A program made the position numbers and the translations under genes. The notes beneath the pieces were generated by a model, which was given only the letters and a program-made list of their open reading frames with translations, had not been told where the DNA came from and did no database searches. Shown here one piece after another: positions 1-64,000 of a stretch of 64,000 nucleotides of DNA (position 1 is the first letter of the stretch; each line of letters opens with the position of its first letter). This DNA comes from Ensifer sp. IC4062 (lineage in GTDB: Bacteria > Pseudomonadota > Alphaproteobacteria > Rhizobiales > Rhizobiaceae): positions 62,001 to 126,000 of the forward strand of contig NZ_JADYVD010000014.1 of NCBI RefSeq assembly GCF_020193575.1, in the 5' to 3' direction.

Positions 1-622
1 GGTGCGAGATATAGAGCAGGGCCAGACCTTCGGAACGCAGGCGCTTCAGCACCGCAAACACCTTGGCGACGTCGCCGGCCGTCAGCGCCGACGTCGCCTC
101 GTCGAGGATCAGGATGCGCGGCTTTGATGCCAGCGCCTTGGCTATCTCGACCATTTGCCGGCGGGATAGCGGCAGGTCCTTCACCGCCGCACGCGGGTGA
201 ATGTCCTCGGCGCCCGCCCGCGCCAGTGCCTCTTCCGCGATCGCGCGCTGAGCCCGCCGGTCGATCAAGCCGAAACGGCGCGGCGGATCGGCAATGGCGA
301 TATTGTCGGCGACGCTAAGGTCGGGGATCAGGGACAGTTCCTGAAAGACGCAGGCGATGCCCGCGGCAGCGGCGGCGGCCGGCGACCGGAAGGTGATCTC
401 GCGGCCATCGAGCAGCATACGGCCCTCATCCGCTGCCACTACGCCCGCCATGATCTTGATCAGCGTCGACTTGCCGGCGCCGTTTTCGCCAAGGATCGCG
501 TGGATATGGCCCGCTTCGACGTCGAGCTTGGCATTCTCCAGGGCGCGCACGCCGCCATAACGCTTGGACACACCTTCCATCCGGAAGAGCGGGGACGTTG
601 CCTGTATCTCTGCCGTGGTCAT
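1..622 (-). CDS. Sugar ABC transporter ATP-binding protein (partial, C-terminal end outside window)
   Basis: This is the ATPase of a ribose/xylose-type sugar importer that would energise uptake of the sugar bound by the periplasmic protein encoded just upstream. Read on the minus strand it begins MTTAEIQATS, has Walker A GENGAGKST at residues 45-53, the signature stretch LSRRQMVEIAKAL, Walker B ILILDEATSALT and the H-loop LLYISH just before the left edge. LDEATSALT is typical of the RbsA/MglA/XylG family, whose members usually carry two ATPase halves of about 500 residues in total; only the first half is visible here. The start at 622 is the first ATG of the frame; a second ATG at 580 precedes the conserved part. 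The gap to the binding-protein gene is 61 bp and both are on the same strand, so one operon is likely. Sugar unknown. Confidence 0.9.
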   Translation of the reverse strand, partial: MTTAEIQATSPLFRMEGVSKRYGGVRALENAKLDVEAGHIHAILGENGAGKSTLIKIMAGVVAADEGRMLLDGREITFRSPAAAAAAGIACVFQELSLIPDLSVADNIAIADPPRRFGLIDRRAQRAIAEEALARAGAEDIHPRAAVKDLPLSRRQMVEIAKALASKPRILILDEATSALTAGDVAKVFAVLKRLRSEGLALLYISH

Positions 623-683
623 CTATCGCCTCAGGTTTCGCGCATGCCGCGCCTGAGCGCGACATGCGGATCAGGAAGGGCCT

Positions 684-1808
684 CTACTGGTTTTCCTTCG
701 TCTGCCCCATGATCTCCTGGGCGGTGAAGTTGATGCCGCAGGTCGGGAAGGCGTTGCCGACGAAGAAGTTGTCGGACTGGTCGGGATAAAAGTCCTGGCC
801 TTCCTTGAAGTTCGGATCCTCGACGATCGCCAGAGGCAGCTTGATCGATTGCGGCACCACCTGTCCCTCGAGGGCCGCGATCGCCGTCTTGATGGCAACG
901 GCCACCTGCGCCGGGCCGGTGCCGGCCGACGAGCACTTCAGCCCTTCGCTGGCATGCTTGGCGCAGAACTTGCGGAAGCCGTTCTCGGTCTCGCCGCCGA
1001 AGGGAACGAAGGGATGGCCGGCGTCGATCATCGCCTGCACCACACCGGTGTCGCCGCCCTGTGCGGTGATGCCGTCGAATTTCTTGTGAACGGCAATCGC
1101 ATCGGCCGTCGCCTTTTGCGCCGTCGGGTCGTCCCATTTGCCGATCACCTCGACGACGTCCCATTTCTTGCCGGTCGAAGCGAAGGTCTCATGAATGCCG
1201 TTGTGGCGATCGGTATCGACCGACGTGCCGGCGACACCACGCACCTCAAGGATCTTGCCGCCCTCCGGAAGGTGCTTGGCGAGCCAGTTCGCCCAGAGCA
1301 CGCCGAGGCCCTTCTGATCGACGTTGACATTGATGGCGTCCTCGGTGTCGAGGATATTGTCGAAGGCGACGAGGACCACACCGGCTTCCTTGGCGCGCTT
1401 GATGACCGGCCCGAAGGCGGTTGGGTTCTGGGCGTTGACGATGATCGCGTCATAACCGGAGTCGATGAAATTGTTGATCGCGGAGATCTGCGCCGGCACG
1501 TCCTCGCCGGTGGAGACGACCTTGAACTCCTTGAGCTTCGCCGCGACGTCCGGCTGCGCGGCATAGGCCTTGGCGGTCTGGATCATCTGGATGCGCCAGG
1601 TATTGGCGATGAAGCCGTTAGCGAGCGCGATCCGATACGGGCCATCCTTTTTGGGAAACTTGAAGAATTTGGTTTCAGCCGTCCAAGGCGCGAAACAATC
1701 CGGTTCGGCCGCCGGACCGCTGACGATTTCGGGTTCGGCATATGCTGTCGTCGATAGAAGCATTAGCGCAGCGGCCGTGAGAATGCCGCTGACGAATATT
1801 CTGGTCAT
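684..1808 (-). CDS. Periplasmic sugar-binding protein of ABC transporter
   Basis: A 374-residue secreted solute-binding protein of the type 1 periplasmic-binding fold (Peripla_BP_4 type, as in ribose and xylose binders). A signal peptide MTRIFVSGILTAAALMLLSTT ends near TAYAEP. The mature part shows the family pattern: IALANGFIANTWRIQM, QISAINNFIDSGYDAIIVN, a linker region with DTDRHNGIHET, and TAQGGDTGVVQAM. I chose ATG 1808 over the upstream in-frame ATG at 1823 because the bases between them contain GGGAGG, an ideal ribosome-binding site for 1808. The ATPase gene follows after 61 bp. A palindromic LacI-type operator lies 243 bp upstream of the start, so sugar-induced derepression is likely. 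The ligand cannot be read from the sequence. Confidence 0.9.
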   Translation of the reverse strand: MTRIFVSGILTAAALMLLSTTAYAEPEIVSGPAAEPDCFAPWTAETKFFKFPKKDGPYRIALANGFIANTWRIQMIQTAKAYAAQPDVAAKLKEFKVVSTGEDVPAQISAINNFIDSGYDAIIVNAQNPTAFGPVIKRAKEAGVVLVAFDNILDTEDAINVNVDQKGLGVLWANWLAKHLPEGGKILEVRGVAGTSVDTDRHNGIHETFASTGKKWDVVEVIGKWDDPTAQKATADAIAVHKKFDGITAQGGDTGVVQAMIDAGHPFVPFGGETENGFRKFCAKHASEGLKCSSAGTGPAQVAVAIKTAIAALEGQVVPQSIKLPLAIVEDPNFKEGQDFYPDQSDNFFVGNAFPTCGINFTAQEIMGQTKENQ

Positions 1809-1862
1809 CGAATTCCCTCCCAATTGTGGTTATGAGGGACAGGGCATCGAAACAGGGGGCCG

Positions 1863-1928
1863 TTAGAGCGTCCCGCTTTGGGTGGAATCACGAAAAGCGT
1901 CCTAGTGCGTTCACTCGAACGCACCAGG
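1863..1928. repeat. Palindromic intergenic element
   Basis: The stretch contains GTGCGTTC (1905-1912) and its exact complement GAACGCAC (1917-1924), preceded by a TTAGAGCGTCCCGCTTTGGG-like segment that resembles the start of the palindromic mosaic elements at 34288 and 43230. It lies in the 5' leader of the sugar-binding-protein gene and could fold in RNA; it looks like a member of a dispersed rhizobial repeat class rather than a gene-specific signal. Confidence 0.4.
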
Positions 1929-2050
1929 ATCTAGACGTCGAGCATTCGCCGCAGACAGCGCCTGCGCTCGTTGCCAATCCGGCACGACATGTCGATACGC
2001 GAGTCCGGTGACGCCAGACAGGTCTCCTCCCGAAACGTCACAAACAGGGA

Positions 2051-2064
2051 TGGTAGCGCTACCA
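2051..2064. promoter_or_regulatory. LacI-family operator, perfect 14-bp palindrome
   Basis: TGGTAGCGCTACCA is fully self-complementary with a central CG pair, the classic form of LacI/GalR-family operators, and its TAGCGCTA core is like that of GntR-type gluconate operators. It sits between the end of the LacI-type gene (2105) and the start of the sugar-binding-protein gene (1808), where it would control the transporter genes. A less complete TAGCGCT match is found at about 3232-3238, just upstream of the regulator's own start, which might allow autoregulation. Confidence 0.75.
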
Positions 2065-2104
2065 ACAGGTATTGTAAAGCGGCGCATCCAGGTCGCATCG
2101 CCGG

Positions 2105-3226
2105 TTAAAGCGCAAGTACCGCCGGGCGCATGGTGCTCTCGCGTATCTTCAACTCGAAACCCAGGTCCACGACCGTTCGCTGTGGCCGTTTGCCGGCAAT
2201 GGCGGCCCGCGCCATGGCGATGGCGCGCCGTCCGATTTCGTACCGAGGAGTTCGTACGCTGGTGATGGAAGGCGACGCAACCTCCATCATTTCCAGATCG
2301 TTGAAGCCGGCTATGCTGATTTGAGCCGGAACCTGCAAACCTGCACGGTGGCAGGCGAAGAGGACGCCGAGCGCCACGTCGTCATTGTTGCAGATGACCG
2401 CATCGACATCCGGCGTCCTTTCGAGCGCCTTGTGAAACAGGCTTACCCCCATCGACACGCTCGAGGGCGAAATGGTCGTCGTAACGAGTGCTGCATCGAA
2501 ATGGCCAGCCTCGCGCATCACCGCCTCGTAACCTGCGAGACGCCGCCGCGAACGCGGATCCATGCGGGCGCCAAGAAATCCTATGCGCTTGCAGCCGACA
2601 TCGATCAGGTGCCGCGCTACCACCTTGCCGGCCTCCAGGTGGGAAAAGCCGATCATCATGTCGACCGGGTCCGGCCCGATCTCCATGATCTGCACGACCG
2701 GACAGCCTGCCTCTTCCAACATCTGCCGCGTCGTCGGCCCTTGATCTATGCCGGAAACGATCAGCGCCGAGGGACGCTGGCCGAGGAAGACCCTCAGCAG
2801 CCGCTCCTCCTCCTCATCGGAATAATGCGTGTTGCCGAACTGGATCTGCAGCGGGCAATCCCCGAGGCCCTCGTGAATGCCGCGCAGGACTTCGGAAAAA
2901 ACATTGTTCGTCAGCGACGGAACGAGCACGCCGATGACATCGGCGCGCGCCGAGGCGAGCGCACGCGCGCTCGGATTCGGCACGTAGCCCAGCTCATTGA
3001 CGGCCGCCGCGATGCGTTGGCGCAACTCCGGCGATACGCGCTCGGGATCGCGCAGCGCGCGGGAAACCGTGATGCTGCCGACTCCGGCGAGACCCGCAAC
3101 ATCCGCGAGCGTCGGGCGGCCGCTGCCACGCCGCGATCGGTTTCTGACTTCGCTGTCGTTTGACGACGCCACACCCCGCCTCATCTGGCCTATCGGCGAT
3201 GCTCGCCGCGCGGGAGAATTGCGCAT
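2105..3226 (-). CDS. LacI-family transcriptional regulator (GntR-like)
   Basis: A 373-residue LacI/GalR-type repressor. The helix-turn-helix is at about residues 38-60 (PTLADVAGLAGVGSITVSRA) followed by the hinge region with RQRIAAAVNELGYVPNPSAR; the rest is the sugar-binding type core (IGVLVPSLTNNVFSEVL, IDVGCKRIGFLGAR, AVICNNDDVALGVL, ISIAGFNDLEMM). The long basic leader before the HTH makes the start uncertain: 3226 has GGGGAG about 12 bp upstream, while an internal ATG at 3184 is also possible. It lies immediately upstream of, and on the same strand as, the sugar importer, with a perfect operator between them, so it almost certainly regulates that importer. Similarity of the operator to gluconate-type operators is suggestive of the effector class but not proof. 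Confidence 0.9.
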   Translation of the reverse strand: MRNSPARRASPIGQMRRGVASSNDSEVRNRSRRGSGRPTLADVAGLAGVGSITVSRALRDPERVSPELRQRIAAAVNELGYVPNPSARALASARADVIGVLVPSLTNNVFSEVLRGIHEGLGDCPLQIQFGNTHYSDEEEERLLRVFLGQRPSALIVSGIDQGPTTRQMLEEAGCPVVQIMEIGPDPVDMMIGFSHLEAGKVVARHLIDVGCKRIGFLGARMDPRSRRRLAGYEAVMREAGHFDAALVTTTISPSSVSMGVSLFHKALERTPDVDAVICNNDDVALGVLFACHRAGLQVPAQISIAGFNDLEMMEVASPSITSVRTPRYEIGRRAIAMARAAIAGKRPQRTVVDLGFELKIRESTMRPAVLAL

Positions 3227-3396
3227 GGACCTAGCGCTCCCCTTATCCGACTATCTTACGGCATGGCATGGAAGGAAAGAACTCTCTGTCGTGCGGTGAT
3301 CGCCCTGTGGGCGGCATCGGTCAAACAGCGACGGCCAGACAGCCAAACAGCGCGGCACGGCGGCCGCGCTGTTTGCGCGATTCAACGTCGGTACTG

Positions 3397-3780
3397 TCAC
3401 TCAACGTGAAGCGACGGCTTGAAGCGGCCGGCAAAAGCTTCGATCGAACCGCGCCCAAAGCGCCTCAGTCGACGCCTGACCAGAACGGACATGACGCGGG
3501 CGGCGGTGGAAAAGGTCATCTCGTCGAGCGGGCCGTCGCCGCTCCAGGGTTTGCTCAGCCGATCGGTGACGATACCGAGCATATTGGCGGGCATGATATC
3601 GGTGCAAGGCTTCATCCAGTCGAAGACCTTGCTGATCGGCAGGACCTTGCCTTCGTAGGGTACGGTCGGCTCAGGCATCCCCTCATCCCAGTCGTCATAG
3701 GCCTCGAGTGCGTCTCGAAATAGGTTCTGCAGGGTGATCGGGGCGTGCCCTTCGTAAAGGGCGGGCAGGAAATTCGTCAT
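3397..3780 (-). CDS. Hypothetical protein
   Basis: A 127-residue soluble protein of unknown function beginning MTNFLPALYEG. The start at 3780 is chosen because GGAGGA lies 7 bp upstream; a longer reading to 3909 adds a leader without a ribosome-binding site. No signal peptide or membrane segment is seen. The protein has an acidic aromatic stretch (AYDDWDEGMPEPTVPY), a WMKPC motif and a strongly basic C-terminus (VRRRLRRFGRG). Base composition and codon use are like those of its neighbours. It stands alone, with 235 bp to the end of urtE upstream and 170 bp before the LacI gene, so no operon link is evident. Confidence 0.6.
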   Translation of the reverse strand: MTNFLPALYEGHAPITLQNLFRDALEAYDDWDEGMPEPTVPYEGKVLPISKVFDWMKPCTDIMPANMLGIVTDRLSKPWSGDGPLDEMTFSTAARVMSVLVRRRLRRFGRGSIEAFAGRFKPSLHVE

Positions 3781-4015
3781 TAGGGTCTCCTCCGATTGGG
3801 TAGGCCGGAAACGCGAAATGGCCAATTCTGTCAGCAGTAACGGATTGTGATGCTCCTTCATAAAAAGTGCAGCGGCAGTATGGTTCAAAGCAACGGGAGG
3901 CGCAAACACAATCGATTAAAACACTGTATTTTTTACCGCGCTTCTAAGGCAAGCCATCCTTCCAAAACGCGGCAAGCGGCTGAATTTCTGGAATATTTTA
4001 CCCTGTGGAAAACGT

Positions 4016-4711
4016 TTACACAGTCAGATGCCGCCGCGCCTCCGGCGTATCCAGCGTTTCGGCCGATCCCTCGTGCACAAAAGCGCCGCGGTCCATGATG
4101 TAGACGTGATCGGCAAGCTCGCGGCAGAAGTCGAGATATTGTTCGACGAGAAGAATCGCCATGCCGGTCGAATCCCGCAAGTATTTGATCGCCCGGCCGA
4201 TATCCTTGATGATCGACGGCTGGATACCCTCGGTCGGCTCGTCGAGCACGAGGATCTTGGGTCGGGTGACGAGGGCACGGCCGATGGCGAGCTGCTGCTG
4301 CTGGCCGCCGGAAAGGTCGCCGCCGCGCCGGCCGAGCATGGATTTCAGCACCGGAAACAGATTGAAAATGTCCTCGGGTATCGAGCGGTCGGCTCGCTTC
4401 AGCGGCGCATAACCGGTTTCGAGATTCTCCCTGACGCTGAGCAACGGGAAAATCTCGCGGCCCTGCGGCACGTAACCGACGCCGAGCTTTGCCCGGCGAA
4501 AGGGCGCCATGCCGTCGAGCGGGGCGCCGTTGAAGGAGATCGCGCCGCTCGTCACCGGATGCTGGCCGGTGATCGCTCGCAAGAGGCTCGACTTGCCGAC
4601 GCCGTTGCGCCCGAGCACGCAGGTGATCTTGCCCATCTCCGCCCTGATCGAGACGTTGCGCAGAGCCTGCGCCGCGCCGTAGTGAAGGCTGACGTTTTCG
4701 ACGGTCAACAT
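4016..4711 (-). CDS. urtE: Urea ABC transporter ATPase UrtE
   Basis: A 231-residue ATPase of the branched-chain amino acid/urea importer family (LivF-like), one of two cytoplasmic ATPases of the Urt system. It begins MLTVENVSLHYGAAQAL; Walker A is GRNGVGKSS, followed by the LivF-type Q-loop segment GYVPQGREIFPLLSVRENL, signature LSGGQQQQLAIGRAL, Walker B ILVLDEPTEGIQPSII and the H-loop LLVEQYLDF. The TEGIQPSII stretch is characteristic of UrtE. It is the last gene of urtABCDE on this strand, 29 bp after urtD. Urea uptake genes are normally under nitrogen control; I could not find a convincing NtrC or sigma-54 site here. Confidence 0.93.
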   Translation of the reverse strand: MLTVENVSLHYGAAQALRNVSIRAEMGKITCVLGRNGVGKSSLLRAITGQHPVTSGAISFNGAPLDGMAPFRRAKLGVGYVPQGREIFPLLSVRENLETGYAPLKRADRSIPEDIFNLFPVLKSMLGRRGGDLSGGQQQQLAIGRALVTRPKILVLDEPTEGIQPSIIKDIGRAIKYLRDSTGMAILLVEQYLDFCRELADHVYIMDRGAFVHEGSAETLDTPEARRHLTV

Positions 4712-4740
4712 GGATGCGTTATTCCTTCCCCTCGTCTCGC

Positions 4741-5493
4741 TCATCGGCCGAGATAGTTTTCGATCACCTTCGGATCGCTGCTGACGAAATCGATCGAGCC
4801 CTCCGCCAGAACCGAGCCCTCGGCAAGGCAGGTCACTTTCACACCGAGATCGCGAATGAAGCCCATGTCGTGCTCGACCACCACGACCGAGCGCGTCTTG
4901 GCGATTTCTTTGAGCAGCACGGCGGTCTCGGCAGTCTCCGCATCGGTCATGCCGGCCACCGGCTCGTCGACGAGCAAGAGCTCCGGCTCCTGCGCCAGCA
5001 GCATGCCGATCTCCAGCCATTGTTTCTGGCCATGCGAGAGGTTGGCGGCGAGATCGTCGCGGCGCGCCGCGAGCCGCACGGTCGCCAGGATCTCCTCGAT
5101 GCGAGCCTTGTCCTCAACCGTCAGGCGGTAGAACAGCGTCGCGAAGACGCCGCGGCTGCGGTTCAGCGCCAGCTCCAGATTGCCCCAGACGGTGTGATTT
5201 TCGAACACGGTCGGCTTCTGGAACTTCCGGCCGATGCCGAGCTGGGCGATCTCCGCCTCGTCCTTGCGGGTCAGATCGATATCGCCCTTGAAGTAGACTT
5301 CGCCCTCGTCGGGCCGGGTCTTGCCGGTGATGATGTCCATCATCGTCGTCTTGCCGGCGCCGTTCGGACCGATAATTGCTCTGAGCTCGCCCGGCTCGAC
5401 GATGAAGGAAAGCGAATTCAACGCTTTGAAGCCGTCGAAGGAGACGGAGACGCCGTCGAGATAGAGCAGACTCTTGGGTTTCTTCTCTTGCAT
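4741..5493 (-). CDS. urtD: Urea ABC transporter ATPase UrtD
   Basis: A 250-residue LivG-like ATPase, the second nucleotide-binding subunit of the urea importer. It starts MQEKKPKSLLYLDGVSVSF. Walker A is GPNGAGKTT, the Q-loop region reads IGRKFQKPTVFENHTVWGNL (UrtD-type), the signature is LSHGQKQWLEIGMLL with the LSHG variant usual for this subunit, and Walker B is LLLVDEPVAGMTDAET followed by VVVEHDMGFI. ATG 5493 lies 5 bp after the urtC stop, so the two are probably translated together. A continuous reading frame upstream of this ATG belongs to the other frame of urtC and is not part of the protein. Confidence 0.93.
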   Translation of the reverse strand: MQEKKPKSLLYLDGVSVSFDGFKALNSLSFIVEPGELRAIIGPNGAGKTTMMDIITGKTRPDEGEVYFKGDIDLTRKDEAEIAQLGIGRKFQKPTVFENHTVWGNLELALNRSRGVFATLFYRLTVEDKARIEEILATVRLAARRDDLAANLSHGQKQWLEIGMLLAQEPELLLVDEPVAGMTDAETAETAVLLKEIAKTRSVVVVEHDMGFIRDLGVKVTCLAEGSVLAEGSIDFVSSDPKVIENYLGR

Positions 5494-5498
5494 AACGA

Positions 5499-6662
5499 TC
5501 ACTCCGCAGCCATCGGTTCTGCAGCCGGCAAGCCTGGCTCTTTGTCGCTGCCGGCCTCCGCGCGATAGGAGCGGCGCCGGGCGAGATAGTGCTGCGCCGT
5601 GCCCACAATGCCCTTCGGCAGCAACAGCGTGACGAGCACAAAGAGCCCACCCAGCGCAAAGAGCCAGAATTCCGGGAAGGCGGCGGTGAAGATGCTCTTT
5701 CCGCCGTTGACGAGGATGGCGCCGATGATCGGCCCGATCAGCGTGCCGCGGCCGCCGACCGCCGTCCAAATCACCACTTCGATCGAATTGCCGGGCTCGA
5801 ACTCGCCGGGGTTGATGATGCCGACCTGCGGCACATAGAGCGCACCGGCGATGCCGGCCATCATCGCCGAGACGGTGAAGGCGAAGAGCTTCATGTGCTC
5901 GACACGGTAGCCGAGGAACCGGGTGCGGCTTTCCGCATCGCGCAGCGCCACGAGCACCTTTCCGAGCTTCGAGCGGACGATGCCCGAGGTGATGACGAGC
6001 GAAGCGGCAAGCGCCAATGCGGAAGCCGCAAAGAGCGCGGCGCGCGTGCCGTCCGCCTGGATGTTGAAGCCGAGAATGTCCTTGAAGTCCGTGAGCCCGT
6101 TGTTGCCGCCAAAGCCCATGTCGTTCCGGAAGAAGGCAAGCAGCAGCGCATAGGTCATCGCTTGGGTGATGATCGAAAGATAGACGCCGTTGACGCGCGA
6201 GCGAAAAGCGAACCAGCCGAAGACGAAGGCGAGCAGGCCCGGCACCAGCACCACCATCAACGCCGCGAACCAGAACATGTCGAAGCCGTACCAGAACCAC
6301 GGCAGTTCCTTCCAGTTGAGGAACACCATGAAGTCCGGCAGGAGCGGATTGCCGTAAGAACCGCGCGCGCCGATCTGGTGCATCAGATACATGCCCATGG
6401 CATAACCGCCGAGCGCGAAGAAGGCGGCGTGGCCGAGCGAGAGAATGCCGCAGAAGCCCCAGACGAGATCGAGCGCCAGCGCCAAGAGCGCATAGGTTAG
6501 ATATTTTCCGAAGAGCGAGACCAGATAGGTCGGCACGTGCAGCGGATGATCCGGCGCCGTCAGGAGATTGAGCGCCGGGACGAGGACGGCCAGCGCCAGC
6601 AGGATCGCCACGGCGACGAGAATGGTGCGGTCCAGCGACTTGATAAGGAATGAGGTAATCAT
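5499..6662 (-). CDS. urtC: Urea ABC transporter permease UrtC
   Basis: A 387-residue inner-membrane permease of the LivM type. About nine to ten hydrophobic helices are visible, and the family motif region DLVWGFCGILSLGHAAFFALGGY-like and EAA-type loop ALRDAESRTRFLGYRV are present. It would form the translocation path together with UrtB. Its ATG overlaps the urtB stop by 4 bp (ATGA), and urtD begins 5 bp downstream, which indicates a tightly coupled operon. Length agrees with the family (about 350-390). Confidence 0.92.
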   Translation of the reverse strand: MITSFLIKSLDRTILVAVAILLALAVLVPALNLLTAPDHPLHVPTYLVSLFGKYLTYALLALALDLVWGFCGILSLGHAAFFALGGYAMGMYLMHQIGARGSYGNPLLPDFMVFLNWKELPWFWYGFDMFWFAALMVVLVPGLLAFVFGWFAFRSRVNGVYLSIITQAMTYALLLAFFRNDMGFGGNNGLTDFKDILGFNIQADGTRAALFAASALALAASLVITSGIVRSKLGKVLVALRDAESRTRFLGYRVEHMKLFAFTVSAMMAGIAGALYVPQVGIINPGEFEPGNSIEVVIWTAVGGRGTLIGPIIGAILVNGGKSIFTAAFPEFWLFALGGLFVLVTLLLPKGIVGTAQHYLARRRSYRAEAGSDKEPGLPAAEPMAAE

Positions 6663-8275
6663 GCTTCCACCGCCCGGCCCTTGAGTGCAAACAGCCCGCG
6701 CGGCCGCTTCTGGATGAAGAGGATGATCAGCACGAGCACGAGGATCTTGCCGAGTACGGCACCGGCATAGGGCTCGAGGAACTTGTTGAGGATACCGAGC
6801 GAGAAGGCCCCGACCAGAGTGCCCCAGAGATTGCCGACGCCGCCGAAGACCACGACCATGAAGCTGTCGATGATGTAGCCTTGGCCGAGGTTCGGCGAGA
6901 CGTTGTCGATCTGCGAGAGCGCCACGCCCGCCATGCCGGCGATGCCGGAGCCAAGTGCGAAAGTGAGCGCATCAACCACCGGCGTGCGGATACCCATGGA
7001 GGAGGCCATGCGCCGGTTTTGCGTGACCGCCCGCATCTGCAGGCCCATCGGCGTCTTCTTCAAGAGGAACAGCAGACCGGCAAAGACGGTGAGCGCGAAG
7101 AGGATGATCCAGAGGCGGTTCCAGGTGATCGTCAACCCGCCGAGCTCGAAGGCGCCGGACATCCATGACGGATTGCCGACCTCGCGGTTGGTGGGCCCGA
7201 AGATCGACCGCACCGCCTGCTGCAAGATCAGCGATATGCCCCAGGTGGCAAGCAGTGTCTCGAGCGGCCGCCCATAGAGGAAGCGGATGACGCCGCGCTC
7301 GATCGCCAGCCCGACGGCGCCGGTGACGAGGAAGGCGAGCGGCAGCGCGATGGCCAGCGACCAGTCGAAAAGCCCGGGAAAGGACGTGCGCACGATCTCC
7401 TGCACGAGGAAGGTCGTGTAGGCGCCGAGCATCACCATCTCGCCATGCGCCATGTTGATGATGCCCATGACACCGAAGGTGATGGCGAGGCCGATCGCGG
7501 CGAGCAACAGCACCGAGCCGAGCGAGAGCCCGTACCAGACGTTCTGGCCGCCCGCCCACAGCGCCTGGGTTTGTTCGATGCTCGCAAGCGCCGCCTCGAT
7601 TTCCGGCTTCAGGGTCTCGTCGGCGGTGCCGAGCGCTGCCGACAGAATCGGAAGCGCCTCGCGACCGCCGTTCTGCTTCAGCGTTTGTACCGCCTGCCGC
7701 TTCTCGTCGCCGGGCCGGTCGGAGGCGAGGATCGCCGTCGCGCGCGCCTGTTCCAGCAATGTGCGGATAGCCGCATCCTTCTCGGCCGAGAGCGCGTTTT
7801 CGATGGTCGGGAGCGCGTCCGCGTTGGGAGACTGCAGGATGGACTGCGCGGCCTTGAGGCGTTGGTTGCGATCGGGGCTCAGCAGCGTCAAGCCGCCGAG
7901 CGCAGCGCGCACCGCACGACGCACGCCGTTGTTCACCTTGATCTTCGAGAGTGCGCTCTTCGGCGCCTCGCCGACGCTCTCGCCGGAAAGCGGATCCGTC
8001 AGCGTCAGGGCTGTCCCGCTTTCATGCGTGAGGAACACCTGGCCATCGGCCTTGCGAACATAAAGATTGCCGTCACCGAGCGCTTCAAGGATCGGCACGA
8101 TCTTGGGGTCGCCACTCTTTGCGAGCGCCGCGATATGTTCGTCCATGTTGGAGAGCTTCGCCGTACCGAGCGCGTTCACGAGGTCGCGCAACGGCTCCTC
8201 AGCCCTCAGCCCCGCGGCCGGGATCGCGGCCCAAAGGATCAGGGTCATAAGCACGGTTCGTAAGATGCGATACAT
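6659..8275 (-). CDS. urtB: Urea ABC transporter permease UrtB
   Basis: A 538-residue LivH-like permease with the long N-terminal extension that distinguishes UrtB from other members. A signal peptide (MYRILRTVLMTLILWAAIPA) is followed by about 220 residues that would be periplasmic, rich in helical repeats such as DAAIRTLLEQARATAI and LPILSAALGTADETL, and then the membrane domain from about residue 250 (SLGSVLLLAAIGLAITFGVM; GEMVMLGAYT; MGLQMRAVTQNRRMASSMGI as the EAA-like loop). It lies 174 bp after urtA, from which it is separated by a hairpin, and overlaps urtC by 4 bp. Confidence 0.93.
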   Translation of the reverse strand: MYRILRTVLMTLILWAAIPAAGLRAEEPLRDLVNALGTAKLSNMDEHIAALAKSGDPKIVPILEALGDGNLYVRKADGQVFLTHESGTALTLTDPLSGESVGEAPKSALSKIKVNNGVRRAVRAALGGLTLLSPDRNQRLKAAQSILQSPNADALPTIENALSAEKDAAIRTLLEQARATAILASDRPGDEKRQAVQTLKQNGGREALPILSAALGTADETLKPEIEAALASIEQTQALWAGGQNVWYGLSLGSVLLLAAIGLAITFGVMGIINMAHGEMVMLGAYTTFLVQEIVRTSFPGLFDWSLAIALPLAFLVTGAVGLAIERGVIRFLYGRPLETLLATWGISLILQQAVRSIFGPTNREVGNPSWMSGAFELGGLTITWNRLWIILFALTVFAGLLFLLKKTPMGLQMRAVTQNRRMASSMGIRTPVVDALTFALGSGIAGMAGVALSQIDNVSPNLGQGYIIDSFMVVVFGGVGNLWGTLVGAFSLGILNKFLEPYAGAVLGKILVLVLIILFIQKRPRGLFALKGRAVEA

Positions 8276-8328
8276 TCGCCCCTCGCACGGTTTCGCACCG
8301 ATTCGCGGTGCGGCAACGGTGAAAACGC

Positions 8329-8362
8329 CCCTCCGTCCGAACGGACGCTTTCGGACGGAGGG
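8329..8362 (-). terminator. Strong hairpin between urtA and urtB (terminator or attenuator)
   Basis: Arms CCCTCCGTCCGA (8329-8340) and TCGGACGGAGGG (8351-8362) pair perfectly over 12 bp around a 10-base loop. On the minus-strand transcript the stem is followed by GCGTTTT, a weak U-run. Such hairpins between a binding-protein gene and its permease genes commonly make the binding protein more abundant than the membrane parts, by partial termination or by protecting the 3' end of the urtA message. Confidence 0.7.
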
Positions 8363-8449
8363 TATTTCGATCTATCGGTTCGTCATGAAACGACGTTGTC
8401 GAAGAAGGCCGATATGGTCCTTTCCGAGAACAAGTTCTTCGTCATGAAA

Positions 8450-9742
8450 TCACGAGCCTTTGCCGCCGCACTTGCCCGTGGCGACGTTGAAGTTGCCGCA
8501 GGACATCGGCGCCCGCCAATCGGCGATTAGATCCTTCGAATCCGGCAGGTAATCCGACCACTCGTCGCCAACCACGAGGCCGGGCGTTTCCCAGACCGTC
8601 TCGAACTGGCCATCCGTCTGGATTTCACCGATTAGCACCGGCTTGGTGATGTGGTGGTTCGGCATCATCGTGGAATAGCCGCCGGAAAGGTTCGGCACGG
8701 AAATGCCGACCATCGCATCGAGCACGGCGTCGGTGTCGGTAGTGCCAGCCTTTTCGACCGCCTTCAGCCACATGTTGAAGCCGATATAGTGGGCTTCCAT
8801 CGGGTCGTTGGTCACGCGCTTGTCGTTCTTGGTGTAGGCCTTCCAGGTCTTGATGAATTCGGCATTGGCCGGATTGTCGACCGACTGGAAATAGTTCCAG
8901 GCGGCGAGGTGACCGACGAGCGGGCCGGTGTCGAGACCGGCGAGTTCCTCTTCGCCGACCGAGAAGGCGACGACCGGGATGTCCTCGGCCTTGACGCCCT
9001 GGTTGGCGAGTTCCTTGTAGAAGGGCACGTTGGCGTCGCCGTTGATCGTCGAGACGACGGCGGTCTTCTTGCCTGCCGACCCGAACTTCTTGACGTCGGA
9101 AACGATCGTCTGCCAGTCGGAATGGCCGAAGGGCGTGTAGTTGATCATGATGTCTTCGGGCTTGACGCCCTTGGAGATCAGGTAGGCTTCGAGAATTTTG
9201 TTCGTCGTCCGGGGATAGACGTAGTCCGTGCCGGCGAGCACCCAGCGCTCGACCTCTTCGTTCTCCATCAGATAATCGACGGCAGGGATCGCCTGCTGGT
9301 TCGGCGCGGCACCGGTGTAGAAGACATTGCGCTGGCTTTCCTCGCCCTCGTACTGAACGGGATAGAAGAGGATCGAATTCAGCTCCTCAAAGACCGGCAG
9401 CACCGATTTGCGCGACACGGAAGTCCAGCAACCGAAGACGGCCGAAACCTTGTCGACGGAGATGAGCTCGCGCGCCTTTTCGGCAAACAGCGGCCAGTCG
9501 GAGGCGGGATCGACGACGACGGCCTCCAGCTTCTTGCCGAGCAGTCCGCCCTTCTTGTTCTGCTCGTCGATCAGCATGAGCATGGCGTCTTTCAGCGTCG
9601 TCTCGGAGATCGCCATGGTGCCGGAAAGCGAATGAAGAATGCCGACCTTGATGGTGTCCTCGGCGGCGAAGGCGCCGTGGAACGCGGTCGTCGAAAGGGC
9701 GGCAGCGAGGAATGCGCCGCTAACGCGTGCCCTGATAGTCAT
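8450..9742 (-). CDS. urtA: Urea ABC transporter substrate-binding protein UrtA
   Basis: A 430-residue periplasmic binding protein of the amide/urea type. After a signal peptide ending near AFHGAFAAED it shows the UrtA hallmarks: TIKVGILHSLSGTMAISETT, DEQNKKGGLLGKKLEAVVVDPASDWPLFAEKAR-type region, VSAVFGCWTSVSRKSVLPVFE, LFYPVQYEGEE, and the C-terminal cysteine-containing tail CGNFNVATGKCGG. The FYPVQYEGEES segment is specific to urea and short-chain amide binders. It is the first gene of urtABCDE; the leader region upstream has 420 bp before the next gene. Confidence 0.94.
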   Translation of the reverse strand: MTIRARVSGAFLAAALSTTAFHGAFAAEDTIKVGILHSLSGTMAISETTLKDAMLMLIDEQNKKGGLLGKKLEAVVVDPASDWPLFAEKARELISVDKVSAVFGCWTSVSRKSVLPVFEELNSILFYPVQYEGEESQRNVFYTGAAPNQQAIPAVDYLMENEEVERWVLAGTDYVYPRTTNKILEAYLISKGVKPEDIMINYTPFGHSDWQTIVSDVKKFGSAGKKTAVVSTINGDANVPFYKELANQGVKAEDIPVVAFSVGEEELAGLDTGPLVGHLAAWNYFQSVDNPANAEFIKTWKAYTKNDKRVTNDPMEAHYIGFNMWLKAVEKAGTTDTDAVLDAMVGISVPNLSGGYSTMMPNHHITKPVLIGEIQTDGQFETVWETPGLVVGDEWSDYLPDSKDLIADWRAPMSCGNFNVATGKCGGKGS

Positions 9743-10162
9743 CGGATTTGAACCCCTCTAGTTCTGGTCGCCGCAACGGAGCGTGATTGTTCTTGGCCGT
9801 TGCTTCACCGATCATCCGACGATCGCGCTGCACTGCACATACGTCATTCTACGTAGGTGGCGGGGGGAAGAAGGAAGTTCTCACGCCAATCGGGGCGCTT
9901 CGTTCGCGATCTCGCGCGAGGCCGATCTGGCTGCAGGCCTTCAGGGTCCCCGTGCGGATCGGAAGATCACTTCGCCGTGAGGTCTACGCGGCCGCGCGGC
10001 TCTTGAGAGGCGCATAGCACGTCGTAGCTCCTTGAATTGCTGCATGTTTTTGTCCTGAAATCGGCTGCGATTTGAAGGAACATGCAGCAGGCTCCGGCTT
10101 GAAACGAGAGTAAGCCGCTCCAATTCCCTTCAGCAAGTTCAGCTTGCATTCGGAGGGCGCCG
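9743..10162. other. Intergenic region between urtA and the sorbosone-dehydrogenase-like gene
   Basis: These 420 bp separate two divergent genes and should hold both promoters, but no sigma-54 or other promoter matched well enough to mark. It contains a palindromic repeat (10032-10092) and, near the urtA side, a segment (9782-9875) that resembles a second segment at 12704-12785. No plausible coding region was found. Confidence 0.5.
10032..10092. repeat. Rhizobial palindromic mosaic repeat, copy 1
   Basis: GCTGCATGTT (10040-10049) is complementary to AACATGCAGC (10080-10089), and an inner AAATCG-GCTG-CGATTT hairpin lies at 10059-10074. The words TTGAATTGCTGCATGTTT, AAATCG and CGATTT recur in the copy at 35050-35087, and the reverse complement (GTGCAGCAATTCAAA) in those at 31967 and 36891, which establishes a dispersed family inside this window. 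Confidence 0.75.
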
Positions 10163-11167
10163 ATGGACGTCTTTTCCTCGAAAGCCGGATCTCTCTCCGC
10201 TCGAATACGATCTCTCGCGCTGGCGGCGGTCGCCTCCGGTGTGGCTCTCGGTCCGGCGTGGGCCGAACTGCTCGCCCGCGTTCCCGCCGCGCGCGAAATG
10301 GCGGTCTGCGGCAACGTAGTGTTCGTCGGAACCAAAGGTTCCTCGGTCTATGCCGTGCCGTTGTCCGGCGGCGGCGCCCGGCGGGTCGCCTCCGGGTTCT
10401 CTGCTGCGAACGGAGTCGCATGCTCTGGCGGTCGTTTGTTCGTCGCGTCGAGGGACCGCGTTACCGCGTTCGACATCGGACGCGGGGGCGCTCTTAGCGG
10501 CAGGCGCGATATTCGCCGCGGCCTGCCGAATTCGGGGGCCCATAGTTATCGCTATATCGCCGTCGGCCCCGATTCCCGGCTCTATGTCTCGTTTGGATCG
10601 CCTTGCAACATTTGCCGGCCGCGCGGGCTGCAGGGCACGATCGTCAGCATGAACCAGGACGGGTCCGATCTTCGCCGGGTCGCCTGGGGCGTGCGCAACT
10701 CGGTCGGCTTCGACTGGCGCGGCGGCACCATGTACTTTACCGACAACGGCGCCGACGGAATGGGCGACGATATCCCACCGGACGAGCTCAACGCGCTTCG
10801 GCCGGGCGGCTTTTACGGCTTTCCCTATTTTGGAGGCCAGACCCGCCTCGAAGGCTTTGAGGACGCGACGCCGCCCGAGCGGCAGATTCCTCCCGTCCTC
10901 AACTTCCAGGCGCATGTCGCGGCCCTCGGCATCCATTTTTTCCGCAGCCTCGGCGGTGATGCTCTGGTGGCCCAGCACGGCAGTTGGGACAGGTCGGTTC
11001 CGGTCGGGTATCAGGTGGTGCGAGTACGTTTCCGGGGCGGCCGACCGGTTTCGGCGACGACTTTCCTCAGAGACGTCGGCCGGCCCGTGGACGTAAAGGA
11101 AGCGCCCGACGGTTCCATTCTCGTATCCGACGATGCCGGAGGAGCGGTTTACGTCTTCAGGCGATGA
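10163..11167 (+). CDS. Sorbosone/PQQ-glucose dehydrogenase-like secreted protein
   Basis: A 334-residue protein with an N-terminal signal peptide (cleavage near ALGPAWAELL) and a six-bladed beta-propeller pattern of the soluble aldose/sorbosone dehydrogenase superfamily. Family-like motifs are YIAVGPDSRLYVSFGSPCN, GVRNSVGFDW, MYFTDNGADGMGDDIPPDELN and AQHGSWDRSVPVGYQVVRV; the last two match the usual active-site and calcium-binding loops. Members use pyrroloquinoline quinone or are uncharacterised; the true substrate and cofactor cannot be read here. It stands alone: urtA is divergent, and the convergent ligase gene ends 134 bp downstream. Confidence 0.8.
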   Translation: MDVFSSKAGSLSARIRSLALAAVASGVALGPAWAELLARVPAAREMAVCGNVVFVGTKGSSVYAVPLSGGGARRVASGFSAANGVACSGGRLFVASRDRVTAFDIGRGGALSGRRDIRRGLPNSGAHSYRYIAVGPDSRLYVSFGSPCNICRPRGLQGTIVSMNQDGSDLRRVAWGVRNSVGFDWRGGTMYFTDNGADGMGDDIPPDELNALRPGGFYGFPYFGGQTRLEGFEDATPPERQIPPVLNFQAHVAALGIHFFRSLGGDALVAQHGSWDRSVPVGYQVVRVRFRGGRPVSATTFLRDVGRPVDVKEAPDGSILVSDDAGGAVYVFRR

Positions 11168-11300
11168 AACCGGAACTATCCCGCTATAACCTGCAGACCG
11201 TTCCCACGGCGACAAGCGTCCGAACCGCGAAGTATGAGCGCGCTTCGGCCCGATCTCGCCGCTTCAGAAAGGGTCGTCGGGACAGCGGCACTTCCCGCCC

Positions 11301-12395
11301 TCACCGCGGCAGGATCTGTTCATAGGTGCACTGGCGCGGATCCTTGTCCGGCCTCCAGCGCATCAACTTTGTGCCGTGACGAAAGCGCCGGTTGCTGACG
11401 TGGTCGAATCTAACCTCAACGACGAGTTCCGGACGCACCGGTTCCCATTCGCCGCTACGTTCGCTGCTCCAGCGGCTGGGGCCGCCGGGAGCCTTGCCGG
11501 TAAAGCCCGGTGGTTCACGCAAGGCCTCGAGTCGCCGCGTCAGCGCTGGCCGCTCCTTGTCGGAAATCGTCGCGGTGAAGCCGACATGGTTCAGCGTTCC
11601 ATCTGCATCGTACAGGCCGAGCAAGAGCGAGCCGATCTGCGCGCTGTCGCTTTCGTACCGGAAGCCGCCGACGACGCAATCGGCCGTCTTCAGGCGTTTG
11701 ACCTTCACCATTGCCCGCTCTCCGCATTCATAGGGGCCATCGCGTCTTTTTGCGACGACGCCATCGGTGGCGTCTGCTTGCCACCCGGTGAGCCAGCGCT
11801 CGGCTTCATGCTTGTCAAGCGTGAACGGCGAAAGCTCCAGCTTGTCGGTAATGGCGTTCTCCCTGCCGAAGGCTTCAAGCGCAGCTCGCCGGACAGCGAG
11901 TGGCTCGCCAGTGAGGATTGCGCCGTCCGTGCCGACCAGCACGTCGAAGAGGATGAGCTTGGCGGGTGTCTCCTCCGAGAGCTTTCGAACGCGGCTCGCC
12001 GCCGGATGCAGACGCATCTGCAGTGCATCGAACGAAAGCCGCCCATCGACCTCGATTACCAGTTCGCCGTCAACGACGAATTGTAGGGCGCCCAATTGCC
12101 GCAGCACGGTGACGACCTCCGGGAAGAAGCGTCCGAGCGGCTTGCCGGATTTCGCACGCAGATCGACCTCTTCGCCGGACTTGAAGGCAAGGCAGCGGAA
12201 ACCGTCCCACTTCGGCTCGTACTGCCATGTACCATCATCAGGGAGTTCCGGGGCCGAGCGCGCCTCCATCGCCGCGGTGCTGACGGGCAGCACGAAGCCG
12301 CCGGCAGTCAAGACTTCGCCGGTGGCTCTTACCTTTCGGCTCAGTCCCGGTGCCTTGGCCCGCTTCGTTGGTCTTTCACGCGTGCGTAGAGCCAT
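11301..12395 (-). CDS. ATP-dependent DNA ligase, LigD ligase-domain type
   Basis: A 364-residue ATP-dependent DNA ligase corresponding to the central ligase domain of LigD, without polymerase or nuclease domains. The nucleotidyltransferase motif I is EPKWDGFR with the AMP-accepting Lys at residue 62; further motifs are VVDGELVIE, LILFDVLVG, DGVVAKRRDGPY and MVKVKRLKTADCVVGGF, followed by an OB-fold region ending in VEVRFDHVSNRRFRHG. Free-standing ligases of this type in rhizobia accompany Ku-based end joining, but no ku gene is in the window. A short lysine-rich gene with a frameshift ends 12 bp upstream and may have been co-transcribed. Confidence 0.9.
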   Translation of the reverse strand: MALRTRERPTKRAKAPGLSRKVRATGEVLTAGGFVLPVSTAAMEARSAPELPDDGTWQYEPKWDGFRCLAFKSGEEVDLRAKSGKPLGRFFPEVVTVLRQLGALQFVVDGELVIEVDGRLSFDALQMRLHPAASRVRKLSEETPAKLILFDVLVGTDGAILTGEPLAVRRAALEAFGRENAITDKLELSPFTLDKHEAERWLTGWQADATDGVVAKRRDGPYECGERAMVKVKRLKTADCVVGGFRYESDSAQIGSLLLGLYDADGTLNHVGFTATISDKERPALTRRLEALREPPGFTGKAPGGPSRWSSERSGEWEPVRPELVVEVRFDHVSNRRFRHGTKLMRWRPDKDPRQCTYEQILPR

Positions 12396-12407
12396 CGTCC
12401 ACCCCCT

Positions 12408-12598
12408 CTAGTTCAGCCTGACGGAGCGTTCCTTCGCCCAGCCTTGAAACCTGCCAAGCTCCTTGAGGAAGGCCCGCGCTGGCGGTGAAATGCTCGTTCC
12501 CCGGAGCGATTCCGCGGTGCCTGCTTTGCCGCAACCGGGGTCGTGGTCGGCAATGGTGGCCGCTTTTTCGTTGTTTCGCCCGCGGCTTTCCTGGCCAT
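12408..12598 (-). pseudogene. Small basic protein gene, apparently frameshifted
   Basis: An ATG at 12598 has a clear ribosome-binding site (AAAGGAG, 7 bp upstream) and opens a Lys/Ala/Pro-rich reading frame (MARKAAGETTKKRPPLPTTT). A more natural-looking C-terminus, ISPPARAFLKELGRFQGW followed by AKERSVRLN and a stop at 12408, lies in a different frame. Adding one G to the GGGG run near 12500 would join both into one protein of about 63 residues. I infer a single-base deletion or a sequencing error in a homopolymer. Function unknown; position next to the ligase gene (12 bp) suggests it was co-transcribed with it. Confidence 0.45.
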
Positions 12599-12933
12599 GG
12601 CAGCACTCCTTTGGTCGAGTACCGACGGGCACCAAACCCCGACCCACGGAGGTTAGTTCCGCCTGCGGACCAAGATCGACTGCCTCGGTCGCCGCAGCGG
12701 CGACGTGATTGTTCCTGGCCATCTCGCTGCACGGCGCATACTCCGCTCTGTTTAGGCGGCGAGAGGAAGCAGCATCAAGGTCGCACCGGAGTTGACGGCG
12801 GCGCGTTGAAAATGGCGCAAGGCAATTGATGACGAAATCGACGCGCCTGTCTGGCCGCAGCATGATTTTTCCGGTTATTGGAAACCCATGAACGCCGGCG
12901 GCGATGTTGGCATAGCAAATAGAGGGTAAAATC
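12599..12933. other. Intergenic region between the small basic gene and the OsmC-like gene
   Basis: These 335 bp contain the divergent promoters of the ligase-side unit and of the OsmC-like gene. A 17-bp segment at 12704-12720 matches 9782-9798 at 16 of 17 positions, and the similarity resumes after an indel. A ribosome-binding site GAGGG precedes the OsmC-like start. No convincing additional gene was found. Confidence 0.45.
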
Positions 12934-13368
12934 ATGAAAGCACGAATCAAATGGGTTGAAGAGCGCACGTTCGTCGGCGAATCCGGAAGCGGTCACAAAC
13001 TCGTATTCGGGACGGCTTCCGGGCCGGAGGGGAGAACTCCCGGACCGAGCCCGATGGAATTGGTGCTGATCGGGGCCGGTGGCTGCTCGGCTTACGACGT
13101 CGTTCACATCCTCGAAAAAGGCCGCGAGGCGGTCGAGGACTGCACCGTCGAGCTCGATGCGGAACGGGCCGAAACGGACCCGAGGGTCTTTACCCGCATC
13201 CACATGCACTTCGTGGTCAAGGGGCGCGGCATAGCCCCAAAGAAGGTCGAGCGGGCGGTGGCCCTGTCCCTGGAAAAATACTGCTCGGCATCGGCGATGC
13301 TGGCGAAGACCGCCACCATCACCCATGACTTTACTCTCATCGACACCGCCGTGACGAGTCCGGGCTAA
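12934..13368 (+). CDS. OsmC-family peroxide/redox protein
   Basis: A 144-residue protein of the OsmC/Ohr superfamily, closest in pattern to the YhfA-like group. The two redox cysteines of the family are present: Cys51 in LIGAGGCSAYDVVHILEKGR and Cys117 in LSLEKYCSASAMLAKTA. The N-terminal MKARIKWVEERTFVGESGSG strand pattern is also typical. Members reduce organic hydroperoxides or act on related thiol substrates in the cytoplasm; the YhfA-like group is poorly defined, so substrate is uncertain. It stands alone, convergent with the RidA-like gene. Confidence 0.85.
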   Translation: MKARIKWVEERTFVGESGSGHKLVFGTASGPEGRTPGPSPMELVLIGAGGCSAYDVVHILEKGREAVEDCTVELDAERAETDPRVFTRIHMHFVVKGRGIAPKKVERAVALSLEKYCSASAMLAKTATITHDFTLIDTAVTSPG

Positions 13369-13390
13369 TCACCGATAGCATCACTGGATG

Positions 13391-13414
13391 CCGGAGCACC
13401 TTGAAGCGCTCCGG
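13391..13414. terminator. Short hairpin between convergent genes
   Basis: CCGGAGC (13391-13397) pairs with GCTCCGG (13408-13414) around a 10-base loop. It lies between the convergent ends of the OsmC-like gene (13368) and the RidA-like gene (13425) and could end transcripts from either side; there is no U-run, so the assignment is weak. Confidence 0.35.
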
Positions 13415-13424
13415 CCGACCAGAC

Positions 13425-13823
13425 CTAAGTGTTTTCGGGAATGCGCGCGATGACCTTGATCTCGAAATCGAAACCCGCAAGCCAGTTTACGCCGATTGCG
13501 GTCCAGTTCGGGTACGGCGATTTGTCAAATATGTGATTCTTGACCTCCATGATGGTCTCGAACTGGTTCTCGGGATCCGTATGGAACGTCGTCACGTCGA
13601 CGATATCGTCGAAGGTGCAGCCTGCCGCCTCCAACGTTGCCCGCAGGTTTTCGAAGGCCAATTGTACCTGACGCTTGAAGTCAGGCTCAGGACTTCCATC
13701 GGCGCGGCTACCAACCTGCCCCGAAACAAACAGAAGGTCACGAGAGCGGATCGCGGCCGAATAGCCGTGGGCTGCGTAGAGGGCATGCCGATTGGCCGGG
13801 AATACTGGGTTGCGCTGTGTCAT
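13425..13823 (-). CDS. RidA/YjgF-family protein
   Basis: A 132-residue member of the RidA/YjgF/UK114 superfamily: RSRDLLFVSGQVGSRADGSP, DFKRQVQLAFENLRATLEAA and CTFDDIVDVTTFHTD are all typical. The archetypal imine deaminase RidA has an essential Arg near the C-terminus in a P-x-R context; here the equivalent stretch reads SPYPNWTAIGVNWLAG with Trp in the place where Arg is expected, so this is probably one of the other Rid subfamilies with different or no deaminase activity. Three operator-like palindromes lie 51-115 bp upstream of the start, so its expression is probably controlled by a TetR-like or similar dimeric regulator. Confidence 0.85.
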   Translation of the reverse strand: MTQRNPVFPANRHALYAAHGYSAAIRSRDLLFVSGQVGSRADGSPEPDFKRQVQLAFENLRATLEAAGCTFDDIVDVTTFHTDPENQFETIMEVKNHIFDKSPYPNWTAIGVNWLAGFDFEIKVIARIPENT

Positions 13824-14330
13824 CTTTTAAGTCCTTCACCTTGGGGGCTTCACACGCCGTGACATAGGTTGAGATACGGCGCGTATGCAGAGCAACATAT
13901 ATACGCACCGTATGTCAAATCACATACGGTGCGTATATGCGCAACGAATCATCAGGCCGGTGAATGGGGAGGCTGCAGCCCGGCTATTGAATGGCGCAGC
14001 GCGCAACGCGGCTCTCTGGATCGCCGCGAGCGACGATCCCAAAGATGTGCTGTGGAAAGCCCTCGAGGCCTTCCGCTTTCTGGCGACCGGCTTGCTGGCG
14101 AAGTAGATGTGAATCTGGGAGAAGCGGCCGAACGTCCGATTCGTCGGCAACGACCGCGTTCCCTCATCCTGAACGCCTTCATCTCCGGCGGCTTTGCACC
14201 GGCGCTTATGACCAGATCAGGCCGATCTGCCGAAACTTTTCCCGCAATGCAGCAATTTCACGCATCGCCCGTCTGTGTTACGAAGGGAAAACTGGCGTCC
14301 GGCCGGCAGCGCAACAGATGACGAGGGACC
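13824..14330. other. Intergenic region with operator cluster and possible regulator remnants
   Basis: 507 bp between the RidA-like gene and the permease-kinase gene. It carries the operator cluster at 13874-13938. Right of it a short open stretch (14000-14106, plus strand) reads ARNAALWIAASDDPKDVLWK and continues ALEAFRFLATGLLAK before a stop, which has the look of a natural protein C-terminus; an ATG at 13937 opens only eight codons. These could be pieces of a deleted regulator gene. No intact gene was found. Confidence 0.4.
13874..13938. promoter_or_regulatory. Triple 13-bp operator cluster upstream of ridA-like gene
   Basis: Three copies of the palindromic word ATACG-NNN-CGTAT are present: ATACGGCGCGTAT (13874-13886), ATACGCACCGTAT (13901-13913) and ATACGGTGCGTAT (13924-13936). 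The second and third form a perfect 17-bp inverted repeat (13899-13915 against 13922-13938) around CAAATC. Start-to-start spacing is 27 and 23 bp, about two to two and a half helical turns. The cluster sits in the promoter region of the divergently placed ridA-like gene and has the form expected of binding sites for a dimeric repressor of the TetR type. Confidence 0.65.
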
Positions 14331-17300
14331 ATGGCGGCACGCCAGCGCATCATTCCCGTTCGACGAGAATATAATCGCTGGGTGGCGAACCAGACGCTTG
14401 AGGATTATGCGCTGCGGTTTACCGCCAAAAGCGCGCGACGGTTTTCCTCCGAGCGCATCTCGCAGACGGCGATCGGCGCGATCTCGTTTCTGGCGCTTGA
14501 AGCCATCGGCGGCGCCATCACGATGTCCTACGGCACGACGAATGCGATCGTCGCGATCCTCGTCGCCAGCATCATGATCCTGCTCGTCGGCCTGCCGATA
14601 AGCCGCTATGCGATCCGCCACGGCGTCGACATCGACCTTCTGACGCGCGGCGCGAGCTTCGGCTATATCGGCTCGACGATCACCTCGCTGATCTATGCGA
14701 GCTTCACCTTCATTCTCTTTGCGATCGAGGCGTCGATCATGTCCGGAGCGCTGGAGCTTGCCCTCGGCGTGCCGCTGTGGATCGGCTACATCGTCAGCGC
14801 CGTCGTGGTGATCCCGCTCGTCACCCACGGCGTCCGGCTCATCAGCAAGTTCCAGCTGATGACGCAGCCCTTCTGGATCGTGCTCAACATCCTGCCCTTC
14901 GCCTTCATCGCGCTCGCCGACTGGGAAAAGGTCGGGCTGTGGCTTGCCTATTCCGGCATCCATCATGCCTCCGGCCCTTCCGGCACCATCGCGCCCTTCG
15001 ATCTCGTGGAGTTCGGCGCCGCCTCAGCGGTAATCTTCGCGCTGATGGCGCAGATCGGCGAACAGGTCGACTTCCTCCGCTTCCTGCCGCCGGACGGCCA
15101 GAGAAAGCTGCACCACCGCATCGCCGTCTTTCTCGCCGGCTCCGGCTGGGTGATCGTCGGCGCGCCGAAGCTGCTGGCCGGTTCGTTTCTCGTCGTGCTG
15201 GCGCTCAGTGCCGGCGTGCCTTCGACGCGCGCCGCCGACCCGGCGCAGATGTACTACACGGCCTTCGGCTACATTTTCCCATCGGATACGGCGGCGCTTC
15301 TTTTGATGGTCGCCTTCGTCGTCATCTCGCAGCTGAAGATCAACGTGATGAACGCCTATGCCGGCTCGCTTGCCTGGTCGAACTTCTTCTCGCGGCTCAC
15401 CCACAGCCATCCCGGCCGCGTCATCTGGCTGGTTTTCAACGTGGCGATCGCGCTCCTCCTGATGGAGCTCGGCATCTACCGGCTGCTCGAGGAGACGCTC
15501 GGCATCTTCTCGATCGTCGCCATGGCCTGGCTGTGTGCCATCTCGGCCGATCTCTTCGTCAACAAACCGCTCGGCCTATCGCCCCCCGGCATCGAATTCA
15601 AGCGCGCCCACCTCTACGACATCAATCCCGTCGGTCTCGGGACCATGGGTATCTCGGCAATCCTTGCGCTGACGGCGCATTTCGGTGCTTTCGGTGAGAT
15701 CGCCGCCTCGCTCGCCCCCTATATCGCGTTCGTCACGGCTTTCATCGCCTCGCCGCTAATCGCCTGGGGAACGGAAGGAAAGTTCTACCTCGCTCGCAAG
15801 CCGCGCAAGAGCTGGTTTCGGGAGAGCGAGATCGCCTGCTCGATCTGCGAGCATCCGTTCGAGCCGGAAGACATGGCCTGGTGCCCGGCCTATGCCGCGC
15901 CGATCTGCTCGCTCTGCTGCTCGCTCGACAGCCGCTGTCACGACATGTGCAAGCCGAAAGCGCGGCTGAACACGCAGATCGCGACGGTCGCAAAGACGAT
16001 TCTGCCGAAGGCGGTGACCGCAAAGCTCGCGACGAGGCTCGGCCGCTACGCGATCTCCGCCATTCTCTCGATCAGCGGCATCGGCCTCATTCTCGCGATG
16101 ATCGCTCATCAGACGACCGCCGCTACGCCCGAGACCGCGGCCGTCGTCGAACGCACCATCGCGATTGTCTTCTTCGTCTTTGCAATCGCCGCCGGCGTCG
16201 TCTCATGGTTCTACGTGCTCGCCCATGACAGCCGCGTCGTGGCGGAAGAGGAATCCTCGCGCCAGAACACGCTGCTCCTCAAGGAAATCGCCGCGCACAA
16301 GAAGACCGACGCCGCCTTGCAGAACGCCAAGGAAGCGGCGGAAGCGGCGAACCGGGCGAAGAGCCGCTATGTCGTGGGCTTGAGCCACGAACTGCGCACG
16401 CCGCTCAACGCCGTGCTCGGCTATGCGCAGATCCTCGAACGGGACGAGACCATACCGCCCTCAAGGCAGGGGGCGATCAAGGTGATCAAGCGCAGCGCCG
16501 ATCACCTTTCGGGTCTTATCGATGGCCTGCTCGACATATCCAAGATCGAGGCCGGCAAGCTGCAGGTCTATTCCAACGAGATCAACATTCACGATTTCCT
16601 CGACCAGATCGTCGACATGTTCCGCCCGCAAGCCCAGGCCAAGGGCATCGCCTTCGAACACGACCGGGCGGCGGCGCTGCCGCAATATGTGCGAACGGAC
16701 GAGAAGCGGTTGAGACAGATCCTCGTCAATCTCCTGTCGAACGCGCTGAAGTTCACCGAACGCGGCCGCATCCGCTTCGACGTCGGCTATCGTAACCAGG
16801 TCGCCACCTTCACCATCGAGGACAGCGGCCGCGGCATCAGCGACAAGGACCTGCCGCGGATCTTCGATCCGTTCCAGCGCGGCGAGGCGGAACACCGCAT
16901 GCCCGGTCTCGGGCTGGGCCTCACCATCACGCGCCTGCTCACCCAGACGCTCGGCGGCGAAATTTCCGTCACCAGCGAAAGGGATAAGGGCACGGCTTTC
17001 CGAGTCCGCCTGATGCTCTCCGCCGTCGACCGGCCGGCGGCGCTCAACGATCCGGTGCGCCGCATCCGCTCCTACAAAGGCGCTCGCCGCACCATCGTCG
17101 TCGTCGACGACAACGAGGATCACCGCGATCTGATGCGCGAAGTGCTTGCCCCGATCGATTTCGTCGTACTGACGGCGGCGAGCGGACGGGACTGCCTGAC
17201 GCTCACCGAAGATATCAAGCCCGACCTGTTCCTGATCGACATCTCCATGCCCGGCATGAACGGCTGGGAACTGGTGGCGCGCTTGCGTGAGAGCGGCCAG

Positions 17301-17705
17301 ACCGCGCCGGCGATCATGCTGTCGGCCAATATCGGCGACGGATCGACCGCTGGCACCTCAGGCGGTCACAACGATACGCTCGCCAAACCCTTCGGGGTCC
17401 GCCAACTCGTCGACAAGCTGGCGATCCATCTCGGCCTCGAATGGATTCATGAAGACGACAGGCAGGCCAATGGCAAGAGCGATCCTGTGACCAGTCCCGG
17501 ACACCACCACGTGGAGGAATTGATCCGGCTTGGGGAAATCGGCTACGTCAGGGGCATCGAGGCGAAGCTGACGGAGATTGCCCTGAACCCGGAGAACCAG
17601 GCTTTTGCGGAGGCGGTGCGCGCCTATGTTCGCGCCTTCGACCTTTCCGGCTATGACGCTTTCCTGAAGCAGCTGACGGCAGGGGAGGCCGAGGCACGTG
17701 GCTGA
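14331..17705 (+). CDS. NCS1-type permease fused to hybrid sensor histidine kinase
   Basis: A 1124-residue membrane protein combining transport-like and signalling modules. Residues about 15-490 resemble the NCS1 cytosine/purine permease family (NQTLEDYALRFTAKSARR, twelve or so hydrophobic helices, GASFGYIGS). Residues 500-540 hold a cysteine cluster with CSIC, WCP, CSLCC and CHDMC, likely to bind metal. Two more helices (about 580-640) precede a coiled linker and the kinase: H-box GLSHELRTPLNAVLGYAQIL (His near 686), N-box LRQILVNLLSNALKF, DSGRGI and GLGLGLTI. A receiver domain follows (VVVDDNEDHRD, phospho-acceptor Asp near 970 in LIDISMPGMNGWEL, Lys in LAKPF). It overlaps the response-regulator gene by 8 bp. 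I infer that a nucleobase-like solute, bound or transported by the permease part, controls kinase activity, as proposed for the SLC5-containing kinase CbrA. Confidence 0.88.
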   Translation: MAARQRIIPVRREYNRWVANQTLEDYALRFTAKSARRFSSERISQTAIGAISFLALEAIGGAITMSYGTTNAIVAILVASIMILLVGLPISRYAIRHGVDIDLLTRGASFGYIGSTITSLIYASFTFILFAIEASIMSGALELALGVPLWIGYIVSAVVVIPLVTHGVRLISKFQLMTQPFWIVLNILPFAFIALADWEKVGLWLAYSGIHHASGPSGTIAPFDLVEFGAASAVIFALMAQIGEQVDFLRFLPPDGQRKLHHRIAVFLAGSGWVIVGAPKLLAGSFLVVLALSAGVPSTRAADPAQMYYTAFGYIFPSDTAALLLMVAFVVISQLKINVMNAYAGSLAWSNFFSRLTHSHPGRVIWLVFNVAIALLLMELGIYRLLEETLGIFSIVAMAWLCAISADLFVNKPLGLSPPGIEFKRAHLYDINPVGLGTMGISAILALTAHFGAFGEIAASLAPYIAFVTAFIASPLIAWGTEGKFYLARKPRKSWFRESEIACSICEHPFEPEDMAWCPAYAAPICSLCCSLDSRCHDMCKPKARLNTQIATVAKTILPKAVTAKLATRLGRYAISAILSISGIGLILAMIAHQTTAATPETAAVVERTIAIVFFVFAIAAGVVSWFYVLAHDSRVVAEEESSRQNTLLLKEIAAHKKTDAALQNAKEAAEAANRAKSRYVVGLSHELRTPLNAVLGYAQILERDETIPPSRQGAIKVIKRSADHLSGLIDGLLDISKIEAGKLQVYSNEINIHDFLDQIVDMFRPQAQAKGIAFEHDRAAALPQYVRTDEKRLRQILVNLLSNALKFTERGRIRFDVGYRNQVATFTIEDSGRGISDKDLPRIFDPFQRGEAEHRMPGLGLGLTITRLLTQTLGGEISVTSERDKGTAFRVRLMLSAVDRPAALNDPVRRIRSYKGARRTIVVVDDNEDHRDLMREVLAPIDFVVLTAASGRDCLTLTEDIKPDLFLIDISMPGMNGWELVARLRESGQTAPAIMLSANIGDGSTAGTSGGHNDTLAKPFGVRQLVDKLAIHLGLEWIHEDDRQANGKSDPVTSPGHHHVEELIRLGEIGYVRGIEAKLTEIALNPENQAFAEAVRAYVRAFDLSGYDAFLKQLTAGEAEARG

Positions 17706-18618
17706 ACCTGCCAATCCGCGCGACATCGTCCTCCTGGTCGACGATTCGCCAGAGGCGCTGGGCTTCCTGACCGAAGCCCTGGAACAATCCGGCTTCTCGG
17801 TGTTGATCGCCACCTCCGGCAACGCCGCCTTGAATATCGCCGACCGGATCACTCCCGACATCATTCTGCTCGACGCCGTCATGCCCGGGATGGACGGTTT
17901 CGATACCTGCGTCCGGCTGAAGGCAAACGCCTCCGTCACCCAGGTTCCGGTGGTCTTCATGACCGGGCTCACCGAGACGGAGCACGTGGTGCGCGCCCTG
18001 GAAGCCGGCGGCGTCGATTATCTCACCAAGCCGATCAACATCGACGAGCTGAGGGCCCGCATTCGCGTGCATCTCTCCAATGCGCGTTCCGCCCAGAGCG
18101 CGCGGGTTGCGCTCGATGCGGCCGGGCGGCACCTGCTTGCCGTGCGCGGCGACGGTGGTGTCCGCTGGTCGACGCCGCAGGCTACGCGCCTCGTCAATGC
18201 CGCAACGGGAAGCGACGACGGGCTTGCGGTGGTGACCGCCCGCATCGCCGAATGGATGCGGCAACGGGAAAAGCAGGGTTCCGGTCACGGCAGCTTCACT
18301 CTGCAGCAGGCGGGCCAGACGGGCTTGCAGATTTCCTATCTCGGCGCCATCGGCGCGAACGAATACCTTTTCCGCCTGACCGCCGAGAACGGCATGAGCG
18401 ACGATGAGATGCTGCGCCAGCATTTCCTTTTGACGCAGCGCGAATCCGAGGTGCTGCTGTGGATCGCCAAAGGCAAGTCCAATCGCGATATCGGCGAGAT
18501 CCTGGGCTTGAGCGCCCGCACGGTCACTAAGCATCTCGAACAGATCTACGTGAAACTCGGCGTCGAAAACCGGGCGTCGGCCGCCGTCAAGGCGACGCAG
18601 GTGCTGCACGGGATCTGA
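17698..18618 (+). CDS. Response regulator with LuxR-type HTH
   Basis: A 306-residue response regulator. The receiver domain has DD at 15-16, phospho-acceptor Asp59 in IILLDAVMPGMDGFD and the conserved Lys in DYLTKPINI. A middle region of about 100 residues lacks a recognised fold, and the C-terminus is a LuxR/GerE helix-turn-helix (LTQRESEVLLWIAKGKSNRD and LGLSARTVTKHLEQIYVKLG). It starts with GTG at 17698, inside the end of the permease-kinase gene, after an AGGGGAGG ribosome-binding site, so the two are translationally coupled and almost certainly form a pair. Target genes are not evident from this window. Confidence 0.92.
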   Translation: MAEPANPRDIVLLVDDSPEALGFLTEALEQSGFSVLIATSGNAALNIADRITPDIILLDAVMPGMDGFDTCVRLKANASVTQVPVVFMTGLTETEHVVRALEAGGVDYLTKPINIDELRARIRVHLSNARSAQSARVALDAAGRHLLAVRGDGGVRWSTPQATRLVNAATGSDDGLAVVTARIAEWMRQREKQGSGHGSFTLQQAGQTGLQISYLGAIGANEYLFRLTAENGMSDDEMLRQHFLLTQRESEVLLWIAKGKSNRDIGEILGLSARTVTKHLEQIYVKLGVENRASAAVKATQVLHGI

Positions 18619-18655
18619 CCGAGGGCGCGCTTGTTGCCAACATCCCGCGTTGCGC

Positions 18656-18688
18656 AAAAAAAGCGCGGCCTGGAAAACCAGACCGCGC
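18656..18688 (-). terminator. Rho-independent terminator of dctA
   Basis: Read on the minus strand the sequence is GCGCGGTCTGG-TTTT-CCAGGCCGCGC followed by seven T residues (A-run at 18656-18662 on the plus strand). It is 38 bp downstream of the dctA stop. The stem is also usable by the convergent response-regulator transcript but the U-run is on the dctA side. Confidence 0.85.
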
Positions 18689-18725
18689 CAAGCCGCACTT
18701 CTCGTGCGTTGCCCTGGGAGGCAAC

Positions 18726-20054
18726 TTATTCGGCGGGCTGGATGACCGCCGGGATGGTTTCGACAGCAGCTGCTTCTCCGCCGAGCGCGGCGGAAAGTTG
18801 CGCCTGATCCAGTTCGCCTTCCCATTTCGCCACAACGACCGTGGCGACCGCGTTGCCGACGAAGTTGGTGAGCGCGCGGCATTCCGACATGAAGCGGTCG
18901 ATGCCGAGGATTAGCGCCATGCCGGCGACCGGTACGGAGGGGACGACCGAGAGCGTCGCGGCAAGCGTGATGAAGCCCGCGCCGGTGATGCCGGCAGCGC
19001 CCTTCGAGCTCAGCATGGCGACGAGCAGGAGCAGGATCTGGTCACCGAAGGACAGCGGGATATCGGTCGCCTGCGCGATGAAGAGCGCGGCCAGCGTCAT
19101 GTAGATGTTGGTGCCGTCGAGGTTGAAGGAATAGCCGGTCGGGATGACGAGGCCCACCACCGAGCGCTTGCAGCCTGCCTTCTCCATCTTGTTCATCAGG
19201 CCCGGCAGCGCCGCCTCCGAGGAGGACGTTCCGAGCACGAGCAGCAGTTCTTCCTTGATGTAGCGGATGAGCGCGACGATCGAGAAGCCGTTGTAGCGCG
19301 CCACGGTGCCAAGCACGATGAAGACGAATAGGAGCGACGTGAGATAGAAGGTTCCGATCAGCATGGCGAGGTTGGCGATCGACGCCACGCCGTACTTGCC
19401 GATGGTGAAGGCCATCGCACCGAAGGCGCCGATCGGGGCAGCCTTCATCAGGATCGCCACCAGACGGAAAATCGGCAACGTCAACGCGTGCAGGAAATCG
19501 ACCACCGGCTGGCCTTTTTCGCCGACCATCGCAAGCGCGATGCCGAACAGAACCGAGATGAACAGCACCTGCAGGATGTCGCCCTCGGCGAAAGCACTGA
19601 CCAGCGTCGTCGGAATGATATTCATGAGAAAGCCAGTGATCGACTGCTCATGCGCCTTCTCGGTATAGGTGGTGACCGCCTTCACGTCGAGCGACGCCGG
19701 ATCGATATGCATGCCGGAGCCAGGCTGGACCACATTCGCGACCACGAGACCGACGATGAGCGCGAGCGTCGAGAAGGTCAGGAAGTAGATCATCGCCTTG
19801 CCGGCGACGCGCCCGACCTTGGCGAGGTCGGTCATGCCGGCAATACCGGTTGCGACCGTCAGGAAGATGACCGGAGCGATGATCATCTTGACGAGCTTGA
19901 TGAAGGCGTCGCCCAGCGGCTTGAGCTCGGTGCCGATATCCGGATAGAAATGCCCGAGCAGGATGCCCGCAGCGATCGCCGCGAGGACCTGAACATAGAG
20001 ATGCCGATAAAGGGGTGTCTTGCCGCGGACCTCCGCGGAATGTTCTGCGATCAT
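18726..20054 (-). CDS. dctA: C4-dicarboxylate transport protein DctA
   Basis: A 442-residue cation/C4-dicarboxylate symporter (DAACS family) that takes up succinate, malate and fumarate, the main carbon supply of rhizobia in nodules. The start [20 protein letters not shown] at 20054 has GGAGG 6 bp upstream; the longer open frame upstream lacks one. Family motifs include [60 protein letters not shown] and [20 protein letters not shown]. It is divergent from dctB-dctD and preceded by a sigma-54 promoter at 20149-20164, so activation by DctD is expected. A terminator follows. Confidence 0.97.
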
Positions 20055-20148
20055 GATAATCCTCCACGCGGGCCTAGTCCGGCAACGGCCGGGCCTCCCA
20101 GGCCACTTTTCCGAAGAACGACAGCACCCGCTGCCATGCGGAAGGAAT

Positions 20149-20164
20149 TGCAACAGGCGTGCCA
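20149..20164 (-). promoter_or_regulatory. Sigma-54 promoter of dctA
   Basis: On the minus strand TGGCACGCCTGTTGCA matches the RpoN consensus TGGCAC-N5-TTGCA at every conserved position, with GG (-24) and GC (-12) correctly spaced. It lies 95 bp upstream of the dctA start codon. Confidence 0.92.
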
Positions 20165-20221
20165 GATTAGAGTCACATGGGCAACCCATTGATTCTTAAG
20201 CTCTTTGATTCCAGGCGTCCG

Positions 20222-20252
20222 TGAATCCGCGCGGTAATGGGCGGAAATCCGC
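20222..20252. promoter_or_regulatory. Candidate DctD activator sites in the dctA-dctB interval
   Basis: GCGGAAATCCGC (20241-20252) is a palindrome with a 2-bp centre, and a related but degenerate inverted element ATCCGCGCGGTAAT lies at about 20225-20238. Two adjacent inverted repeats 60-100 bp upstream of the RpoN promoter are what is known for DctD upstream activating sites in rhizobia; the assignment here is by position and symmetry. Confidence 0.6.
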
Positions 20253-20266
20253 ACAGATGAATTGGC

Positions 20267-22150
20267 ATGCTGGGCGAAAAGATGCACAATATCGCCATGG
20301 CCATTCCCCTCAAAGATGATCTCGGTGATCTTCAGCGCCGCGCCCGACGGCTCTGGCTGGTTTTCACTCTGGTCGCGCTCGCGCTTATCGCGCTCGGCCT
20401 GCTTGCCGCCGGCGAATATGGCCGCACGAACGCGCTCAACGCGCTCGCTGAACAAAGCCGCATCGACGCCAGCCTCAAGGCGTCGCTGCTGCGCGCCGTC
20501 GTCGAAAAGCAGCGCGCGCTGCCGCTCGTGCTCGCCGACGACACGGCGATCCATCAGCAGCTTCTGACGCCAGACGCGCGCTCAATCGACCAGATCAACC
20601 GCAAGCTTGAGGAGCTTGCCGCAAGCGCCGGCGCAGCGGTCGTCTACCTGATCAGACTGGACGGCGTCGCCGTCGCGGCGAGCAACTGGCGGGAGCCGAC
20701 GAGTTTCGTCGGCAGCAATTATGGTTTTCGCGACTATTTCCGGCTGGCGATCCGTGATGGCCAGGCGGAGCATTTCGCCATGGGGACGGTGAGCAGGCGT
20801 CCGGGCCTCTACATTTCCCGGCGGATCGACGGGCCGGCGGGGCCGATCGGCGTCATCGTCGCCAAGCTCGAGTTCGACGGCGTCGAAGCCGATTGGGCGA
20901 GCACGGGCAGGCCCGTCTATGTCACCGACCGACGGGGCATCGTCATCATCACCAGCATCCCATCCTGGCGGTTCATGACGACGAAGCAAATTCCCAAGGA
21001 GCGTCTGGCGTCGATCCGCGAAAGCCTGCAATTCGGCGACGCGCCCCTGCTGCCGCTACCCTTCAGCCAAATCGAAGCAAAGGCCGACGGCTCCTCCACA
21101 CTCAATGCCCTGCTCCCGGGCAGCCATGCCGAGACCTTCCTGCGCGTCGAAACGATGGTGCCGTCGACGAATTGGCGGCTCGAACAATTGTCGCCGCTTG
21201 CCGCGACGTTGTCGGCGGGCGCACGCCATGCGAGGCTGCAGATGCTCGCTGTCCTGGTTCCCTTGCTTGCGCTTGCGGCGTTTCTCATGCGCAGGCGCCA
21301 GACGGTCGCCTTGCGTTCGGCGGCGGAACGCGCGGCGCGCAACGAACTCGAGGCGCGCGTCGAGGAGCGAACGCGTGACCTCACAATGGCCCGCGACCGT
21401 CTCGAAACGGAAATTGCCGATCATCGCCAGACGACGGAAAAACTGCAGGCCGTTCAGCAGGACCTCGTTCAGGCCAACCGGCTGGCGATCCTGGGGCAGG
21501 TCGCCGCCGGCGTCGCGCACGAAATAAACCAGCCCGTCGCCACGATCCGCGCCTATGCGGACAACGCCCGCACCTTCCTCGATCGCGGCCAAAGCACGAC
21601 CGCGGCGGAAAACCTCACCAGCATCGCCGAGCTTACCGAACGCGTCGGAACAATCACCGACGAGTTGCGCCGGTTCGCCCGCAAGGGAAACTTCGTCGCC
21701 GAGCCGACCGAGATGCGGGACGTGATCGAAGGGGCAATGCTTCTGCTTCGCAGCCGCTTTGCCGGTCGTATGGACACGATCAAGCTCTCTCTTCCTCCGA
21801 ACGGCCTCAAAGCCATGGGCAATCGCATTCGCCTGGAACAGGTGCTGATCAATCTTCTCCAGAATGCGCTGGAAGCGCTCGGCGACGCAGAGAACGGCGA
21901 GATCCTGGTGCGGTGTGCGGAAACCGGGCGCGGCATCGAGTTGACGGTCGCCGATAATGGCCCCGGCATTCCAGAGGATATCCGCGATGAACTTTTCACG
22001 CCCTTCAACACGTCAAAGGAGGACGGGCTCGGCCTCGGGCTTGCGATCTCCAAGGAGATCGTCGCCGACTATGGCGGCGACATCGCGGTCGCGACGAGCG
22101 CCTCCGGAACCACATTCACAGTCCATTTGAAAAAGGCTCAAGCGCAATGA
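20267..22150 (+). CDS. dctB: C4-dicarboxylate sensor histidine kinase DctB
   Basis: A 627-residue membrane sensor kinase that detects periplasmic C4-dicarboxylates and phosphorylates DctD. Two transmembrane helices (about 25-47 and 325-345) flank a periplasmic sensor domain with the DctB-type segment [20 protein letters not shown] and [20 protein letters not shown]. The cytoplasmic part has a coiled region, the H-box [19 protein letters not shown], and the ATPase domain [36 protein letters not shown] and [18 protein letters not shown]. Three in-frame ATGs (20267, 20282, 20297) are possible and none has a good Shine-Dalgarno sequence. Overlaps dctD by 4 bp. Confidence 0.95.
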
Positions 22151-23517
22151 GCGACGCCGCATCCGTTTTCCTCATCGACGACGACCGCGACCTGCGCAAG
22201 GCGATGCAGCAGACCCTCGAGCTCGCCGGCTTCACGGTTTCGCCCTTCGCCAGCGCGATCGAGGCGCTCGACGCGCTCAGCCCCGAATTCGACGGGGTCG
22301 TCATCAGCGACATCCGCATGCCGGGCCTCGACGGCCTCGCCTTTTTCAAAAAAGTAGCCGCCCTCGACCGGGATCTTCCCGTCATTCTGGTCACCGGGCA
22401 TGGCGACATCCCGATGGCCGTGCAGGCCATTCAGGATGGGGTCTATGATTTCATTGCCAAACCCTTTGCCGCCGACCGGCTGGTCCAGAGCGCACGGCGC
22501 GCCGAGGAGAAGCGTCGGCTGGTGATGGAAAACCGTGCGCTCCGCCGCGCGGCGGAAGCCGCCTCCGACAGCCTGCCGCTGATCGGCCAGACACCGGTGA
22601 TGGAACGGCTGCGGCAGACCCTGAAACACATTGCCGACACCGACGTCGACGTGCTTGTCGCCGGCGAGACCGGCAGCGGCAAGGAAGTGGTGGCGACTCT
22701 TCTGCACCAGTGGAGCCGGCGCAGGAACGGCAATTTCGTCGCGCTCAACTGCGGCGCGCTCCCCGAAACGGTGATCGAAAGCGAGCTCTTCGGCCACGAG
22801 CCGGGCGCCTTCACCGGAGCCGTGAAAAAGCGGATCGGCCGGATCGAGCATGCTAGCGGCGGCACGCTCTTCCTCGACGAGATCGAGGCGATGCCGGCGG
22901 CAACCCAGGTTAAGATGCTGCGCGTGCTTGAAGCGCGCGAGATCACCCCGCTCGGCACCAACGCGACGCGCCCGGTCGACATCCGGGTCGTAGCCGCCGC
23001 CAAGGTGGACCTCGGCGATCCGGGGGAGCGCGGCGACTTTCGTGAGGACCTCTACTACCGGCTGAATGTCGTGACGCTTTCGATCCCTCCGCTGCGCGAG
23101 AGGCGCGAGGACATCCCGCTGCTCTTCTCGCATTTCCTGACGCGAGCGGCCGAACGTTTCGAGCGGGACGTTCCTCCGATTTCACCGGCTGTGCAGCAAC
23201 ACTTGATGTCGCATTCCTGGCCCGGCAATGTGCGCGAACTGTCGCATTTCGCCGAGCGTGTAGCGCTTGGCGTTGAAGGCAACCTCGGCAACCCGCTCCC
23301 GCCAGCGGCTGACACCGCGGCCTCGCTTCCGGAACGCTTGGAGCGCTACGAGGCCGAGATCCTGAAGGAAGCCCTGACGGCGCACCGGGGTGACGTCAAG
23401 GAAACGCTGGAAGCGCTCGGCATTCCGCGCAAGACCTTTTATGACAAGCTGCAACGCCACGGCATCAACCGGGCGGACTATGTCGAGCGGGCTGCGTCGT
23501 CGAACAATCGAGCCTGA
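22147..23517 (+). CDS. dctD: C4-dicarboxylate response regulator DctD (NtrC family)
   Basis: A 456-residue sigma-54-dependent activator. The receiver has D11-D13 and phospho-acceptor Asp55 in [13 protein letters not shown] and Lys in [10 protein letters not shown]. The AAA+ domain shows Walker A GETGSGKE, the sigma-54 contact loop GAFTGA, Walker [14 protein letters not shown], and [12 protein letters not shown]; a Fis-type HTH closes the protein ([22 protein letters not shown]). It would drive dctA from the RpoN promoter at 20149. Starts 4 bp inside dctB. Confidence 0.95.
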
Positions 23518-23595
23518 AAATTTGAGTACGCTGGTTGATAGTTGCCTAATCGTGTCGAGATCAAAATATTGTGATAAGTTGAGCGGTCTAAAGCC

Positions 23596-24567
23596 ATGAA
23601 ACGACGGCAATGGAGCGAGGCAAGCATGCAGAAGCGCGACCTGCGCGAAGAAACGGCGCCCCTTCGCGCGCGAATTCTCGACAAGCTCTCGCAACTGCCG
23701 TGGGACGGTGCTCGCTACAGCCACCCGATTCCGGGGCTCGTGCTCTACCGCGTCATCGAGCCCGCCGGCCCGTTTTCCAGTGTCTCGGAACCAAGCCTTT
23801 CGCTGATCGTCAAGGGAAGCAAGCGCATCCAGGTCGGCAACGAAACGCTCGTCTACGACGAGTCCTGTTTCTTCGTGACCGCCATCGGATTGCCGATGAC
23901 TGGCCAGATCTGCGAGGCGACCAAGAGCGAACCCTATGTGGCCGCAACGCTGCGGCTTGATCTGGAGAAACTGCGCCGGATCATCACCGATCACGACATA
24001 CAGCCGGCGGACATGCCCGAACGCGACCTCGGCGTCGTCGTCGGCGCCGCGACACCGGAATTGTTCGACGCGCTGTTGCGACTGATTTCGCTCATAAACT
24101 CGCCGGCGGACATCCCCTTCCTCGCCAATCATATTCACAATGAGATCCTGTACCGGCTGCTTACCGGCGAGCAAGGGGCGCGACTTCGGCGCTTCGCGCT
24201 CGCCGGTACCAACAGCAATCGCGTCGCAAAGGCAGTGGCATGGCTGAAGGAAAACTATGCCCGGCCGCTGCGCATCGAGGAGTTGGCGGAAGTCGCGAAC
24301 ATGGGTGTTTCGACGCTCCATCACCATTTCCGCGCCATGACCGCAATGAGTCCGCTGCAGTTCCAGAAGCACCTGCGGTTGCATCACGCGCGGGAACTGA
24401 TGCTTTCGCAGTCGCTCGACGCAGCGACGGCCGCCGCACGCGTCGGTTACGAGAGCCCAACACAATTCAGCCGCGAATATCGGCGTGCCTTCGGCCATCC
24501 GCCGATAAGAGACATCAGGTCGATCATGAACTCCAGCGAGCCGAACAGACGCGACTCGATTGATTAG
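23596..24567 (+). CDS. AraC-family transcriptional regulator
   Basis: A 323-residue regulator with an N-terminal cupin-like AraC_N domain (PSLSLIVKGSKRIQVGNETL, YDESCFFVTAIGLPMTGQI) and a C-terminal double helix-turn-helix (RIEELAEVANMGVSTLHHHF; TAAARVGYESPTQFSREYRR). It may start at the internal ATG 23626. Members of this subgroup often sit beside dehydrogenase or alcohol-oxidising genes that they activate; here the next genes on the same strand, 227 bp downstream, encode a molybdenum hydroxylase, which is the most likely target. Effector unknown. Confidence 0.9.
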   Translation: MKRRQWSEASMQKRDLREETAPLRARILDKLSQLPWDGARYSHPIPGLVLYRVIEPAGPFSSVSEPSLSLIVKGSKRIQVGNETLVYDESCFFVTAIGLPMTGQICEATKSEPYVAATLRLDLEKLRRIITDHDIQPADMPERDLGVVVGAATPELFDALLRLISLINSPADIPFLANHIHNEILYRLLTGEQGARLRRFALAGTNSNRVAKAVAWLKENYARPLRIEELAEVANMGVSTLHHHFRAMTAMSPLQFQKHLRLHHARELMLSQSLDAATAAARVGYESPTQFSREYRRAFGHPPIRDIRSIMNSSEPNRRDSID

Positions 24568-24794
24568 AAACGGCGCGACGCGATGCTTAAATCGATTCGC
24601 TTGGCTCGACACGGCGGCTTCGCCATGATCACAATTGCGTCATGTCGACAGAAATAGGCAATAATCCGACAGGATCGACTCTACCGAGCCGCGGAATGGT
24701 CTTCTAAGCTTTGGCCGCAGCCTGGCAAATGGCTGCGGCGCACGAACGGCATCTCCCAAATGCCGAGAGCTGCGCCCAACGCGAGGAGACCACC

Positions 24795-25253
24795 ATGGCA
24801 ATTGTGACGATCAACGGCGTCAAGCACTCGGTCGAAGCCGAGGCGGATATGCCGCTACTTTGGGTGATCCGCGATCTTGTGGGCCTGACAGGGACGAAGT
24901 TCGGTTGCGGCATGGCGCAATGCGGCGCCTGCACGGTTTATGTCGATGGCGCGCCGGTGCGGTCCTGTCAGACGCTCATCGGCGATATCGAAGGGGCTGA
25001 GGTAACCACCATCGAGGGGGTCAAGGGCAAGGTCGCGGAAGCGGTCCAGGCAGTCTGGGCCGATCTCGACGTGCCTCAGTGCGGCTACTGTCAGTCGGGA
25101 CAAATCATGTCGGCGACAGATCTTCTGACCAATAATCCGAAGCCCAGCGACGAGGACATCGACGCCGCGATGGCGGGCAATCTCTGTCGTTGCGCCACCT
25201 ATCATCGAATCCGTGCCGGCATCCACGAAGCCGCAAAGCGCCTGGAGGGCTGA
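24795..25253 (+). CDS. Molybdenum hydroxylase iron-sulfur subunit (IorA-like)
   Basis: A 152-residue [2Fe-2S] protein, the small electron-transfer subunit of an isoquinoline 1-oxidoreductase-type enzyme. The plant-ferredoxin-like cluster is bound by Cys38, Cys43, Cys46 and Cys58 (FGCGMAQCGACTVYVDG), and the second cluster by Cys96, Cys99, Cys131 and Cys133 (QCGYCQSGQ; NLCRCATYHRI). The start at 24795 has GAGGAG 8 bp upstream. The large subunit begins 4 bp after its stop. There is no FAD subunit, as in IorAB-type two-subunit enzymes. Confidence 0.93.
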   Translation: MAIVTINGVKHSVEAEADMPLLWVIRDLVGLTGTKFGCGMAQCGACTVYVDGAPVRSCQTLIGDIEGAEVTTIEGVKGKVAEAVQAVWADLDVPQCGYCQSGQIMSATDLLTNNPKPSDEDIDAAMAGNLCRCATYHRIRAGIHEAAKRLEG

Positions 25254-25256
25254 ACC

Positions 25257-27473
25257 ATGATCCCGAAACTGATGCAATCGGTTACCCTCCCCGCAACACG
25301 GGTCGAGGCGTCGCGGCGGCAGTTCCTCATCGGCGCCCTTGCTGCCGGCACCGGTATTGCCGTCGGCTTTCGCCTGCTCTCCGCCTCGCCAGCGGCCGCG
25401 GCCGAGACCGCGGCGGGCAACGGGCCACATGCCTTTTCCCCCTATGTGACGATCGACGGCGATGGAAAGGTGACCGTGCTTTCGTCGCAGTTCGAGATGG
25501 GCCAGGGGTCCTACAACGGCATCGCCACGCTGGTAGCCGAGGAGCTCGATGCCGATTGGGCGACGATCGAGGTGAAGGGCGTCGCCGGCAATGTGCAGGC
25601 CTATGGCAATATCGCCTTTGGCGGCGCCATCCAGGGGACTGGCGGTTCGACCTCGATGGCCTCTTCCTGGGAGCGCTACCGCAAGGCGGGTGCTGCCGCG
25701 CGCGCGATGCTCGTCGCTGCTGCCGCCGCCGAATGGGGCGTCGACGCGACGGAGATTGCGGTCGAGAACGGTCGCCTCGCCCATGCCTCCGGCAAGAGCG
25801 GCGGCTTCGGCGAGTTTGCTGCCAAGGCCGCGACCATGCCGGTGCCTGCGGACGTGACGCTGAAACAGCCGGGCGACTGGAAGCTCATCGGTAATGGCGA
25901 GCTGAAGCGTTTCGACAGCGCCCGCAAGGCGAACGGCACGGAGCAGTACACGATCGACGTCAAGCTGCCCGGCATGCTGACGGCGGTGATGATCCATCCG
26001 CCGGTTTTCGGGGCGAAGGTGAAGTCCTTCGATGCTTCGGCGGCGAAGGCGCTCAAGGGTGTGGTCGACGTCGTCGAAACGCCGCGCGGTATTGCCGTGA
26101 TCGGCGAGCACATGTGGGTGGCGATCAAGGCCCGCGACGCCGTCACCGTCGAATGGGACGAGACGGCGGCGGAAAAGCGCGGCACCAATGAGCTCATGTC
26201 CATGTACCGCGATCTGGCGAAGAAGCCGCCGGCGGCGGTCGCCCGCAAAGACGGTGACACCGAGGCCGCCTTCGCGAGCGCTACAAAGGTCATCGAGGGA
26301 AGCTTCGAATTCCCCTATCTCGCTCATGCGGCGATGGAGCCCTTGAACGCGGTCGCGCGCATGAACGAGGACGGCACGCTCGAGGTCTGGGGCGGGCATC
26401 AGTTCCCGGACGTCTATCAGCGCCTTTCCGCCGAGATCGCAGGCATCGCCCCGGAAAAGGTGCGCCTCAATGTCATGAAGTCCGGCGGCAGCTTCGGCCG
26501 GCGGGCGGTGTTCGACGGCGATGTCGTCGTGGAATCCGTCTATGCGGCCAAGGCCATCGGCTTCCGTGCGCCTGTAAAGGTGCAATGGACCCGCGAGGAC
26601 GACATGCACGCTGGCCGCTATCGGCCCGCCTACGTGCACAGCCTCAAAGCCGGGCTCGACGAGAACGGAAAGCTCGTGGCTTGGGACGATCATATCGTCG
26701 GTCAGTCGATCGTGGCGAAGACCGCCTTCCAGGGCATGATCCAGAATGGCGTCGATCCTACCTCGGTCGAAGGTGCGAACAACCTGCCCTACGCCATTCC
26801 GAACCAGACGGTCGGGCTTACGACCACCGACGTCGGCGTTCCCGTCCTGTGGTGGCGCTCCGTCGGCTCGACGCATACCGCCTTTGCGGCAGAAACCTTC
26901 CTCGACGAGGTCGCCGAGGCGGCGGGAAGCGATCCGGTCGAGTTCCGCCTCTCCATGCTCGAGCCGGACTCGCGTCATGCGAAGGTCCTGAAGCTCGCGG
27001 CCGAAAAGGCGGAGTGGGAGAAGCCCTTGCCCGAGGGCCGCTTCCGTGGCGTCGCGGTCGCCGAAAGCTTCGGCTCCGTGGTGGCCGAGATCGCGGAGGT
27101 TTCTGCTGATGGGAATGGCGGCATCAAGGTCGAACGCGTGGTCGCTGCCGTGGATTGCGGTCTGGCGGTCAACCCGGACCAGGTCCGCGCGCAGGTGGAG
27201 GGCGGCATCGGCTTCGGGCTCGGCGCCATAATGGGCGAGGAAATCACGCTGACGGACGGCAAGGTCGATCAGGGCAATTTCGACATGTATACGCCGCTCA
27301 GGATCGACGCCATGCCAAAGGTCGAAGTCCACATCCTGCCCTCGGCCAATCCGCCCTCCGGCATCGGCGAACCCGGCGTTCCGCCGATCGGCCCGGCCGT
27401 TGCCAATGCCGCCTACAAGGCACTCGGCAAGCGGATCCGCGTCATGCCATTCTCAAAATCGCTCAACGCATAG
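25257..27473 (+). CDS. Molybdenum hydroxylase large subunit (IorB-like), Tat-exported
   Basis: A 738-residue molybdopterin-binding subunit. A twin-arginine signal is present ([20 protein letters not shown]), placing the mature enzyme in the periplasm with its iron-sulfur partner carried along. Cofactor-binding regions of the xanthine-oxidase/isoquinoline-oxidoreductase family are visible: [68 protein letters not shown] and the C-terminal [20 protein letters not shown]. Such enzymes hydroxylate N-heterocycles or oxidise aldehydes and usually pass electrons to a c-type cytochrome, which is not encoded next to it. Likely activated by the AraC regulator upstream. Confidence 0.92.
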
Positions 27474-27480
27474 TCTCCTA

Positions 27481-27506
27481 TGCCCGGCCGCCACTGCGGC
27501 CGGGCA
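27481..27506. terminator. GC-rich hairpin between convergent genes
   Basis: TGCCCGGCCGC (27481-27491) and GCGGCCGGGCA (27496-27506) form a perfect 11-bp stem with a 4-base loop, 8 bp after the molybdenum-enzyme stop and 30 bp before the end of convergent oxyR. It can stop transcripts from both sides, although only a short TTAA follows on the plus strand. Confidence 0.7.
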
Positions 27507-27535
27507 TTAAGGACCCGGGTCTGGCCGCAAAGAGA

Positions 27536-28447
27536 TCAGATCTGACTGGTCGCCTGCATCGCGCCCGCGGACTGACGAACGACTTCCGAAATCTGCAGGA
27601 GCTGCTTGGCCAACGGGCTCGTCTTGCGCCAGATCATGCCGATTGTGCGCGAGGGCTGAGGATTCTCAAAGCGGGCAACAGACACAGACGCCGAGCGCGT
27701 CTCCACCGGCACGGCCATTTCCGGGATCAGAGTAACACCGATGCCGGCGCTGACCATTTGAACCAGCGTGGATAGAGAGCTACCATCCAGCAGTTCCCGC
27801 GGCAGGGCCGAACGCATATTGCAGAACGACAGAGCCTGATCGCGAAAGCAATGCCCCTCCTCCAGGAGAAGCAGCCGCATTTCACGCAAGCTTTCGCGAC
27901 CGGGCACCGGTTTTCCCTCGTCCTCATCCGGCCGAACCAGCACGAAATTCTCCTCGAATAGCGCAACCTCCGTCAAGGACGGTTCGGATATCGGCAGCGC
28001 CACAATGGCCGTGTCGAGTCGGCCCTCCAAGAGGTCATGAACCAGCTTCGTCGTCTGCGTCTCGCGCACGTTGATGTCGAGCCCGTCATACATGCGGGTG
28101 AGATTGCCTATAATCCGAGGCAGCAGGTAGGGCGCGACTGTCGGGATGACGCCGATCCGCAGTCGTCCCGCAAGGCGGTCCTGCGAGGCGCGCGCTAGGT
28201 CTCCGATTTCATCGACGGAACGCAGGATGTCGCGCACGCGCTGGGCAAGCACTTCTCCGAAGTTGCTAAGCCGCACCTGACGCGCGCCTCTTTCAAACAG
28301 CTCCGTGCCGAGCGCTTCCTCCAGTTCCTTGATCTGCACCGACAATGCGGGTTGAGAGATCGCGCAAGCATCCGCCGCACGCCCGAAATGGCCGTATCGT
28401 GCCAATGCTTCGAAATAGCGAAGCTGCTTGAGTGTGAAATTGATCAT
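27536..28447 (-). CDS. oxyR: Hydrogen peroxide sensor OxyR
   Basis: A 303-residue LysR-type regulator with the features of OxyR. The HTH is at about residues 18-40 (ARYGHFGRAADACAISQPAL). The two redox cysteines that form the peroxide-induced disulfide are Cys200 and Cys209 in EEGHCFRDQALSFCNMR, matching E. coli Cys199 and Cys208, and downstream regions (SLSTLVQMVSAGIGVTLIPE) are conserved. It is divergent from katG, its usual target in rhizobia, with 289 bp between the starts. An 11-bp palindrome ATCGCAGCGAT (28459-28469) lies just upstream of its start and may be part of the regulatory site. Confidence 0.95.
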   Translation of the reverse strand: MINFTLKQLRYFEALARYGHFGRAADACAISQPALSVQIKELEEALGTELFERGARQVRLSNFGEVLAQRVRDILRSVDEIGDLARASQDRLAGRLRIGVIPTVAPYLLPRIIGNLTRMYDGLDINVRETQTTKLVHDLLEGRLDTAIVALPISEPSLTEVALFEENFVLVRPDEDEGKPVPGRESLREMRLLLLEEGHCFRDQALSFCNMRSALPRELLDGSSLSTLVQMVSAGIGVTLIPEMAVPVETRSASVSVARFENPQPSRTIGMIWRKTSPLAKQLLQISEVVRQSAGAMQATSQI

Positions 28448-28458
28448 AACCGCATCTT

Positions 28459-28469
28459 ATCGCAGCGAT
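28459..28469. promoter_or_regulatory. Palindrome in the oxyR-katG interval, candidate OxyR site
   Basis: ATCGC-A-GCGAT lies 12 bp upstream of the oxyR start codon, within the divergent promoter region. LysR-type proteins bind such dyads. The match to the long four-part OxyR consensus is poor, so this is a position-based suggestion. Confidence 0.35.
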
Positions 28470-28718
28470 CAGGAAATCCAACTTAAATTAATGGAACCCT
28501 TTTGCTACATTGCTTAAGCTGCAGAGGAAACGGCCGACGTCCCGCCTCGAAGTCCGACGGCGGGAGGGTCACTGACGTCGGGACCATTGAGAACGTTGGC
28601 ACTCAAGGCTGTTTTTGTTTCAGAGGGGCTTTCCCAAGAGAACCTCAAGCAAAGGGACATTCCATGTGTCTGGCGCACTCGCGCCGGCCATTAAACCGGA
28701 CCAGCACAATTCGTGTAA

Positions 28719-30917
<2,199 letters not shown>

Positions 30918-30969
30918 TCTTGATCGAACCCGCTGTCCGGCTGTCCGGCCGGTACGCAAATTAGGAAGT

Positions 30970-30998
30970 GGTCCCGGCAAGTTGCCGGGACCGCTTTT
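30970..30998 (+). terminator. Rho-independent terminator of katG
   Basis: GGTCCCGGCAA (30970-30980) pairs with TTGCCGGGACC (30982-30992), in practice a 9-bp stem with loop AAGTT, followed by GCTTTT. It is 53 bp downstream of the katG stop. Confidence 0.8.
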
Positions 30999-31141
30999 CG
31001 GGTTGAGGACGCCACCCACCTGAGAGAATCCGACCACAGCTCTGTTGAATGGGTGCCCGGTTCGCCATCGCAAGGCACTCACACGAGCTTGACAACGTGG
31101 TTCGCGAATGAGAACATAACGTGAACATTCGGAGGATTATC

Positions 31142-31318
31142 ATGACCCATGCCGAAGAAGTCATAAACCGCGCCATGGCCGTCGTTGCTGCGTCGCGCGT
31201 TCGGCGAGAACGCGAGGAAGAACGGCGGAGACAGATCTTCGGGCGGATCCAATTAACCCCGCCCCCGCCCGTGCTGAAGCGTGGCGGAACGCAGCTTTCG
31301 CTCAATCTGGACAGATAA
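31142..31318 (+). CDS. Small basic hypothetical protein
   Basis: A 58-residue protein MTHAEEVINRAMAVVAASRV followed by a very Arg/Glu-rich helix (RREREEERRRQIFGRI) and a C-terminus with PPPPVLKRGG and LSLNLDR. The ATG at 31142 has GGAGG 6 bp upstream, which supports translation; a possible ATG at 31121 lacks such a site. It lies behind the katG terminator and has its own upstream region. The function is not recognised; the charged helix suggests a nucleic-acid or protein contact. Confidence 0.5.
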   Translation: MTHAEEVINRAMAVVAASRVRREREEERRRQIFGRIQLTPPPPVLKRGGTQLSLNLDR

Positions 31319-31503
31319 GTGCATCCGCCGCGAAGCCGAGGAAATTGTCGCGGACTGGAAGCGAACCGGTCCGGCAGGCATGATCATGATGCAAAGGCCA
31401 CGGTCGCAACTTTTTCATGCAGATTGCAGGCATCTGCGTCGCCGGCAGCTTCATCGCGCAGCAGCCGCGGATTGCCACGCGGATGGCGGTCAAGTTTTGA
31501 TGA

Positions 31504-31773
31504 ATGGCGATGAGGCATCAGCGGGGAATCGATCTGGCACCGCGCGGGGATACCGCGGAGTCCGCCTCGACCTTGGAGACGCTGCCCGAATGGTATGTGC
31601 TGGTGGCCCGGTGCGGGACATGTCGGCATCAGGCTCCGGTTGATCGTCGCCAGATTGCCAGAACGCGCGGTGGCGGCACGTCCTTGATGGCCATTGCAGG
31701 GATGCTGAAATGTCGGCGATGCGGAAACGCCGAGGGAAATGAGCTGTTGCTCGGCAGGCTTCCGCGCGATTGA
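31504..31773 (+). CDS. Small protein with two CxxC motifs (zinc-ribbon-like)
   Basis: An 89-residue protein with paired Cys motifs, CGTC at 37-40 and CRRC at 70-73, separated by a basic segment (DRRQIARTRGGGTSLMAI), as in zinc ribbons. The ending NELLLGRLPRD and central WYVLVARCGTC look like a conserved bacterial family but I cannot name it. Either the ATG at 31504 or that at 31510 may be used; there is no strong Shine-Dalgarno sequence. It lies between the 58-residue gene and a repeat element and does not clearly belong to an operon. Confidence 0.5.
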   Translation: MAMRHQRGIDLAPRGDTAESASTLETLPEWYVLVARCGTCRHQAPVDRRQIARTRGGGTSLMAIAGMLKCRRCGNAEGNELLLGRLPRD

Positions 31774-32128
31774 CGTCGGGAGCGGCATGTGCACGCATCT
31801 TTGTCCCGCCCAATGTGGCGAGGGGAGCAGGCCTGCTGCATGTCCGCAGCAATTCAGGCGTGCGACCACGACCTTCGTGCGTCTTGAAATGCCGGGCGGC
31901 GTTGCCGAAATGTTCATTTGCTGGGGGTTTCGCCGCTCTTGTCCATTTTCAGCTTGACCGGATCCCGCTGCGTGTTTCCTTAAATCGGAGCCGATTTAAG
32001 AACAAAACCGTGCAGCAATTCAAAATGCTACAGCGTCCTTTGCGCGTCTGACGCGCGGCGCTGTAGTGCCAACGGTGATCAGCTATGTGCTGAGCCGGGC
32101 TCATCGCGAAATGAACGTGGCAGGGTGA
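31774..32128. other. Intergenic region before the helicase gene
   Basis: These 355 bp hold one copy of the palindromic mosaic repeat (31967-32067) and otherwise no recognisable gene. The helicase promoter should be in its last part. Apparent open frames here have poor codon usage and no ribosome-binding sites. Confidence 0.5.
31967..32067. repeat. Rhizobial palindromic mosaic repeat, copy 2 (two modules)
   Basis: Module one is AAATCGGAGCCGATTT with flanks CCTT/AAG; module two is CTACAGCG (32028-32035) with CGCTGTAG (32059-32066) enclosing GCGCGT-CTG-ACGCGC. The joining word GTGCAGCAATTCAAAATGCT also occurs, with one change, in the copy at 36891-36972. The arrangement of separate palindromic modules is that of bacterial interspersed mosaic elements. 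Confidence 0.8.
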
Positions 32129-34189
32129 ATGAGCGCAGCTTACCTCGAAAAACTGAACGACAGGCAGCGCAGCGCCGTCGAGCATGGCATTGGGCCGGAC
32201 CACGGCATTGTCGGCGGGCCGTTGCTGATCATCGCCGGAGCGGGATCGGGGAAGACCAATACGCTGGCCCACCGGGTCGCTCACCTGATCGTCAATGGAG
32301 CCGATCCCCGCCGCATCCTTCTCATGACTTTTTCGCGCCGCGCCGCGGCAGAGATGTCGCGCCGTGTCGAGCGCATCTGTGCCCAGGTGCTCGGTGCCGG
32401 CTCCGGCGTGATGACCGACGCCCTCGCCTGGGCCGGAACCTTTCACGGCATTGGAGCGCGCCTGCTCAGGATCTACGCCGAACAGATCGGCCTGAACGTG
32501 GACTTCACCGTCCACGACCGCGAAGACAGCGCCGATTTGATGAACCTCGTCCGCCACGAGCTCGGATTTTCGAAGACGGAAAGCAGGTTTCCGACCAAGG
32601 GCACTTGCCTGGCGATCTATTCGCGGACAGTGAATTCGCAGACGCCGCTGAACGACGTGCTGCGGACTTGGTATCCGTGGGTTTCCGGCTGGGAAAATGA
32701 ACTGAAGGCACTGTTTGCCGGATACGTCGAAGCCAAGCAGGCGCAGAATGTTCTCGATTACGACGACCTGCTCCTCTATTGGGAGCAGATGGTCACCGAC
32801 CCATCACTCGCCACCGACATCGGCGGCCGGTTCGACCATGTGCTCGTGGACGAATACCAGGATACCAACAAGCTGCAGTCTTCCGTCCTGATGGCGCTGA
32901 AGCCCGGCGGGCGCGGACTGACGGTCGTCGGCGACGACGCACAGTCCATCTATTCCTTTCGGGCGGCGACCGTTCGCAACATCCTCGATTTTCCGAAGGA
33001 GTTCTCCCCACCCGCCGACGTCATAACGCTCGACCGGAACTACCGTTCGACGCAACCGATCCTCGCGGCCGCCAATGGCGTCATTGAACTTGCACGAGAG
33101 CGGTTCACCAAGAATCTCTGGACGGAGAGAACGTCGGCGGAGCGTCCGAAGCTGCTGACAGTCAGGGACGAGAGCGATCAAGCGAACTATATCGTCGAGC
33201 AGGTCCTCGCCAACCGTGAGACTGGAATGCGTTTGAAGCAGCAGGCCGTCCTGTTTCGGGCCTCGAACCACAGTGGTCCACTCGAGGTGGAACTCACCCG
33301 CCGCAACATCCCCTTCGTGAAGTTCGGCGGCCTGAAATTCCTCGACTCCGCCCATGTGAAGGACATGCTCGCGGCGCTCCGTTTCGCACAGAACCCGCGG
33401 GATCGCGTCGCCGGATTCAGGCTGCTTCAGATGCTCCCCGGAATCGGGCCGCAAACCGCCGGCAAGATCCTGGACGCGATCGCGGCCGACCCCGAGCCGC
33501 TGATGGCGCTTGCCGAGATCCCCTCCCCGCCCAAGAGCGGGGACGACTGGGCGCGTCTTGTAGAACTGCTGCAGCGCCTGCGCCGGTCCGGGTGGCCCGC
33601 AGAAATCGCCATGGTGCGCGCCTGGTACGAGCCGCATCTCGACCGCATTCACGAGGATAGCGAGACACGAAAAGCCGATCTTCTGCAACTCGAGCAGATC
33701 GCTTCCGGCTATCCCAGCCGCGAGCGGTTTCTAACAGAACTGACGCTCGATCCACCGGATGCGACCAGCGACCAAGCGGGCGTGCCTCTGCTCGACGAGG
33801 ACTATCTGATCCTGTCGACCATTCATTCGGCCAAGGGGCAGGAATGGCGGGCCGTCTTCATGCTCAATGTGGTCGACGGCTGTATTCCGTCGGACCTCGG
33901 AACGGGGACGACGCATGATCTCGAGGAGGAGCGGCGGCTGCTCTATGTCGGCATGACGCGCGCCAAGGACAGCCTGACGCTCGTGATTCCTCAGCGCTTC
34001 TTCACCGGTGGCCAGCACGCCCAGGGCGATCGCCATGTCTATGCCAGCCGGACGCGCTTTATTCCTGCGACGCTCCTGCAATTCTTCGAGACCGCAACAT
34101 GGCCAATGGCCAGCCCGACGGCCGCCGAGCGCAACGCTCTGCAGATCCGGCTCGACGTCGCCGCCCGCATGCGCGGCATGTGGCGATAG
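32129..34189 (+). CDS. UvrD/PcrA-like ATP-dependent DNA helicase
   Basis: A 686-residue superfamily 1 helicase with all motifs: Walker A AGAGSGKTN, motif Ia LLMTFSRRAAAEM, Walker B VLVDEYQDTN, motif III VVGDDAQSIYSFRAA, motif IV LDRNYRST, motif V STIHSAKGQEW and motif VI EERRLLYVGMTRAKDSL. It begins MSAAYLEKLNDRQRSAV, typical of UvrD/Rep. It lacks an additional nuclease domain. It is an accessory paralogue outside any repair operon here, downstream of a repeat element; a role in repair or replication-fork maintenance is inferred from the family. Confidence 0.93.
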   Translation: MSAAYLEKLNDRQRSAVEHGIGPDHGIVGGPLLIIAGAGSGKTNTLAHRVAHLIVNGADPRRILLMTFSRRAAAEMSRRVERICAQVLGAGSGVMTDALAWAGTFHGIGARLLRIYAEQIGLNVDFTVHDREDSADLMNLVRHELGFSKTESRFPTKGTCLAIYSRTVNSQTPLNDVLRTWYPWVSGWENELKALFAGYVEAKQAQNVLDYDDLLLYWEQMVTDPSLATDIGGRFDHVLVDEYQDTNKLQSSVLMALKPGGRGLTVVGDDAQSIYSFRAATVRNILDFPKEFSPPADVITLDRNYRSTQPILAAANGVIELARERFTKNLWTERTSAERPKLLTVRDESDQANYIVEQVLANRETGMRLKQQAVLFRASNHSGPLEVELTRRNIPFVKFGGLKFLDSAHVKDMLAALRFAQNPRDRVAGFRLLQMLPGIGPQTAGKILDAIAADPEPLMALAEIPSPPKSGDDWARLVELLQRLRRSGWPAEIAMVRAWYEPHLDRIHEDSETRKADLLQLEQIASGYPSRERFLTELTLDPPDATSDQAGVPLLDEDYLILSTIHSAKGQEWRAVFMLNVVDGCIPSDLGTGTTHDLEEERRLLYVGMTRAKDSLTLVIPQRFFTGGQHAQGDRHVYASRTRFIPATLLQFFETATWPMASPTAAERNALQIRLDVAARMRGMWR

Positions 34190-34226
34190 GAACCTTAGCA
34201 ATCGCGCAAGGACGCCTTGCTAAGCT

Positions 34227-34275
34227 CGATCACGATAACTTTAGGTCTAATCGACCTAAAGTCAAAATGTGATCG
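34227..34275. terminator. Nested inverted repeat after the helicase gene
   Basis: ACTTTAGGTC (34238-34247) and GACCTAAAGT (34253-34262) form a perfect 10-bp stem with loop TAATC; outside it CGATCAC (34227-34233) pairs with GTGATCG (34269-34275) after short internal loops. It is 37 bp beyond the helicase stop. It may act as a terminator, but its AT-rich two-part form also fits a dispersed palindromic element. Confidence 0.55.
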
Positions 34276-34287
34276 ATTCTAATAGGT

Positions 34288-34328
34288 TAGAGCGGCATGC
34301 GTGCGGCTTTCCGCCCGCATCCGCTCTA
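34288..34328. repeat. Palindromic element of the AGAGCGG type, copy A
   Basis: TAGAGCGG-C-ATGCG-T-GCGG is followed by CTTT and then CCGC-C-CGCAT-C-CGCTCTA, a 19-bp inverted repeat with few mismatches. The same words (GAGCGG, TGCGGGCGGAAA, CATCCCGCTCTA) recur at 43230-43268. It resembles the large palindromes of RIME-type rhizobial intergenic elements. It abuts the 3' end of the EF-hand gene. Confidence 0.7.
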
Positions 34329-34742
34329 GGGCCGCATGAATGCCTGGATCTCTTCGGTGGAAACCTTCCCGTCCTTGTTGGCGTCGACCTTGTCGAAGAT
34401 TCGTTTGTGGATAGCCGTCACCTCATCGAAAGAGAGGCTGCCGTCTCCATCCGCATCGGCGATGGCGAACATTATCTTCATCATGTGCCCGCGCATGGCC
34501 ATCATCGGCATGTGGCCCATCATGCCACGGCGCATCATGCCCCGGCCCATCATGTCCTCCTCGTCAGGCCGATCGCCTTCCCTCATCATTTCTTCGGGGC
34601 TGGAGGACTGCTCCTCCGCTTCGGGTGACTCCTCCGGCCGACGCTCTTCGCTCTCGGTTGTTTGCGCGCTAGCGCCTGCACTTACGCCAAGGGCGATGAG
34701 ACCGGCAACAGCGGCCGAACGCAGTAATCCAGTCGGTATCAT
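34326..34742 (-). CDS. Secreted Met-rich EF-hand protein
   Basis: A 138-residue protein with a signal peptide (MIPTGLLRSAAVAGLIALGV, cleavage near GASAQ), an acidic Glu/Ser/Pro-rich stretch (30-63), a methionine-rich segment (MMGRGMMRRGMMGHMPMMAM, 64-83) and two calcium-binding EF-hand loops at residues 96-107 (DADGDGSLSFDE) and 120-131 (DANKDGKVSTEE). Both loops have the acidic residues at positions 1, 3, 5 and 12. ATG 34742 has GGAGGAG upstream. The Met/His-rich part could bind copper or silver ions. A 10-bp hairpin (34782-34806) lies in its leader. It stands alone. Confidence 0.85.
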   Translation of the reverse strand: MIPTGLLRSAAVAGLIALGVSAGASAQTTESEERRPEESPEAEEQSSSPEEMMREGDRPDEEDMMGRGMMRRGMMGHMPMMAMRGHMMKIMFAIADADGDGSLSFDEVTAIHKRIFDKVDANKDGKVSTEEIQAFMRP

Positions 34743-35170
34743 GGACTCCTCCTTCCCGTCAGGGCCTTCAGAACCTTCGAAGCCATTGGCGTTCATCGCC
34801 AATGGCCGATGACCGGCGGTATTATATCCTAGATCGGCGACAGCCTCGCGACCTTGCACCGGATCAAATTGTCGGGAAAAGTCGCCCATGGGGATCGTCG
34901 ACTTTCGGGCGCTGGTGGGCGGGAGCCCCACATGCCGCATGTCGACCTGTGACGGCATTGTGTGTGGGGCGCCGCCGTTGTACCGTACAATCACAGCGCG
35001 GTGCGATTTTTCAGACCTATAGAGGTCGCTGTAGCACTTTGAATTGCTGCATGTTTCCTTAAATCGGTTGCGATTTGAGGAAACATGCGATGGACAGCGC
35101 AGATTGCCAGTGGATTGCCGGCGCCAAAGTCCGGACACGTGTTTCAACCGTTGGATGAGTAGCCGCGGAC
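34743..35170. other. Intergenic region between the EF-hand gene and nuoH
   Basis: 428 bp between divergent genes. It includes a leader hairpin for the EF-hand gene (GCCATTGGCG at 34782-34791 against CGCCAATGGC at 34797-34806) and a mosaic repeat (34993-35088) just before nuoH. Only about 80 bp separate the repeat from the nuoH start, so the nuoH promoter lies inside or left of the repeat. No gene is seen. Confidence 0.5.
34993..35088. repeat. Rhizobial palindromic mosaic repeat, copy 3
   Basis: CATGTTTCCTTAAATCG (35050-35066) pairs with CGATTTGAGGAAACATG (35071-35087) with one mismatch around GTTG. Upstream is a diverged second module from ACAGCGCGGTGCG to GGTCGCTGTAGCAC. The core TTTGAATTGCTGCATGTTT is shared with copy 1 at 10032. 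Confidence 0.8.
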
Positions 35171-36157
35171 ATGGAACTTATCGTCGCCCTTGGCCTGATC
35201 GTCTTCAAGGTCGCCTTGCTGATCGCAATGCTGCTGCTCTTGCCCTTGCCGCTGACCTGGCTGGAACGCAAGATCGCCGGGCACATGCAGCAACGGATGG
35301 GGCCGATGCGCGTCGGGTGGCATGGGCTGCTGCAACCGGTTGCAGACGGCATCAAGCTCCTGACCAAGGAAGACCACATCCCGGCCGAAGCCGACCGCTT
35401 CCTGTTCAAGCTGGCCCCAATCCTGGCGCTCGCCCCGCCCTTTGTTGTGTTCGTCGCGATTCCCTTCGGCGAGACCGTCTCGGTGCTCGGCAATGAGATC
35501 TCCCTCTACGTTTCCAACATGAACGTGGCGTTGCTTTTCGTCTTCGCGGTGATCGGGCTCGAGGTTTATGGCGTCATCTTCGGCGGCTGGGCCGCAAACA
35601 GCAAATATGCGGTTCTGGGCAGCCTCAGGACCTGCGCGCAGATGATCAGCTACGAGATCCCTATGGGCTTTGCTGTCATCGGCGTGGTGATGCTGGCGCA
35701 GTCCATGAGCCTTCTGGACATCGTCCGGGCGCAGGCCGATGTCTGGAACATCGTTTACCAACCGGTCGGGTTCTTCGTGTTCTTCGTCGCGGGGCTCGCT
35801 GAAGCGCAGCGTATCCCCTTCGATCTGGCGGAAGCGGAAGGCGATCTGGGCGCCGGATTCCACACCGAATACAGCGGCATCCGTTTCGCGTTCTTCATGG
35901 TCAGCGAATACGTCATAATGCTGCTCGTGTCTGTCCTTTCGGTGATCCTCTTCTTCGGCGGCTGGAACGGTGTGCTGATCCCCCTGCCGCCGCTCCTGTG
36001 GTTCGCGCTCAAGGTGGCGTTTTTCGTCTATGTGTTCATGTGGTTTCGCTTCACCTTTCCCCGCTATCGCTACGACCAGCTGATGGCGATCGGGTGGAAA
36101 GTCTTGCTTCCTCTGTCGATGGCGAACATAATTATTACGGGTATAGTTTTCTCCTAG
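35171..36157 (+). CDS. nuoH: NADH-quinone oxidoreductase subunit H
   Basis: A 328-residue membrane subunit of complex I that helps form the quinone chamber. It has about eight hydrophobic helices and the conserved loops LTWLERKIAGHMQQRMGPMR, LADGIKLLTKEDHIP-like, NSKYAVLGSLRTCAQMISYE and AEAQRIPFDLAEAEGDLGAG followed by HTEYSGIRF. It is on the plus strand, apart from and opposite to the nuoA-G unit, and is followed by nuoI after a repeat-filled gap of 122 bp. Ribosome-binding site is weak. Confidence 0.96.
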   Translation: MELIVALGLIVFKVALLIAMLLLLPLPLTWLERKIAGHMQQRMGPMRVGWHGLLQPVADGIKLLTKEDHIPAEADRFLFKLAPILALAPPFVVFVAIPFGETVSVLGNEISLYVSNMNVALLFVFAVIGLEVYGVIFGGWAANSKYAVLGSLRTCAQMISYEIPMGFAVIGVVMLAQSMSLLDIVRAQADVWNIVYQPVGFFVFFVAGLAEAQRIPFDLAEAEGDLGAGFHTEYSGIRFAFFMVSEYVIMLLVSVLSVILFFGGWNGVLIPLPPLLWFALKVAFFVYVFMWFRFTFPRYRYDQLMAIGWKVLLPLSMANIIITGIVFS

Positions 36158-36172
36158 GAGCCGGAGCGGCTC

Positions 36173-36268
36173 CCTGCAGCGTCCCGCGTCTCCGACGCAC
36201 CAGGGTCGCTGGAGCAATTTGAAAGGCCGCAAATCTTCTCCTCGGTCAAATCCAGGAGACATGCGGCA
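36173..36268. repeat. Rhizobial palindromic mosaic repeat, copy 4 (nuoH-nuoI junction)
   Basis: CTGCAGCGTCCCGCGTC, TCCGACGCACCAGG and GTCGCTGGAGCAATTTGAA correspond module by module to the CAGCG...CGCTG and GCAATTCAAA parts of copies 2 and 5, in inverted orientation, followed by a diverged AAATC module ending in GGAGACATGCGG. It fills most of the space between nuoH and nuoI. Confidence 0.7.
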
Positions 36269-36279
36269 GCGGAGCGGCA

Positions 36280-36846
36280 ATGTCGCGCGCATGGGACAGA
36301 ACTGGAACATGGATCGGCTGGGCGTTCTTCTCCGATCTGTCGAACGCCTTGGCGCTGACACTCGGCTACATGTTCTCCAGAACCGTGACCATGCAGTACC
36401 CCGACAAGGAGAAATGGCTGCCCTATTCGCGTTACCGCGGGCATCACTTCTTGAAGCGTGACGAAGAGGGCGAGATCAAGTGCGTGGCCTGTGAACTCTG
36501 CGCGCGGATCTGTCCCTGCGACTGCATCGAAGTCGTTCCCTATGAGGACGAGAGGGGCAACCGGCGACCGGCCAAATTCGAGATCGACACCGCCCGATGC
36601 CTGTTCTGCGGATTGTGCGAGGACGCCTGCCCGGCGGATGCGATCGCGCTTGGCCAACAATATGAATTCTCGAGTTTTTCTTCCCGCGACCTGGTGATCG
36701 GGCGCGACGACCTGCTCACCAAGCCCGGCAAGGCCGCGACTGGTGGCGGCGTGGTTGCTGCCCGCCTTGATACGAAGAAGGACGTTCTGGTGGAGGCGAG
36801 CGAGCCGCAGGGTTACAACTGGTGGCGAAATATCCGCCGAACGTGA
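36280..36846 (+). CDS. nuoI: NADH-quinone oxidoreductase subunit I
   Basis: A 188-residue subunit with two [4Fe-4S] clusters (N6a, N6b) that pass electrons toward the quinone site. Ligands are Cys68, 71, 74, 78 (CVACELCARICP) and Cys107, 110, 113, 117 (CLFCGLCEDACP). The start at 36280 has GGAG 6 bp upstream. The N-terminal SNALALTLGYMFSRTVTMQY and HFLKRDEEGEIKC are typical. Length is a little over the usual 160 because of a C-terminal tail (KPGKAATGGGVVAARLDTKK). It lies between nuoH and the CBS gene. Confidence 0.96.
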   Translation: MSRAWDRTGTWIGWAFFSDLSNALALTLGYMFSRTVTMQYPDKEKWLPYSRYRGHHFLKRDEEGEIKCVACELCARICPCDCIEVVPYEDERGNRRPAKFEIDTARCLFCGLCEDACPADAIALGQQYEFSSFSSRDLVIGRDDLLTKPGKAATGGGVVAARLDTKKDVLVEASEPQGYNWWRNIRRT

Positions 36847-36890
36847 ACGCGCGTCGGTTGTCAATGCCGTAGCGACCGCACGCGCCTTAA

Positions 36891-36972
36891 ACCGCGGGCA
36901 ATTTTGGGATAAAATAGTGCAGCAATTCAAAGTGCTACAGCGACCTTGTTGCTTCTGACACTCGGCGCTGCA
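36891..36972. repeat. Rhizobial palindromic mosaic repeat, copy 5 (nuoI-CBS junction)
   Basis: GTGCAGCAATTCAAAGTGCT, then ACAGCGACCTTGTTGC and CGGCGCTGCAG, closely match copy 2 (31967). Its right end lies 15 bp upstream of the CBS start codon, so the ribosome-binding site CAGGAGG directly adjoins the repeat. Confidence 0.8.
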
Positions 36973-36987
36973 GGGCAGGAGGCGCAA

Positions 36988-37428
36988 ATGTTTGTTGGCG
37001 AAATCGTGAAGAACAAGGGCGTCGGGGTCATCGCGGTCACGCCCGCCCACACCATGGTGGAGGTGCTGCGGCTGTTTCGCGAAAGCAATATCGGCTTCGT
37101 GGTCGTCAGCCGCGCCCCTGGGGAATACCTGGGTACGCTTTCGGAACGGGATTGCTGCAACGCATTGGCGGAATACGGAGCCGACGCGGCGACGATGCGG
37201 GCTGCTGACATCATGAACCGCAGTGTCGCGACCTGTTCGACACAGGATTTGCTGCCCTACGTGATGGCGATGATGACCCAGCGGCGTACGCGCCATGTGC
37301 TCGTGCTCGAAGGCGATGCCGTTGTCGGCGTGGTCAGCATCGGCGACGTCGTCAAGCACAGGCTCGACGAGGCGTTGCGCACGGAGCAGGACCTGCACGA
37401 TTACATTTGTGGGACCCATTATCACTGA
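36988..37428 (+). CDS. CBS-pair domain protein in complex I cluster
   Basis: A 146-residue protein of two CBS domains (about 1-65 and 72-135): MFVGEIVKNKGVGVIAVTPA, VVSRAPGEYLGTLSERDC and AADIMNRSVATCSTQDLLPY, LVLEGDAVVGVVSIGDVVKH. CBS pairs bind adenine nucleotides and sense energy or redox state. The start at 36988 has AGGAGG 5 bp upstream. It follows nuoI on the same strand and converges on nuoG with 103 bp between. Placement inside a complex I cluster suggests a regulatory or accessory role for the enzyme, but this is inference; single CBS proteins also act on unrelated targets. Confidence 0.9.
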   Translation: MFVGEIVKNKGVGVIAVTPAHTMVEVLRLFRESNIGFVVVSRAPGEYLGTLSERDCCNALAEYGADAATMRAADIMNRSVATCSTQDLLPYVMAMMTQRRTRHVLVLEGDAVVGVVSIGDVVKHRLDEALRTEQDLHDYICGTHYH

Positions 37429-37531
37429 CGAGATCAGCCGGGAGAGAACCACATCAACAATCGGGAAGCGGCAGAGGGGGCTGCGCTCGGTAGCTCCCAA
37501 ATTCTAGGACGGTATCGCGGGAGCGATCTAA

Positions 37532-40096
37532 TCAAATCCGATCTTGCTCAAAGGCGGAACCAGTGGAAGCGGCGCTCTCGAAGGCCGGCGCGGCCTCGCG
37601 AACCTCCACCGGACATGGATATTCCCCCCGCCGCATCAGGCTGTTGAGGCGCAGCGCCTTGTAGTTCTCGGGCACAAACACGAGGCCCCTCGGGAAGCGC
37701 CGGTTGACCTTGAGCTTCGCCGTCAGTTCGCCCTGTGCAGATTGCACCACCACCTGATCCTGATCCGAAAGACCGAGCTCGGCGGCATCCTCAGCGCTTA
37801 TTTCGACATAGGGATCGTCCGCAACGGTATTCAGAATTTCCGAGTGTTCGGAAAGATAACCGTTGTGGAACAGCCCATTGCCGGTCACCAGCACGAGCCG
37901 GCCGGTTGGTTTCGGGGCAGGCGGCGCGGAGAAGAACGTGCTAGCTGCGGGCGTCGGCGCCGCGTTGGTGAAGGCACCGTCGGGGCCGAGCCCGTCCTGC
38001 GTCAGCCCCTCATAGGCCGGAAGAAGCTGGGCAATCTCGTCGAAAATCTCGCGTTGCGTCAACGGCTGCAGCGGTTCATTGCGGAGCGCCGCGACGAAGT
38101 CGAAGATCGCCAGATTGCTTCGCGCCTCGAAGGCTGGTTCGCGGAATTTGCGAACCGTCTGAAGCCGGCCCTCGTTGTTGGTAAAGGTACCGGCTTCCTC
38201 GCCGAAACCCGCCGCGGGCAAGACGACCTCCGCCAGACCTGCCGTCTCCGTGAGGAAGGTATCCTGCACGATGAGGAGGTCGATGGCGCCAAGCGCACGC
38301 GTCACGAAATCCCGGTCGGGATAGGCGATCAGAGGGTCGGTTCCGGCGACGTAAAGCGCGCCCATCCGCCCGTCGACGCAAAGCTCCAGCATCGCGTTGA
38401 GATCGGCGCCAGGTTCAGACGGAAGCTCGGCGCCCCAGGCCCGTTCGAGAGTTGCGCGCGCCCCATCGTCGGTGACTGCACTGAGCCCCGGCAGCGCCGC
38501 GGGCAGAACCCCCATGTCCCAGGCGCCCATCTGGTTGGAGCGGTCGAAGAGGAATTGCATCGCCGGGTTCTTGCCGAGCAGATGGAGAGCCTTGAGCAGG
38601 TTGTTGATCTGCTGCAGCGTCGCGCGCGCTTCGGATGATCTCAGGACGTCGATGCTGACAAGCACGGTGACACTTCCACTCTCCTCGAGTACCGAGGCCA
38701 GACGTTCCTGCGCGCCGCTGCTCGCTGCAGGCCAACCGGTTGTCGCGCCGATATTGGCGTCGCCCGGCAAGGTCTGACCGAGCGCGGCCACGATCGCCGC
38801 AAGGCTCGCCGCTTCTCCGCCCGGCCGCACGCGAACCACCGCACGGGCATCGGCGTCGAGACGCGATGGTCGCGCCGAGAGCATGAGCAGTCCGGTGTGT
38901 CGACGCCGCGCGGCATCCCTGAGCAGGTATTCGGTAACGGGGTTTTCTTCCGTCACGTTGCCGCCGATCACCAGCACACAGTCGCGACCGAGCACCTCTT
39001 CCAACGGTGCGCGGGCATGAAAACCCGCCACCAGCGGGCCGAGCGCGTCGTAGGGCGTAGACCAGCGCGACGAGCAGTCGATGTTGTTCGTGCGGAACAC
39101 GGTCCGCATCAGCTTCTGGAACTGATAGAGCACCTCGTTGGGCAGGCGCGCGGACGCAAGCCCGCCGGCGGCCTTGCTCTCGACAGCCGAGAGGCGCCGA
39201 CGCAGGTAGTCGCCAGCCTCCTCCCAGGAAACCGGAGTGAGCGCGCCGTCGCGACGGATCATCGGTCGCTTGATCCGATCTCGGCTCTCGATGAAGTCGA
39301 GCCCGAAGCGTCCGCGCACGCAGAGCGTTTCTCGGTTGACCCCGTGCTCCCAGTCCGAGCGGACGCGCATGAACTCGCCCTTGCGTGCTCCCACGGTCAG
39401 TTGGCAGCCGGTGCCGCAATGCGGGCAGATGGTGTCGGTCTCGTTGAGATCCCAGGGACGTGCCTTGTAGCGATACGGGAAACTCATCAGCGCGCCGACG
39501 GGGCAGACTTCGACGCAGTTGCCGCACTGGTCGCAGCTCGCAAGACTGCCCTCGAAACCGGTGACGGCGGTGTCCATACCCTTTTCGACCGTCCCCAAGG
39601 CGACCGCGCCGACGACCTCTTCACACATCCTGACGCAACGCTGGCACTGGATGCACCTGTTGACGTTCATGATGATGACCGGGCTCAGACGGATGTCCTT
39701 CGAGTGGAACACGCGCTTGGGATCGCGGAACTCGCTTTTGCGGGGACCGTAAGCCATCACCATGTCCTGCAGCTCGCACTCTCCGCCCTTGTCGCAGATC
39801 GGACAGTCGAGCGGGTGGTTGGCGAGCAGCATGTCGAGCATGGACGAGCGCGTTTCCTCGATCAGCGGCGTGTTCGTCCTGATCACCATCCCATCGGTGA
39901 CCGCGGTCGCGCAGGATGGCTGCAGTCGCCTGAGCCCTTCGATCTCCACCAGGCACATGCGGCAGGAGGCAAGTGCCGGCAGTCGCTTCCAGTAGCAGAA
40001 GGTCGGGATGTCGATGCCCAAACGCTCGGCCGCACTGAGCACCGTGGAGCCTGCCTCAACTTCCAGCGTTTGTCCGTCGATCGTGATACTAACCAT
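37532..40096 (-). CDS. nuoG: NADH-quinone oxidoreductase subunit G
   Basis: An 854-residue peripheral subunit with several iron-sulfur clusters. Ligands seen: [2Fe-2S] Cys34, 45, 48, 62; N5 His94, Cys98, 101, 107 (HPLDCPICDKGGEC); the next cluster Cys148, 151, 154 and, in a second group, Cys188, 191, 194 with Cys158 and Cys198 shared in the usual way; and the extra N7-type set Cys224, 227, 231, 259 (CPHCGTGC and LCVRGRF), known from E. coli and Thermus but missing from many NuoG proteins. A molybdopterin-oxidoreductase-like domain fills the rest. The start MVSITIDGQTLEVEAG is at 40096; an upstream extension lies in a repeat. Last gene of nuoABCDEFG. Confidence 0.95.
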   Translation of the reverse strand: MVSITIDGQTLEVEAGSTVLSAAERLGIDIPTFCYWKRLPALASCRMCLVEIEGLRRLQPSCATAVTDGMVIRTNTPLIEETRSSMLDMLLANHPLDCPICDKGGECELQDMVMAYGPRKSEFRDPKRVFHSKDIRLSPVIIMNVNRCIQCQRCVRMCEEVVGAVALGTVEKGMDTAVTGFEGSLASCDQCGNCVEVCPVGALMSFPYRYKARPWDLNETDTICPHCGTGCQLTVGARKGEFMRVRSDWEHGVNRETLCVRGRFGLDFIESRDRIKRPMIRRDGALTPVSWEEAGDYLRRRLSAVESKAAGGLASARLPNEVLYQFQKLMRTVFRTNNIDCSSRWSTPYDALGPLVAGFHARAPLEEVLGRDCVLVIGGNVTEENPVTEYLLRDAARRRHTGLLMLSARPSRLDADARAVVRVRPGGEAASLAAIVAALGQTLPGDANIGATTGWPAASSGAQERLASVLEESGSVTVLVSIDVLRSSEARATLQQINNLLKALHLLGKNPAMQFLFDRSNQMGAWDMGVLPAALPGLSAVTDDGARATLERAWGAELPSEPGADLNAMLELCVDGRMGALYVAGTDPLIAYPDRDFVTRALGAIDLLIVQDTFLTETAGLAEVVLPAAGFGEEAGTFTNNEGRLQTVRKFREPAFEARSNLAIFDFVAALRNEPLQPLTQREIFDEIAQLLPAYEGLTQDGLGPDGAFTNAAPTPAASTFFSAPPAPKPTGRLVLVTGNGLFHNGYLSEHSEILNTVADDPYVEISAEDAAELGLSDQDQVVVQSAQGELTAKLKVNRRFPRGLVFVPENYKALRLNSLMRRGEYPCPVEVREAAPAFESAASTGSAFEQDRI

Positions 40097-40132
40097 ATTT
40101 CCTCGCAGCCCTGCCCCCGCAGATCTTTCTTT

Positions 40133-40175
40133 CATGTCGTTGTCCCAAAATCGCTGAACACTTTTGGGCGACATG
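40133..40175. repeat. Palindromic element between nuoF and nuoG
   Basis: CATGTCG (40133-40139) and CCCAAAA (40144-40150) pair with TTTTGGG (40162-40168) and CGACATG (40169-40175), leaving a 4-base bulge and an 11-base loop. It occupies nearly the whole nuoF-nuoG gap, 3 bp after the nuoF stop, and is a diverged member of the mosaic repeat class. It could modulate the amount of nuoG message. Confidence 0.7.
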
Positions 40176-40177
40176 CA

Positions 40178-41443
40178 TTAGTGGAACGGGCATCTCCGCT
40201 CCTCGATATGGGCGACAAACTCCTCGCGGAAATGCTTGAGTGCTGCCCGCAATCCCATCGCCGCGCCGTCGCCCAAGGCACAGAACGTATTGCCGAAAAT
40301 GCCCTTGCAGAGCATGTCCAGTTGCTCCAGGTCGCCGGGCGCGCCTTCCCCGGCCTCGATCCGGCGCAGGACCTTGACGACCCAGTTCAAGCCCTCCCGG
40401 CATGGCGTGCACTTGCCGCAGGACTCATGGTGGAAGAATTCGATGATCCGGGTCGCGACCTTCACCATACAGGTGGTGTCGTCGACCACGATCACGCCGG
40501 CCGAACCGAGCATCGAACCGGCGGCGGCGAGCGAATCGAAATCCATCCCCACTTCCAGCCCGTGCTCCGGGATGACCGGCGCCGAAACTCCGCCCGGGAT
40601 AACCGCCTTGATCTTGCGTCCCGGCAGCGCGCCGCCCGCATGCTCCTCGACCAGTTCCTTGAGCGGTATACCCATCGGCAACTCGTAGAGGCCGGGTTTC
40701 TTCACCTGTCCGCTCACGCAATAGAGCTTCGGACCTGGGCTCTTGTCCGGACCGATGCCGCGAAACCAGGCAGCCCCCCGTGTCACGATATGCGGCACGC
40801 AGGCGAGCGTCTCGACATTGTTGATCACCGTCGGGCTGGCATAGAGCCCGGCCACCGCCGGAAACGGCGGTTTCAATCGCGGCTGCGCCCGCTTGCCCTC
40901 GAGCGACTCGAGCATCGCGGTCTCCTCGCCGCAGATATAGGCGCCGGCGCCGCAGTGGATGTGGACAGTGAAGTTAAAATCCGAGCCCAGAATGCCCTTT
41001 CCGAGGTATCCCTTTTCGTGAGCCTCCGCGATCGCCTGCTCCAGGCGACGGATAGCCGCCACGTATTCTCCGCGGATATAGACATAGGCGATTTCCGCCC
41101 CGATCGCGTAGCCGCTCACTGCCAGCCCCTCGATGAGCTGGTGGGGGTCGCGCTCCATGATGATGCGGTCCTTGAAGGTGCCGGGCTCTCCCTCGTCCGC
41201 GTTGCAGCACAGATATTTCGGCTTGTCGCCCCCTTTCGGCACGAAGCTCCACTTCATTCCGGTCGGGAACCCGGCACCGCCGCGACCGCGGAGGTTCGAT
41301 TGTTTCACGAGCTCTACGACCTCGCCAGGCGTGTATTCGCCGAGCACCTTCCGAAGCGCCTGATAGCCGCCGCCGGCCTCATAGGTTGAAAGCAGATGGC
41401 CGTTCGCGACCTCGACATTCTTGAGAAGAACCGGCTCGTACAT
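40178..41443 (-). CDS. nuoF: NADH-quinone oxidoreductase subunit F
   Basis: A 421-residue subunit that binds NADH, FMN and the N3 [4Fe-4S] cluster. Nucleotide-binding loops are RGRGGAGFPTGMKWSFVP and CCNADEGEPGTFKDR; FMN region AYICGEETAMLESLEG; cluster ligands in SCGKCTPCREG with a fourth Cys in MLCKGIFGNTFCALGD. Start MYEPVLLKNVEVAN at 41443 is 5 bp after the nuoE stop. Complete length for the family. Confidence 0.97.
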   Translation of the reverse strand: MYEPVLLKNVEVANGHLLSTYEAGGGYQALRKVLGEYTPGEVVELVKQSNLRGRGGAGFPTGMKWSFVPKGGDKPKYLCCNADEGEPGTFKDRIIMERDPHQLIEGLAVSGYAIGAEIAYVYIRGEYVAAIRRLEQAIAEAHEKGYLGKGILGSDFNFTVHIHCGAGAYICGEETAMLESLEGKRAQPRLKPPFPAVAGLYASPTVINNVETLACVPHIVTRGAAWFRGIGPDKSPGPKLYCVSGQVKKPGLYELPMGIPLKELVEEHAGGALPGRKIKAVIPGGVSAPVIPEHGLEVGMDFDSLAAAGSMLGSAGVIVVDDTTCMVKVATRIIEFFHHESCGKCTPCREGLNWVVKVLRRIEAGEGAPGDLEQLDMLCKGIFGNTFCALGDGAAMGLRAALKHFREEFVAHIEERRCPFH

Positions 41444-41447
41444 GGCG

Positions 41448-41960
41448 CTACTCTCCCGGCAACGGCTGAGCAACGTGCTCGACGCCCGTTACACGCCCCA
41501 CCGCGGCCCGAAGGCTATCCAGCAGCGCGTCCAGCCGCGCAACGTCAAGGTCGCCGTGGTAGTCGTCGCCGACCTGCATTACCGGAGCCATCTCGCAGGC
41601 ACCAAGGCACTCGACGGTGGAGAGCGTGAACAACCCGTCCGCCGTGCTGTCGCCCTTCCTGATACCGAGCACCGTTTCCAGGTGCGCCAGCAGCTTCTCG
41701 GAACCGCACAGCATGCAAGAAACATTGTCGCAGAGCTGCAGGTGGTACATGCCTACCGGCTCAGTGTGGAAGAGCGTGTAGAAGGTCGCTAGCTCGTAGA
41801 CCCAGATCCGCTCGACTCCGAGGATGTCGGCGACCTCCTCCAGCACGGGACCGGGCAGATGGCCATGTTCCTTCTGTGCGATCACAAGCGCGGGCATGAT
41901 CGCCGAGCGCTGGTCTGGATACGCCGCCGCTGCCTGTTCGATTTTTTCGCGCATGCTCAT
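41448..41960 (-). CDS. nuoE: NADH-quinone oxidoreductase subunit E
   Basis: A 170-residue thioredoxin-like subunit with the N1a [2Fe-2S] cluster: Cys77 and Cys82 (CDNVSC) and Cys118 and Cys122 (CLGAC). The N-terminal helical part (SAIMPALVIAQKEHGHLPGP, EEVADILGVERIWVYELATF) is typical. Start MSMREKIEQA at 41960, with a second ATG two codons later. It passes electrons with NuoF in the NADH-oxidising module; position between nuoD and nuoF is canonical. Confidence 0.96.
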   Translation of the reverse strand: MSMREKIEQAAAAYPDQRSAIMPALVIAQKEHGHLPGPVLEEVADILGVERIWVYELATFYTLFHTEPVGMYHLQLCDNVSCMLCGSEKLLAHLETVLGIRKGDSTADGLFTLSTVECLGACEMAPVMQVGDDYHGDLDVARLDALLDSLRAAVGRVTGVEHVAQPLPGE

Positions 41961-41974
41961 CGCGTCCAAATCTC

Positions 41975-43189
41975 CTACTTGTCCACCTCCGCCATGACAG
42001 GGTCGAGGCTGCCGAGCACGGCGATCATATCCGCCAGGTAGCGGGCGTTGGTGACCCCGAAGAGCGCCTGAAGATTGACGAACGATGGTGCCCGCACCTT
42101 CATGCGGAACGGTTTTGGCGACCCGTCGCTGATGATGTAGAAGCCGAGCTCGCCCTTTGGCGCCTCGATCGCTGAATAAACTTCGCCGGCCGGCACGTTG
42201 AAGCCATAGGCCGACAGATCGAAATGCTGGATCAGCGCCTCCATCGAACAGTGCACCCGTTCCTTGTCCAACGGGAAGGCGATCGTGGGCATGTCGATCT
42301 GGAACGGCCCTTCGGGCATCTGGGCGAGACATTGCTCGATGATGCGGATGCTTTCACGCATCTCGTCAACCCGGCACCGCCAGCGTGCGTAGCAATCGCC
42401 CTCGTCACGGGTAATGACCGTGAAATCGAGCCGATCGTAGATTTCGTAAGGCTCGTCACGCCGGATGTCCCAGTCGACACCGGAAGCACGCAGGTTCGGG
42501 CCGCTCAGGCCGAGGTCGATGGCGTCCTCGGCGGAGATCACGCCGATGCCTTCCGTGCGGTTGAGGAACACGCGGTTGTCTTCGAGCAATCGTTCATAAT
42601 CGCGAATCCGGCTCGGGAAGATGTCGCAGAACTCCCTGATCTTCGGAAGGAAGCCATCAGGTAGGTCTTCGCGCACCCCGCCGACCCTGCAGAAGGAGGT
42701 GTGCATGCGCGCGCCGGTGATCATTTCCAGGAGGTCCATGATCATCTCGCGTTCGCGCATGACGTAAAGCAGCGCAGTCATGGCGCCGAGATCCATCGGC
42801 AGCGCGCCGGTGATCAGGAGATGGCCGGAGATCCGCGCCAGTTCGGCCATCAGCACGCGGATATATTGCGCGCGGATCGGCGCTTCGATCCCGAGGAGCT
42901 TCTCCACCGCCAGCGCGAAGGCCAGGTTGTTCGAGGGCGGACAGAGATAATCGAGCCGGTCTGTCAGCGGAAAGATCTGAGTATAGGTGAAACTCTCCGC
43001 CAATTTTTCCGTGCCGCGGTGAAGATAGCCGACATGCGGATCCACGCGCTCGACATACTCGCCATCCAGCTCGAGCACGAGCCTCAGGACCCCATGGGTG
43101 CTGGGGTGTTGTGGACCGAGGTTGAGTAGCACTTCCCTGGTCTTGAGCGCTTCACCTTCCGGTCTCATCAGCTCGGTGACTTCGGTCAT
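41975..43189 (-). CDS. nuoD: NADH-quinone oxidoreductase subunit D
   Basis: A 404-residue subunit lining the quinone site, related to [NiFe] hydrogenase large subunits. Motifs are LNLGPQHPSTHGVLRLVLEL (with the quinone-contacting His), HVGYLHRGTEKLAE, FPLTDRLDYLCPPSNN, GARMHTSFCRVGGVREDLP and the end APSFVNLQALFGVTNARYLADM. The ATG is at 43189; the open frame continues upstream across a repeat but the homology starts at MTEVTELMRPEGEA. Separate from nuoC by 77 bp containing a palindrome. Confidence 0.97.
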   Translation of the reverse strand: MTEVTELMRPEGEALKTREVLLNLGPQHPSTHGVLRLVLELDGEYVERVDPHVGYLHRGTEKLAESFTYTQIFPLTDRLDYLCPPSNNLAFALAVEKLLGIEAPIRAQYIRVLMAELARISGHLLITGALPMDLGAMTALLYVMREREMIMDLLEMITGARMHTSFCRVGGVREDLPDGFLPKIREFCDIFPSRIRDYERLLEDNRVFLNRTEGIGVISAEDAIDLGLSGPNLRASGVDWDIRRDEPYEIYDRLDFTVITRDEGDCYARWRCRVDEMRESIRIIEQCLAQMPEGPFQIDMPTIAFPLDKERVHCSMEALIQHFDLSAYGFNVPAGEVYSAIEAPKGELGFYIISDGSPKPFRMKVRAPSFVNLQALFGVTNARYLADMIAVLGSLDPVMAEVDK

Positions 43190-43229
43190 CTCAGCTCTCC
43201 GACGTCGAACGGCCTCCTTCAAATCAGTC

Positions 43230-43268
43230 TGAGCGGTCTGCGGGCGGAAACCCGCCTCATCCCGCTCT
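43230..43268. repeat. Palindromic element of the AGAGCGG type, copy B (nuoC-nuoD junction)
   Basis: GAGCGGTCTGCGGGCGG-AAA-CCCGCCTCATCCCGCTC is an imperfect inverted repeat with the same words as copy A at 34288. It covers the end of nuoC and the beginning of the space before nuoD, and would form a stem in the nuoC-nuoD message. Confidence 0.7.
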
Positions 43269-43803
43269 ACGGAATATCCCTGGTGGCAAGGTCGGGCTGC
43301 GTCGGCGGCGGGCCTTCGGCGCCAAACGGGTTCAGCTTGTCCTTGTAACCCCGGAGCGGAAAATCCTTGCGCTGCGGGAAACCCTCGAAGCCTTCCCACA
43401 TGTAGATCCGGCGCAGGTCGGGATGCCCGGTAAACCGGATGCCGTACATGTCCCATGCCTCGCGCTCGTGCCAGTTGGCGGTGCGCCAAACGCCCGTGAC
43501 CGAGGGAACCTCGGGGGGATCGCCAAGCCGGCACTTGATGCGGATGCGCCATTTGTTAGGCAGCGAATAGAGGTGGTAGACCGCCTCGTAACGCGGCGTT
43601 TCTGGATAATGGTCAACCCCGCAGATGTCCGAGAGGAAATTGAATTTGAGCGCCGGATCGTCTTTCAGGAACCAGCAGAACTCGACGATCTTCTCCGGCG
43701 GGACCGCAAAGACTTCGATGCCGTGCGCGGTGCCTAGATCTTCGATTGCTTCTCCAAAGCGCTCCAAGATCGGAGCGCGGTTGAGAGACGGGTCCACACT
43801 CAT
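43267..43803 (-). CDS. nuoC: NADH-quinone oxidoreductase subunit C
   Basis: A 178-residue peripheral subunit, separate from NuoD as in most alphaproteobacteria. Conserved segments are [60 protein letters not shown] and [20 protein letters not shown] followed by FPLRGY. Its start overlaps the nuoB end by 4 bp. The C-terminus with [14 protein letters not shown] is slightly different from the chromosomal type of rhizobia, which has about 200 residues. Confidence 0.95.
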
Positions 43804-44303
43804 GACGCTACAACCCGATCGAGAGGCGTCCCGGTCAACGCGCGGGACTTCTTGATCTTCTCCTGCAACAGCAAGAACCCGTGCATCAACGCCTCGGGCC
43901 GCGGCGGACAGCCGGGCACATGCACGTCGACCGGCACGAAAGTTTCCGACCCCTGCACCACGGCGTAGGTGTTGTAGACCCCGCCCGAAATGGCGCAGGT
44001 GCCCATGGCGATCACCCAGCGCGGCTCCGGCATCTGGTCGTAGAGCCGCCGGACGACCGGCGCGAATTTCCGCGTCACGGTTCCGGCGATGATCATCACG
44101 TCGGACTGGCGCGGCGACGGGCGGAACACCACGCCGAACCGATCGAGGTCATAGCGCGCACAACCGGCCGAGATCATCTCGATGGCGCAGCAGGCAATAC
44201 CGAAGGTCTCTGGCCACAGTGCCGACCTTCGGCTCCAGCTGATCACGCTGTCGGCCGTCGTGAACAGGACACTGTCGCGGATCGCGTTTCCTACTCCTCC
44301 CAT
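43800..44303 (-). CDS. nuoB: NADH-quinone oxidoreductase subunit B
   Basis: A 167-residue subunit carrying cluster N2, the last electron carrier before quinone. Ligands are the adjacent Cys38-Cys39 ([10 protein letters not shown]), Cys103 ([12 protein letters not shown]) and Cys132 ([14 protein letters not shown]). The conserved [20 protein letters not shown] is present. It overlaps nuoA by 13 bp and nuoC by 4 bp. Confidence 0.97.
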
Positions 44304-44656
44304 TCAAGCGCTCCCTTCAGCCAAGCGTAGGCGAAGCCTACGAGAAGCAGCACGATGAAAACGAACATCTCGACAAAACCGACCAGCCCGATTTCTTTCA
44401 GGACGACGGCCCAAGGAAAGAGGAACATCGTCTCGACGTCGAAGACGACCAGCAGGATCGCAAGGATATAGAACTGCACCCGGAAGCGACCTCCCGCGGC
44501 CTCGCCCGCAGGGTCCATGCCGCATTCATAGGGCATGTTCTTTGCCGGATAAGGGTTGGACGGGCGCAGCAGCGAGGACACAAAAAGCGTCGCCCCTGCC
44601 ACCAGAACAACTCCAGCGACCATGAGAAGAACCGGCAGAAATTCCATTGCCGTCAT
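44291..44656 (-). CDS. nuoA: NADH-quinone oxidoreductase subunit A
   Basis: A 121-residue membrane subunit with three helices and the conserved loop [20 protein letters not shown] followed by [20 protein letters not shown]. It is the first gene of nuoABCDEFG on this strand and overlaps nuoB. The start [12 protein letters not shown] lacks an obvious ribosome-binding site; the second ATG at 44647 is possible. Confidence 0.96.
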
Positions 44657-44882
44657 ATCATTACGCCCCGCTCAACCAACGAGGGCTCAGTCGCGATGTA
44701 GGGCGGGTAAATATCGTCGCCCCGAAAGCAACCTGGGCAATCCTTTAGAGACTCTATTCTGTCGGGCGGATCATTGCAAATCCAATCGATTAGGCGGGAT
44801 CGGTTCGAATTGGGTCGTTTTCGGGTTAGTGACCGCATGTGCGTAGAGGGGGGTATTAGCACCCGCTGATCCGACCAACTCC
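44657..44882. other. Gap between nuoN and nuoA, probable promoter region
   Basis: 226 bp separate the end of nuoN from nuoA on the same strand, the only gap over 100 bp in the minus-strand complex I genes apart from those with repeats. It contains no repeat and no gene, so a separate promoter for nuoA-G is likely here; I found no convincing FNR/FixK-type dyad or -35/-10 pair. Confidence 0.45.
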
Positions 44883-46325
44883 CTACCCTCCAGACGCCGA
44901 CTGTTGTGCAAGCCCAAGGAACCACGCCGGAAATAGTCCGATGCCGATGGTGCCAAGGGCGGTGAAGGCAAGCGTGGCGCGCACCATGGGCGTCAGCGCG
45001 GGCTCGAACACCCTCTCGGGCTCGCGCATGTAGATCACCATAACGATGCGGATGTAGAAGTAGGCGGCGACGGCGCTCAAGAGCACGGCGATCACCGCCA
45101 GCATGACGAAACCTCGCTCGACGAGAGCGACAAGCACATAGAACTTGGCGAAGAAGCCGGCGGTCGGCGGAATGCCTGCGAGCGAGAACAGATAGATGAG
45201 CATCAGAAGCGCGAGCCCCGGATGCGACTTGGCGAAACCCGCGTAGTCGTTGATGACCTCGCCCGAGAAATCGCCGTTCCGCATCATGATGACGGCGCCG
45301 AAAATGCCGAGGTTCATGAAGGAGTAGATCAGCATGTAGAGCATCACGCTGGCGATTCCGTCCTGACCGCCGGCCACCACGCCGAAGATGGCGAAGCCGG
45401 CATGTGCTATGCTGGAATAGGCAAGCAGCCGCTTGAAATTATCCTGCACCAGCGCCACGAAGCTGCCGAGCGCCATGGTCACCACCGCGATGACCGCGAC
45501 GATGATCCAGACGTCCGAGGCGGCGACCAGAGGGTTGAGGAAGACCCTGAGGATCACGGCGAAACCCGCCGCCTTCGGCCCCACCGACATGAAGGCGGTG
45601 ATAGTCGTCGGCGCGCCTTCGTAGACGTCCGGCAGCCACATATGGAACGGCACCGCTCCGACTTTGAACACCAGCCCCGCGACGATGAAGACCACCGCCA
45701 GCAGCAATCCGGGATCGAGCGGATCGCCGGTTACCGCCTGAGCCATTGCATCGAGTTGCGTCGTGCCGGTCAGCCCGTAAACCAGCGAGACACCGTACAG
45801 GAAAATCCCGGTCGAGACCGCGCCAAGGATCACGTATTTCAACGCGGCTTCGTTCGAGCGCCGCTCGCGTCGCATGAAGCCGGTCAGCACATAGGTGCAA
45901 AGCACCATCAGTTCGAGGCCGACATAGATCGACAGAAGATCCGTCGCCGAGGCCATGATCATCATGCCGAAAAGCGCAAAGAGCAGCAGGACGTAATATT
46001 CGCTGCTGCTCCCGATCCCTTCGATATCGGCATATTTTCGCGACAAGAGGAATGTCAGGATCGTGGCCAGATAGAACACGAGCTTGAAGAAGACTGCGAA
46101 GCGGTCGGCGATGAACATGCCGGAATAGGCCGGCCGCACCTCACTCCCCAGCATGAGCGTCGCCAGGGCGGCGATCAGGACGATCGCGATGGAAGCCGAG
46201 ACGAGGAGATGTTCCTGCCCCTTGCGCAGAAGCTGCCCCAGGATCAAGAGGATGCAGGCCCCGGTGACCACCACGATCTCGGGCAGGCTCGCGATGATCG
46301 ACTGGAGAAGCGCGGCGGCGGTCAT
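44883..46325 (-). CDS. nuoN: NADH-quinone oxidoreductase subunit N
   Basis: A 480-residue proton-pumping membrane subunit of the antiporter-like family with about 14 helices. Charged intramembrane residues characteristic of the family are in IYVGLELMVLCTYVLTG (Glu) and ITAFMSVGPKAAGFAVILRV (Lys), together with LLAYSSIAHAGFAIFG. The ending ALGTIGIGLFPAWFLGLAQQ is typical of NuoN. It overlaps nuoM by 4 bp and closes the nuoJ-N unit. Confidence 0.96.
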   Translation of the reverse strand: MTAAALLQSIIASLPEIVVVTGACILLILGQLLRKGQEHLLVSASIAIVLIAALATLMLGSEVRPAYSGMFIADRFAVFFKLVFYLATILTFLLSRKYADIEGIGSSSEYYVLLLFALFGMMIMASATDLLSIYVGLELMVLCTYVLTGFMRRERRSNEAALKYVILGAVSTGIFLYGVSLVYGLTGTTQLDAMAQAVTGDPLDPGLLLAVVFIVAGLVFKVGAVPFHMWLPDVYEGAPTTITAFMSVGPKAAGFAVILRVFLNPLVAASDVWIIVAVIAVVTMALGSFVALVQDNFKRLLAYSSIAHAGFAIFGVVAGGQDGIASVMLYMLIYSFMNLGIFGAVIMMRNGDFSGEVINDYAGFAKSHPGLALLMLIYLFSLAGIPPTAGFFAKFYVLVALVERGFVMLAVIAVLLSAVAAYFYIRIVMVIYMREPERVFEPALTPMVRATLAFTALGTIGIGLFPAWFLGLAQQSASGG

Positions 46326-47797
46326 TGGCCGCCCTCCGTGCCATGCACCTCAGTCAGCAAATGGCTAACAGAGGCGTCGATGATGGCGAGAAAGGGCTTT
46401 GGATAGAGCCCGACCCAGAGCACGAAGGCGGCGAGCGGCAGGATCGCAACCATTTCGCGGGCGTTCACGTCACGGATCTTGAACCGGCCGCCGACGCTCG
46501 GCGGACCAAGCGCGACCTTCCGATACATGCCGAGCAGATAGGCGGCACCTAGCGTTGCGCCCAGAACGGCGGCCGCACCGACGGCGAAGTTGGCCGCAAA
46601 CCCACCCGACAGCACCAGCAACTCACCCACGAACGAATTCGTTCCCGGCAGCGCCATTGACGACAACGTAAACAGCGCAAGAAACACCGTATAGACCGGG
46701 GCCACCTTCATCAGCCCGCCATAGTCGGCGATGCTGCGGGTATGGGTCCGCTCGTAGATCAGGCCGACGAACAGGAACAGCGCGCCCGTCGTCACGCCGT
46801 GATTGAACATCTGCAGGATGCCGCCTTCGAGCCCGCGGAGGTTCAGGGCAAAAATTCCCATCGTCACGAAGCCCATGTGGCTGATGCTGGAATAGGCGAC
46901 CAGCTTCTTCAGGTCGTCCTGCGCGAGCGCAAGCAGCCCGCCATAGACGATGGCGAGCGCCGACAGCGCCAGCATCAGCGGCGAAAAATACAGCGACGCC
47001 TCAGGCAGCATCGGCAGTGAGAAGCGCAGGAATCCATAGGCGCCCATCTTCAGGAGCACGCCGGCGAGAATGATGCTGCCCGCCGTCGGTGCCTGCACAT
47101 GGGCGTCCGGGAGCCATGTGTGGACCGGGACCATCGGCACTTTGACGGCGAAGGCGATCAGGAAGGCGAAGAACAGCCAGGACTGGACCTGAAACGGCAG
47201 GTCCAATGCCGTCAAGGCGAGAATGTCGAAGGTCTCGCCGCCGTGGAAATAAAGCGCGATGACGCCGACGAGGAACAGGAGGCTGCCTGCCAGCGTATAT
47301 AGAAAGAATTTGAACGCTGCATAGACCCTACCCTCGCCACCCCAGACACCGATGATCAGATACATGGGGATGAGCATCGCTTCCCAGAAGACATAGAACA
47401 GGAAGAGGTCGAGGCTTAAGAACACCCCGAGCATCAGCGCCTGCATGGCGAGCAGACTTGCCATGAACGCCGTTACCTTGCGCTCGATCGCGACCCACGA
47501 AGCGAGCACCGAGACCGTGCTGAGCAGTGCGGTCAGGAACACGAAGAGCGCGCTGATCCCGTCAACGCCGAGCGCATAGGTGATCCCAAGCGCGGGCACC
47601 CACGGCACCTTCTCGGTGAACTGCATCTCGTGGGTCGTTGTGTCGAAGCCGGCCAGCAGCACGATTGAGAGAGCGAGGTCGAGGACCGTGACAACAAGGG
47701 CTGTCCACCGCGCCGCGTCGTCGCTGCGGAGAAACATCAGAACCGCCGCCCCGGCGGCCGGCGTGAATATGATGAGGCTGAGCAGCGGAAATCCCAT
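46322..47797 (-). CDS. nuoM: NADH-quinone oxidoreductase subunit M
   Basis: A 491-residue proton-pumping subunit. NuoM features: the N-terminal MGFPLLSLIIFTPAAGAAVL, YALGVDGISALFVFLTALLS, FYVFWEAMLIPMYLIIGVWG with the key Glu, FHTWLPDAHVQAPTAGSIIL-like helix 7 and LAGVLLKMGAYGFLRFSLPM with Lys, and LVAYSSISHMGFVTMGIFAL. The open frame continues far upstream but the ATG at 47797 fits the family and lies 8 bp after the preceding gene's stop. Confidence 0.97.
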   Translation of the reverse strand: MGFPLLSLIIFTPAAGAAVLMFLRSDDAARWTALVVTVLDLALSIVLLAGFDTTTHEMQFTEKVPWVPALGITYALGVDGISALFVFLTALLSTVSVLASWVAIERKVTAFMASLLAMQALMLGVFLSLDLFLFYVFWEAMLIPMYLIIGVWGGEGRVYAAFKFFLYTLAGSLLFLVGVIALYFHGGETFDILALTALDLPFQVQSWLFFAFLIAFAVKVPMVPVHTWLPDAHVQAPTAGSIILAGVLLKMGAYGFLRFSLPMLPEASLYFSPLMLALSALAIVYGGLLALAQDDLKKLVAYSSISHMGFVTMGIFALNLRGLEGGILQMFNHGVTTGALFLFVGLIYERTHTRSIADYGGLMKVAPVYTVFLALFTLSSMALPGTNSFVGELLVLSGGFAANFAVGAAAVLGATLGAAYLLGMYRKVALGPPSVGGRFKIRDVNAREMVAILPLAAFVLWVGLYPKPFLAIIDASVSHLLTEVHGTEGGQ

Positions 47798-47805
47798 CGC
47801 GCCCC

Positions 47806-49566
47806 CTACCGCCACACCACGGCGAAAACGACGATAGCCGCGATCACACCGGCGATCATCGCCAGCGCGTAGTGGGTGACGACGCCGGTCTGCAACCGCC
47901 TCAGCGCCCCGCCGCCGGTAAGGATCGAACGGGCGACACCGTTTACGACACCATCCACACCATTGAGGTCGAGGCGCAGCCCCGCCCGCGCCGAACCGTG
48001 CAGGAGGGGCAGCACGGTAGTCTCCGACACGTCGCTCACCGCCTTCTCGTAGCGCGCCAGCGGCTTTTCGGCGAGCCACATGAAGCCTCGCGCGCCCTTG
48101 CGATAGAACCAGTCGGTGTCGAGGCTGATCGTGTTCTCGGGATCGAGCGCCCGCAGGAAAATGACGAAGCCCAGTGCAGTGAACATCAGGATACCGAGGC
48201 TCTCGGTGACATGGGCGCCCGTATAGGGCTCAAAGTCCACCGGGTAGGGCAGGAGCGCATAAAGCGGTCCTGGGAATATGCCGATCGCAATGCAGAGTGC
48301 GGCCGCCATGCCCATCGCAACTAGCATGTTGCGGGGCGGCTCCCGCGCCTCCAGCTTTCGGTCCGTGCCGAAGAACATGTAATAGGGCAGTTTGAGCCCG
48401 GTATGCAGGAACGTCCCCGACGATGCCATCGTCAACGCCAGCATCACCAGCGCCCGGTGATCCTGGCCCGCGGCCGCCACCACCATCGACTTGGTGACGA
48501 AGCCCGAGAAGAACGGAAACGCCGAGATCGCGAAGGCGCCGACCATGTAGAGCGCCACGGTGAGCGGCATGGTCCTGTAGAGCCCGCCAAGCTCGGTGAG
48601 CTTGCGCCGCCCGGTGACATAGATCACCGCGCCGGCCCCCATGAACAGGAGCGCCTTGTAGAGGATATGGGCGAAGGCATGGCTGGTGGCTCCGTTCACC
48701 GCCATCTCTGTCCCGATACCGACGCCTGCCACCATGTAGCCCACCTGGCTGACGATGTGATAGGCGAGCAGCCGCCGACAGTCGTTCTCGAGCACCGCGT
48801 AGACGACGCCGTAAAGCGCCATCGCCGCGCCGAGCCATACCAGAAGCTCAGTCCCGGGAAAGGCTCGCGCCAGCACATAGACGGCGGTCTTGGTGGTAAA
48901 CGCGCTCATGAACACCGCCCCGGTGACGGTCGCCTCCGGATAGGCGTCGGTGAGCCAGGCATTGAGCGGCGGTACGGCGGCATTGAGCAGGAACCCGGCA
49001 AGGATAAGGTAGGCGCCGACGCCGATCGCCCCCTCCATCGGCCCGAAGAGTAGCGATCCGGTGGCAGCCCCGTGGAGCAGGATGCCGCCGAGCAGGGCGA
49101 CGCCGCCGGTAACATGGACCATGAGGTAGCGGAATGCGGCGCCTGTCGCCTTCTCGCCTCCCTGGGCAAAGACCAAGTAGGCCGAGGCGAACGCCATACC
49201 CTCCCAGAAGAGATACAGCGTCAGGTAGTCGCCGGCGAACACCACGCCGAGGGCGCTGCCGACATAGACGAACGCCGCCACATGTTGGCCTGGGCGCGTC
49301 AGATGCAGCGCGTAGATCATGCCGATCAGTGCCATGATGGTGAAAACCGTGGCAAAGACGATGCTGAGCCTGTCGACCTTCGCGATCAGGATTTCCTGCC
49401 CGATGAACGTCGCCGCGCCGTAAGTCCCGGGCTCCATGGTGAGCACGGCGAGGAACGCCAGCAGCGGGACCAGCACCAGATAGGCCTTGCGGATTGTCTC
49501 CTTCAGGAAAGGGATCGGCACGGCGCCGAGAATGAACAGGAGGGCGGGATGGACAAAGTCAGTCAT
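47806..49566 (-). CDS. nuoL: NuoL-like antiporter subunit of complex I (MrpD/NuoL family)
   Basis: A 586-residue membrane protein of the NuoL/MrpA/MrpD family. The core has about 14 helices with the Glu (LYLFWEGMAFASAYLVFAQG) and Lys (MSAFTTKTAVYVLARAFPG) of the pumping channel and LLAYHIVSQVGYMVAGVGIG. After the core, a roughly 90-residue extension (RYEKAVSDVSETTVLPLLHG, DGVVNGVARSI, LRRLQTGVVTHYALAMIAGV) ends in a last helix; this resembles the lateral helix and terminal helix of NuoL. The body itself, with DTDWFYRKGARGF, is closer to MrpD-like proteins, so the gene name is by role and position. Starts 8 bp inside the end of the 84-residue gene. Confidence 0.85.
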   Translation of the reverse strand: MTDFVHPALLFILGAVPIPFLKETIRKAYLVLVPLLAFLAVLTMEPGTYGAATFIGQEILIAKVDRLSIVFATVFTIMALIGMIYALHLTRPGQHVAAFVYVGSALGVVFAGDYLTLYLFWEGMAFASAYLVFAQGGEKATGAAFRYLMVHVTGGVALLGGILLHGAATGSLLFGPMEGAIGVGAYLILAGFLLNAAVPPLNAWLTDAYPEATVTGAVFMSAFTTKTAVYVLARAFPGTELLVWLGAAMALYGVVYAVLENDCRRLLAYHIVSQVGYMVAGVGIGTEMAVNGATSHAFAHILYKALLFMGAGAVIYVTGRRKLTELGGLYRTMPLTVALYMVGAFAISAFPFFSGFVTKSMVVAAAGQDHRALVMLALTMASSGTFLHTGLKLPYYMFFGTDRKLEAREPPRNMLVAMGMAAALCIAIGIFPGPLYALLPYPVDFEPYTGAHVTESLGILMFTALGFVIFLRALDPENTISLDTDWFYRKGARGFMWLAEKPLARYEKAVSDVSETTVLPLLHGSARAGLRLDLNGVDGVVNGVARSILTGGGALRRLQTGVVTHYALAMIAGVIAAIVVFAVVWR

Positions 49567-49813
49567 AATAGTCCTCGCGCCGCATGAGCCCGCCCTGATG
49601 GCCGAGAAACTTGGAAACGAAGATCAAGATCACACACGAGCCGAAGCCGTAGACGGCCGACCAGCCGGGCAGGCGCTCCCACAGATATTCGGCATGTTCG
49701 CGGGAGACCAGAAAATCGGCGACGACGATCAGAACGAGCACCAGATAGAACAGCCGGCGGCGACGTAACGCATGTCTCTCGTCGCCAAAGAAATCGACGA
49801 TGCGCTCGATCAT
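49559..49813 (-). CDS. Small two-helix membrane protein in complex I cluster
   Basis: An 84-residue protein of unknown function: MIERIVDFFGDERHALRRRR, a hydrophobic helix (about 20-38, LFYLVLVLIVVADFLVS), a polar middle (REHAEYLWERLPGWSAVYGF), a second helix (about 56-70, GSCVILIFVSKFLG) and a tail GLMRREDYYD. Its start overlaps the end of the preceding antiporter-like gene by 4 bp and its end overlaps nuoL by 8 bp, so it is translationally coupled to both. I do not recognise it as a standard Nuo or Mrp subunit; the overlaps make it likely to be a component or assembly partner of this complex. Confidence 0.8.
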   Translation of the reverse strand: MIERIVDFFGDERHALRRRRLFYLVLVLIVVADFLVSREHAEYLWERLPGWSAVYGFGSCVILIFVSKFLGHQGGLMRREDYYD

Positions 49814-51273
49814 CTGACCACTCCTTCCGCCAAAGCGAGGAAATAGCCGGGAAACACCCCCATCAACACCGACAGGATGGCGGTCGCAACGAGCGGGATC
49901 GTCACCAGCGGAATCTCGCGAACGGCCGGCGGGCTCTCCCGTGCCTCCGCGCCGAAAAAGGCGACATAGCTGACCGGCAGGAAATAGGCGGCATTCAGCA
50001 CCGAGCTCGCCAGGAGAACGATCAGGAACGCCACCTCCCCTGCCTCGACCGAGCCTAGCGTCAGATACCACTTGCTGACGAAGCCCGCGGTCGGCGGCAC
50101 CCCGATCATGCTGAGCGAGGCGACGAAGAACGCCCCCATCGTCCAGGGCAGCCGGCGGCCGATGCCGGCCATGTCGCTGATATTGCGCTTGCCGGACGCG
50201 CAATAGATCGACCCGGCGCAAAAGAAGAGCGTGATCTTGGAGAAGGCGTGCGCCGCGATATGGATGATGCCGCCGACCATCGCGACCGGCGACAATAGAA
50301 CCGCGCCCAGCACCACGTAGGAAAGCTGGCTGACCGTCGAATAGGCGAGCCGCGCCTTCAGGTCGTCCCGCGTCAGCGCGTAGACCGACGCCATCAGGAT
50401 CGTGAACGAGACCAGATAGGCCGTGGCGATGCCCAGTCCCAACCCGCCGACCAGCCCCGCGCCGAAGACGTGGAACACCACCCTCAGCACACAGAAGACG
50501 CCCATCTTGACCACGGCCACTGCATGCAGGAGCGCGCTGACCGGTGTCGGCGCCACCATCGCGGCGGGCAGCCAGGCGTGCATGGGCATCACCGCGGCCT
50601 TGGCAAAGCCGAACAGATAGCAGAAATAGATGACCGTCAGCAGCGCCGCCGGAGCGTTGGCGCCAGCAAGCAGTCCCCCGGGCACGAAGTCGAGCGATCC
50701 CGCTATGGCATAGGTCAGCGCCAGCGCGGCAAGGAGCACGCTTTTCGATGCGCCCATCAGATAGACGAGATATTTGCGGCTGCCCTTCCACCCCTCTTCG
50801 TCCTCGTGGTGATAGACGAGCGGATAGGTGACGAGGCTCAGCACCTCGTAGAAGATCACCAGCGTGAAGAGATTGGCGGCAAAGGCGCCCCCGACGGCCG
50901 GCGCAAGGCTCAACGCAAAGCAGGCGAAGAACCGGGTCTGTGCGTGCTCGTTCAAATGCCGCATGTAGCCGATGGAATAGACCGCCGCCACGATCCACAA
51001 CAGCGACGAGACGGTGGCAAACACCATGCCGAGCGCATCGACCCGGAAAGCGAAATCGATGCCCGGCAGGATCTCGAAGAGACGCAGTTCGACAGTCCCG
51101 CCGGCCATTACTGTGGGCGCCATCGAGGCAACGATTGTGAACATGGCGACCGCGGCCAGCGGGGAGACGAGATCGCGGAGTTTTTCGCGCTTGTTCAACA
51201 GGAGAACTGAAAGGGCCGCCAGCCCGGCAATGGCGACGGCAAGCAGCGGCCGGATCGAGATCACCGGTTCCAA
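49810..51273 (-). CDS. Additional antiporter-like (MrpD-type) subunit of complex I
   Basis: A 487-residue membrane protein of the MrpD/NuoM/NuoL family lacking a C-terminal extension. The channel residues are visible in LVIFYEVLSLVTYPLVYHHE (Glu) and PTPVSALLHAVAVVKMGVFC (Lys), with LAYSTVSQLSYVVLGAVLL and HAFSKITLFFCAGSIYCASG. It sits between nuoK and the 84-residue gene, where a canonical cluster has only nuoL. With NuoL, NuoM and NuoN it brings the number of antiporter-like subunits to four. Enlarged complexes with a fourth pumping subunit have been described in other bacteria; that this protein is part of the complex is inferred from the operon. Confidence 0.9.
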   Translation of the reverse strand: MEPVISIRPLLAVAIAGLAALSVLLLNKREKLRDLVSPLAAVAMFTIVASMAPTVMAGGTVELRLFEILPGIDFAFRVDALGMVFATVSSLLWIVAAVYSIGYMRHLNEHAQTRFFACFALSLAPAVGGAFAANLFTLVIFYEVLSLVTYPLVYHHEDEEGWKGSRKYLVYLMGASKSVLLAALALTYAIAGSLDFVPGGLLAGANAPAALLTVIYFCYLFGFAKAAVMPMHAWLPAAMVAPTPVSALLHAVAVVKMGVFCVLRVVFHVFGAGLVGGLGLGIATAYLVSFTILMASVYALTRDDLKARLAYSTVSQLSYVVLGAVLLSPVAMVGGIIHIAAHAFSKITLFFCAGSIYCASGKRNISDMAGIGRRLPWTMGAFFVASLSMIGVPPTAGFVSKWYLTLGSVEAGEVAFLIVLLASSVLNAAYFLPVSYVAFFGAEARESPPAVREIPLVTIPLVATAILSVLMGVFPGYFLALAEGVVR

Positions 51274-51277
51274 GCCG

Positions 51278-51580
51278 CTATCCTTTCATCACGGTCACGT
51301 CGTCGACCTTGAGAGTGGCCTTGTTCCTCACGAGGGCGACCAGGATGCCAAGGGCGACGGCTACCTCTGCAGCGGTGGTTGCAATGACGAAGATCGCGAA
51401 GATCTGTCCGCGGAAATCAGCGTAGTAGCGCCCGAAAGCGATGAAATTGATGTTGACCGAGTTGAGCAACAACTCCAACGACATCAGCACGACCAGAATA
51501 TTGCGCCTGAGCAGCACGCCCGCCGCCCCGATCACGAACAGGACCACTCCGAGCAAAATGTACCATGAGAGGGGAACCAT
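51278..51580 (-). CDS. nuoK: NADH-quinone oxidoreductase subunit K
   Basis: A 100-residue three-helix membrane subunit: [40 protein letters not shown] with the conserved intramembrane Glu, and [20 protein letters not shown] with the second Glu. The start codon shares one base with the nuoJ stop (TAATG). The C-terminal tail [15 protein letters not shown] is normal. Confidence 0.97.
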
Positions 51581-52080
51581 TATCCCGGCTCCTTCCGCGC
51601 CAATATGATGGCGCCGACAAGGGCGGCGAGCAGGATGACGGAGGCGATTTCGAACGGCAGGAGATAGTCGGCGAAAAGCGCCGTGCTGAGCGCTCTGACC
51701 TGATCGCCGCCCTGGACGGCGACAGGCTCCGTGGCCGAAAAGCGGTCGCTCCAGAGCACCAGCACAAGCATCTCGACCCCGAGCAGAACGAGCAACACCA
51801 GAGCTGGCAGATTGCCGCCCGGCAAGAACCGCTGCAAAACCGCTTCGCGCACGTCGATCATCATGATCACGAAGAGGAACAGGACCATGATCGCGCCGAC
51901 ATAGACGAAGATCTGGATAACCGCGAGCAACGGCGCCCCGAGCAGGACGAAGATCGCCGAGACCTGCAGGAAACAAGCCATCAGTGCCAATGCGCTATGA
52001 ACGGGATTGCGCGCCAGGACCACAGTCAGGGCCGCAATCACGGACACGGCAGCGAACAGAAGAAAGAACCCCTGACCCAT
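51580..52080 (-). CDS. nuoJ: NADH-quinone oxidoreductase subunit J
   Basis: A 166-residue membrane subunit with five helices and the conserved segments [40 protein letters not shown] and [13 protein letters not shown]. It is the first gene of the nuoJK-X-Y-LMN unit; a possible sigma-70 promoter is 85 bp upstream of its start. Confidence 0.97.
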
Positions 52081-52564
52081 TGACGCCGACCCCTCCCACG
52101 CGAACTGTCACTCGGCGCGAGTGCGGCCGGACTGCGATAGCTCCGCACTTCGGGTGCATTCACAAATTGTGCCCTAGTATCGGATTTTTCACAAGATTAT
52201 TGACGTCGGCCGAGCAAAACCACGGCAGTCCGGATGTGTGGCATAGGCACCGTTCCTCGGGCGCTCGACCCCCACCAATCGGTGCGCCGCCGATGGACTA
52301 TACTTTTTTCGAATGCCGCCCTCCGAATGCCGGATGGCATAGGTCGATAGGCGGCTCGTAATTTCTGCCATAGAGCTCCAATAGAGTATTGTAGCACCCG
52401 CCAACGACGTAGCAGTTGTTATTCTGTCGTTGGCAACCTCTTGCCCTGCCAATGCGTTCTGCGCGACAAGCAAGGCGATCCGAACCGAAGCAAGAATGTC
52501 GGGAGGGGTCGCGTCGCGCGTCTCAAGGCGGCGTTGGCGCAGTCGTTTGGAAAAGAGTTCACGC
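52081..52564. other. Intergenic region between nuoJ and the penicillin-binding protein gene
   Basis: 484 bp between divergent genes. A promoter-like pair for nuoJ is at 52166-52194. Otherwise I see only a short direct repeat of CCGAATGCC (52311-52336 region) and no gene; the in-frame extension of the penicillin-binding protein into 52430-52564 is unlikely to be translated because it lacks conserved residues. Confidence 0.45.
52166..52194 (-). promoter_or_regulatory. Putative sigma-70 promoter of nuoJ unit
   Basis: On the minus strand TTGTGA (52194-52189) and CACAAT (52171-52166) are separated by exactly 17 bp, each matching 4 or more positions of TTGACA and TATAAT. It is about 85 bp upstream of nuoJ. 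Confidence 0.35.
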
Positions 52565-54826
52565 ATGGCGGACCACAACGCCGCTCCGGGTGGAGGCGCG
52601 GAAAACCGAGGGCCAGAGCCATCCGGGCCCAGCATCGAAGCGGCAGAAAGCTCCGAGGACGCGGCATTTTCGCGTACGGGCAGCGCGCTCGCAGAAATCG
52701 GCCGGGCACTACTGAGACTTGGCCGGGCCGTGCAACACGATGCGGTTGGTTGGACCTCGCAACTCGCTGAAAAGCTTGGTGGCAACCGGCAGCGACGGCA
52801 AGGGATGGAGGTGGCCGACGCAAGCCACAGCGCTGGCGGATTGTCCGGAGCCATTCGGGCAGGCCTCCGGAGCCGGCGCCCGAAACACCTGCCTGCTGGC
52901 CCCGTGGGTGCACGCAGCAGGCGCATCTTGGCGCGAAGCGCTGTGATTGCGAGCGCCCTTCTGTTTGTCGCGCTTATCGCTCTTTTCGCGTGGGCGTTGA
53001 AGGACGTGCCGTGGGACGAGATCGCCGACGGCTCATTGAAGCCGGTAGTGGTGCTTGAAACGTCTGCCGGCAAGCCGCTGGTGACCCAAGGACCGCTGCA
53101 GGGCCCCTACGCATCACGAGAAGAATTCCCGCCGAATCTCGTCGATGCCGTGCTTACCAGGGAGGATCGGCGCTTCTATGAGCACTTCGGTATTGATCTG
53201 AGAGGGATTCTTCGTGCGCTCTACACGAATGTCGGCGCAGGCGAAGTCGTGCAAGGCGGCAGCACGATCACCCAGCAACTGGTCAAGATCCTTTATCTGG
53301 AGCGAGACCGCACCTGGAAGCGGAAGATCCAGGAAGCTGTGATCGCCTTCTGGCTGGAGCGCAAGCTTGGCAAGGACGAGATCCTCACGCGATATCTGAA
53401 CAACATCTATCTTGGCGCCGGCGCAACGGGCGTGCCGGCGGCTGCTCGTATTTACTTCGACAAGGACGTGGGCGAACTCAACGTCAGTGAATCGGCGATG
53501 CTCGCGGGCATTATCCGCGCGCCCTCGCAGCTCAATCCCATAAGCAATCCGGACGGCGCGCGGCGGCAGGCGGAACTCGTGCTCGATGCCATGATCAAGA
53601 GCGGCAAGGTCACCGCAGAGCAGGCCAAGACCGCCACCGCGGAGCTTCGTCCGGTAAAGCCGGCAACACGCTCAGGCAGTTGGTTTGCCGACTGGGTGAT
53701 GCAGGAGGCGCGTGAGCTTGCAGGCCCCTACCGGGGCACGATCAAGGTCAGAACGACGATGGTACCGCGGCTGCAAGCGATCGGCGAAAAGGTGGTTGCC
53801 GAAGCGCTTGAGCAGGAAGGCACAGAAGCGGGAGCGCAGCAGGCCGCCTTGGTGGCAATGACGCCAGAGGGCGCTGTGGTCGCCATGGTCGGCGGGCGCG
53901 ATTACTCGAAAAGCACGTTTAACCGCGCAGTTTCGGCGATGCGCCAACCAGGCTCTGCCTTCAAGCTCTTTGTCTACTATGCCGCATTGAAGGCCGGCCT
54001 CACTCCCTTCGACTGGATCGAAGATGCGCCGATGGAGATCGATGGCTGGTCTCCGGGAAACTACGGTGGCGGCTATAACGGGCCAGTTAGTATAGCGGAG
54101 GCGTTCGCGCGATCGCTGAACGCCGCTACGGTGGCTCTGGCGATAGAGGTTGGCATCGACAAAGTTATCGCTGCCGCTCGCGAATTGGGGATCGATGCCA
54201 AACTGTCTGAAACGCCGAGCCTGGCCCTTGGCTCGTCGGAGGTGAATCTGCTTGACCTTACCGGCGCCTACGCCTCGGTTCAGGCGGGCGCGGCACCGGT
54301 CGAGCCGTGGGGCATCGTATCCTTCCGAGCCGAGGGCGAGCCGCGTGCGTTCCGCTTGGGCGCTCCAAAGCAACCCACCACCGATCTTCGCCAATACCAG
54401 CCGGATCTGGTCGGCTTGTTGCGACTGGTCATCGAGCGAGGGACCGGCCGGGAGGCCGATCTTGGGATGTTTGCAGCGGGCAAGACAGGCACCAGCCAGA
54501 ACCATCGCGACGCCTGGTTCATTGGTTTTAACGAGCGGCTGGTCGTTGGCGTTTGGGTCGGAAATGACGACGAGACGCCCATGAACGAGGTAACGGGCGG
54601 CAAGCTGCCGGCGCGGATCTGGCGCAACTTCATGACGGCAGCGTTGGCCAAGAGTGGTGGCCAAAGTCAACCAAGCGAGCCCGATGCGACGATGAGTTCC
54701 GCAGGTGACGGCGGGGCGCCTGCCTCCTGCAATGTCCACGCTTGCGCGCGCGCCTATCGTTCGTTCCGGCCGTACGACTGCACGTTTCAGCCGTACACGG
54801 GGCCTCGCCGGCTTTGCGAAAAATAA
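52565..54826 (+). CDS. Class A penicillin-binding protein (PBP1a-like)
   Basis: A bifunctional peptidoglycan synthase, 753 residues from the ATG at 52565 (GGAAAAGAG upstream); a start at 52430 is possible but its extra residues look unconserved. After a cytoplasmic part and one transmembrane helix (SAVIASALLFVALIALFAWA), the glycosyltransferase 51 domain has EDRRFYEHFGIDLRGI, QGGSTITQQLVKILYLERDR and RYLNNIYLGAGATGVPAAAR. The transpeptidase has the active-site Ser in RQPGSAFKLFVYYAAL, SLN in ARSLNAATV and KTGTS. The tail has CNVHACARAYRSF and CTFQPYTGPRRLC, a Cys-bracketed motif similar to BA14K-type sequences of rhizobia. Confidence 0.93.
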   Translation: MADHNAAPGGGAENRGPEPSGPSIEAAESSEDAAFSRTGSALAEIGRALLRLGRAVQHDAVGWTSQLAEKLGGNRQRRQGMEVADASHSAGGLSGAIRAGLRSRRPKHLPAGPVGARSRRILARSAVIASALLFVALIALFAWALKDVPWDEIADGSLKPVVVLETSAGKPLVTQGPLQGPYASREEFPPNLVDAVLTREDRRFYEHFGIDLRGILRALYTNVGAGEVVQGGSTITQQLVKILYLERDRTWKRKIQEAVIAFWLERKLGKDEILTRYLNNIYLGAGATGVPAAARIYFDKDVGELNVSESAMLAGIIRAPSQLNPISNPDGARRQAELVLDAMIKSGKVTAEQAKTATAELRPVKPATRSGSWFADWVMQEARELAGPYRGTIKVRTTMVPRLQAIGEKVVAEALEQEGTEAGAQQAALVAMTPEGAVVAMVGGRDYSKSTFNRAVSAMRQPGSAFKLFVYYAALKAGLTPFDWIEDAPMEIDGWSPGNYGGGYNGPVSIAEAFARSLNAATVALAIEVGIDKVIAAARELGIDAKLSETPSLALGSSEVNLLDLTGAYASVQAGAAPVEPWGIVSFRAEGEPRAFRLGAPKQPTTDLRQYQPDLVGLLRLVIERGTGREADLGMFAAGKTGTSQNHRDAWFIGFNERLVVGVWVGNDDETPMNEVTGGKLPARIWRNFMTAALAKSGGQSQPSEPDATMSSAGDGGAPASCNVHACARAYRSFRPYDCTFQPYTGPRRLCEK

Positions 54827-54964
54827 CCGGCCCCGCACTCTCAACAGGCTGCGTGAATGAGTTGAGGCTCGCAATCAGTGACCCAGCGGGCTTTCTGCCA
54901 CGACCTTCGCCGGTCATGCCGGGGTTCGAGCAATTTCAGGAAAACTGCGTGACGGTCTTTCGCG

Positions 54965-55177
54965 TCACTTCCGCCTGGCGATGGCTTGCATGTCTTCCAG
55001 TTTGAGGTCGTCGATCGCCGATAATGCCTCCTCGGCGGACCAGCCGGCGCGCAAGGCCGCCGCCACGAGCTTGGCCTCAGCTTCCTGCTCGAGGTGGAGA
55101 TATAGCAGTTCCAACGCCTCGCGGGCCGTTACGATGTGCCCGGCGGGAGTGGCGACGGAGTGAGTCTGCTGTGACAT
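54965..55177 (-). CDS. Small acidic hypothetical protein
   Basis: A 70-residue protein, MSQQTHSVATPAGHIVTARE and then helix-forming LELLYLHLEQEAEAKLVAAA, GWSAEEALSAIDDLKLEDM. The start at 55177 has AGGGGAG upstream. The middle (LRAGWSAEEALSAIDDL) looks like a UBA- or TPR-like helical repeat but no family is recognised. It lies convergent with the penicillin-binding protein gene (138 bp) and has no operon partner. Confidence 0.6.
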   Translation of the reverse strand: MSQQTHSVATPAGHIVTAREALELLYLHLEQEAEAKLVAAALRAGWSAEEALSAIDDLKLEDMQAIARRK

Positions 55178-55380
55178 CGCACTTCTCCCCTAGTGGTTCA
55201 CTGTCCCTGGTAATGCAAATGCATGCGCGGCCCTTCGGTTCCCTCCACCGCCGCCGAGCGGCGGATATTGTCCGAAAAAATCGCCAGCCAGAGCGGGATG
55301 AAAAGTTTGCGCGATCTTTCGCCCGCATTCCGCTCAAACTTATGAGAAGCGATCACGTTTATGATTTTGGGTCTTTATGA

Positions 55381-55497
55381 TTTTGGATCGCCGAAGCGCG
55401 GGCGGACGGCTGGTTCCAGGATGGCGACACCATCGCAGTCGTAGGGGAAGAGCACCTGGTCGAGGTCTACGAGGCCGTCGCCGCGGCCTTCGGATGA
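55381..55497 (+). pseudogene. Possible C-terminal gene fragment
   Basis: A 38-codon reading frame, bounded on the left by TGA and ending in TGA, reads FWIAEARADGWFQDGDTIAV and continues VGEHLVEVYEAVAAAFG. Its codon choice and residue pattern look like a genuine protein C-terminus, but there is no start and upstream frames are closed. No family is recognised. Confidence 0.25.
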
Positions 55498-55610
55498 CGC
55501 TGGCCGCCGCCCCGTCGACGCGGCGATCCGCGGCGCGCTCGCCATTCGGGATGAGACCGTCGGCAGCCTGCGTGCCCTCGCCGGCGGCAAAGTTGTCGCC
55601 GGTCAAGAAG

Positions 55611-55649
55611 GAATAGGGCGCTCGACCCATTGCGGGGAGCGCCCTATTC
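55611..55649. terminator. Perfect 13-bp hairpin
   Basis: GAATAGGGCGCTC (55611-55623) and GAGCGCCCTATTC (55637-55649) pair fully around a 13-base loop. There is no U-run. It follows the decayed segment and may be the terminator of a lost gene or a dispersed palindrome. Confidence 0.5.
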
Positions 55650-56153
55650 GACCCGGAGATGCTTTCCGGCCAGACCAAGCGTCGGCTCGAAGCGCCTCGA
55701 TACGGGCAGTGTGCGATAGATGGGTCTTGACCAACTGGTTTCAAGGCCTGGTCGACCAAATAGCTTCCCAACCCGCAGGCCCGCACGTCGCTTTCGCTGA
55801 TTGCCCCTCACCGGGGACCCGGTTGGGACCCGGTGCACATCAAACCGGATAGGCGCGGCCGATATTCAGGCCAACACGTCGAGAAGTAAGGGGCTTGCCG
55901 CAAGAAAGGTATCGCCTTGAGGCCTGGTCGATGATGGCGCGCCATCGATCGTCAAATCCTCGCAATACGGCGCGATTCATTATGTAATTCTAGAGGATAC
56001 TTGCATTGCCATGCACGAAATGGAGAATATAGTGGTGGCATGTTTGCAAAATATAGTGTTCACATTTTATTTTAATCTTTAACATTCCGCAACGATGCGG
56101 AACCAATCCACGCGCCCTGCGTTTAATCTTCCACAGAAGAAGGAGGATTGATC

Positions 56154-56561
56154 ATGAGTGTAAAAATTCTTCTGGTCCCCGCCCTTGCAGCCGGGCTGCT
56201 CGCCGCGCCTGCGATGGCAAATGACAACAATGACGCCGCCGTGACCGGTGCGGCCGGTGGCGCCGTGACCGGCGCGATAGTTGGAGGCCCGGTAGGCGCT
56301 GCCGTAGGCGGCGCGGTTGGTCTCATCGCCGGTGCCGCCATCTCGCCTCCGCCGCAACAGGTGGTCACCTATGTACAGCAGCAGCCGATGCCTACGAACA
56401 GGGTCGTTGTTCGAGAGCGGATCGCAGTGGGTCGGCCGCTTCCGCGGACTATTGCTCTAACGCCGATACCCGAGAATCCGACCTATGCCTACGCGGTCGT
56501 GAACGATCAACGGGTCATCGTCGATCCGAGGACCTATACCGTCGTTCAGGTCATCCAGTAG
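56154..56561 (+). CDS. DUF1236-type secreted protein
   Basis: A 135-residue exported protein. Signal peptide MSVKILLVPALAAGLLAAPA; then a Gly/Ala-rich region (GAAGGAVTGAIVGGPVGAAV, GGAVGLIAGAA) like glycine-zipper repeats, a Pro/Gln linker, and the C-terminal PENPTYAYAVVNDQRVIVDP with RTYTVVQVIQ, the hallmark of DUF1236 proteins of rhizobia. ATG 56154 has AAGGAGG 7 bp upstream. Function unknown; probably envelope-associated. It is followed by a strong terminator. Confidence 0.85.
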   Translation: MSVKILLVPALAAGLLAAPAMANDNNDAAVTGAAGGAVTGAIVGGPVGAAVGGAVGLIAGAAISPPPQQVVTYVQQQPMPTNRVVVRERIAVGRPLPRTIALTPIPENPTYAYAVVNDQRVIVDPRTYTVVQVIQ

Positions 56562-56566
56562 GCCAC

Positions 56567-56599
56567 CGGAGCTCCCCGCGCTTTCGGCGGGGAGCTCCG
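56567..56599 (+). terminator. Terminator hairpin after the DUF1236-type gene
   Basis: CGGAGCTCCCCGC (56567-56579) pairs perfectly with GCGGGGAGCTCCG (56587-56599) around GCTTTCG. It starts 6 bp after the stop codon. No U-run follows, but the position and 13-bp GC-rich stem make it a likely transcript end. Confidence 0.75.
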
Positions 56600-56721
56600 T
56601 CGTCCCCATCTGCGATCCCACCCGCCGTTTCGATAAGCGGTAAACAAAGGGCAGTTTCGCTCCGCCAGGGGCACTTCCCGTCATAGAGCCGGTCAGATCA
56701 CGCAATAACCTCGAAGCGGCG

Positions 56722-58665
56722 TCAGCCGTCAACGCGAATGCGGAAGCGGCTCATGAAGTCGCCTTCCCACCACATCGGGAAATTGGTGCCCCATTTGTTG
56801 TTGTGGAGATTGAACTCGAGCCCTGCCTCATAGGCTGGTGGACTGCCGGGGAACCGCATGAAGGGCTGTCCGCGTGGCCCCGCGAGCGGCGAGTCGAGCG
56901 GTTCGATCGTCATTTCCCCGCCGCCGGCAAGCGCTGCCCGCGCGGCGAAGATTGCCTGCAGCGCTCCGCCACCCCGCCGCACCGTCCGCGCCGCCTCTTG
57001 CCAGAGCCCGGTCTTCAAAAATTCCCAGCCGTGGGTACGCTTTGGAACAATTTCGATGAACCCCGCTTCCGGCATCCGGTTCGCGGCCTTGCCGCGCAGC
57101 ACCACGGCAAGTTCCACGCTGTCGTCCGTCGACCGCACGATATAATCGACCCGGGCAGGGGCGCCCAGTTGTTCCTGAGCCGCGCCGGAAAACCGACAGG
57201 CGACCACAAGGCGGCTGCCGTCTCTTGCAATGCCGATCAATTGCGGCCTGAAGGAAGCAGACAGCGCCGTCTGCGCCCATAGGAGCCCTGGCTTGCCATG
57301 ATCAAGGATCGCCCATTCCGGCCGGTCCGTGAGATAACTATCCATAAACCGGGCCAGATCGTCGGCGTCGTAGCTCTCGTAGCGGTAGCCGAACAGCCGT
57401 CCGTCGCCTTCGAGCCGCCAGTTGCCCGCGGCAAGCGCCAGTATATCGCCGGTCTCGGGGTCGAGTTCCACCTCCATGTCGTCGATCGCCACCTTACCCG
57501 TCGACGCCAACGGCTGGACGTCGAGCGCCGCCGGCACCTCCGTCTGGCGAAGTGTCTCTTCCGCTCGCCTGCGGTCGTCAGCCGAAAGTGCCTCGACCGC
57601 CTCATCGAGATAGGCCCGCTGCTCGCCCCAGGAGGCTTCCGTATAGTGGAAGCGGTAGTCATCTTTCCGCTGCACCTCGAAGGCCGGCCGATCCCAGGCC
57701 GTTTCGTCGCGCAGGAACGTCTTGATGTCGACACCGCAGGTGTGTTCGGCCACCAGCGTCAGCTTGCGCCCGAAGTCGCGCCGCGCAGGCGACAGCCCCT
57801 CCGCCTCCACGGTGTCGTAGAGCCGCTGCAAGGCGCGGAACCGCGCGATCTTTACCGGGTCGGCGGCAGCGCCGTGGATCCAGCTGTCGCCGAGCTCCAT
57901 GTCCACCACCGGGAAGCGCTCGCGGTGCTCCCACAGGAACGCGCCGTAGTCCTCGAGCGACGCTGCGCGAATCTCCGCTTCCGGATGCCGGTGGCCCATT
58001 TCCCGGAGGATCTCCACCACCTGATGGATCTGCTGCGGGCCGATATTGTCGCTGGTGTGGGCAAAGCTCAGGCCCTCGGAAAGTCCATCGGGTAGGTGCG
58101 TGGCGCCGTAGCTTTTCTGGTACATGACGACGATCTCCTCGCCGCCGGGGCCCCTCCATCGGAAAATCTCCGGAACGTCCGGAGGCGGACAGGCGGTGTT
58201 GACGCCGATATGCAGGAATTTCAGCCCGGCTTCCGCCATCAAAGGCACGATGCCGCGCGTATGGCCTGGCACATCCGTCATCTTGGCGGCGATTGTCTCC
58301 ACTCCAAAACGGCGGTCGAGCTCGGCCGTGTAGGATAGCCCGGCGCGAAAAAGTGCGGGACTCATCAGTTCCGAATGGATCGTGAACGGTAAGCCGTGCC
58401 AGCGAATCACCCCATTCTCGATCGCCCGCTCGAGCCGCGCCACTTCCCCGGCCGAACGCGTGTTGAGATGATCCCAGATCAGCCAGGCGCCCGTCGTCCA
58501 GATGAACTTCGGGCTTTGCGGATCCTCGGCATAAAAATGCTCGCCAGTCGCGATTGCCTGCGGGATGAAGCGCTCGTGGTAGAGCCGCCGCACGTTTTCC
58601 GCATGGTCCGTGAAGCCGATATCGAGGTGGGTCTTGAAGACCAGATGGATGCGTCGAGCGGTCAT
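56722..58665 (-). CDS. GH38-like glycosidase family protein (DUF5054 type)
   Basis: A 647-residue cytoplasmic protein related to glycoside hydrolase family 38 alpha-mannosidases. The N-terminus has the metal-binding motif of that fold, HLVFKTHLDIGFTDHAENVR, followed by TGAWLIWDHLNTRSAGEVAR, KMTDVPGHTRGIVPLMAEAG and HIGVNTACPPPDVPEIFRWR; DMELGDSWIHGAAADPVKIA lies near residue 260. The C-terminal half is rich in beta strands (NLHNNKWGTNFPMWWEGDFM at the end). No signal peptide. The neighbouring sugar importer and LacI regulator suggest intracellular hydrolysis of an imported glycoside or oligosaccharide. Sugar specificity unknown. Confidence 0.85.
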   Translation of the reverse strand: MTARRIHLVFKTHLDIGFTDHAENVRRLYHERFIPQAIATGEHFYAEDPQSPKFIWTTGAWLIWDHLNTRSAGEVARLERAIENGVIRWHGLPFTIHSELMSPALFRAGLSYTAELDRRFGVETIAAKMTDVPGHTRGIVPLMAEAGLKFLHIGVNTACPPPDVPEIFRWRGPGGEEIVVMYQKSYGATHLPDGLSEGLSFAHTSDNIGPQQIHQVVEILREMGHRHPEAEIRAASLEDYGAFLWEHRERFPVVDMELGDSWIHGAAADPVKIARFRALQRLYDTVEAEGLSPARRDFGRKLTLVAEHTCGVDIKTFLRDETAWDRPAFEVQRKDDYRFHYTEASWGEQRAYLDEAVEALSADDRRRAEETLRQTEVPAALDVQPLASTGKVAIDDMEVELDPETGDILALAAGNWRLEGDGRLFGYRYESYDADDLARFMDSYLTDRPEWAILDHGKPGLLWAQTALSASFRPQLIGIARDGSRLVVACRFSGAAQEQLGAPARVDYIVRSTDDSVELAVVLRGKAANRMPEAGFIEIVPKRTHGWEFLKTGLWQEAARTVRRGGGALQAIFAARAALAGGGEMTIEPLDSPLAGPRGQPFMRFPGSPPAYEAGLEFNLHNNKWGTNFPMWWEGDFMSRFRIRVDG

Positions 58666-58680
58666 GCCGTGCCTTTTGTT

Positions 58681-58715
58681 TAGATCAGTTCACTGTGACG
58701 CAGTGAACTGATCTA
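58681..58715. promoter_or_regulatory. Perfect 15-bp inverted repeat upstream of the GH38-like gene
   Basis: TAGATCAGTTCACTG (58681-58695) and CAGTGAACTGATCTA (58701-58715) are exact complements around TGACG. It begins 15 bp upstream of the GH38-like start codon and 59 bp after the LacI-type gene's stop on the same strand. The AGTGAAC core also occurs in the two GTGTTCAC sites near the LacI and binding-protein genes, so it may be an operator; as a hairpin it could also separate the two messages. Confidence 0.55.
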
Positions 58716-58730
58716 ACTCCTTGAAATTAC

Positions 58731-58773
58731 GCAATTCCGGACGAAAAACCGTTTCAGACTTTCCTGGAATTGC
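58731..58773. repeat. Palindromic element at the 3' end of the LacI-type gene
   Basis: GCAATTCC (58731-58738) and GGAATTGC (58766-58773) flank GGACGAAAAACCGTTTCAGA, a layout frequent in rhizobial intergenic elements (an AATTCCGG...CGAAAACC...CCTGGAATTGC form). It abuts the stop codon of the LacI-type gene and may serve as its 3' end. Confidence 0.6.
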
Positions 58774-59877
58774 TTAGCCAACCGTGCCGCGCACCACGAG
58801 CCGCGTGCGTACGGTTTCCGAAAGGGCTGGCGCCGCCGGATCCTTCAGGCGACGCAGGATCAATCGGACGAGCGCACGTATACGCGCCTCGAGATCCACC
58901 TTCACGGTCGTCAGGTTGTAGCTGCGCCAGTGCGACTGGGAGATGTCGTCGAAGCCGACCACTTTCACATCCTCCGGCACGCGGCGCTTCAATTCGTAGC
59001 GCAGCGCGTCGAGCGCGCCGAAGGCGCTCTCGTCATTGGCGGCGAAGATGGCATCCGCCCCCTCGCCGACCCGGAAGAGATCGAGCGTGCCGGCATGGCC
59101 CGCGTCGTAGCTGAAATCACCAGGGATGATGGTCGGCGGAGGCAAGCCTCGCCGCGCCATGAGCGCTGCCAAGGTCCTGCGGCGGGCCTGCTCGGCAAGA
59201 GAATCACGCTTGCCCGAAAGATAGGCGATGCGTCGGCAGCCGTAGCCGGCAAGAAGCGCCACCGCCTGCTCCATGCCCTCCCATTGATCGACATCGATCC
59301 GGTCGTAAAGCGCTTCCGGTTCGCGCGCCCGTAATCCGTCCGCCGGCTCCTCGTCCATCAGGTAGTTGATGTAGATCGGCACTGCCCGGTCGAGGTAGCG
59401 GGTAAGGACATGCGGACGCACGTTCTCCGTGAAGGCGATCACCGAATCCGGGTTGAAGCCGCGCATGTAAGCGAGCAGCGTCTCGTCCATGCTGAAATCC
59501 GTGCGCGTCTTGAAGAGCAGCGTGGCGAAGCCTTCGGCCTGGAGGGCTGTGGTCAGCGCGTCGATCTCCTGGCTTTCCCAAGGGCTGCAGACATCGGGCA
59601 CGATCACGCCGACAAGATGGGTGCGCCGGGTCACGAGCGCGCGCGCTGCACGATCGGGGACATAGCCCAGTTCCTCGGCGATCCTCAGGATGCTTGCCCG
59701 CTTTTCCGGCTTCAGCGGCGCGTCCGGATTGAAGGCGCGCGAAACGGCGGCTCTGGAGACCTTGGCCGCCTCGGCCACCGTCTCCGCCGTGATGCGCTGC
59801 GGCGTCTGGTTAAGTTTGTTGGTCAAGCGTTCGACCTGGCTGAAACTGAAATCGTGTTCACTATTATCCTTCCGCAC
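58774..59877 (-). CDS. LacI-family transcriptional regulator
   Basis: A LacI/GalR-type regulator, about 367 residues if started from GTG 59877. The HTH is at about 29-50 (RITAETVAEAAKVSRAAVSR) and the hinge reads RIAEELGYVPDRAARALVTR; the ligand-binding core includes LVGVIVPDVCSPWESQEIDA, GYGCRRIAYLSGKRD, ADAIFAANDESAFGALDALR and VKVVGFDDISQSHWRSYNLT. The start is uncertain: no ATG precedes the HTH in frame, and GTG 59877 lacks a clear Shine-Dalgarno site. It is divergent from the sugar importer and upstream of the GH38-like gene, so it probably controls both. Confidence 0.9.
   Translation of the reverse strand: MRKDNSEHDFSFSQVERLTNKLNQTPQRITAETVAEAAKVSRAAVSRAFNPDAPLKPEKRASILRIAEELGYVPDRAARALVTRRTHLVGVIVPDVCSPWESQEIDALTTALQAEGFATLLFKTRTDFSMDETLLAYMRGFNPDSVIAFTENVRPHVLTRYLDRAVPIYINYLMDEEPADGLRAREPEALYDRIDVDQWEGMEQAVALLAGYGCRRIAYLSGKRDSLAEQARRRTLAALMARRGLPPPTIIPGDFSYDAGHAGTLDLFRVGEGADAIFAANDESAFGALDALRYELKRRVPEDVKVVGFDDISQSHWRSYNLTTVKVDLEARIRALVRLILRRLKDPAAPALSETVRTRLVVRGTVG
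59854..59861. promoter_or_regulatory. Candidate LacI-type operator, left copy
   Basis: GAAATCGTGTTCACTATT contains GTG-TT-CAC; the 10-bp word CGTGTTCACT is repeated exactly at 60017-60026, 164 bp to the right. It overlaps the presumed first codons of the LacI-type gene, as would fit autoregulation. Confidence 0.5.
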
Positions 59878-60017
59878 GAGGCTCAGGTGGTCAAGTCCCG
59901 TACGGATAATTCCGCGCAATTGTTCTGATTTCTTAGGGGATCCAACGGCATGCGCCCGCCGAGGCCGGGGCAGCAAATCAATTCGGCTTTGCTGCGGGTT
60001 GACGCCAAATTGAAAAC

Positions 60018-60025
60018 GTGTTCAC
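60018..60025. promoter_or_regulatory. Candidate LacI-type operator, right copy
   Basis: GAAAACGTGTTCACTTTTC has an inverted-repeat form (GAAAA-CGTGTTCACT-TTTTC is nearly symmetric) and shares CGTGTTCACT with the site at 59854. It lies 93 bp upstream of the sugar-binding-protein start, a normal distance for repression of the importer. Confidence 0.6.
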
Positions 60026-60117
60026 TTTTCGGCGTGAGGGGACGACGGCTAGTGTCGGGCGGTCTCTCATGGGCCGCGGGAGCCGGCCGAAACAATCGCG
60101 AAGGGAGGAAAATCGCG

Positions 60118-61470
60118 ATGCGCATTCACCTGCATGCACTCTGGCTGAGTCTTGCCGCGGCGACGACATTCGCCTCGCCGACATTCTCCGCCGATCTTTC
60201 GATCACCTGCCGCTGCGTCGAGGGCGGCGTGAACTCCGAACTCGCCGCATGGGTCAAGAAGAGCGTCATTCCCGGCTTTACCAAGATGAAGGGTGACGGG
60301 GTCAAAGTCACCCTGACCGAATTCGCCGGTTCAGACGAGCAATTGACGCAGCAGCTCGCACTGGACTTTTCGACCGGCGCCGGCCCGGATGTCGCCGGGT
60401 TCGACGGCTTCCTGATCCCCAGCTTCGTCGAGGGCGGGCTCTTGAAGCCGCTCGACGAACTGGCGGGCGATGCGGTGACGAAGTGGGATGGCTGGAGCCA
60501 TATTACCGACGGTGCCAAGGCACTGATGTCCTATCAGGGCAAAGCCTATGGCCTTTCGCTCGGCACCGATGTGCGCGTGATCTTCGTGCGCGCCGATCTC
60601 CTGAAGGAAGCGGGGATCGATCCAACAACCTGGCAGCCCAAGTCCTGGGCGGAACTGCTCGATACCGCCCGCAAGCTCAAGGCGAAGAAGCCCGACTCCT
60701 TCCCGCTGCAGATCAACGCCGGCGTGCCGATGGGCGAGGCGACGACCATGCAGGGCTACTGGATGGCGCTGCTCGGCACTGGCGAGCAGGTCACCGATGA
60801 CAAGGGCCGTTACATCGTCTCGAGCCAAGGCATTCTCGACACGCTCAATCTCTACAAGACCGTTTATGTGGACGAGAAGCTCGGAGACCAGCGGGCGCAA
60901 CTCTTGGGCGACGGGCGCAACCGCACGTTCGCGAACTTCCGCGACGGCAAGACCGCAATGCTTCTCGAAAGCGATTGGTTCTATCGCTCGGTCACCGCAC
61001 CCGGCTCGGAATTTGCGGTCGAAAACCGCGACCAGGTGGTGACCTGGGCAAAGATGCCGGCCAAGGAGCCCGGCAAGGGCATCCGCGGCCAGGACTTCGT
61101 GACGATCTCCGGCGGCACGGGTTTCGTCCTCAATCCCAATACGGATGAAAAGGAACTCGCTTGGGAACTGCTCGCCTTCATGAACAGCAAGGAACAGCTC
61201 GCCGAGTTTCAGAAGTACGAGCCGCGCATCCGCATTCGCGACGACGTGGAAATCGCAGATGCCCCCTTCCTTGCGGAAACCTCGCAGGCACTGATGCCGC
61301 TCACCACCGCGCGGCCGAACGACGCCAAATACAATGCGGTTTCGGCCGAGGTTCAGCGCATGACCGAGGCGGTCGTCTCGGGCGAGCTGTCGCCGGAAGA
61401 CGCCATGAGCCGCTATCGCGACGCCGTGATCCGGATCGTGGGCGAGGAAAACACCGTAAGCCTGCTCTAA
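60118..61470 (+). CDS. Sugar ABC transporter substrate-binding protein (family 1)
   Basis: A 450-residue periplasmic binding protein of the family 1 (maltose/oligosaccharide) type. The signal peptide MRIHLHALWLSLAAATTFAS ends near TFSADLS. Typical regions: QLTQQLALDFSTGAGPDVAG, GFLIPSFVEGGLLKPLDELA, YGLSLGTDVRVIFVRADLLK, PKSWAELLDTARKLKAKKPD and AWELLAFMNSKEQLAEFQKY. ATG 60118 has AAGGGAGG upstream. It leads a four-gene importer on this strand; a hairpin separates it from the first permease gene. Substrate unknown; an oligosaccharide is likely given the GH38-like neighbour. Confidence 0.93.
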   Translation: MRIHLHALWLSLAAATTFASPTFSADLSITCRCVEGGVNSELAAWVKKSVIPGFTKMKGDGVKVTLTEFAGSDEQLTQQLALDFSTGAGPDVAGFDGFLIPSFVEGGLLKPLDELAGDAVTKWDGWSHITDGAKALMSYQGKAYGLSLGTDVRVIFVRADLLKEAGIDPTTWQPKSWAELLDTARKLKAKKPDSFPLQINAGVPMGEATTMQGYWMALLGTGEQVTDDKGRYIVSSQGILDTLNLYKTVYVDEKLGDQRAQLLGDGRNRTFANFRDGKTAMLLESDWFYRSVTAPGSEFAVENRDQVVTWAKMPAKEPGKGIRGQDFVTISGGTGFVLNPNTDEKELAWELLAFMNSKEQLAEFQKYEPRIRIRDDVEIADAPFLAETSQALMPLTTARPNDAKYNAVSAEVQRMTEAVVSGELSPEDAMSRYRDAVIRIVGEENTVSLL

Positions 61471-61515
61471 CGGATTGCGGTCGCCCCGATCTTACACGGC
61501 AGTCATGACAACCCT

Positions 61516-61555
61516 CCGCGCATACGGGGTCAGCAGGAGAGCCCCATATGCGCGG
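61516..61555 (+). terminator. Hairpin between binding-protein and permease genes
   Basis: CCGCGCATACGGGG pairs with CCCCATATGCGCGG, 12 of 14 positions plus one mismatch pair, around a loop of TCAGCAGGAGAG. It lies 45 bp after the binding-protein stop and 15 bp before the permease start and probably reduces read-through into the permease genes, as in the urt operon above. Confidence 0.6.
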
Positions 61556-61569
61556 AAGCAGGAGGTCGG

Positions 61570-62481
61570 ATGAAATCCTTTTCCCTTCTATCCCGCGGCA
61601 CCGGGGTCGCTTTCCTCGCCCCGGCGGGGTTGCTGGTCGGTGCTTTCGTCATCGCACCGTTCTTCTGGGTCATCTTTGTTTCCTTCACCAACCGCTCGCT
61701 GCTGGGCCGCACGGCGGTGGATCCGGATTTCGTGGGGCTCGCGAATTATTTCTCGCTCTTCGACGCGGCGACCTTCTTTACGCGCGGCGAATTCGGCTCG
61801 TCGCTGATCCTGACCATCCAGTTCGTCCTCCTGTCGGCGGTCGTCGGCCAGGCCGCACTCGGCATGCTGCTGGCGTGGATGCTGCAATCGGTACCGAAAT
61901 CGCTGAAGCACGTGACCGAGACCGTGGCGATCGGTGCGTGGATCCTTCCAGAGGTGGTTATCGCCTTCGCGTGGTTCGCCTTTCTCGACTATGAGAACGG
62001 TACGCTCAACATGATCATGGAAGCGTTGGGCTTTCCGCCAGGCGACTGGCTCCTGTCCTTTCCCTTCTGGGCGATCGTCGTCTTCAACACCTGGCGCGGC
62101 ACTGCCTTCTCCATGATGTTGTTCAACTCCGCCTTCGCCTCGATTCCGCCGAGCTATTTCCAGGCGGCGGACGTCGCCGGCGCTTCGAGTTGGCAGAAAT
62201 TCCGCGATATCGGTCTGCCACTGATCCGCGGCCATGTCGTGACCGACCTGATTCTTATCACCATGTGGAGCTTCAATGTCTTCACGCCGTTCCTGCTGAC
62301 CAGCGGCGGACCGTCCTATCGCACCGAGATCCTGCCTATCTACACTTATCGCATAGCCTTCCGCGATTTCGATTTCGGCAAGGGCGCGGCTGTCGGCGTG
62401 GTCGTCATGCTGATCAATCTCGTCTTCGCGCTCTTCTATCTTTGGGTAATGCGCCGTCGCGCCAAGGGAGTGGCAGCATGA
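61570..62481 (+). CDS. Sugar ABC transporter permease (MalF type)
   Basis: A 303-residue membrane permease with six helices. The EAA loop is PPSYFQAADVAGASSWQKFR followed by DIGLPLIRG. The N-terminus (GVAFLAPAGLLVGAFVIAPF, FFWVIFVSFTNRSLL) and LLTSGGPSYRTEILPIYTYR are typical of MalF/UgpA-type proteins. ATG 61570 has AGGAGG 6 bp upstream, and the stop overlaps the next permease gene by 4 bp (ATGA). Confidence 0.95.
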   Translation: MKSFSLLSRGTGVAFLAPAGLLVGAFVIAPFFWVIFVSFTNRSLLGRTAVDPDFVGLANYFSLFDAATFFTRGEFGSSLILTIQFVLLSAVVGQAALGMLLAWMLQSVPKSLKHVTETVAIGAWILPEVVIAFAWFAFLDYENGTLNMIMEALGFPPGDWLLSFPFWAIVVFNTWRGTAFSMMLFNSAFASIPPSYFQAADVAGASSWQKFRDIGLPLIRGHVVTDLILITMWSFNVFTPFLLTSGGPSYRTEILPIYTYRIAFRDFDFGKGAAVGVVVMLINLVFALFYLWVMRRRAKGVAA

Positions 62482-63308
62482 CACGTTACCTCGGCCTCTA
62501 CTTCACCCGCATCGGCTTCTCAGTGGCAACGGCGCTTATCGGTGTCTTCTTCGCCCTGCCGCTCGTCTGGTTCATCTTCGCACCCTTCAATCCGCGCGCC
62601 GAGTTGGGCCTTTCCATTCCCGAGCCGTTCTCGCTTACCAATTTCGAGGCCGTGTTCCAGAATGGCTTCGCGATGCGCGGCCTCTGGAACTCGCTCGTCC
62701 AGAGCGTCGGCGGCGTTATTCTCGTGGGTGCAGGCGCTACGCTTGCCTCCTATGCGCTGTCGCGCTCGCCGATCCCCGGCAAGAGCGTCATCACCTACAT
62801 CCTGCTGCTGTTCTCCTCCGTCGTATCGGGATCGGCGGCGATGGTGCCGATCTTTCTCATCATCAACGGCATCGGCCTCATCGACACGCAGATCGCGGTG
62901 ATCCTCGTATTCGCCGGCGGGCTTTTGCCGACCGCCATGTTCATCCTGCGCGATTTCATCGACAGTATCCCCAAGAGCTACGAGGAGAGCGCGATGGTGG
63001 CCGGAGCCTCGCCCGTTCAGGCCTTCTTCGATGTGGCACTGCCGGTCATCCGGCCGGGCATTGTGGTCGTGGTCGTGTGGGCATTCGTCAGCATCTGGGG
63101 AAGCTTCCTCATCCCCTTCATCCTGCTGCGCTCCAGCGAAAAGATGCCCGCCTCCGTGGCGATCTATTCCTTCTATTCGGAGGCGGGAACCCCCATCGTG
63201 ACGCTGCTTGCCGCCTATTCCCTGCTCTACTCGCTTCCCGTCGTCATTCTCTACCTGCTCGTGAGCTGGAAGTTCGGTTTCCGGTTCTTCGGCGGTATCA
63301 AGGCTTAA
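62478..63308 (+). CDS. Sugar ABC transporter permease (MalG type)
   Basis: A 276-residue permease with six helices. The EAA loop is IPKSYEESAMVAGASPVQAF followed by FDVALPVIRPG. LGLSIPEPFSLTNFEAVFQN and SVVSGSAAMVPIFLIINGIG are MalG/UgpE-like. It starts within the stop of the previous permease gene and the ATPase gene follows after 7 bp. Confidence 0.95.
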   Translation: MTRYLGLYFTRIGFSVATALIGVFFALPLVWFIFAPFNPRAELGLSIPEPFSLTNFEAVFQNGFAMRGLWNSLVQSVGGVILVGAGATLASYALSRSPIPGKSVITYILLLFSSVVSGSAAMVPIFLIINGIGLIDTQIAVILVFAGGLLPTAMFILRDFIDSIPKSYEESAMVAGASPVQAFFDVALPVIRPGIVVVVVWAFVSIWGSFLIPFILLRSSEKMPASVAIYSFYSEAGTPIVTLLAAYSLLYSLPVVILYLLVSWKFGFRFFGGIKA

Positions 63309-63315
63309 GGTTCCA

Positions 63316-64000
63316 TGGCTTCCATACGCTTCAAGAGCATCACCAAGAAGTTCGGCGAGTTCGTCGCCGTCGAGGACCTCAACCTCGAAATGAATGACGG
63401 CGAATTCGTATGCCTCCTCGGCCCCTCCGGCTGCGGCAAGACGACGACCCTGCGTATGATCGCCGGCCTGGAGACGCCGACCTCCGGCCAATTGCTGATC
63501 GGTGACCGCGAGGTCACCTTCCTGCATCCGAAGGATCGCAAGATCTCCATGGTTTTCCAGGATTATGCGCTCTACCCGCACATGAATCTCGCCGACAATA
63601 TCGCCTACCCGCTGAAGGTGCGTGGAGAAGCGGAAGCCAAGCGCCACGCGCGGGCCCGCGAAGTGGCTGATGTGCTGAAGATCGGCCACCTCATGGAACG
63701 CATGCCCTCGCAGATTTCCGGAGGGCAGCAGCAGCGTACCTCCCTTGCGCGCGCGCTGGTCTATCCGTCCGAGGTCTATCTCTTCGATGAGCCGCTCTCC
63801 AATCTCGACGCAAAGCTCAGGCTGGAGGCGCGCGGCTTCCTGAACCATCTGCAGCGCGACATGGGCATGACGGCGGTCTATGTCACCCACGACCAGGCAG
63901 AAGCCATGGCGCTTGCCACCCGGGTCGCGGTGATGGACGCCGGCAAGGTGGTGCAATATGCGCCGCCGATGGAGGTCTACCGCCGGCCCGCCACCACTTT
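63316..64000 (+). CDS. Sugar ABC transporter ATP-binding protein (partial, MsmK/UgpC type)
   Basis: The first 228 residues of a CUT1-type ATPase; the C-terminal regulatory domain is beyond the right edge. Walker A GPSGCGKTT, Q-loop ISMVFQDYALYPHMNLADNI, signature QISGGQQQRTSLARAL, Walker B VYLFDEPLSNLDAKLRLEAR and H-loop AVYVTHDQAEAMALATRVAV are complete. The start MASIRFKSITKKFG is 7 bp after the second permease gene. It is the energy-coupling subunit of the importer; family members are sometimes shared between several sugar importers. Confidence 0.95.

Follow-up and report, generated by a model that had tools for sequence, protein, structure and literature searches.

Layout and conservation of the operon

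The window analyzed here is a stretch of 64,000 nucleotides from Ensifer sp. IC4062. It contains a second complex I operon, which the genome carries beside an ordinary one. Based on open reading frames and HMM matches, the nuo set of this operon is complete except for nuoL. The genes nuoJ (51580..52080; Pfam PF00499, 133 bits, and TIGR/NCBIfam NuoJ models) and nuoK (51278..51580; PF00420, 97.5 bits, and NuoK models) are followed by three genes that take the place of nuoL. These are X (49810..51273), which encodes an antiporter-like subunit of 487 amino acids (NF006236, 836 bits, cut-off 663); y (49559..49813), which encodes a predicted membrane protein of 84 amino acids with two predicted helices; and L' (47806..49566), which encodes an antiporter-like subunit of 586 amino acids with a C-terminal lateral-helix stretch (NF009310, 791.5 bits, cut-off 564). 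They are followed by nuoM (46322..47797; TIGR01972, 635 bits) and nuoN (44883..46325; TIGR01770, 517 bits), whose products group with NuoM and NuoN, respectively, in our tree. All of these genes are on the minus strand, as are the open reading frames of nuoA, nuoB, nuoC, nuoD, nuoE, nuoF and nuoG (37532..44656), which we named from an annotated homologous operon in Pararhizobium. The divergent genes nuoH (35171..36157) and nuoI (36280..36846) are open reading frames on the plus strand with annotated Pararhizobium homologues. A CBS-domain gene (36946..37428, plus strand) adjoins nuoI, and its annotated counterpart in Pararhizobium occupies the corresponding position; the gene is also present on pSymA.

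A preliminary description of the locus gave the coordinates and minus-strand orientation of NuoJ, NuoK, X, L', NuoM and NuoN correctly. It was right that X and L' lie in the place of nuoL, but it missed the third gene, y. Its count of four antiporter-like subunits (X, L', NuoM and NuoN) agrees with ours. While the operon of the ordinary 14-subunit complex I includes NuoL, this one does not, and the genome's sole match to TIGR01974 (NuoL) is on another contig (C98). The operon has one NuoM, and a second NuoM of the 2M type was not found in it. Judging from the open reading frames and the comparison with the annotated Pararhizobium operon, it also contains none of the MrpE, F, G, B and C genes. 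Patterns of the FixK and sigma-54 types occur in the window in a near-chance number, and none is found at 52081-52440, before nuoJ.

The order J-K-X-y-L'-M-N is kept in all 79 fetched loci that cover the block; the preliminary description had suggested looking for the same gene order in other rhizobia. We rechecked 13 of these loci by tblastn, and tblastn found the usual J, K, X order in 8 of 81 loci where over-long mechanical open reading frames had suggested otherwise. In a diverged alphaproteobacterial genome, where L' identity is 72%, the order from K to G is also kept. The nuoA-G genes are separated from nuoN in 4/81 loci, which shows that the J-N block and A-G do not always stay together; a stretch of 3.3-5.9 kb lies between nuoN and nuoA-G in L037, L044 and L090, and in L039 nuoA was not found within about 7 kb. 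The operon is carried by symbiotic megaplasmids such as pSymA, and also occurs in records titled as chromosomes (L031 and L079).

As a gene set, this arrangement is not the novelty that the preliminary description considered possible. In the passages available to us, the rhizobial "green complex I" is described as a complete nuo operon in which two MrpD-like genes replace nuoL (PMC9040806), and a four-antiporter complex I has already been described for rhizobia (PMC9040806, PMC7415380). The window operon has this composition, with two MrpD-like genes, no nuoL and the rhizobial gene order; the published system likewise has the same gene content, rhizobial hosts and an ordinary complex I beside it. 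The same source describes two related enzymes. The 2M complex I of Nitrospira (Chadwick et al. 2018) also has four pump-like modules and an extended lateral helix, but the additional module is another NuoM and the enzyme retains NuoL, unlike the window operon (PMC9040806). Complex_I_3 of Ca. Manganitrophaceae has two MrpD subunits that are reported to be closest to the rhizobial ones; it differs from the green complex in having a second NuoM, for a total of five modules, and a helix that is 26 residues longer than that of the rhizobial protein (PMC9040806).

Stand-alone relatives and the subunits X, y and L'

Homologues of X, y and L' also occur in Mrp-type antiporter operons that contain no complex I genes; these have the order E-F-G-B-C-Z-X-y-L' and three D-type subunits. 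The genes X, y and L' have the same order there as in the window operon. However, the stand-alone operons have no adjoining complex I genes and an additional gene, Z, and their L' has a shorter stretch and no NuoL-type tail. These operons are likely the source of X-y-L'. The presence of the 487-residue protein apart from complex I in related genomes had been put forward as an observation that would count against a four-module enzyme. This objection applies in part: the stand-alone homologues presumably do work without complex I, and we counted them against that reading; all rhizobial copies of X-y-L' that we fetched, on the other hand, adjoin complex I genes.

We use "green" for the complex-I-linked proteins, of which we collected 80 X and 82 L'; the contigs of L023 and L050 begin inside the operon. 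Although X had been called MrpD-type, in our tree (midpoint-rooted, with weak deeper joins) it forms a clade of its own and is not MrpD proper. Z groups with the MrpD of the same genome (0.954), whereas X does not. L' also forms its own clade, shared with the stand-alone L', and the NuoL branch includes neither protein. Ordinary NuoL, while separate from both in the tree, resembles each in part: its tails match residues 535-584 of L', and the TM8 His typical of NuoL/MrpA is present in X, according to the residue alignment. X has no lateral helix. The TM5 Glu, TM7 Lys and TM12 Lys/Glu are present in 80/80 green X.

It had been proposed that all four antiporter-like subunits carry the membrane Glu and Lys of the proton channels. 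X, NuoM and NuoN do have Lys at the TM7 place. (The window NuoM row was left out of the residue alignment because it represented an antisense frame; the corrected row was used in the tree.) In L', however, the position of E. coli NuoL Lys229 is occupied by Asn195 (codon at 48982..48984, minus strand), and all 82 green L' have Asn at this TM7 channel position in the alignment. L' thus has the Glu of the pump-subunit signature of TM5 Glu and TM7 Lys, while the Lys is replaced. It retains one TM8 Lys, a Lys at the K342 place and the TM12 Lys, and Asn is also found at the TM7 place in 5 of 18 stand-alone L'.

The gene y overlaps X by 4 nucleotides and L' by 8, and is at its place in all 79 loci that cover it. 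In a phylum sample of 398 genomes, y occupies the X-L' gap of every L'-bearing genome (21/21). Its median dN/dS is 0.23 (231 pairs of 22 genes). The window's y has no Pfam or NCBIfam match, other members have only weak Pfam matches (best E 0.05), and the AF2 model is weak (pLDDT 65.7). Eight weaker matches to the y profile (E 2e-5 to 0.0098) lie within longer frames of eight genomes that have no L' over the cut-off. In haloarchaea, there is no annotated gene between X and L'. We considered whether y is fused to X in these organisms, but found no such fusion; the extra length of two haloarchaeal X proteins is a His-rich loop.

The tail and lateral helix of L'

We built one profile from 30 NuoL tails and another from the helix starts of 14 stand-alone L'. 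In the window, L' residues 448-517 (48016..48225, minus strand), comprising TM15 and the start of the helix, match the stand-alone (Mrp-module) profile with 37.8 bits, and residues 535-584 (47815..47964, minus strand), comprising the end of the lateral helix and the last TM, match the NuoL-tail profile with 31.8 bits. The same combination is present in all 82 green L', which score 27.5-42.9 bits with the helix-start profile and 21.5-35.4 bits with the NuoL-tail profile. The 30 NuoL proteins reach at most 1.6 bits with the helix-start profile, and the haloarchaeal L' do not match it. With the NuoL-tail profile, 18 stand-alone L' score no higher than 2.2 bits and another 27 of the stand-alone type no higher than 0.8 bits, so the NuoL-type tail is found in 82/82 green L' versus 0/45 stand-alone-type L'. 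All 28 loci of the class sample were covered in the final analysis. E. coli NuoL, for its part, reaches only 2.0 bits with this profile. L' looks chimeric, combining the core and helix start of an Mrp module with a tail of the NuoL type.

The 586-residue protein had been described as no longer than ordinary NuoL, with nothing lengthened that could hold an extra unit. The statement about total length is correct. However, measured from anchor to anchor instead, the lateral-helix stretch spans 82 residues in 80/82 green L', as compared with 57-58 in 29/30 Rhizobiales NuoL, and we take 82 versus 58 as the comparison of the two groups. Between TM15 and TM16, green L' therefore exceed NuoL by about 24 residues, and this lengthening is hidden in the total because the core of L' is shorter. 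In stand-alone L', the stretch after the helix start is shorter than in green L'. The AF2 model of the tail has a pLDDT below 50. The longer NuoL-like tail may be a means of holding the extra unit.

As far as the passages known to us go, the chimeric tail, the 24 additional residues relative to NuoL, y and the TM7 Asn are new relative to the literature on green complex I. No mention of the tail, y or the TM7 change was found in the available text of the literature searched, which extends to sources other than the original 2016 description. The available parts of PMC12361115, PMC7419157, PMC5419562 and PMC8879329 contain nothing on X, y or L'.

A probable four-module arm and the role of L'

Our best explanation, to which we assign a probability of about three in four, is that the product of the operon is the green complex I of the literature, which is an NADH:quinone oxidoreductase with four antiporter-like modules, and that an X-y-L' cassette has replaced nuoL. 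This reading, which is also that of the preliminary description and is in print for rhizobia, is supported by the conservation of the gene block and by the NuoL-type tail, which complex-I-linked L' have and the stand-alone-type L' examined lack. The cassette would derive from the operon of a stand-alone Mrp-type cation/proton antiporter (Z-X-y-L'), in what we infer to be the direction of transfer. Together with the Nuo subunits, X, y and L' would assemble into one complex, whose membrane arm would most likely have the order NuoN - NuoM - X - L'. The NuoL-type C-terminus and the roughly 24 extra residues, if helical, could let the outermost L' clamp the arm across one more module, and y would probably lie at the contact of X and L'. 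Besides the stand-alone homologues, this explanation has against it the TM7 Asn of L', the low pLDDT of the modelled tail, the 4/81 loci in which nuoA-G are set apart from nuoN, and the haloarchaeal L' that fail to match the helix-start profile.

A different assignment of the same genes is that X, y and L' form a separate, co-transcribed cation/proton antiporter, and that the second complex I borrows the NuoL of the other operon. The genes do occur in Mrp-type operons elsewhere and the genome does have one other NuoL. However, the window operon lacks the MrpE, F, G, B and C genes, the J-N block is unbroken in 79/79 loci, and it is the complex-I-linked L', rather than the stand-alone type tested, that carries the NuoL-type tail and the longer stretch, so we consider this assignment very unlikely. 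It is only slightly more plausible that no fusion occurred, the NuoL-like tail being ancestral to L' and lost in stand-alone L'. All of these proteins are homologous, the midpoint root of the tree is arbitrary, and the E. coli NuoL has a low score with the tail profile; nevertheless, none of the 45 stand-alone-type L' examined has the tail, and in TM15 and the helix start green L' resemble stand-alone L' rather than NuoL.

Even if there are four modules, the Asn at TM7 of L' means that four equal pumps are not assured. L' might be a structural cap and helix carrier, in which case the enzyme would move no more protons than ordinary complex I, because L' has no TM7 lysine. We consider this a serious possibility, at somewhat below even odds. 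The Asn is present in 82/82 green L' where X, M and N have Lys, every antiporter-like subunit is described as having the Glu-Lys pair (PMC9802314), and NuoL K229A is cited as reducing pumping (PMC4938563). However, the same source also reports that, when tested by complementation in Bacillus, NuoL K229A behaved as the unmutated protein does (PMC4938563). Moreover, L' has its TM5 Glu, TM8 Lys, Lys at the K342 place and TM12 Lys, and 5/18 stand-alone L' likewise have Asn.

Returning to the four-module green complex I, a more detailed proposal can be made, which we regard as tentative and on balance doubtful. The enzyme would be a domain swap, in which two proteins divide the role of NuoL between them: X, with its TM8 signature of the NuoL/MrpA type, and L', with an Mrp-type core and a NuoL-type tail that is longer by roughly the length of one module. 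The protein y would be a further, unrecognized subunit. The lateral helix would then act as a ruler that tracks the number of modules, with 58 residues for ordinary NuoL, 82 for the four-module enzyme and 26 more for the published five-module enzyme, and one more proton per NADH would be pumped than by ordinary complex I.

A general question about complex I is how it couples distant pump modules to a single redox event. If a bacterium has both an ordinary and a four-module enzyme, the two could be compared within one strain for their proton stoichiometry, the length of the lateral helix and their dependence on the TM7 lysine. In addition, raised expression of green complex I in nodules has been reported, according to a review (PMC7415380). 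Given this reported upregulation and the location on megaplasmids, the operon may be relevant to the energetics of nitrogen fixation.

Gene content and conservation of the green operon

The stretch analyzed here is part of contig C55 of a 7.1-Mb genome, in which a nifH above the curated cut-off is present. In the minus-strand operon, read downward from 52080 to 37532, nuoJ and nuoK are followed by X (an antiporter-like protein of 487 residues, 49810-51273), y (a small membrane protein of 84 residues, 49559-49813), L' (586 residues, 47806-49566), nuoM, nuoN and nuoA to nuoG; nuoH, nuoI and a CBS-domain gene (35171-37428) are divergent from it. This CBS-domain gene (36946-37428) adjoins nuoI/nuoH, and does likewise in a Pararhizobium operon and on pSymA. 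X matches NF006236 and L' matches NF009310, each well above cut-off, while NuoM and NuoN match TIGR01972 and TIGR01770. The antiporter domain PF00361 has 11 matches in the genome: four in this operon, three on contig C98 (L, M and N of the ordinary complex I), and pairs on contigs C86 and C84 that we read as MrpA/MrpD, judged by length and alignment. Elsewhere in the window, inspection by eye suggests a LysR-type regulator gene (27536-28447, minus) transcribed away from one for a catalase-peroxidase (28737-30917, plus), a pair resembling oxyR-katG.

An excerpt of a review describes both complex I operons in about 70 Alphaproteobacteria, mostly Rhizobiaceae, and reports that the green operon is raised in symbiosis in strains possessing one (PMC7415380). 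In a plasmid collection, L' matches 269 records, 99 of them at 80-95% identity, including pSymA of Sinorhizobium meliloti 1021.

We assembled 81 loci: the best 80 of 168 relatives of L' from one scan of genome contigs, plus pSymA. The preliminary description had proposed looking for the same gene order in other rhizobia: J-K-X-y-L'-M-N is whole and ordered in 79 of these 81 mostly rhizobial (by title) loci, the remaining two contigs beginning inside the operon. Gene order was rechecked by tblastn in 13 loci. The block also occurs in Defluviimonas salinarum (L078), and a diverged alphaproteobacterial genome from outside the window's order has K to G, with an L' 72% identical. The genes nuoA to nuoG come next after the block in 75 loci; one contig stops after nuoN and one after nuoC. 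Some relatives have a divided operon: 3.3-5.9 kb separates nuoN from nuoA in L037, L044 and L090, and no nuoA was found within 7 kb beyond nuoN in L039.

A probable composite C-terminus of L'

We compared the L' of green operons with stand-alone L', i.e., those from loci without complex I genes, using two profiles. The first, built from the last 72 residues of 30 NuoL, matches 82/82 green L' at 21.5-35.4 bits (window L': 31.8, residues 535-584); the highest score among 18 stand-alone L' is 2.2 bits, and E. coli NuoL scores 2.0. The second, built from TM15 and the helix start of 14 stand-alone L', also matches every green L' (82/82; 27.5-42.9 bits; window L': 37.8, residues 448-517); the 30 NuoL reach at most 1.6 bits, and the two haloarchaeal L' gave no match. 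As a control, we held out 28 class-sample L' absent from both profiles. In 27 of them the helix-start profile scores 48-101 bits and the NuoL tail at most 0.8; the other, from the diverged K-to-G operon described above (L217), scores 40.0 and 32.6 bits, respectively. A PDB search with the window's tail alone returned NuoL-type chains of a cyanobacterium, a mycobacterium and Paracoccus (E 0.001-0.004). L' looks chimeric, with a stand-alone-type helix start and a NuoL-type tail, and the predicted join is near residues 517-535. The class-sample L' closest to that of the window among the 27 (L220; 61% identical over 492 residues) has a stand-alone-type tail.

It had been proposed that the 586-residue protein is not longer than NuoL. 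This does not hold for the lateral stretch, measured between two anchors, the conserved D-x-x-Y where the helix begins and the Tyr at the last TM: it spans 82 residues in 80/82 green L' (the other two are without the Tyr), versus 58 in 27 of 30 Rhizobiales NuoL and 57 in two (the anchor is missing in one). From helix-start anchor to C-terminus, all 82 green L' have 102 residues, E. coli NuoL 72, and Rhizobiales NuoL 77-90 (29/30), the longer ones being extended after the last TM. The same distance is 72-80 in 14/18 stand-alone L' (four are without the anchor) and 75-80 in 19/27 stand-alone-type L' of the class sample, where two have a far-off motif and six none. According to part of a published account, the five-module enzyme of Ca. 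Manganitrophaceae has a 26-residue insert relative to the rhizobial protein, and the Nitrospira 2M NuoL has one of similar length (PMC9040806). Given 58 residues in NuoL, 82 in green L' and this further insert, the lateral stretch appears to lengthen by a step for every module added. For E. coli, the portion consulted of PMC3274701 describes lateral-helix insertions between L and M as cutting pumping, and others as not doing so.

Relatives without complex I

L' scores above cut-off in 21 of 398 genomes sampled from the phylum, and X accompanies it in all 21 with an E-value of 1e-120 or lower. These 21 genomes contain 24 y-profile matches (E 1.5e-5 or better). By position, all lie between X and L', except that in one fragmented genome they are at contig ends adjoining X or L'. 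Weak y-profile matches in frames of 214-332 aa occur in eight genomes (G298, G023, G356, G372, G216, G330, G290 and G009), distant from any L' above cut-off. The 20 regions that we took from this sample come from the 21 genomes other than G220 and G309. The preliminary description had counted presence of X without complex I in related genomes against a complex I role. Such loci do exist, as 17 of the 20 regions (one a 3.2-kb contig) contain no window complex I gene besides antiporter-type matches, but in the remaining three, all from the window's own family, the locus is a complex I operon. In the class sample, 74/337 genomes have L' above cut-off, and four more regions have X and L' with complex I genes absent. 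The order E-F-G-B-C-Z-X-y-L', where Z is a third D-type subunit, was assigned by Pfam in two loci (one MrpB lying outside the scan) and by eye in further loci among those listed; two haloarchaeal plasmids have the same Mrp-type order by annotation, but without y. Operons of this Mrp type are the likely source of the X-y-L' cassette. In a 1.3-Mb genome (L141, L' below cut-off), X, a y-like frame and L' occur, and the listed region has neither Mrp genes nor those of complex I.

In a tree of 86 sequences (448 columns, FastTree, midpoint root), L' and stand-alone L' form one clade, as do X and stand-alone X (support 1.0 each). NuoL joins MrpA (0.984), and the window's NuoM and NuoN join their namesakes (1.0 each). 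Because of this placement, X and L' are both classified as distinct from NuoL, and X as distinct from MrpD in the strict sense. The label "MrpD-type" for X thus needs qualifying: X has its own clade while Z joins MrpD (0.954), although deeper joins are weakly supported.

Channel residues and the proposed arrangement

Residue positions were assigned by alignment to E. coli NuoL, with its Glu144, Lys229, His254 and Lys399 as reference (numbering checked against the K-12 sequence). The suggestion that four proteins carry the membrane Glu and Lys holds for L' at TM5 and TM12, but not at TM7. Glu144 (TM5) is present in 80/80 green X and 82/82 green L', and the Lys399 place (TM12) is Lys in every aligned X and L'. 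At the Lys229 place (TM7), Lys is found in 80/80 green X and Asn in 82/82 green L'; stand-alone L' have Lys in 13/18 and Asn in 5/18. His254 (TM8) is present in 98/98 X and in no aligned L'. Available excerpts describe the Glu-Lys pair as common to each antiporter-like subunit (PMC9802314) and His254 as specific to NuoL and MrpA (PMC4938563). The latter excerpt cites lowered pumping by NuoL K229A, and reports no difference between K229A and unmutated NuoL in a Bacillus complementation test (PMC4938563).

The AF2 model of L' is of fair quality in its core (mean pLDDT 72.5), and its best Foldseek matches are to MrpA and NuoL/NdhF chains. Its helices 484-531, 534-551 and 563-585 lie in a tail region mostly below pLDDT 50, and we place no weight on them. 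The model of y has two long helices (pLDDT 65.7). We argue that X and L' would be built into complex I, with L' probably outermost: the L' linked to complex I has a NuoL-type tail and a longer lateral stretch, and the gene block is fixed.
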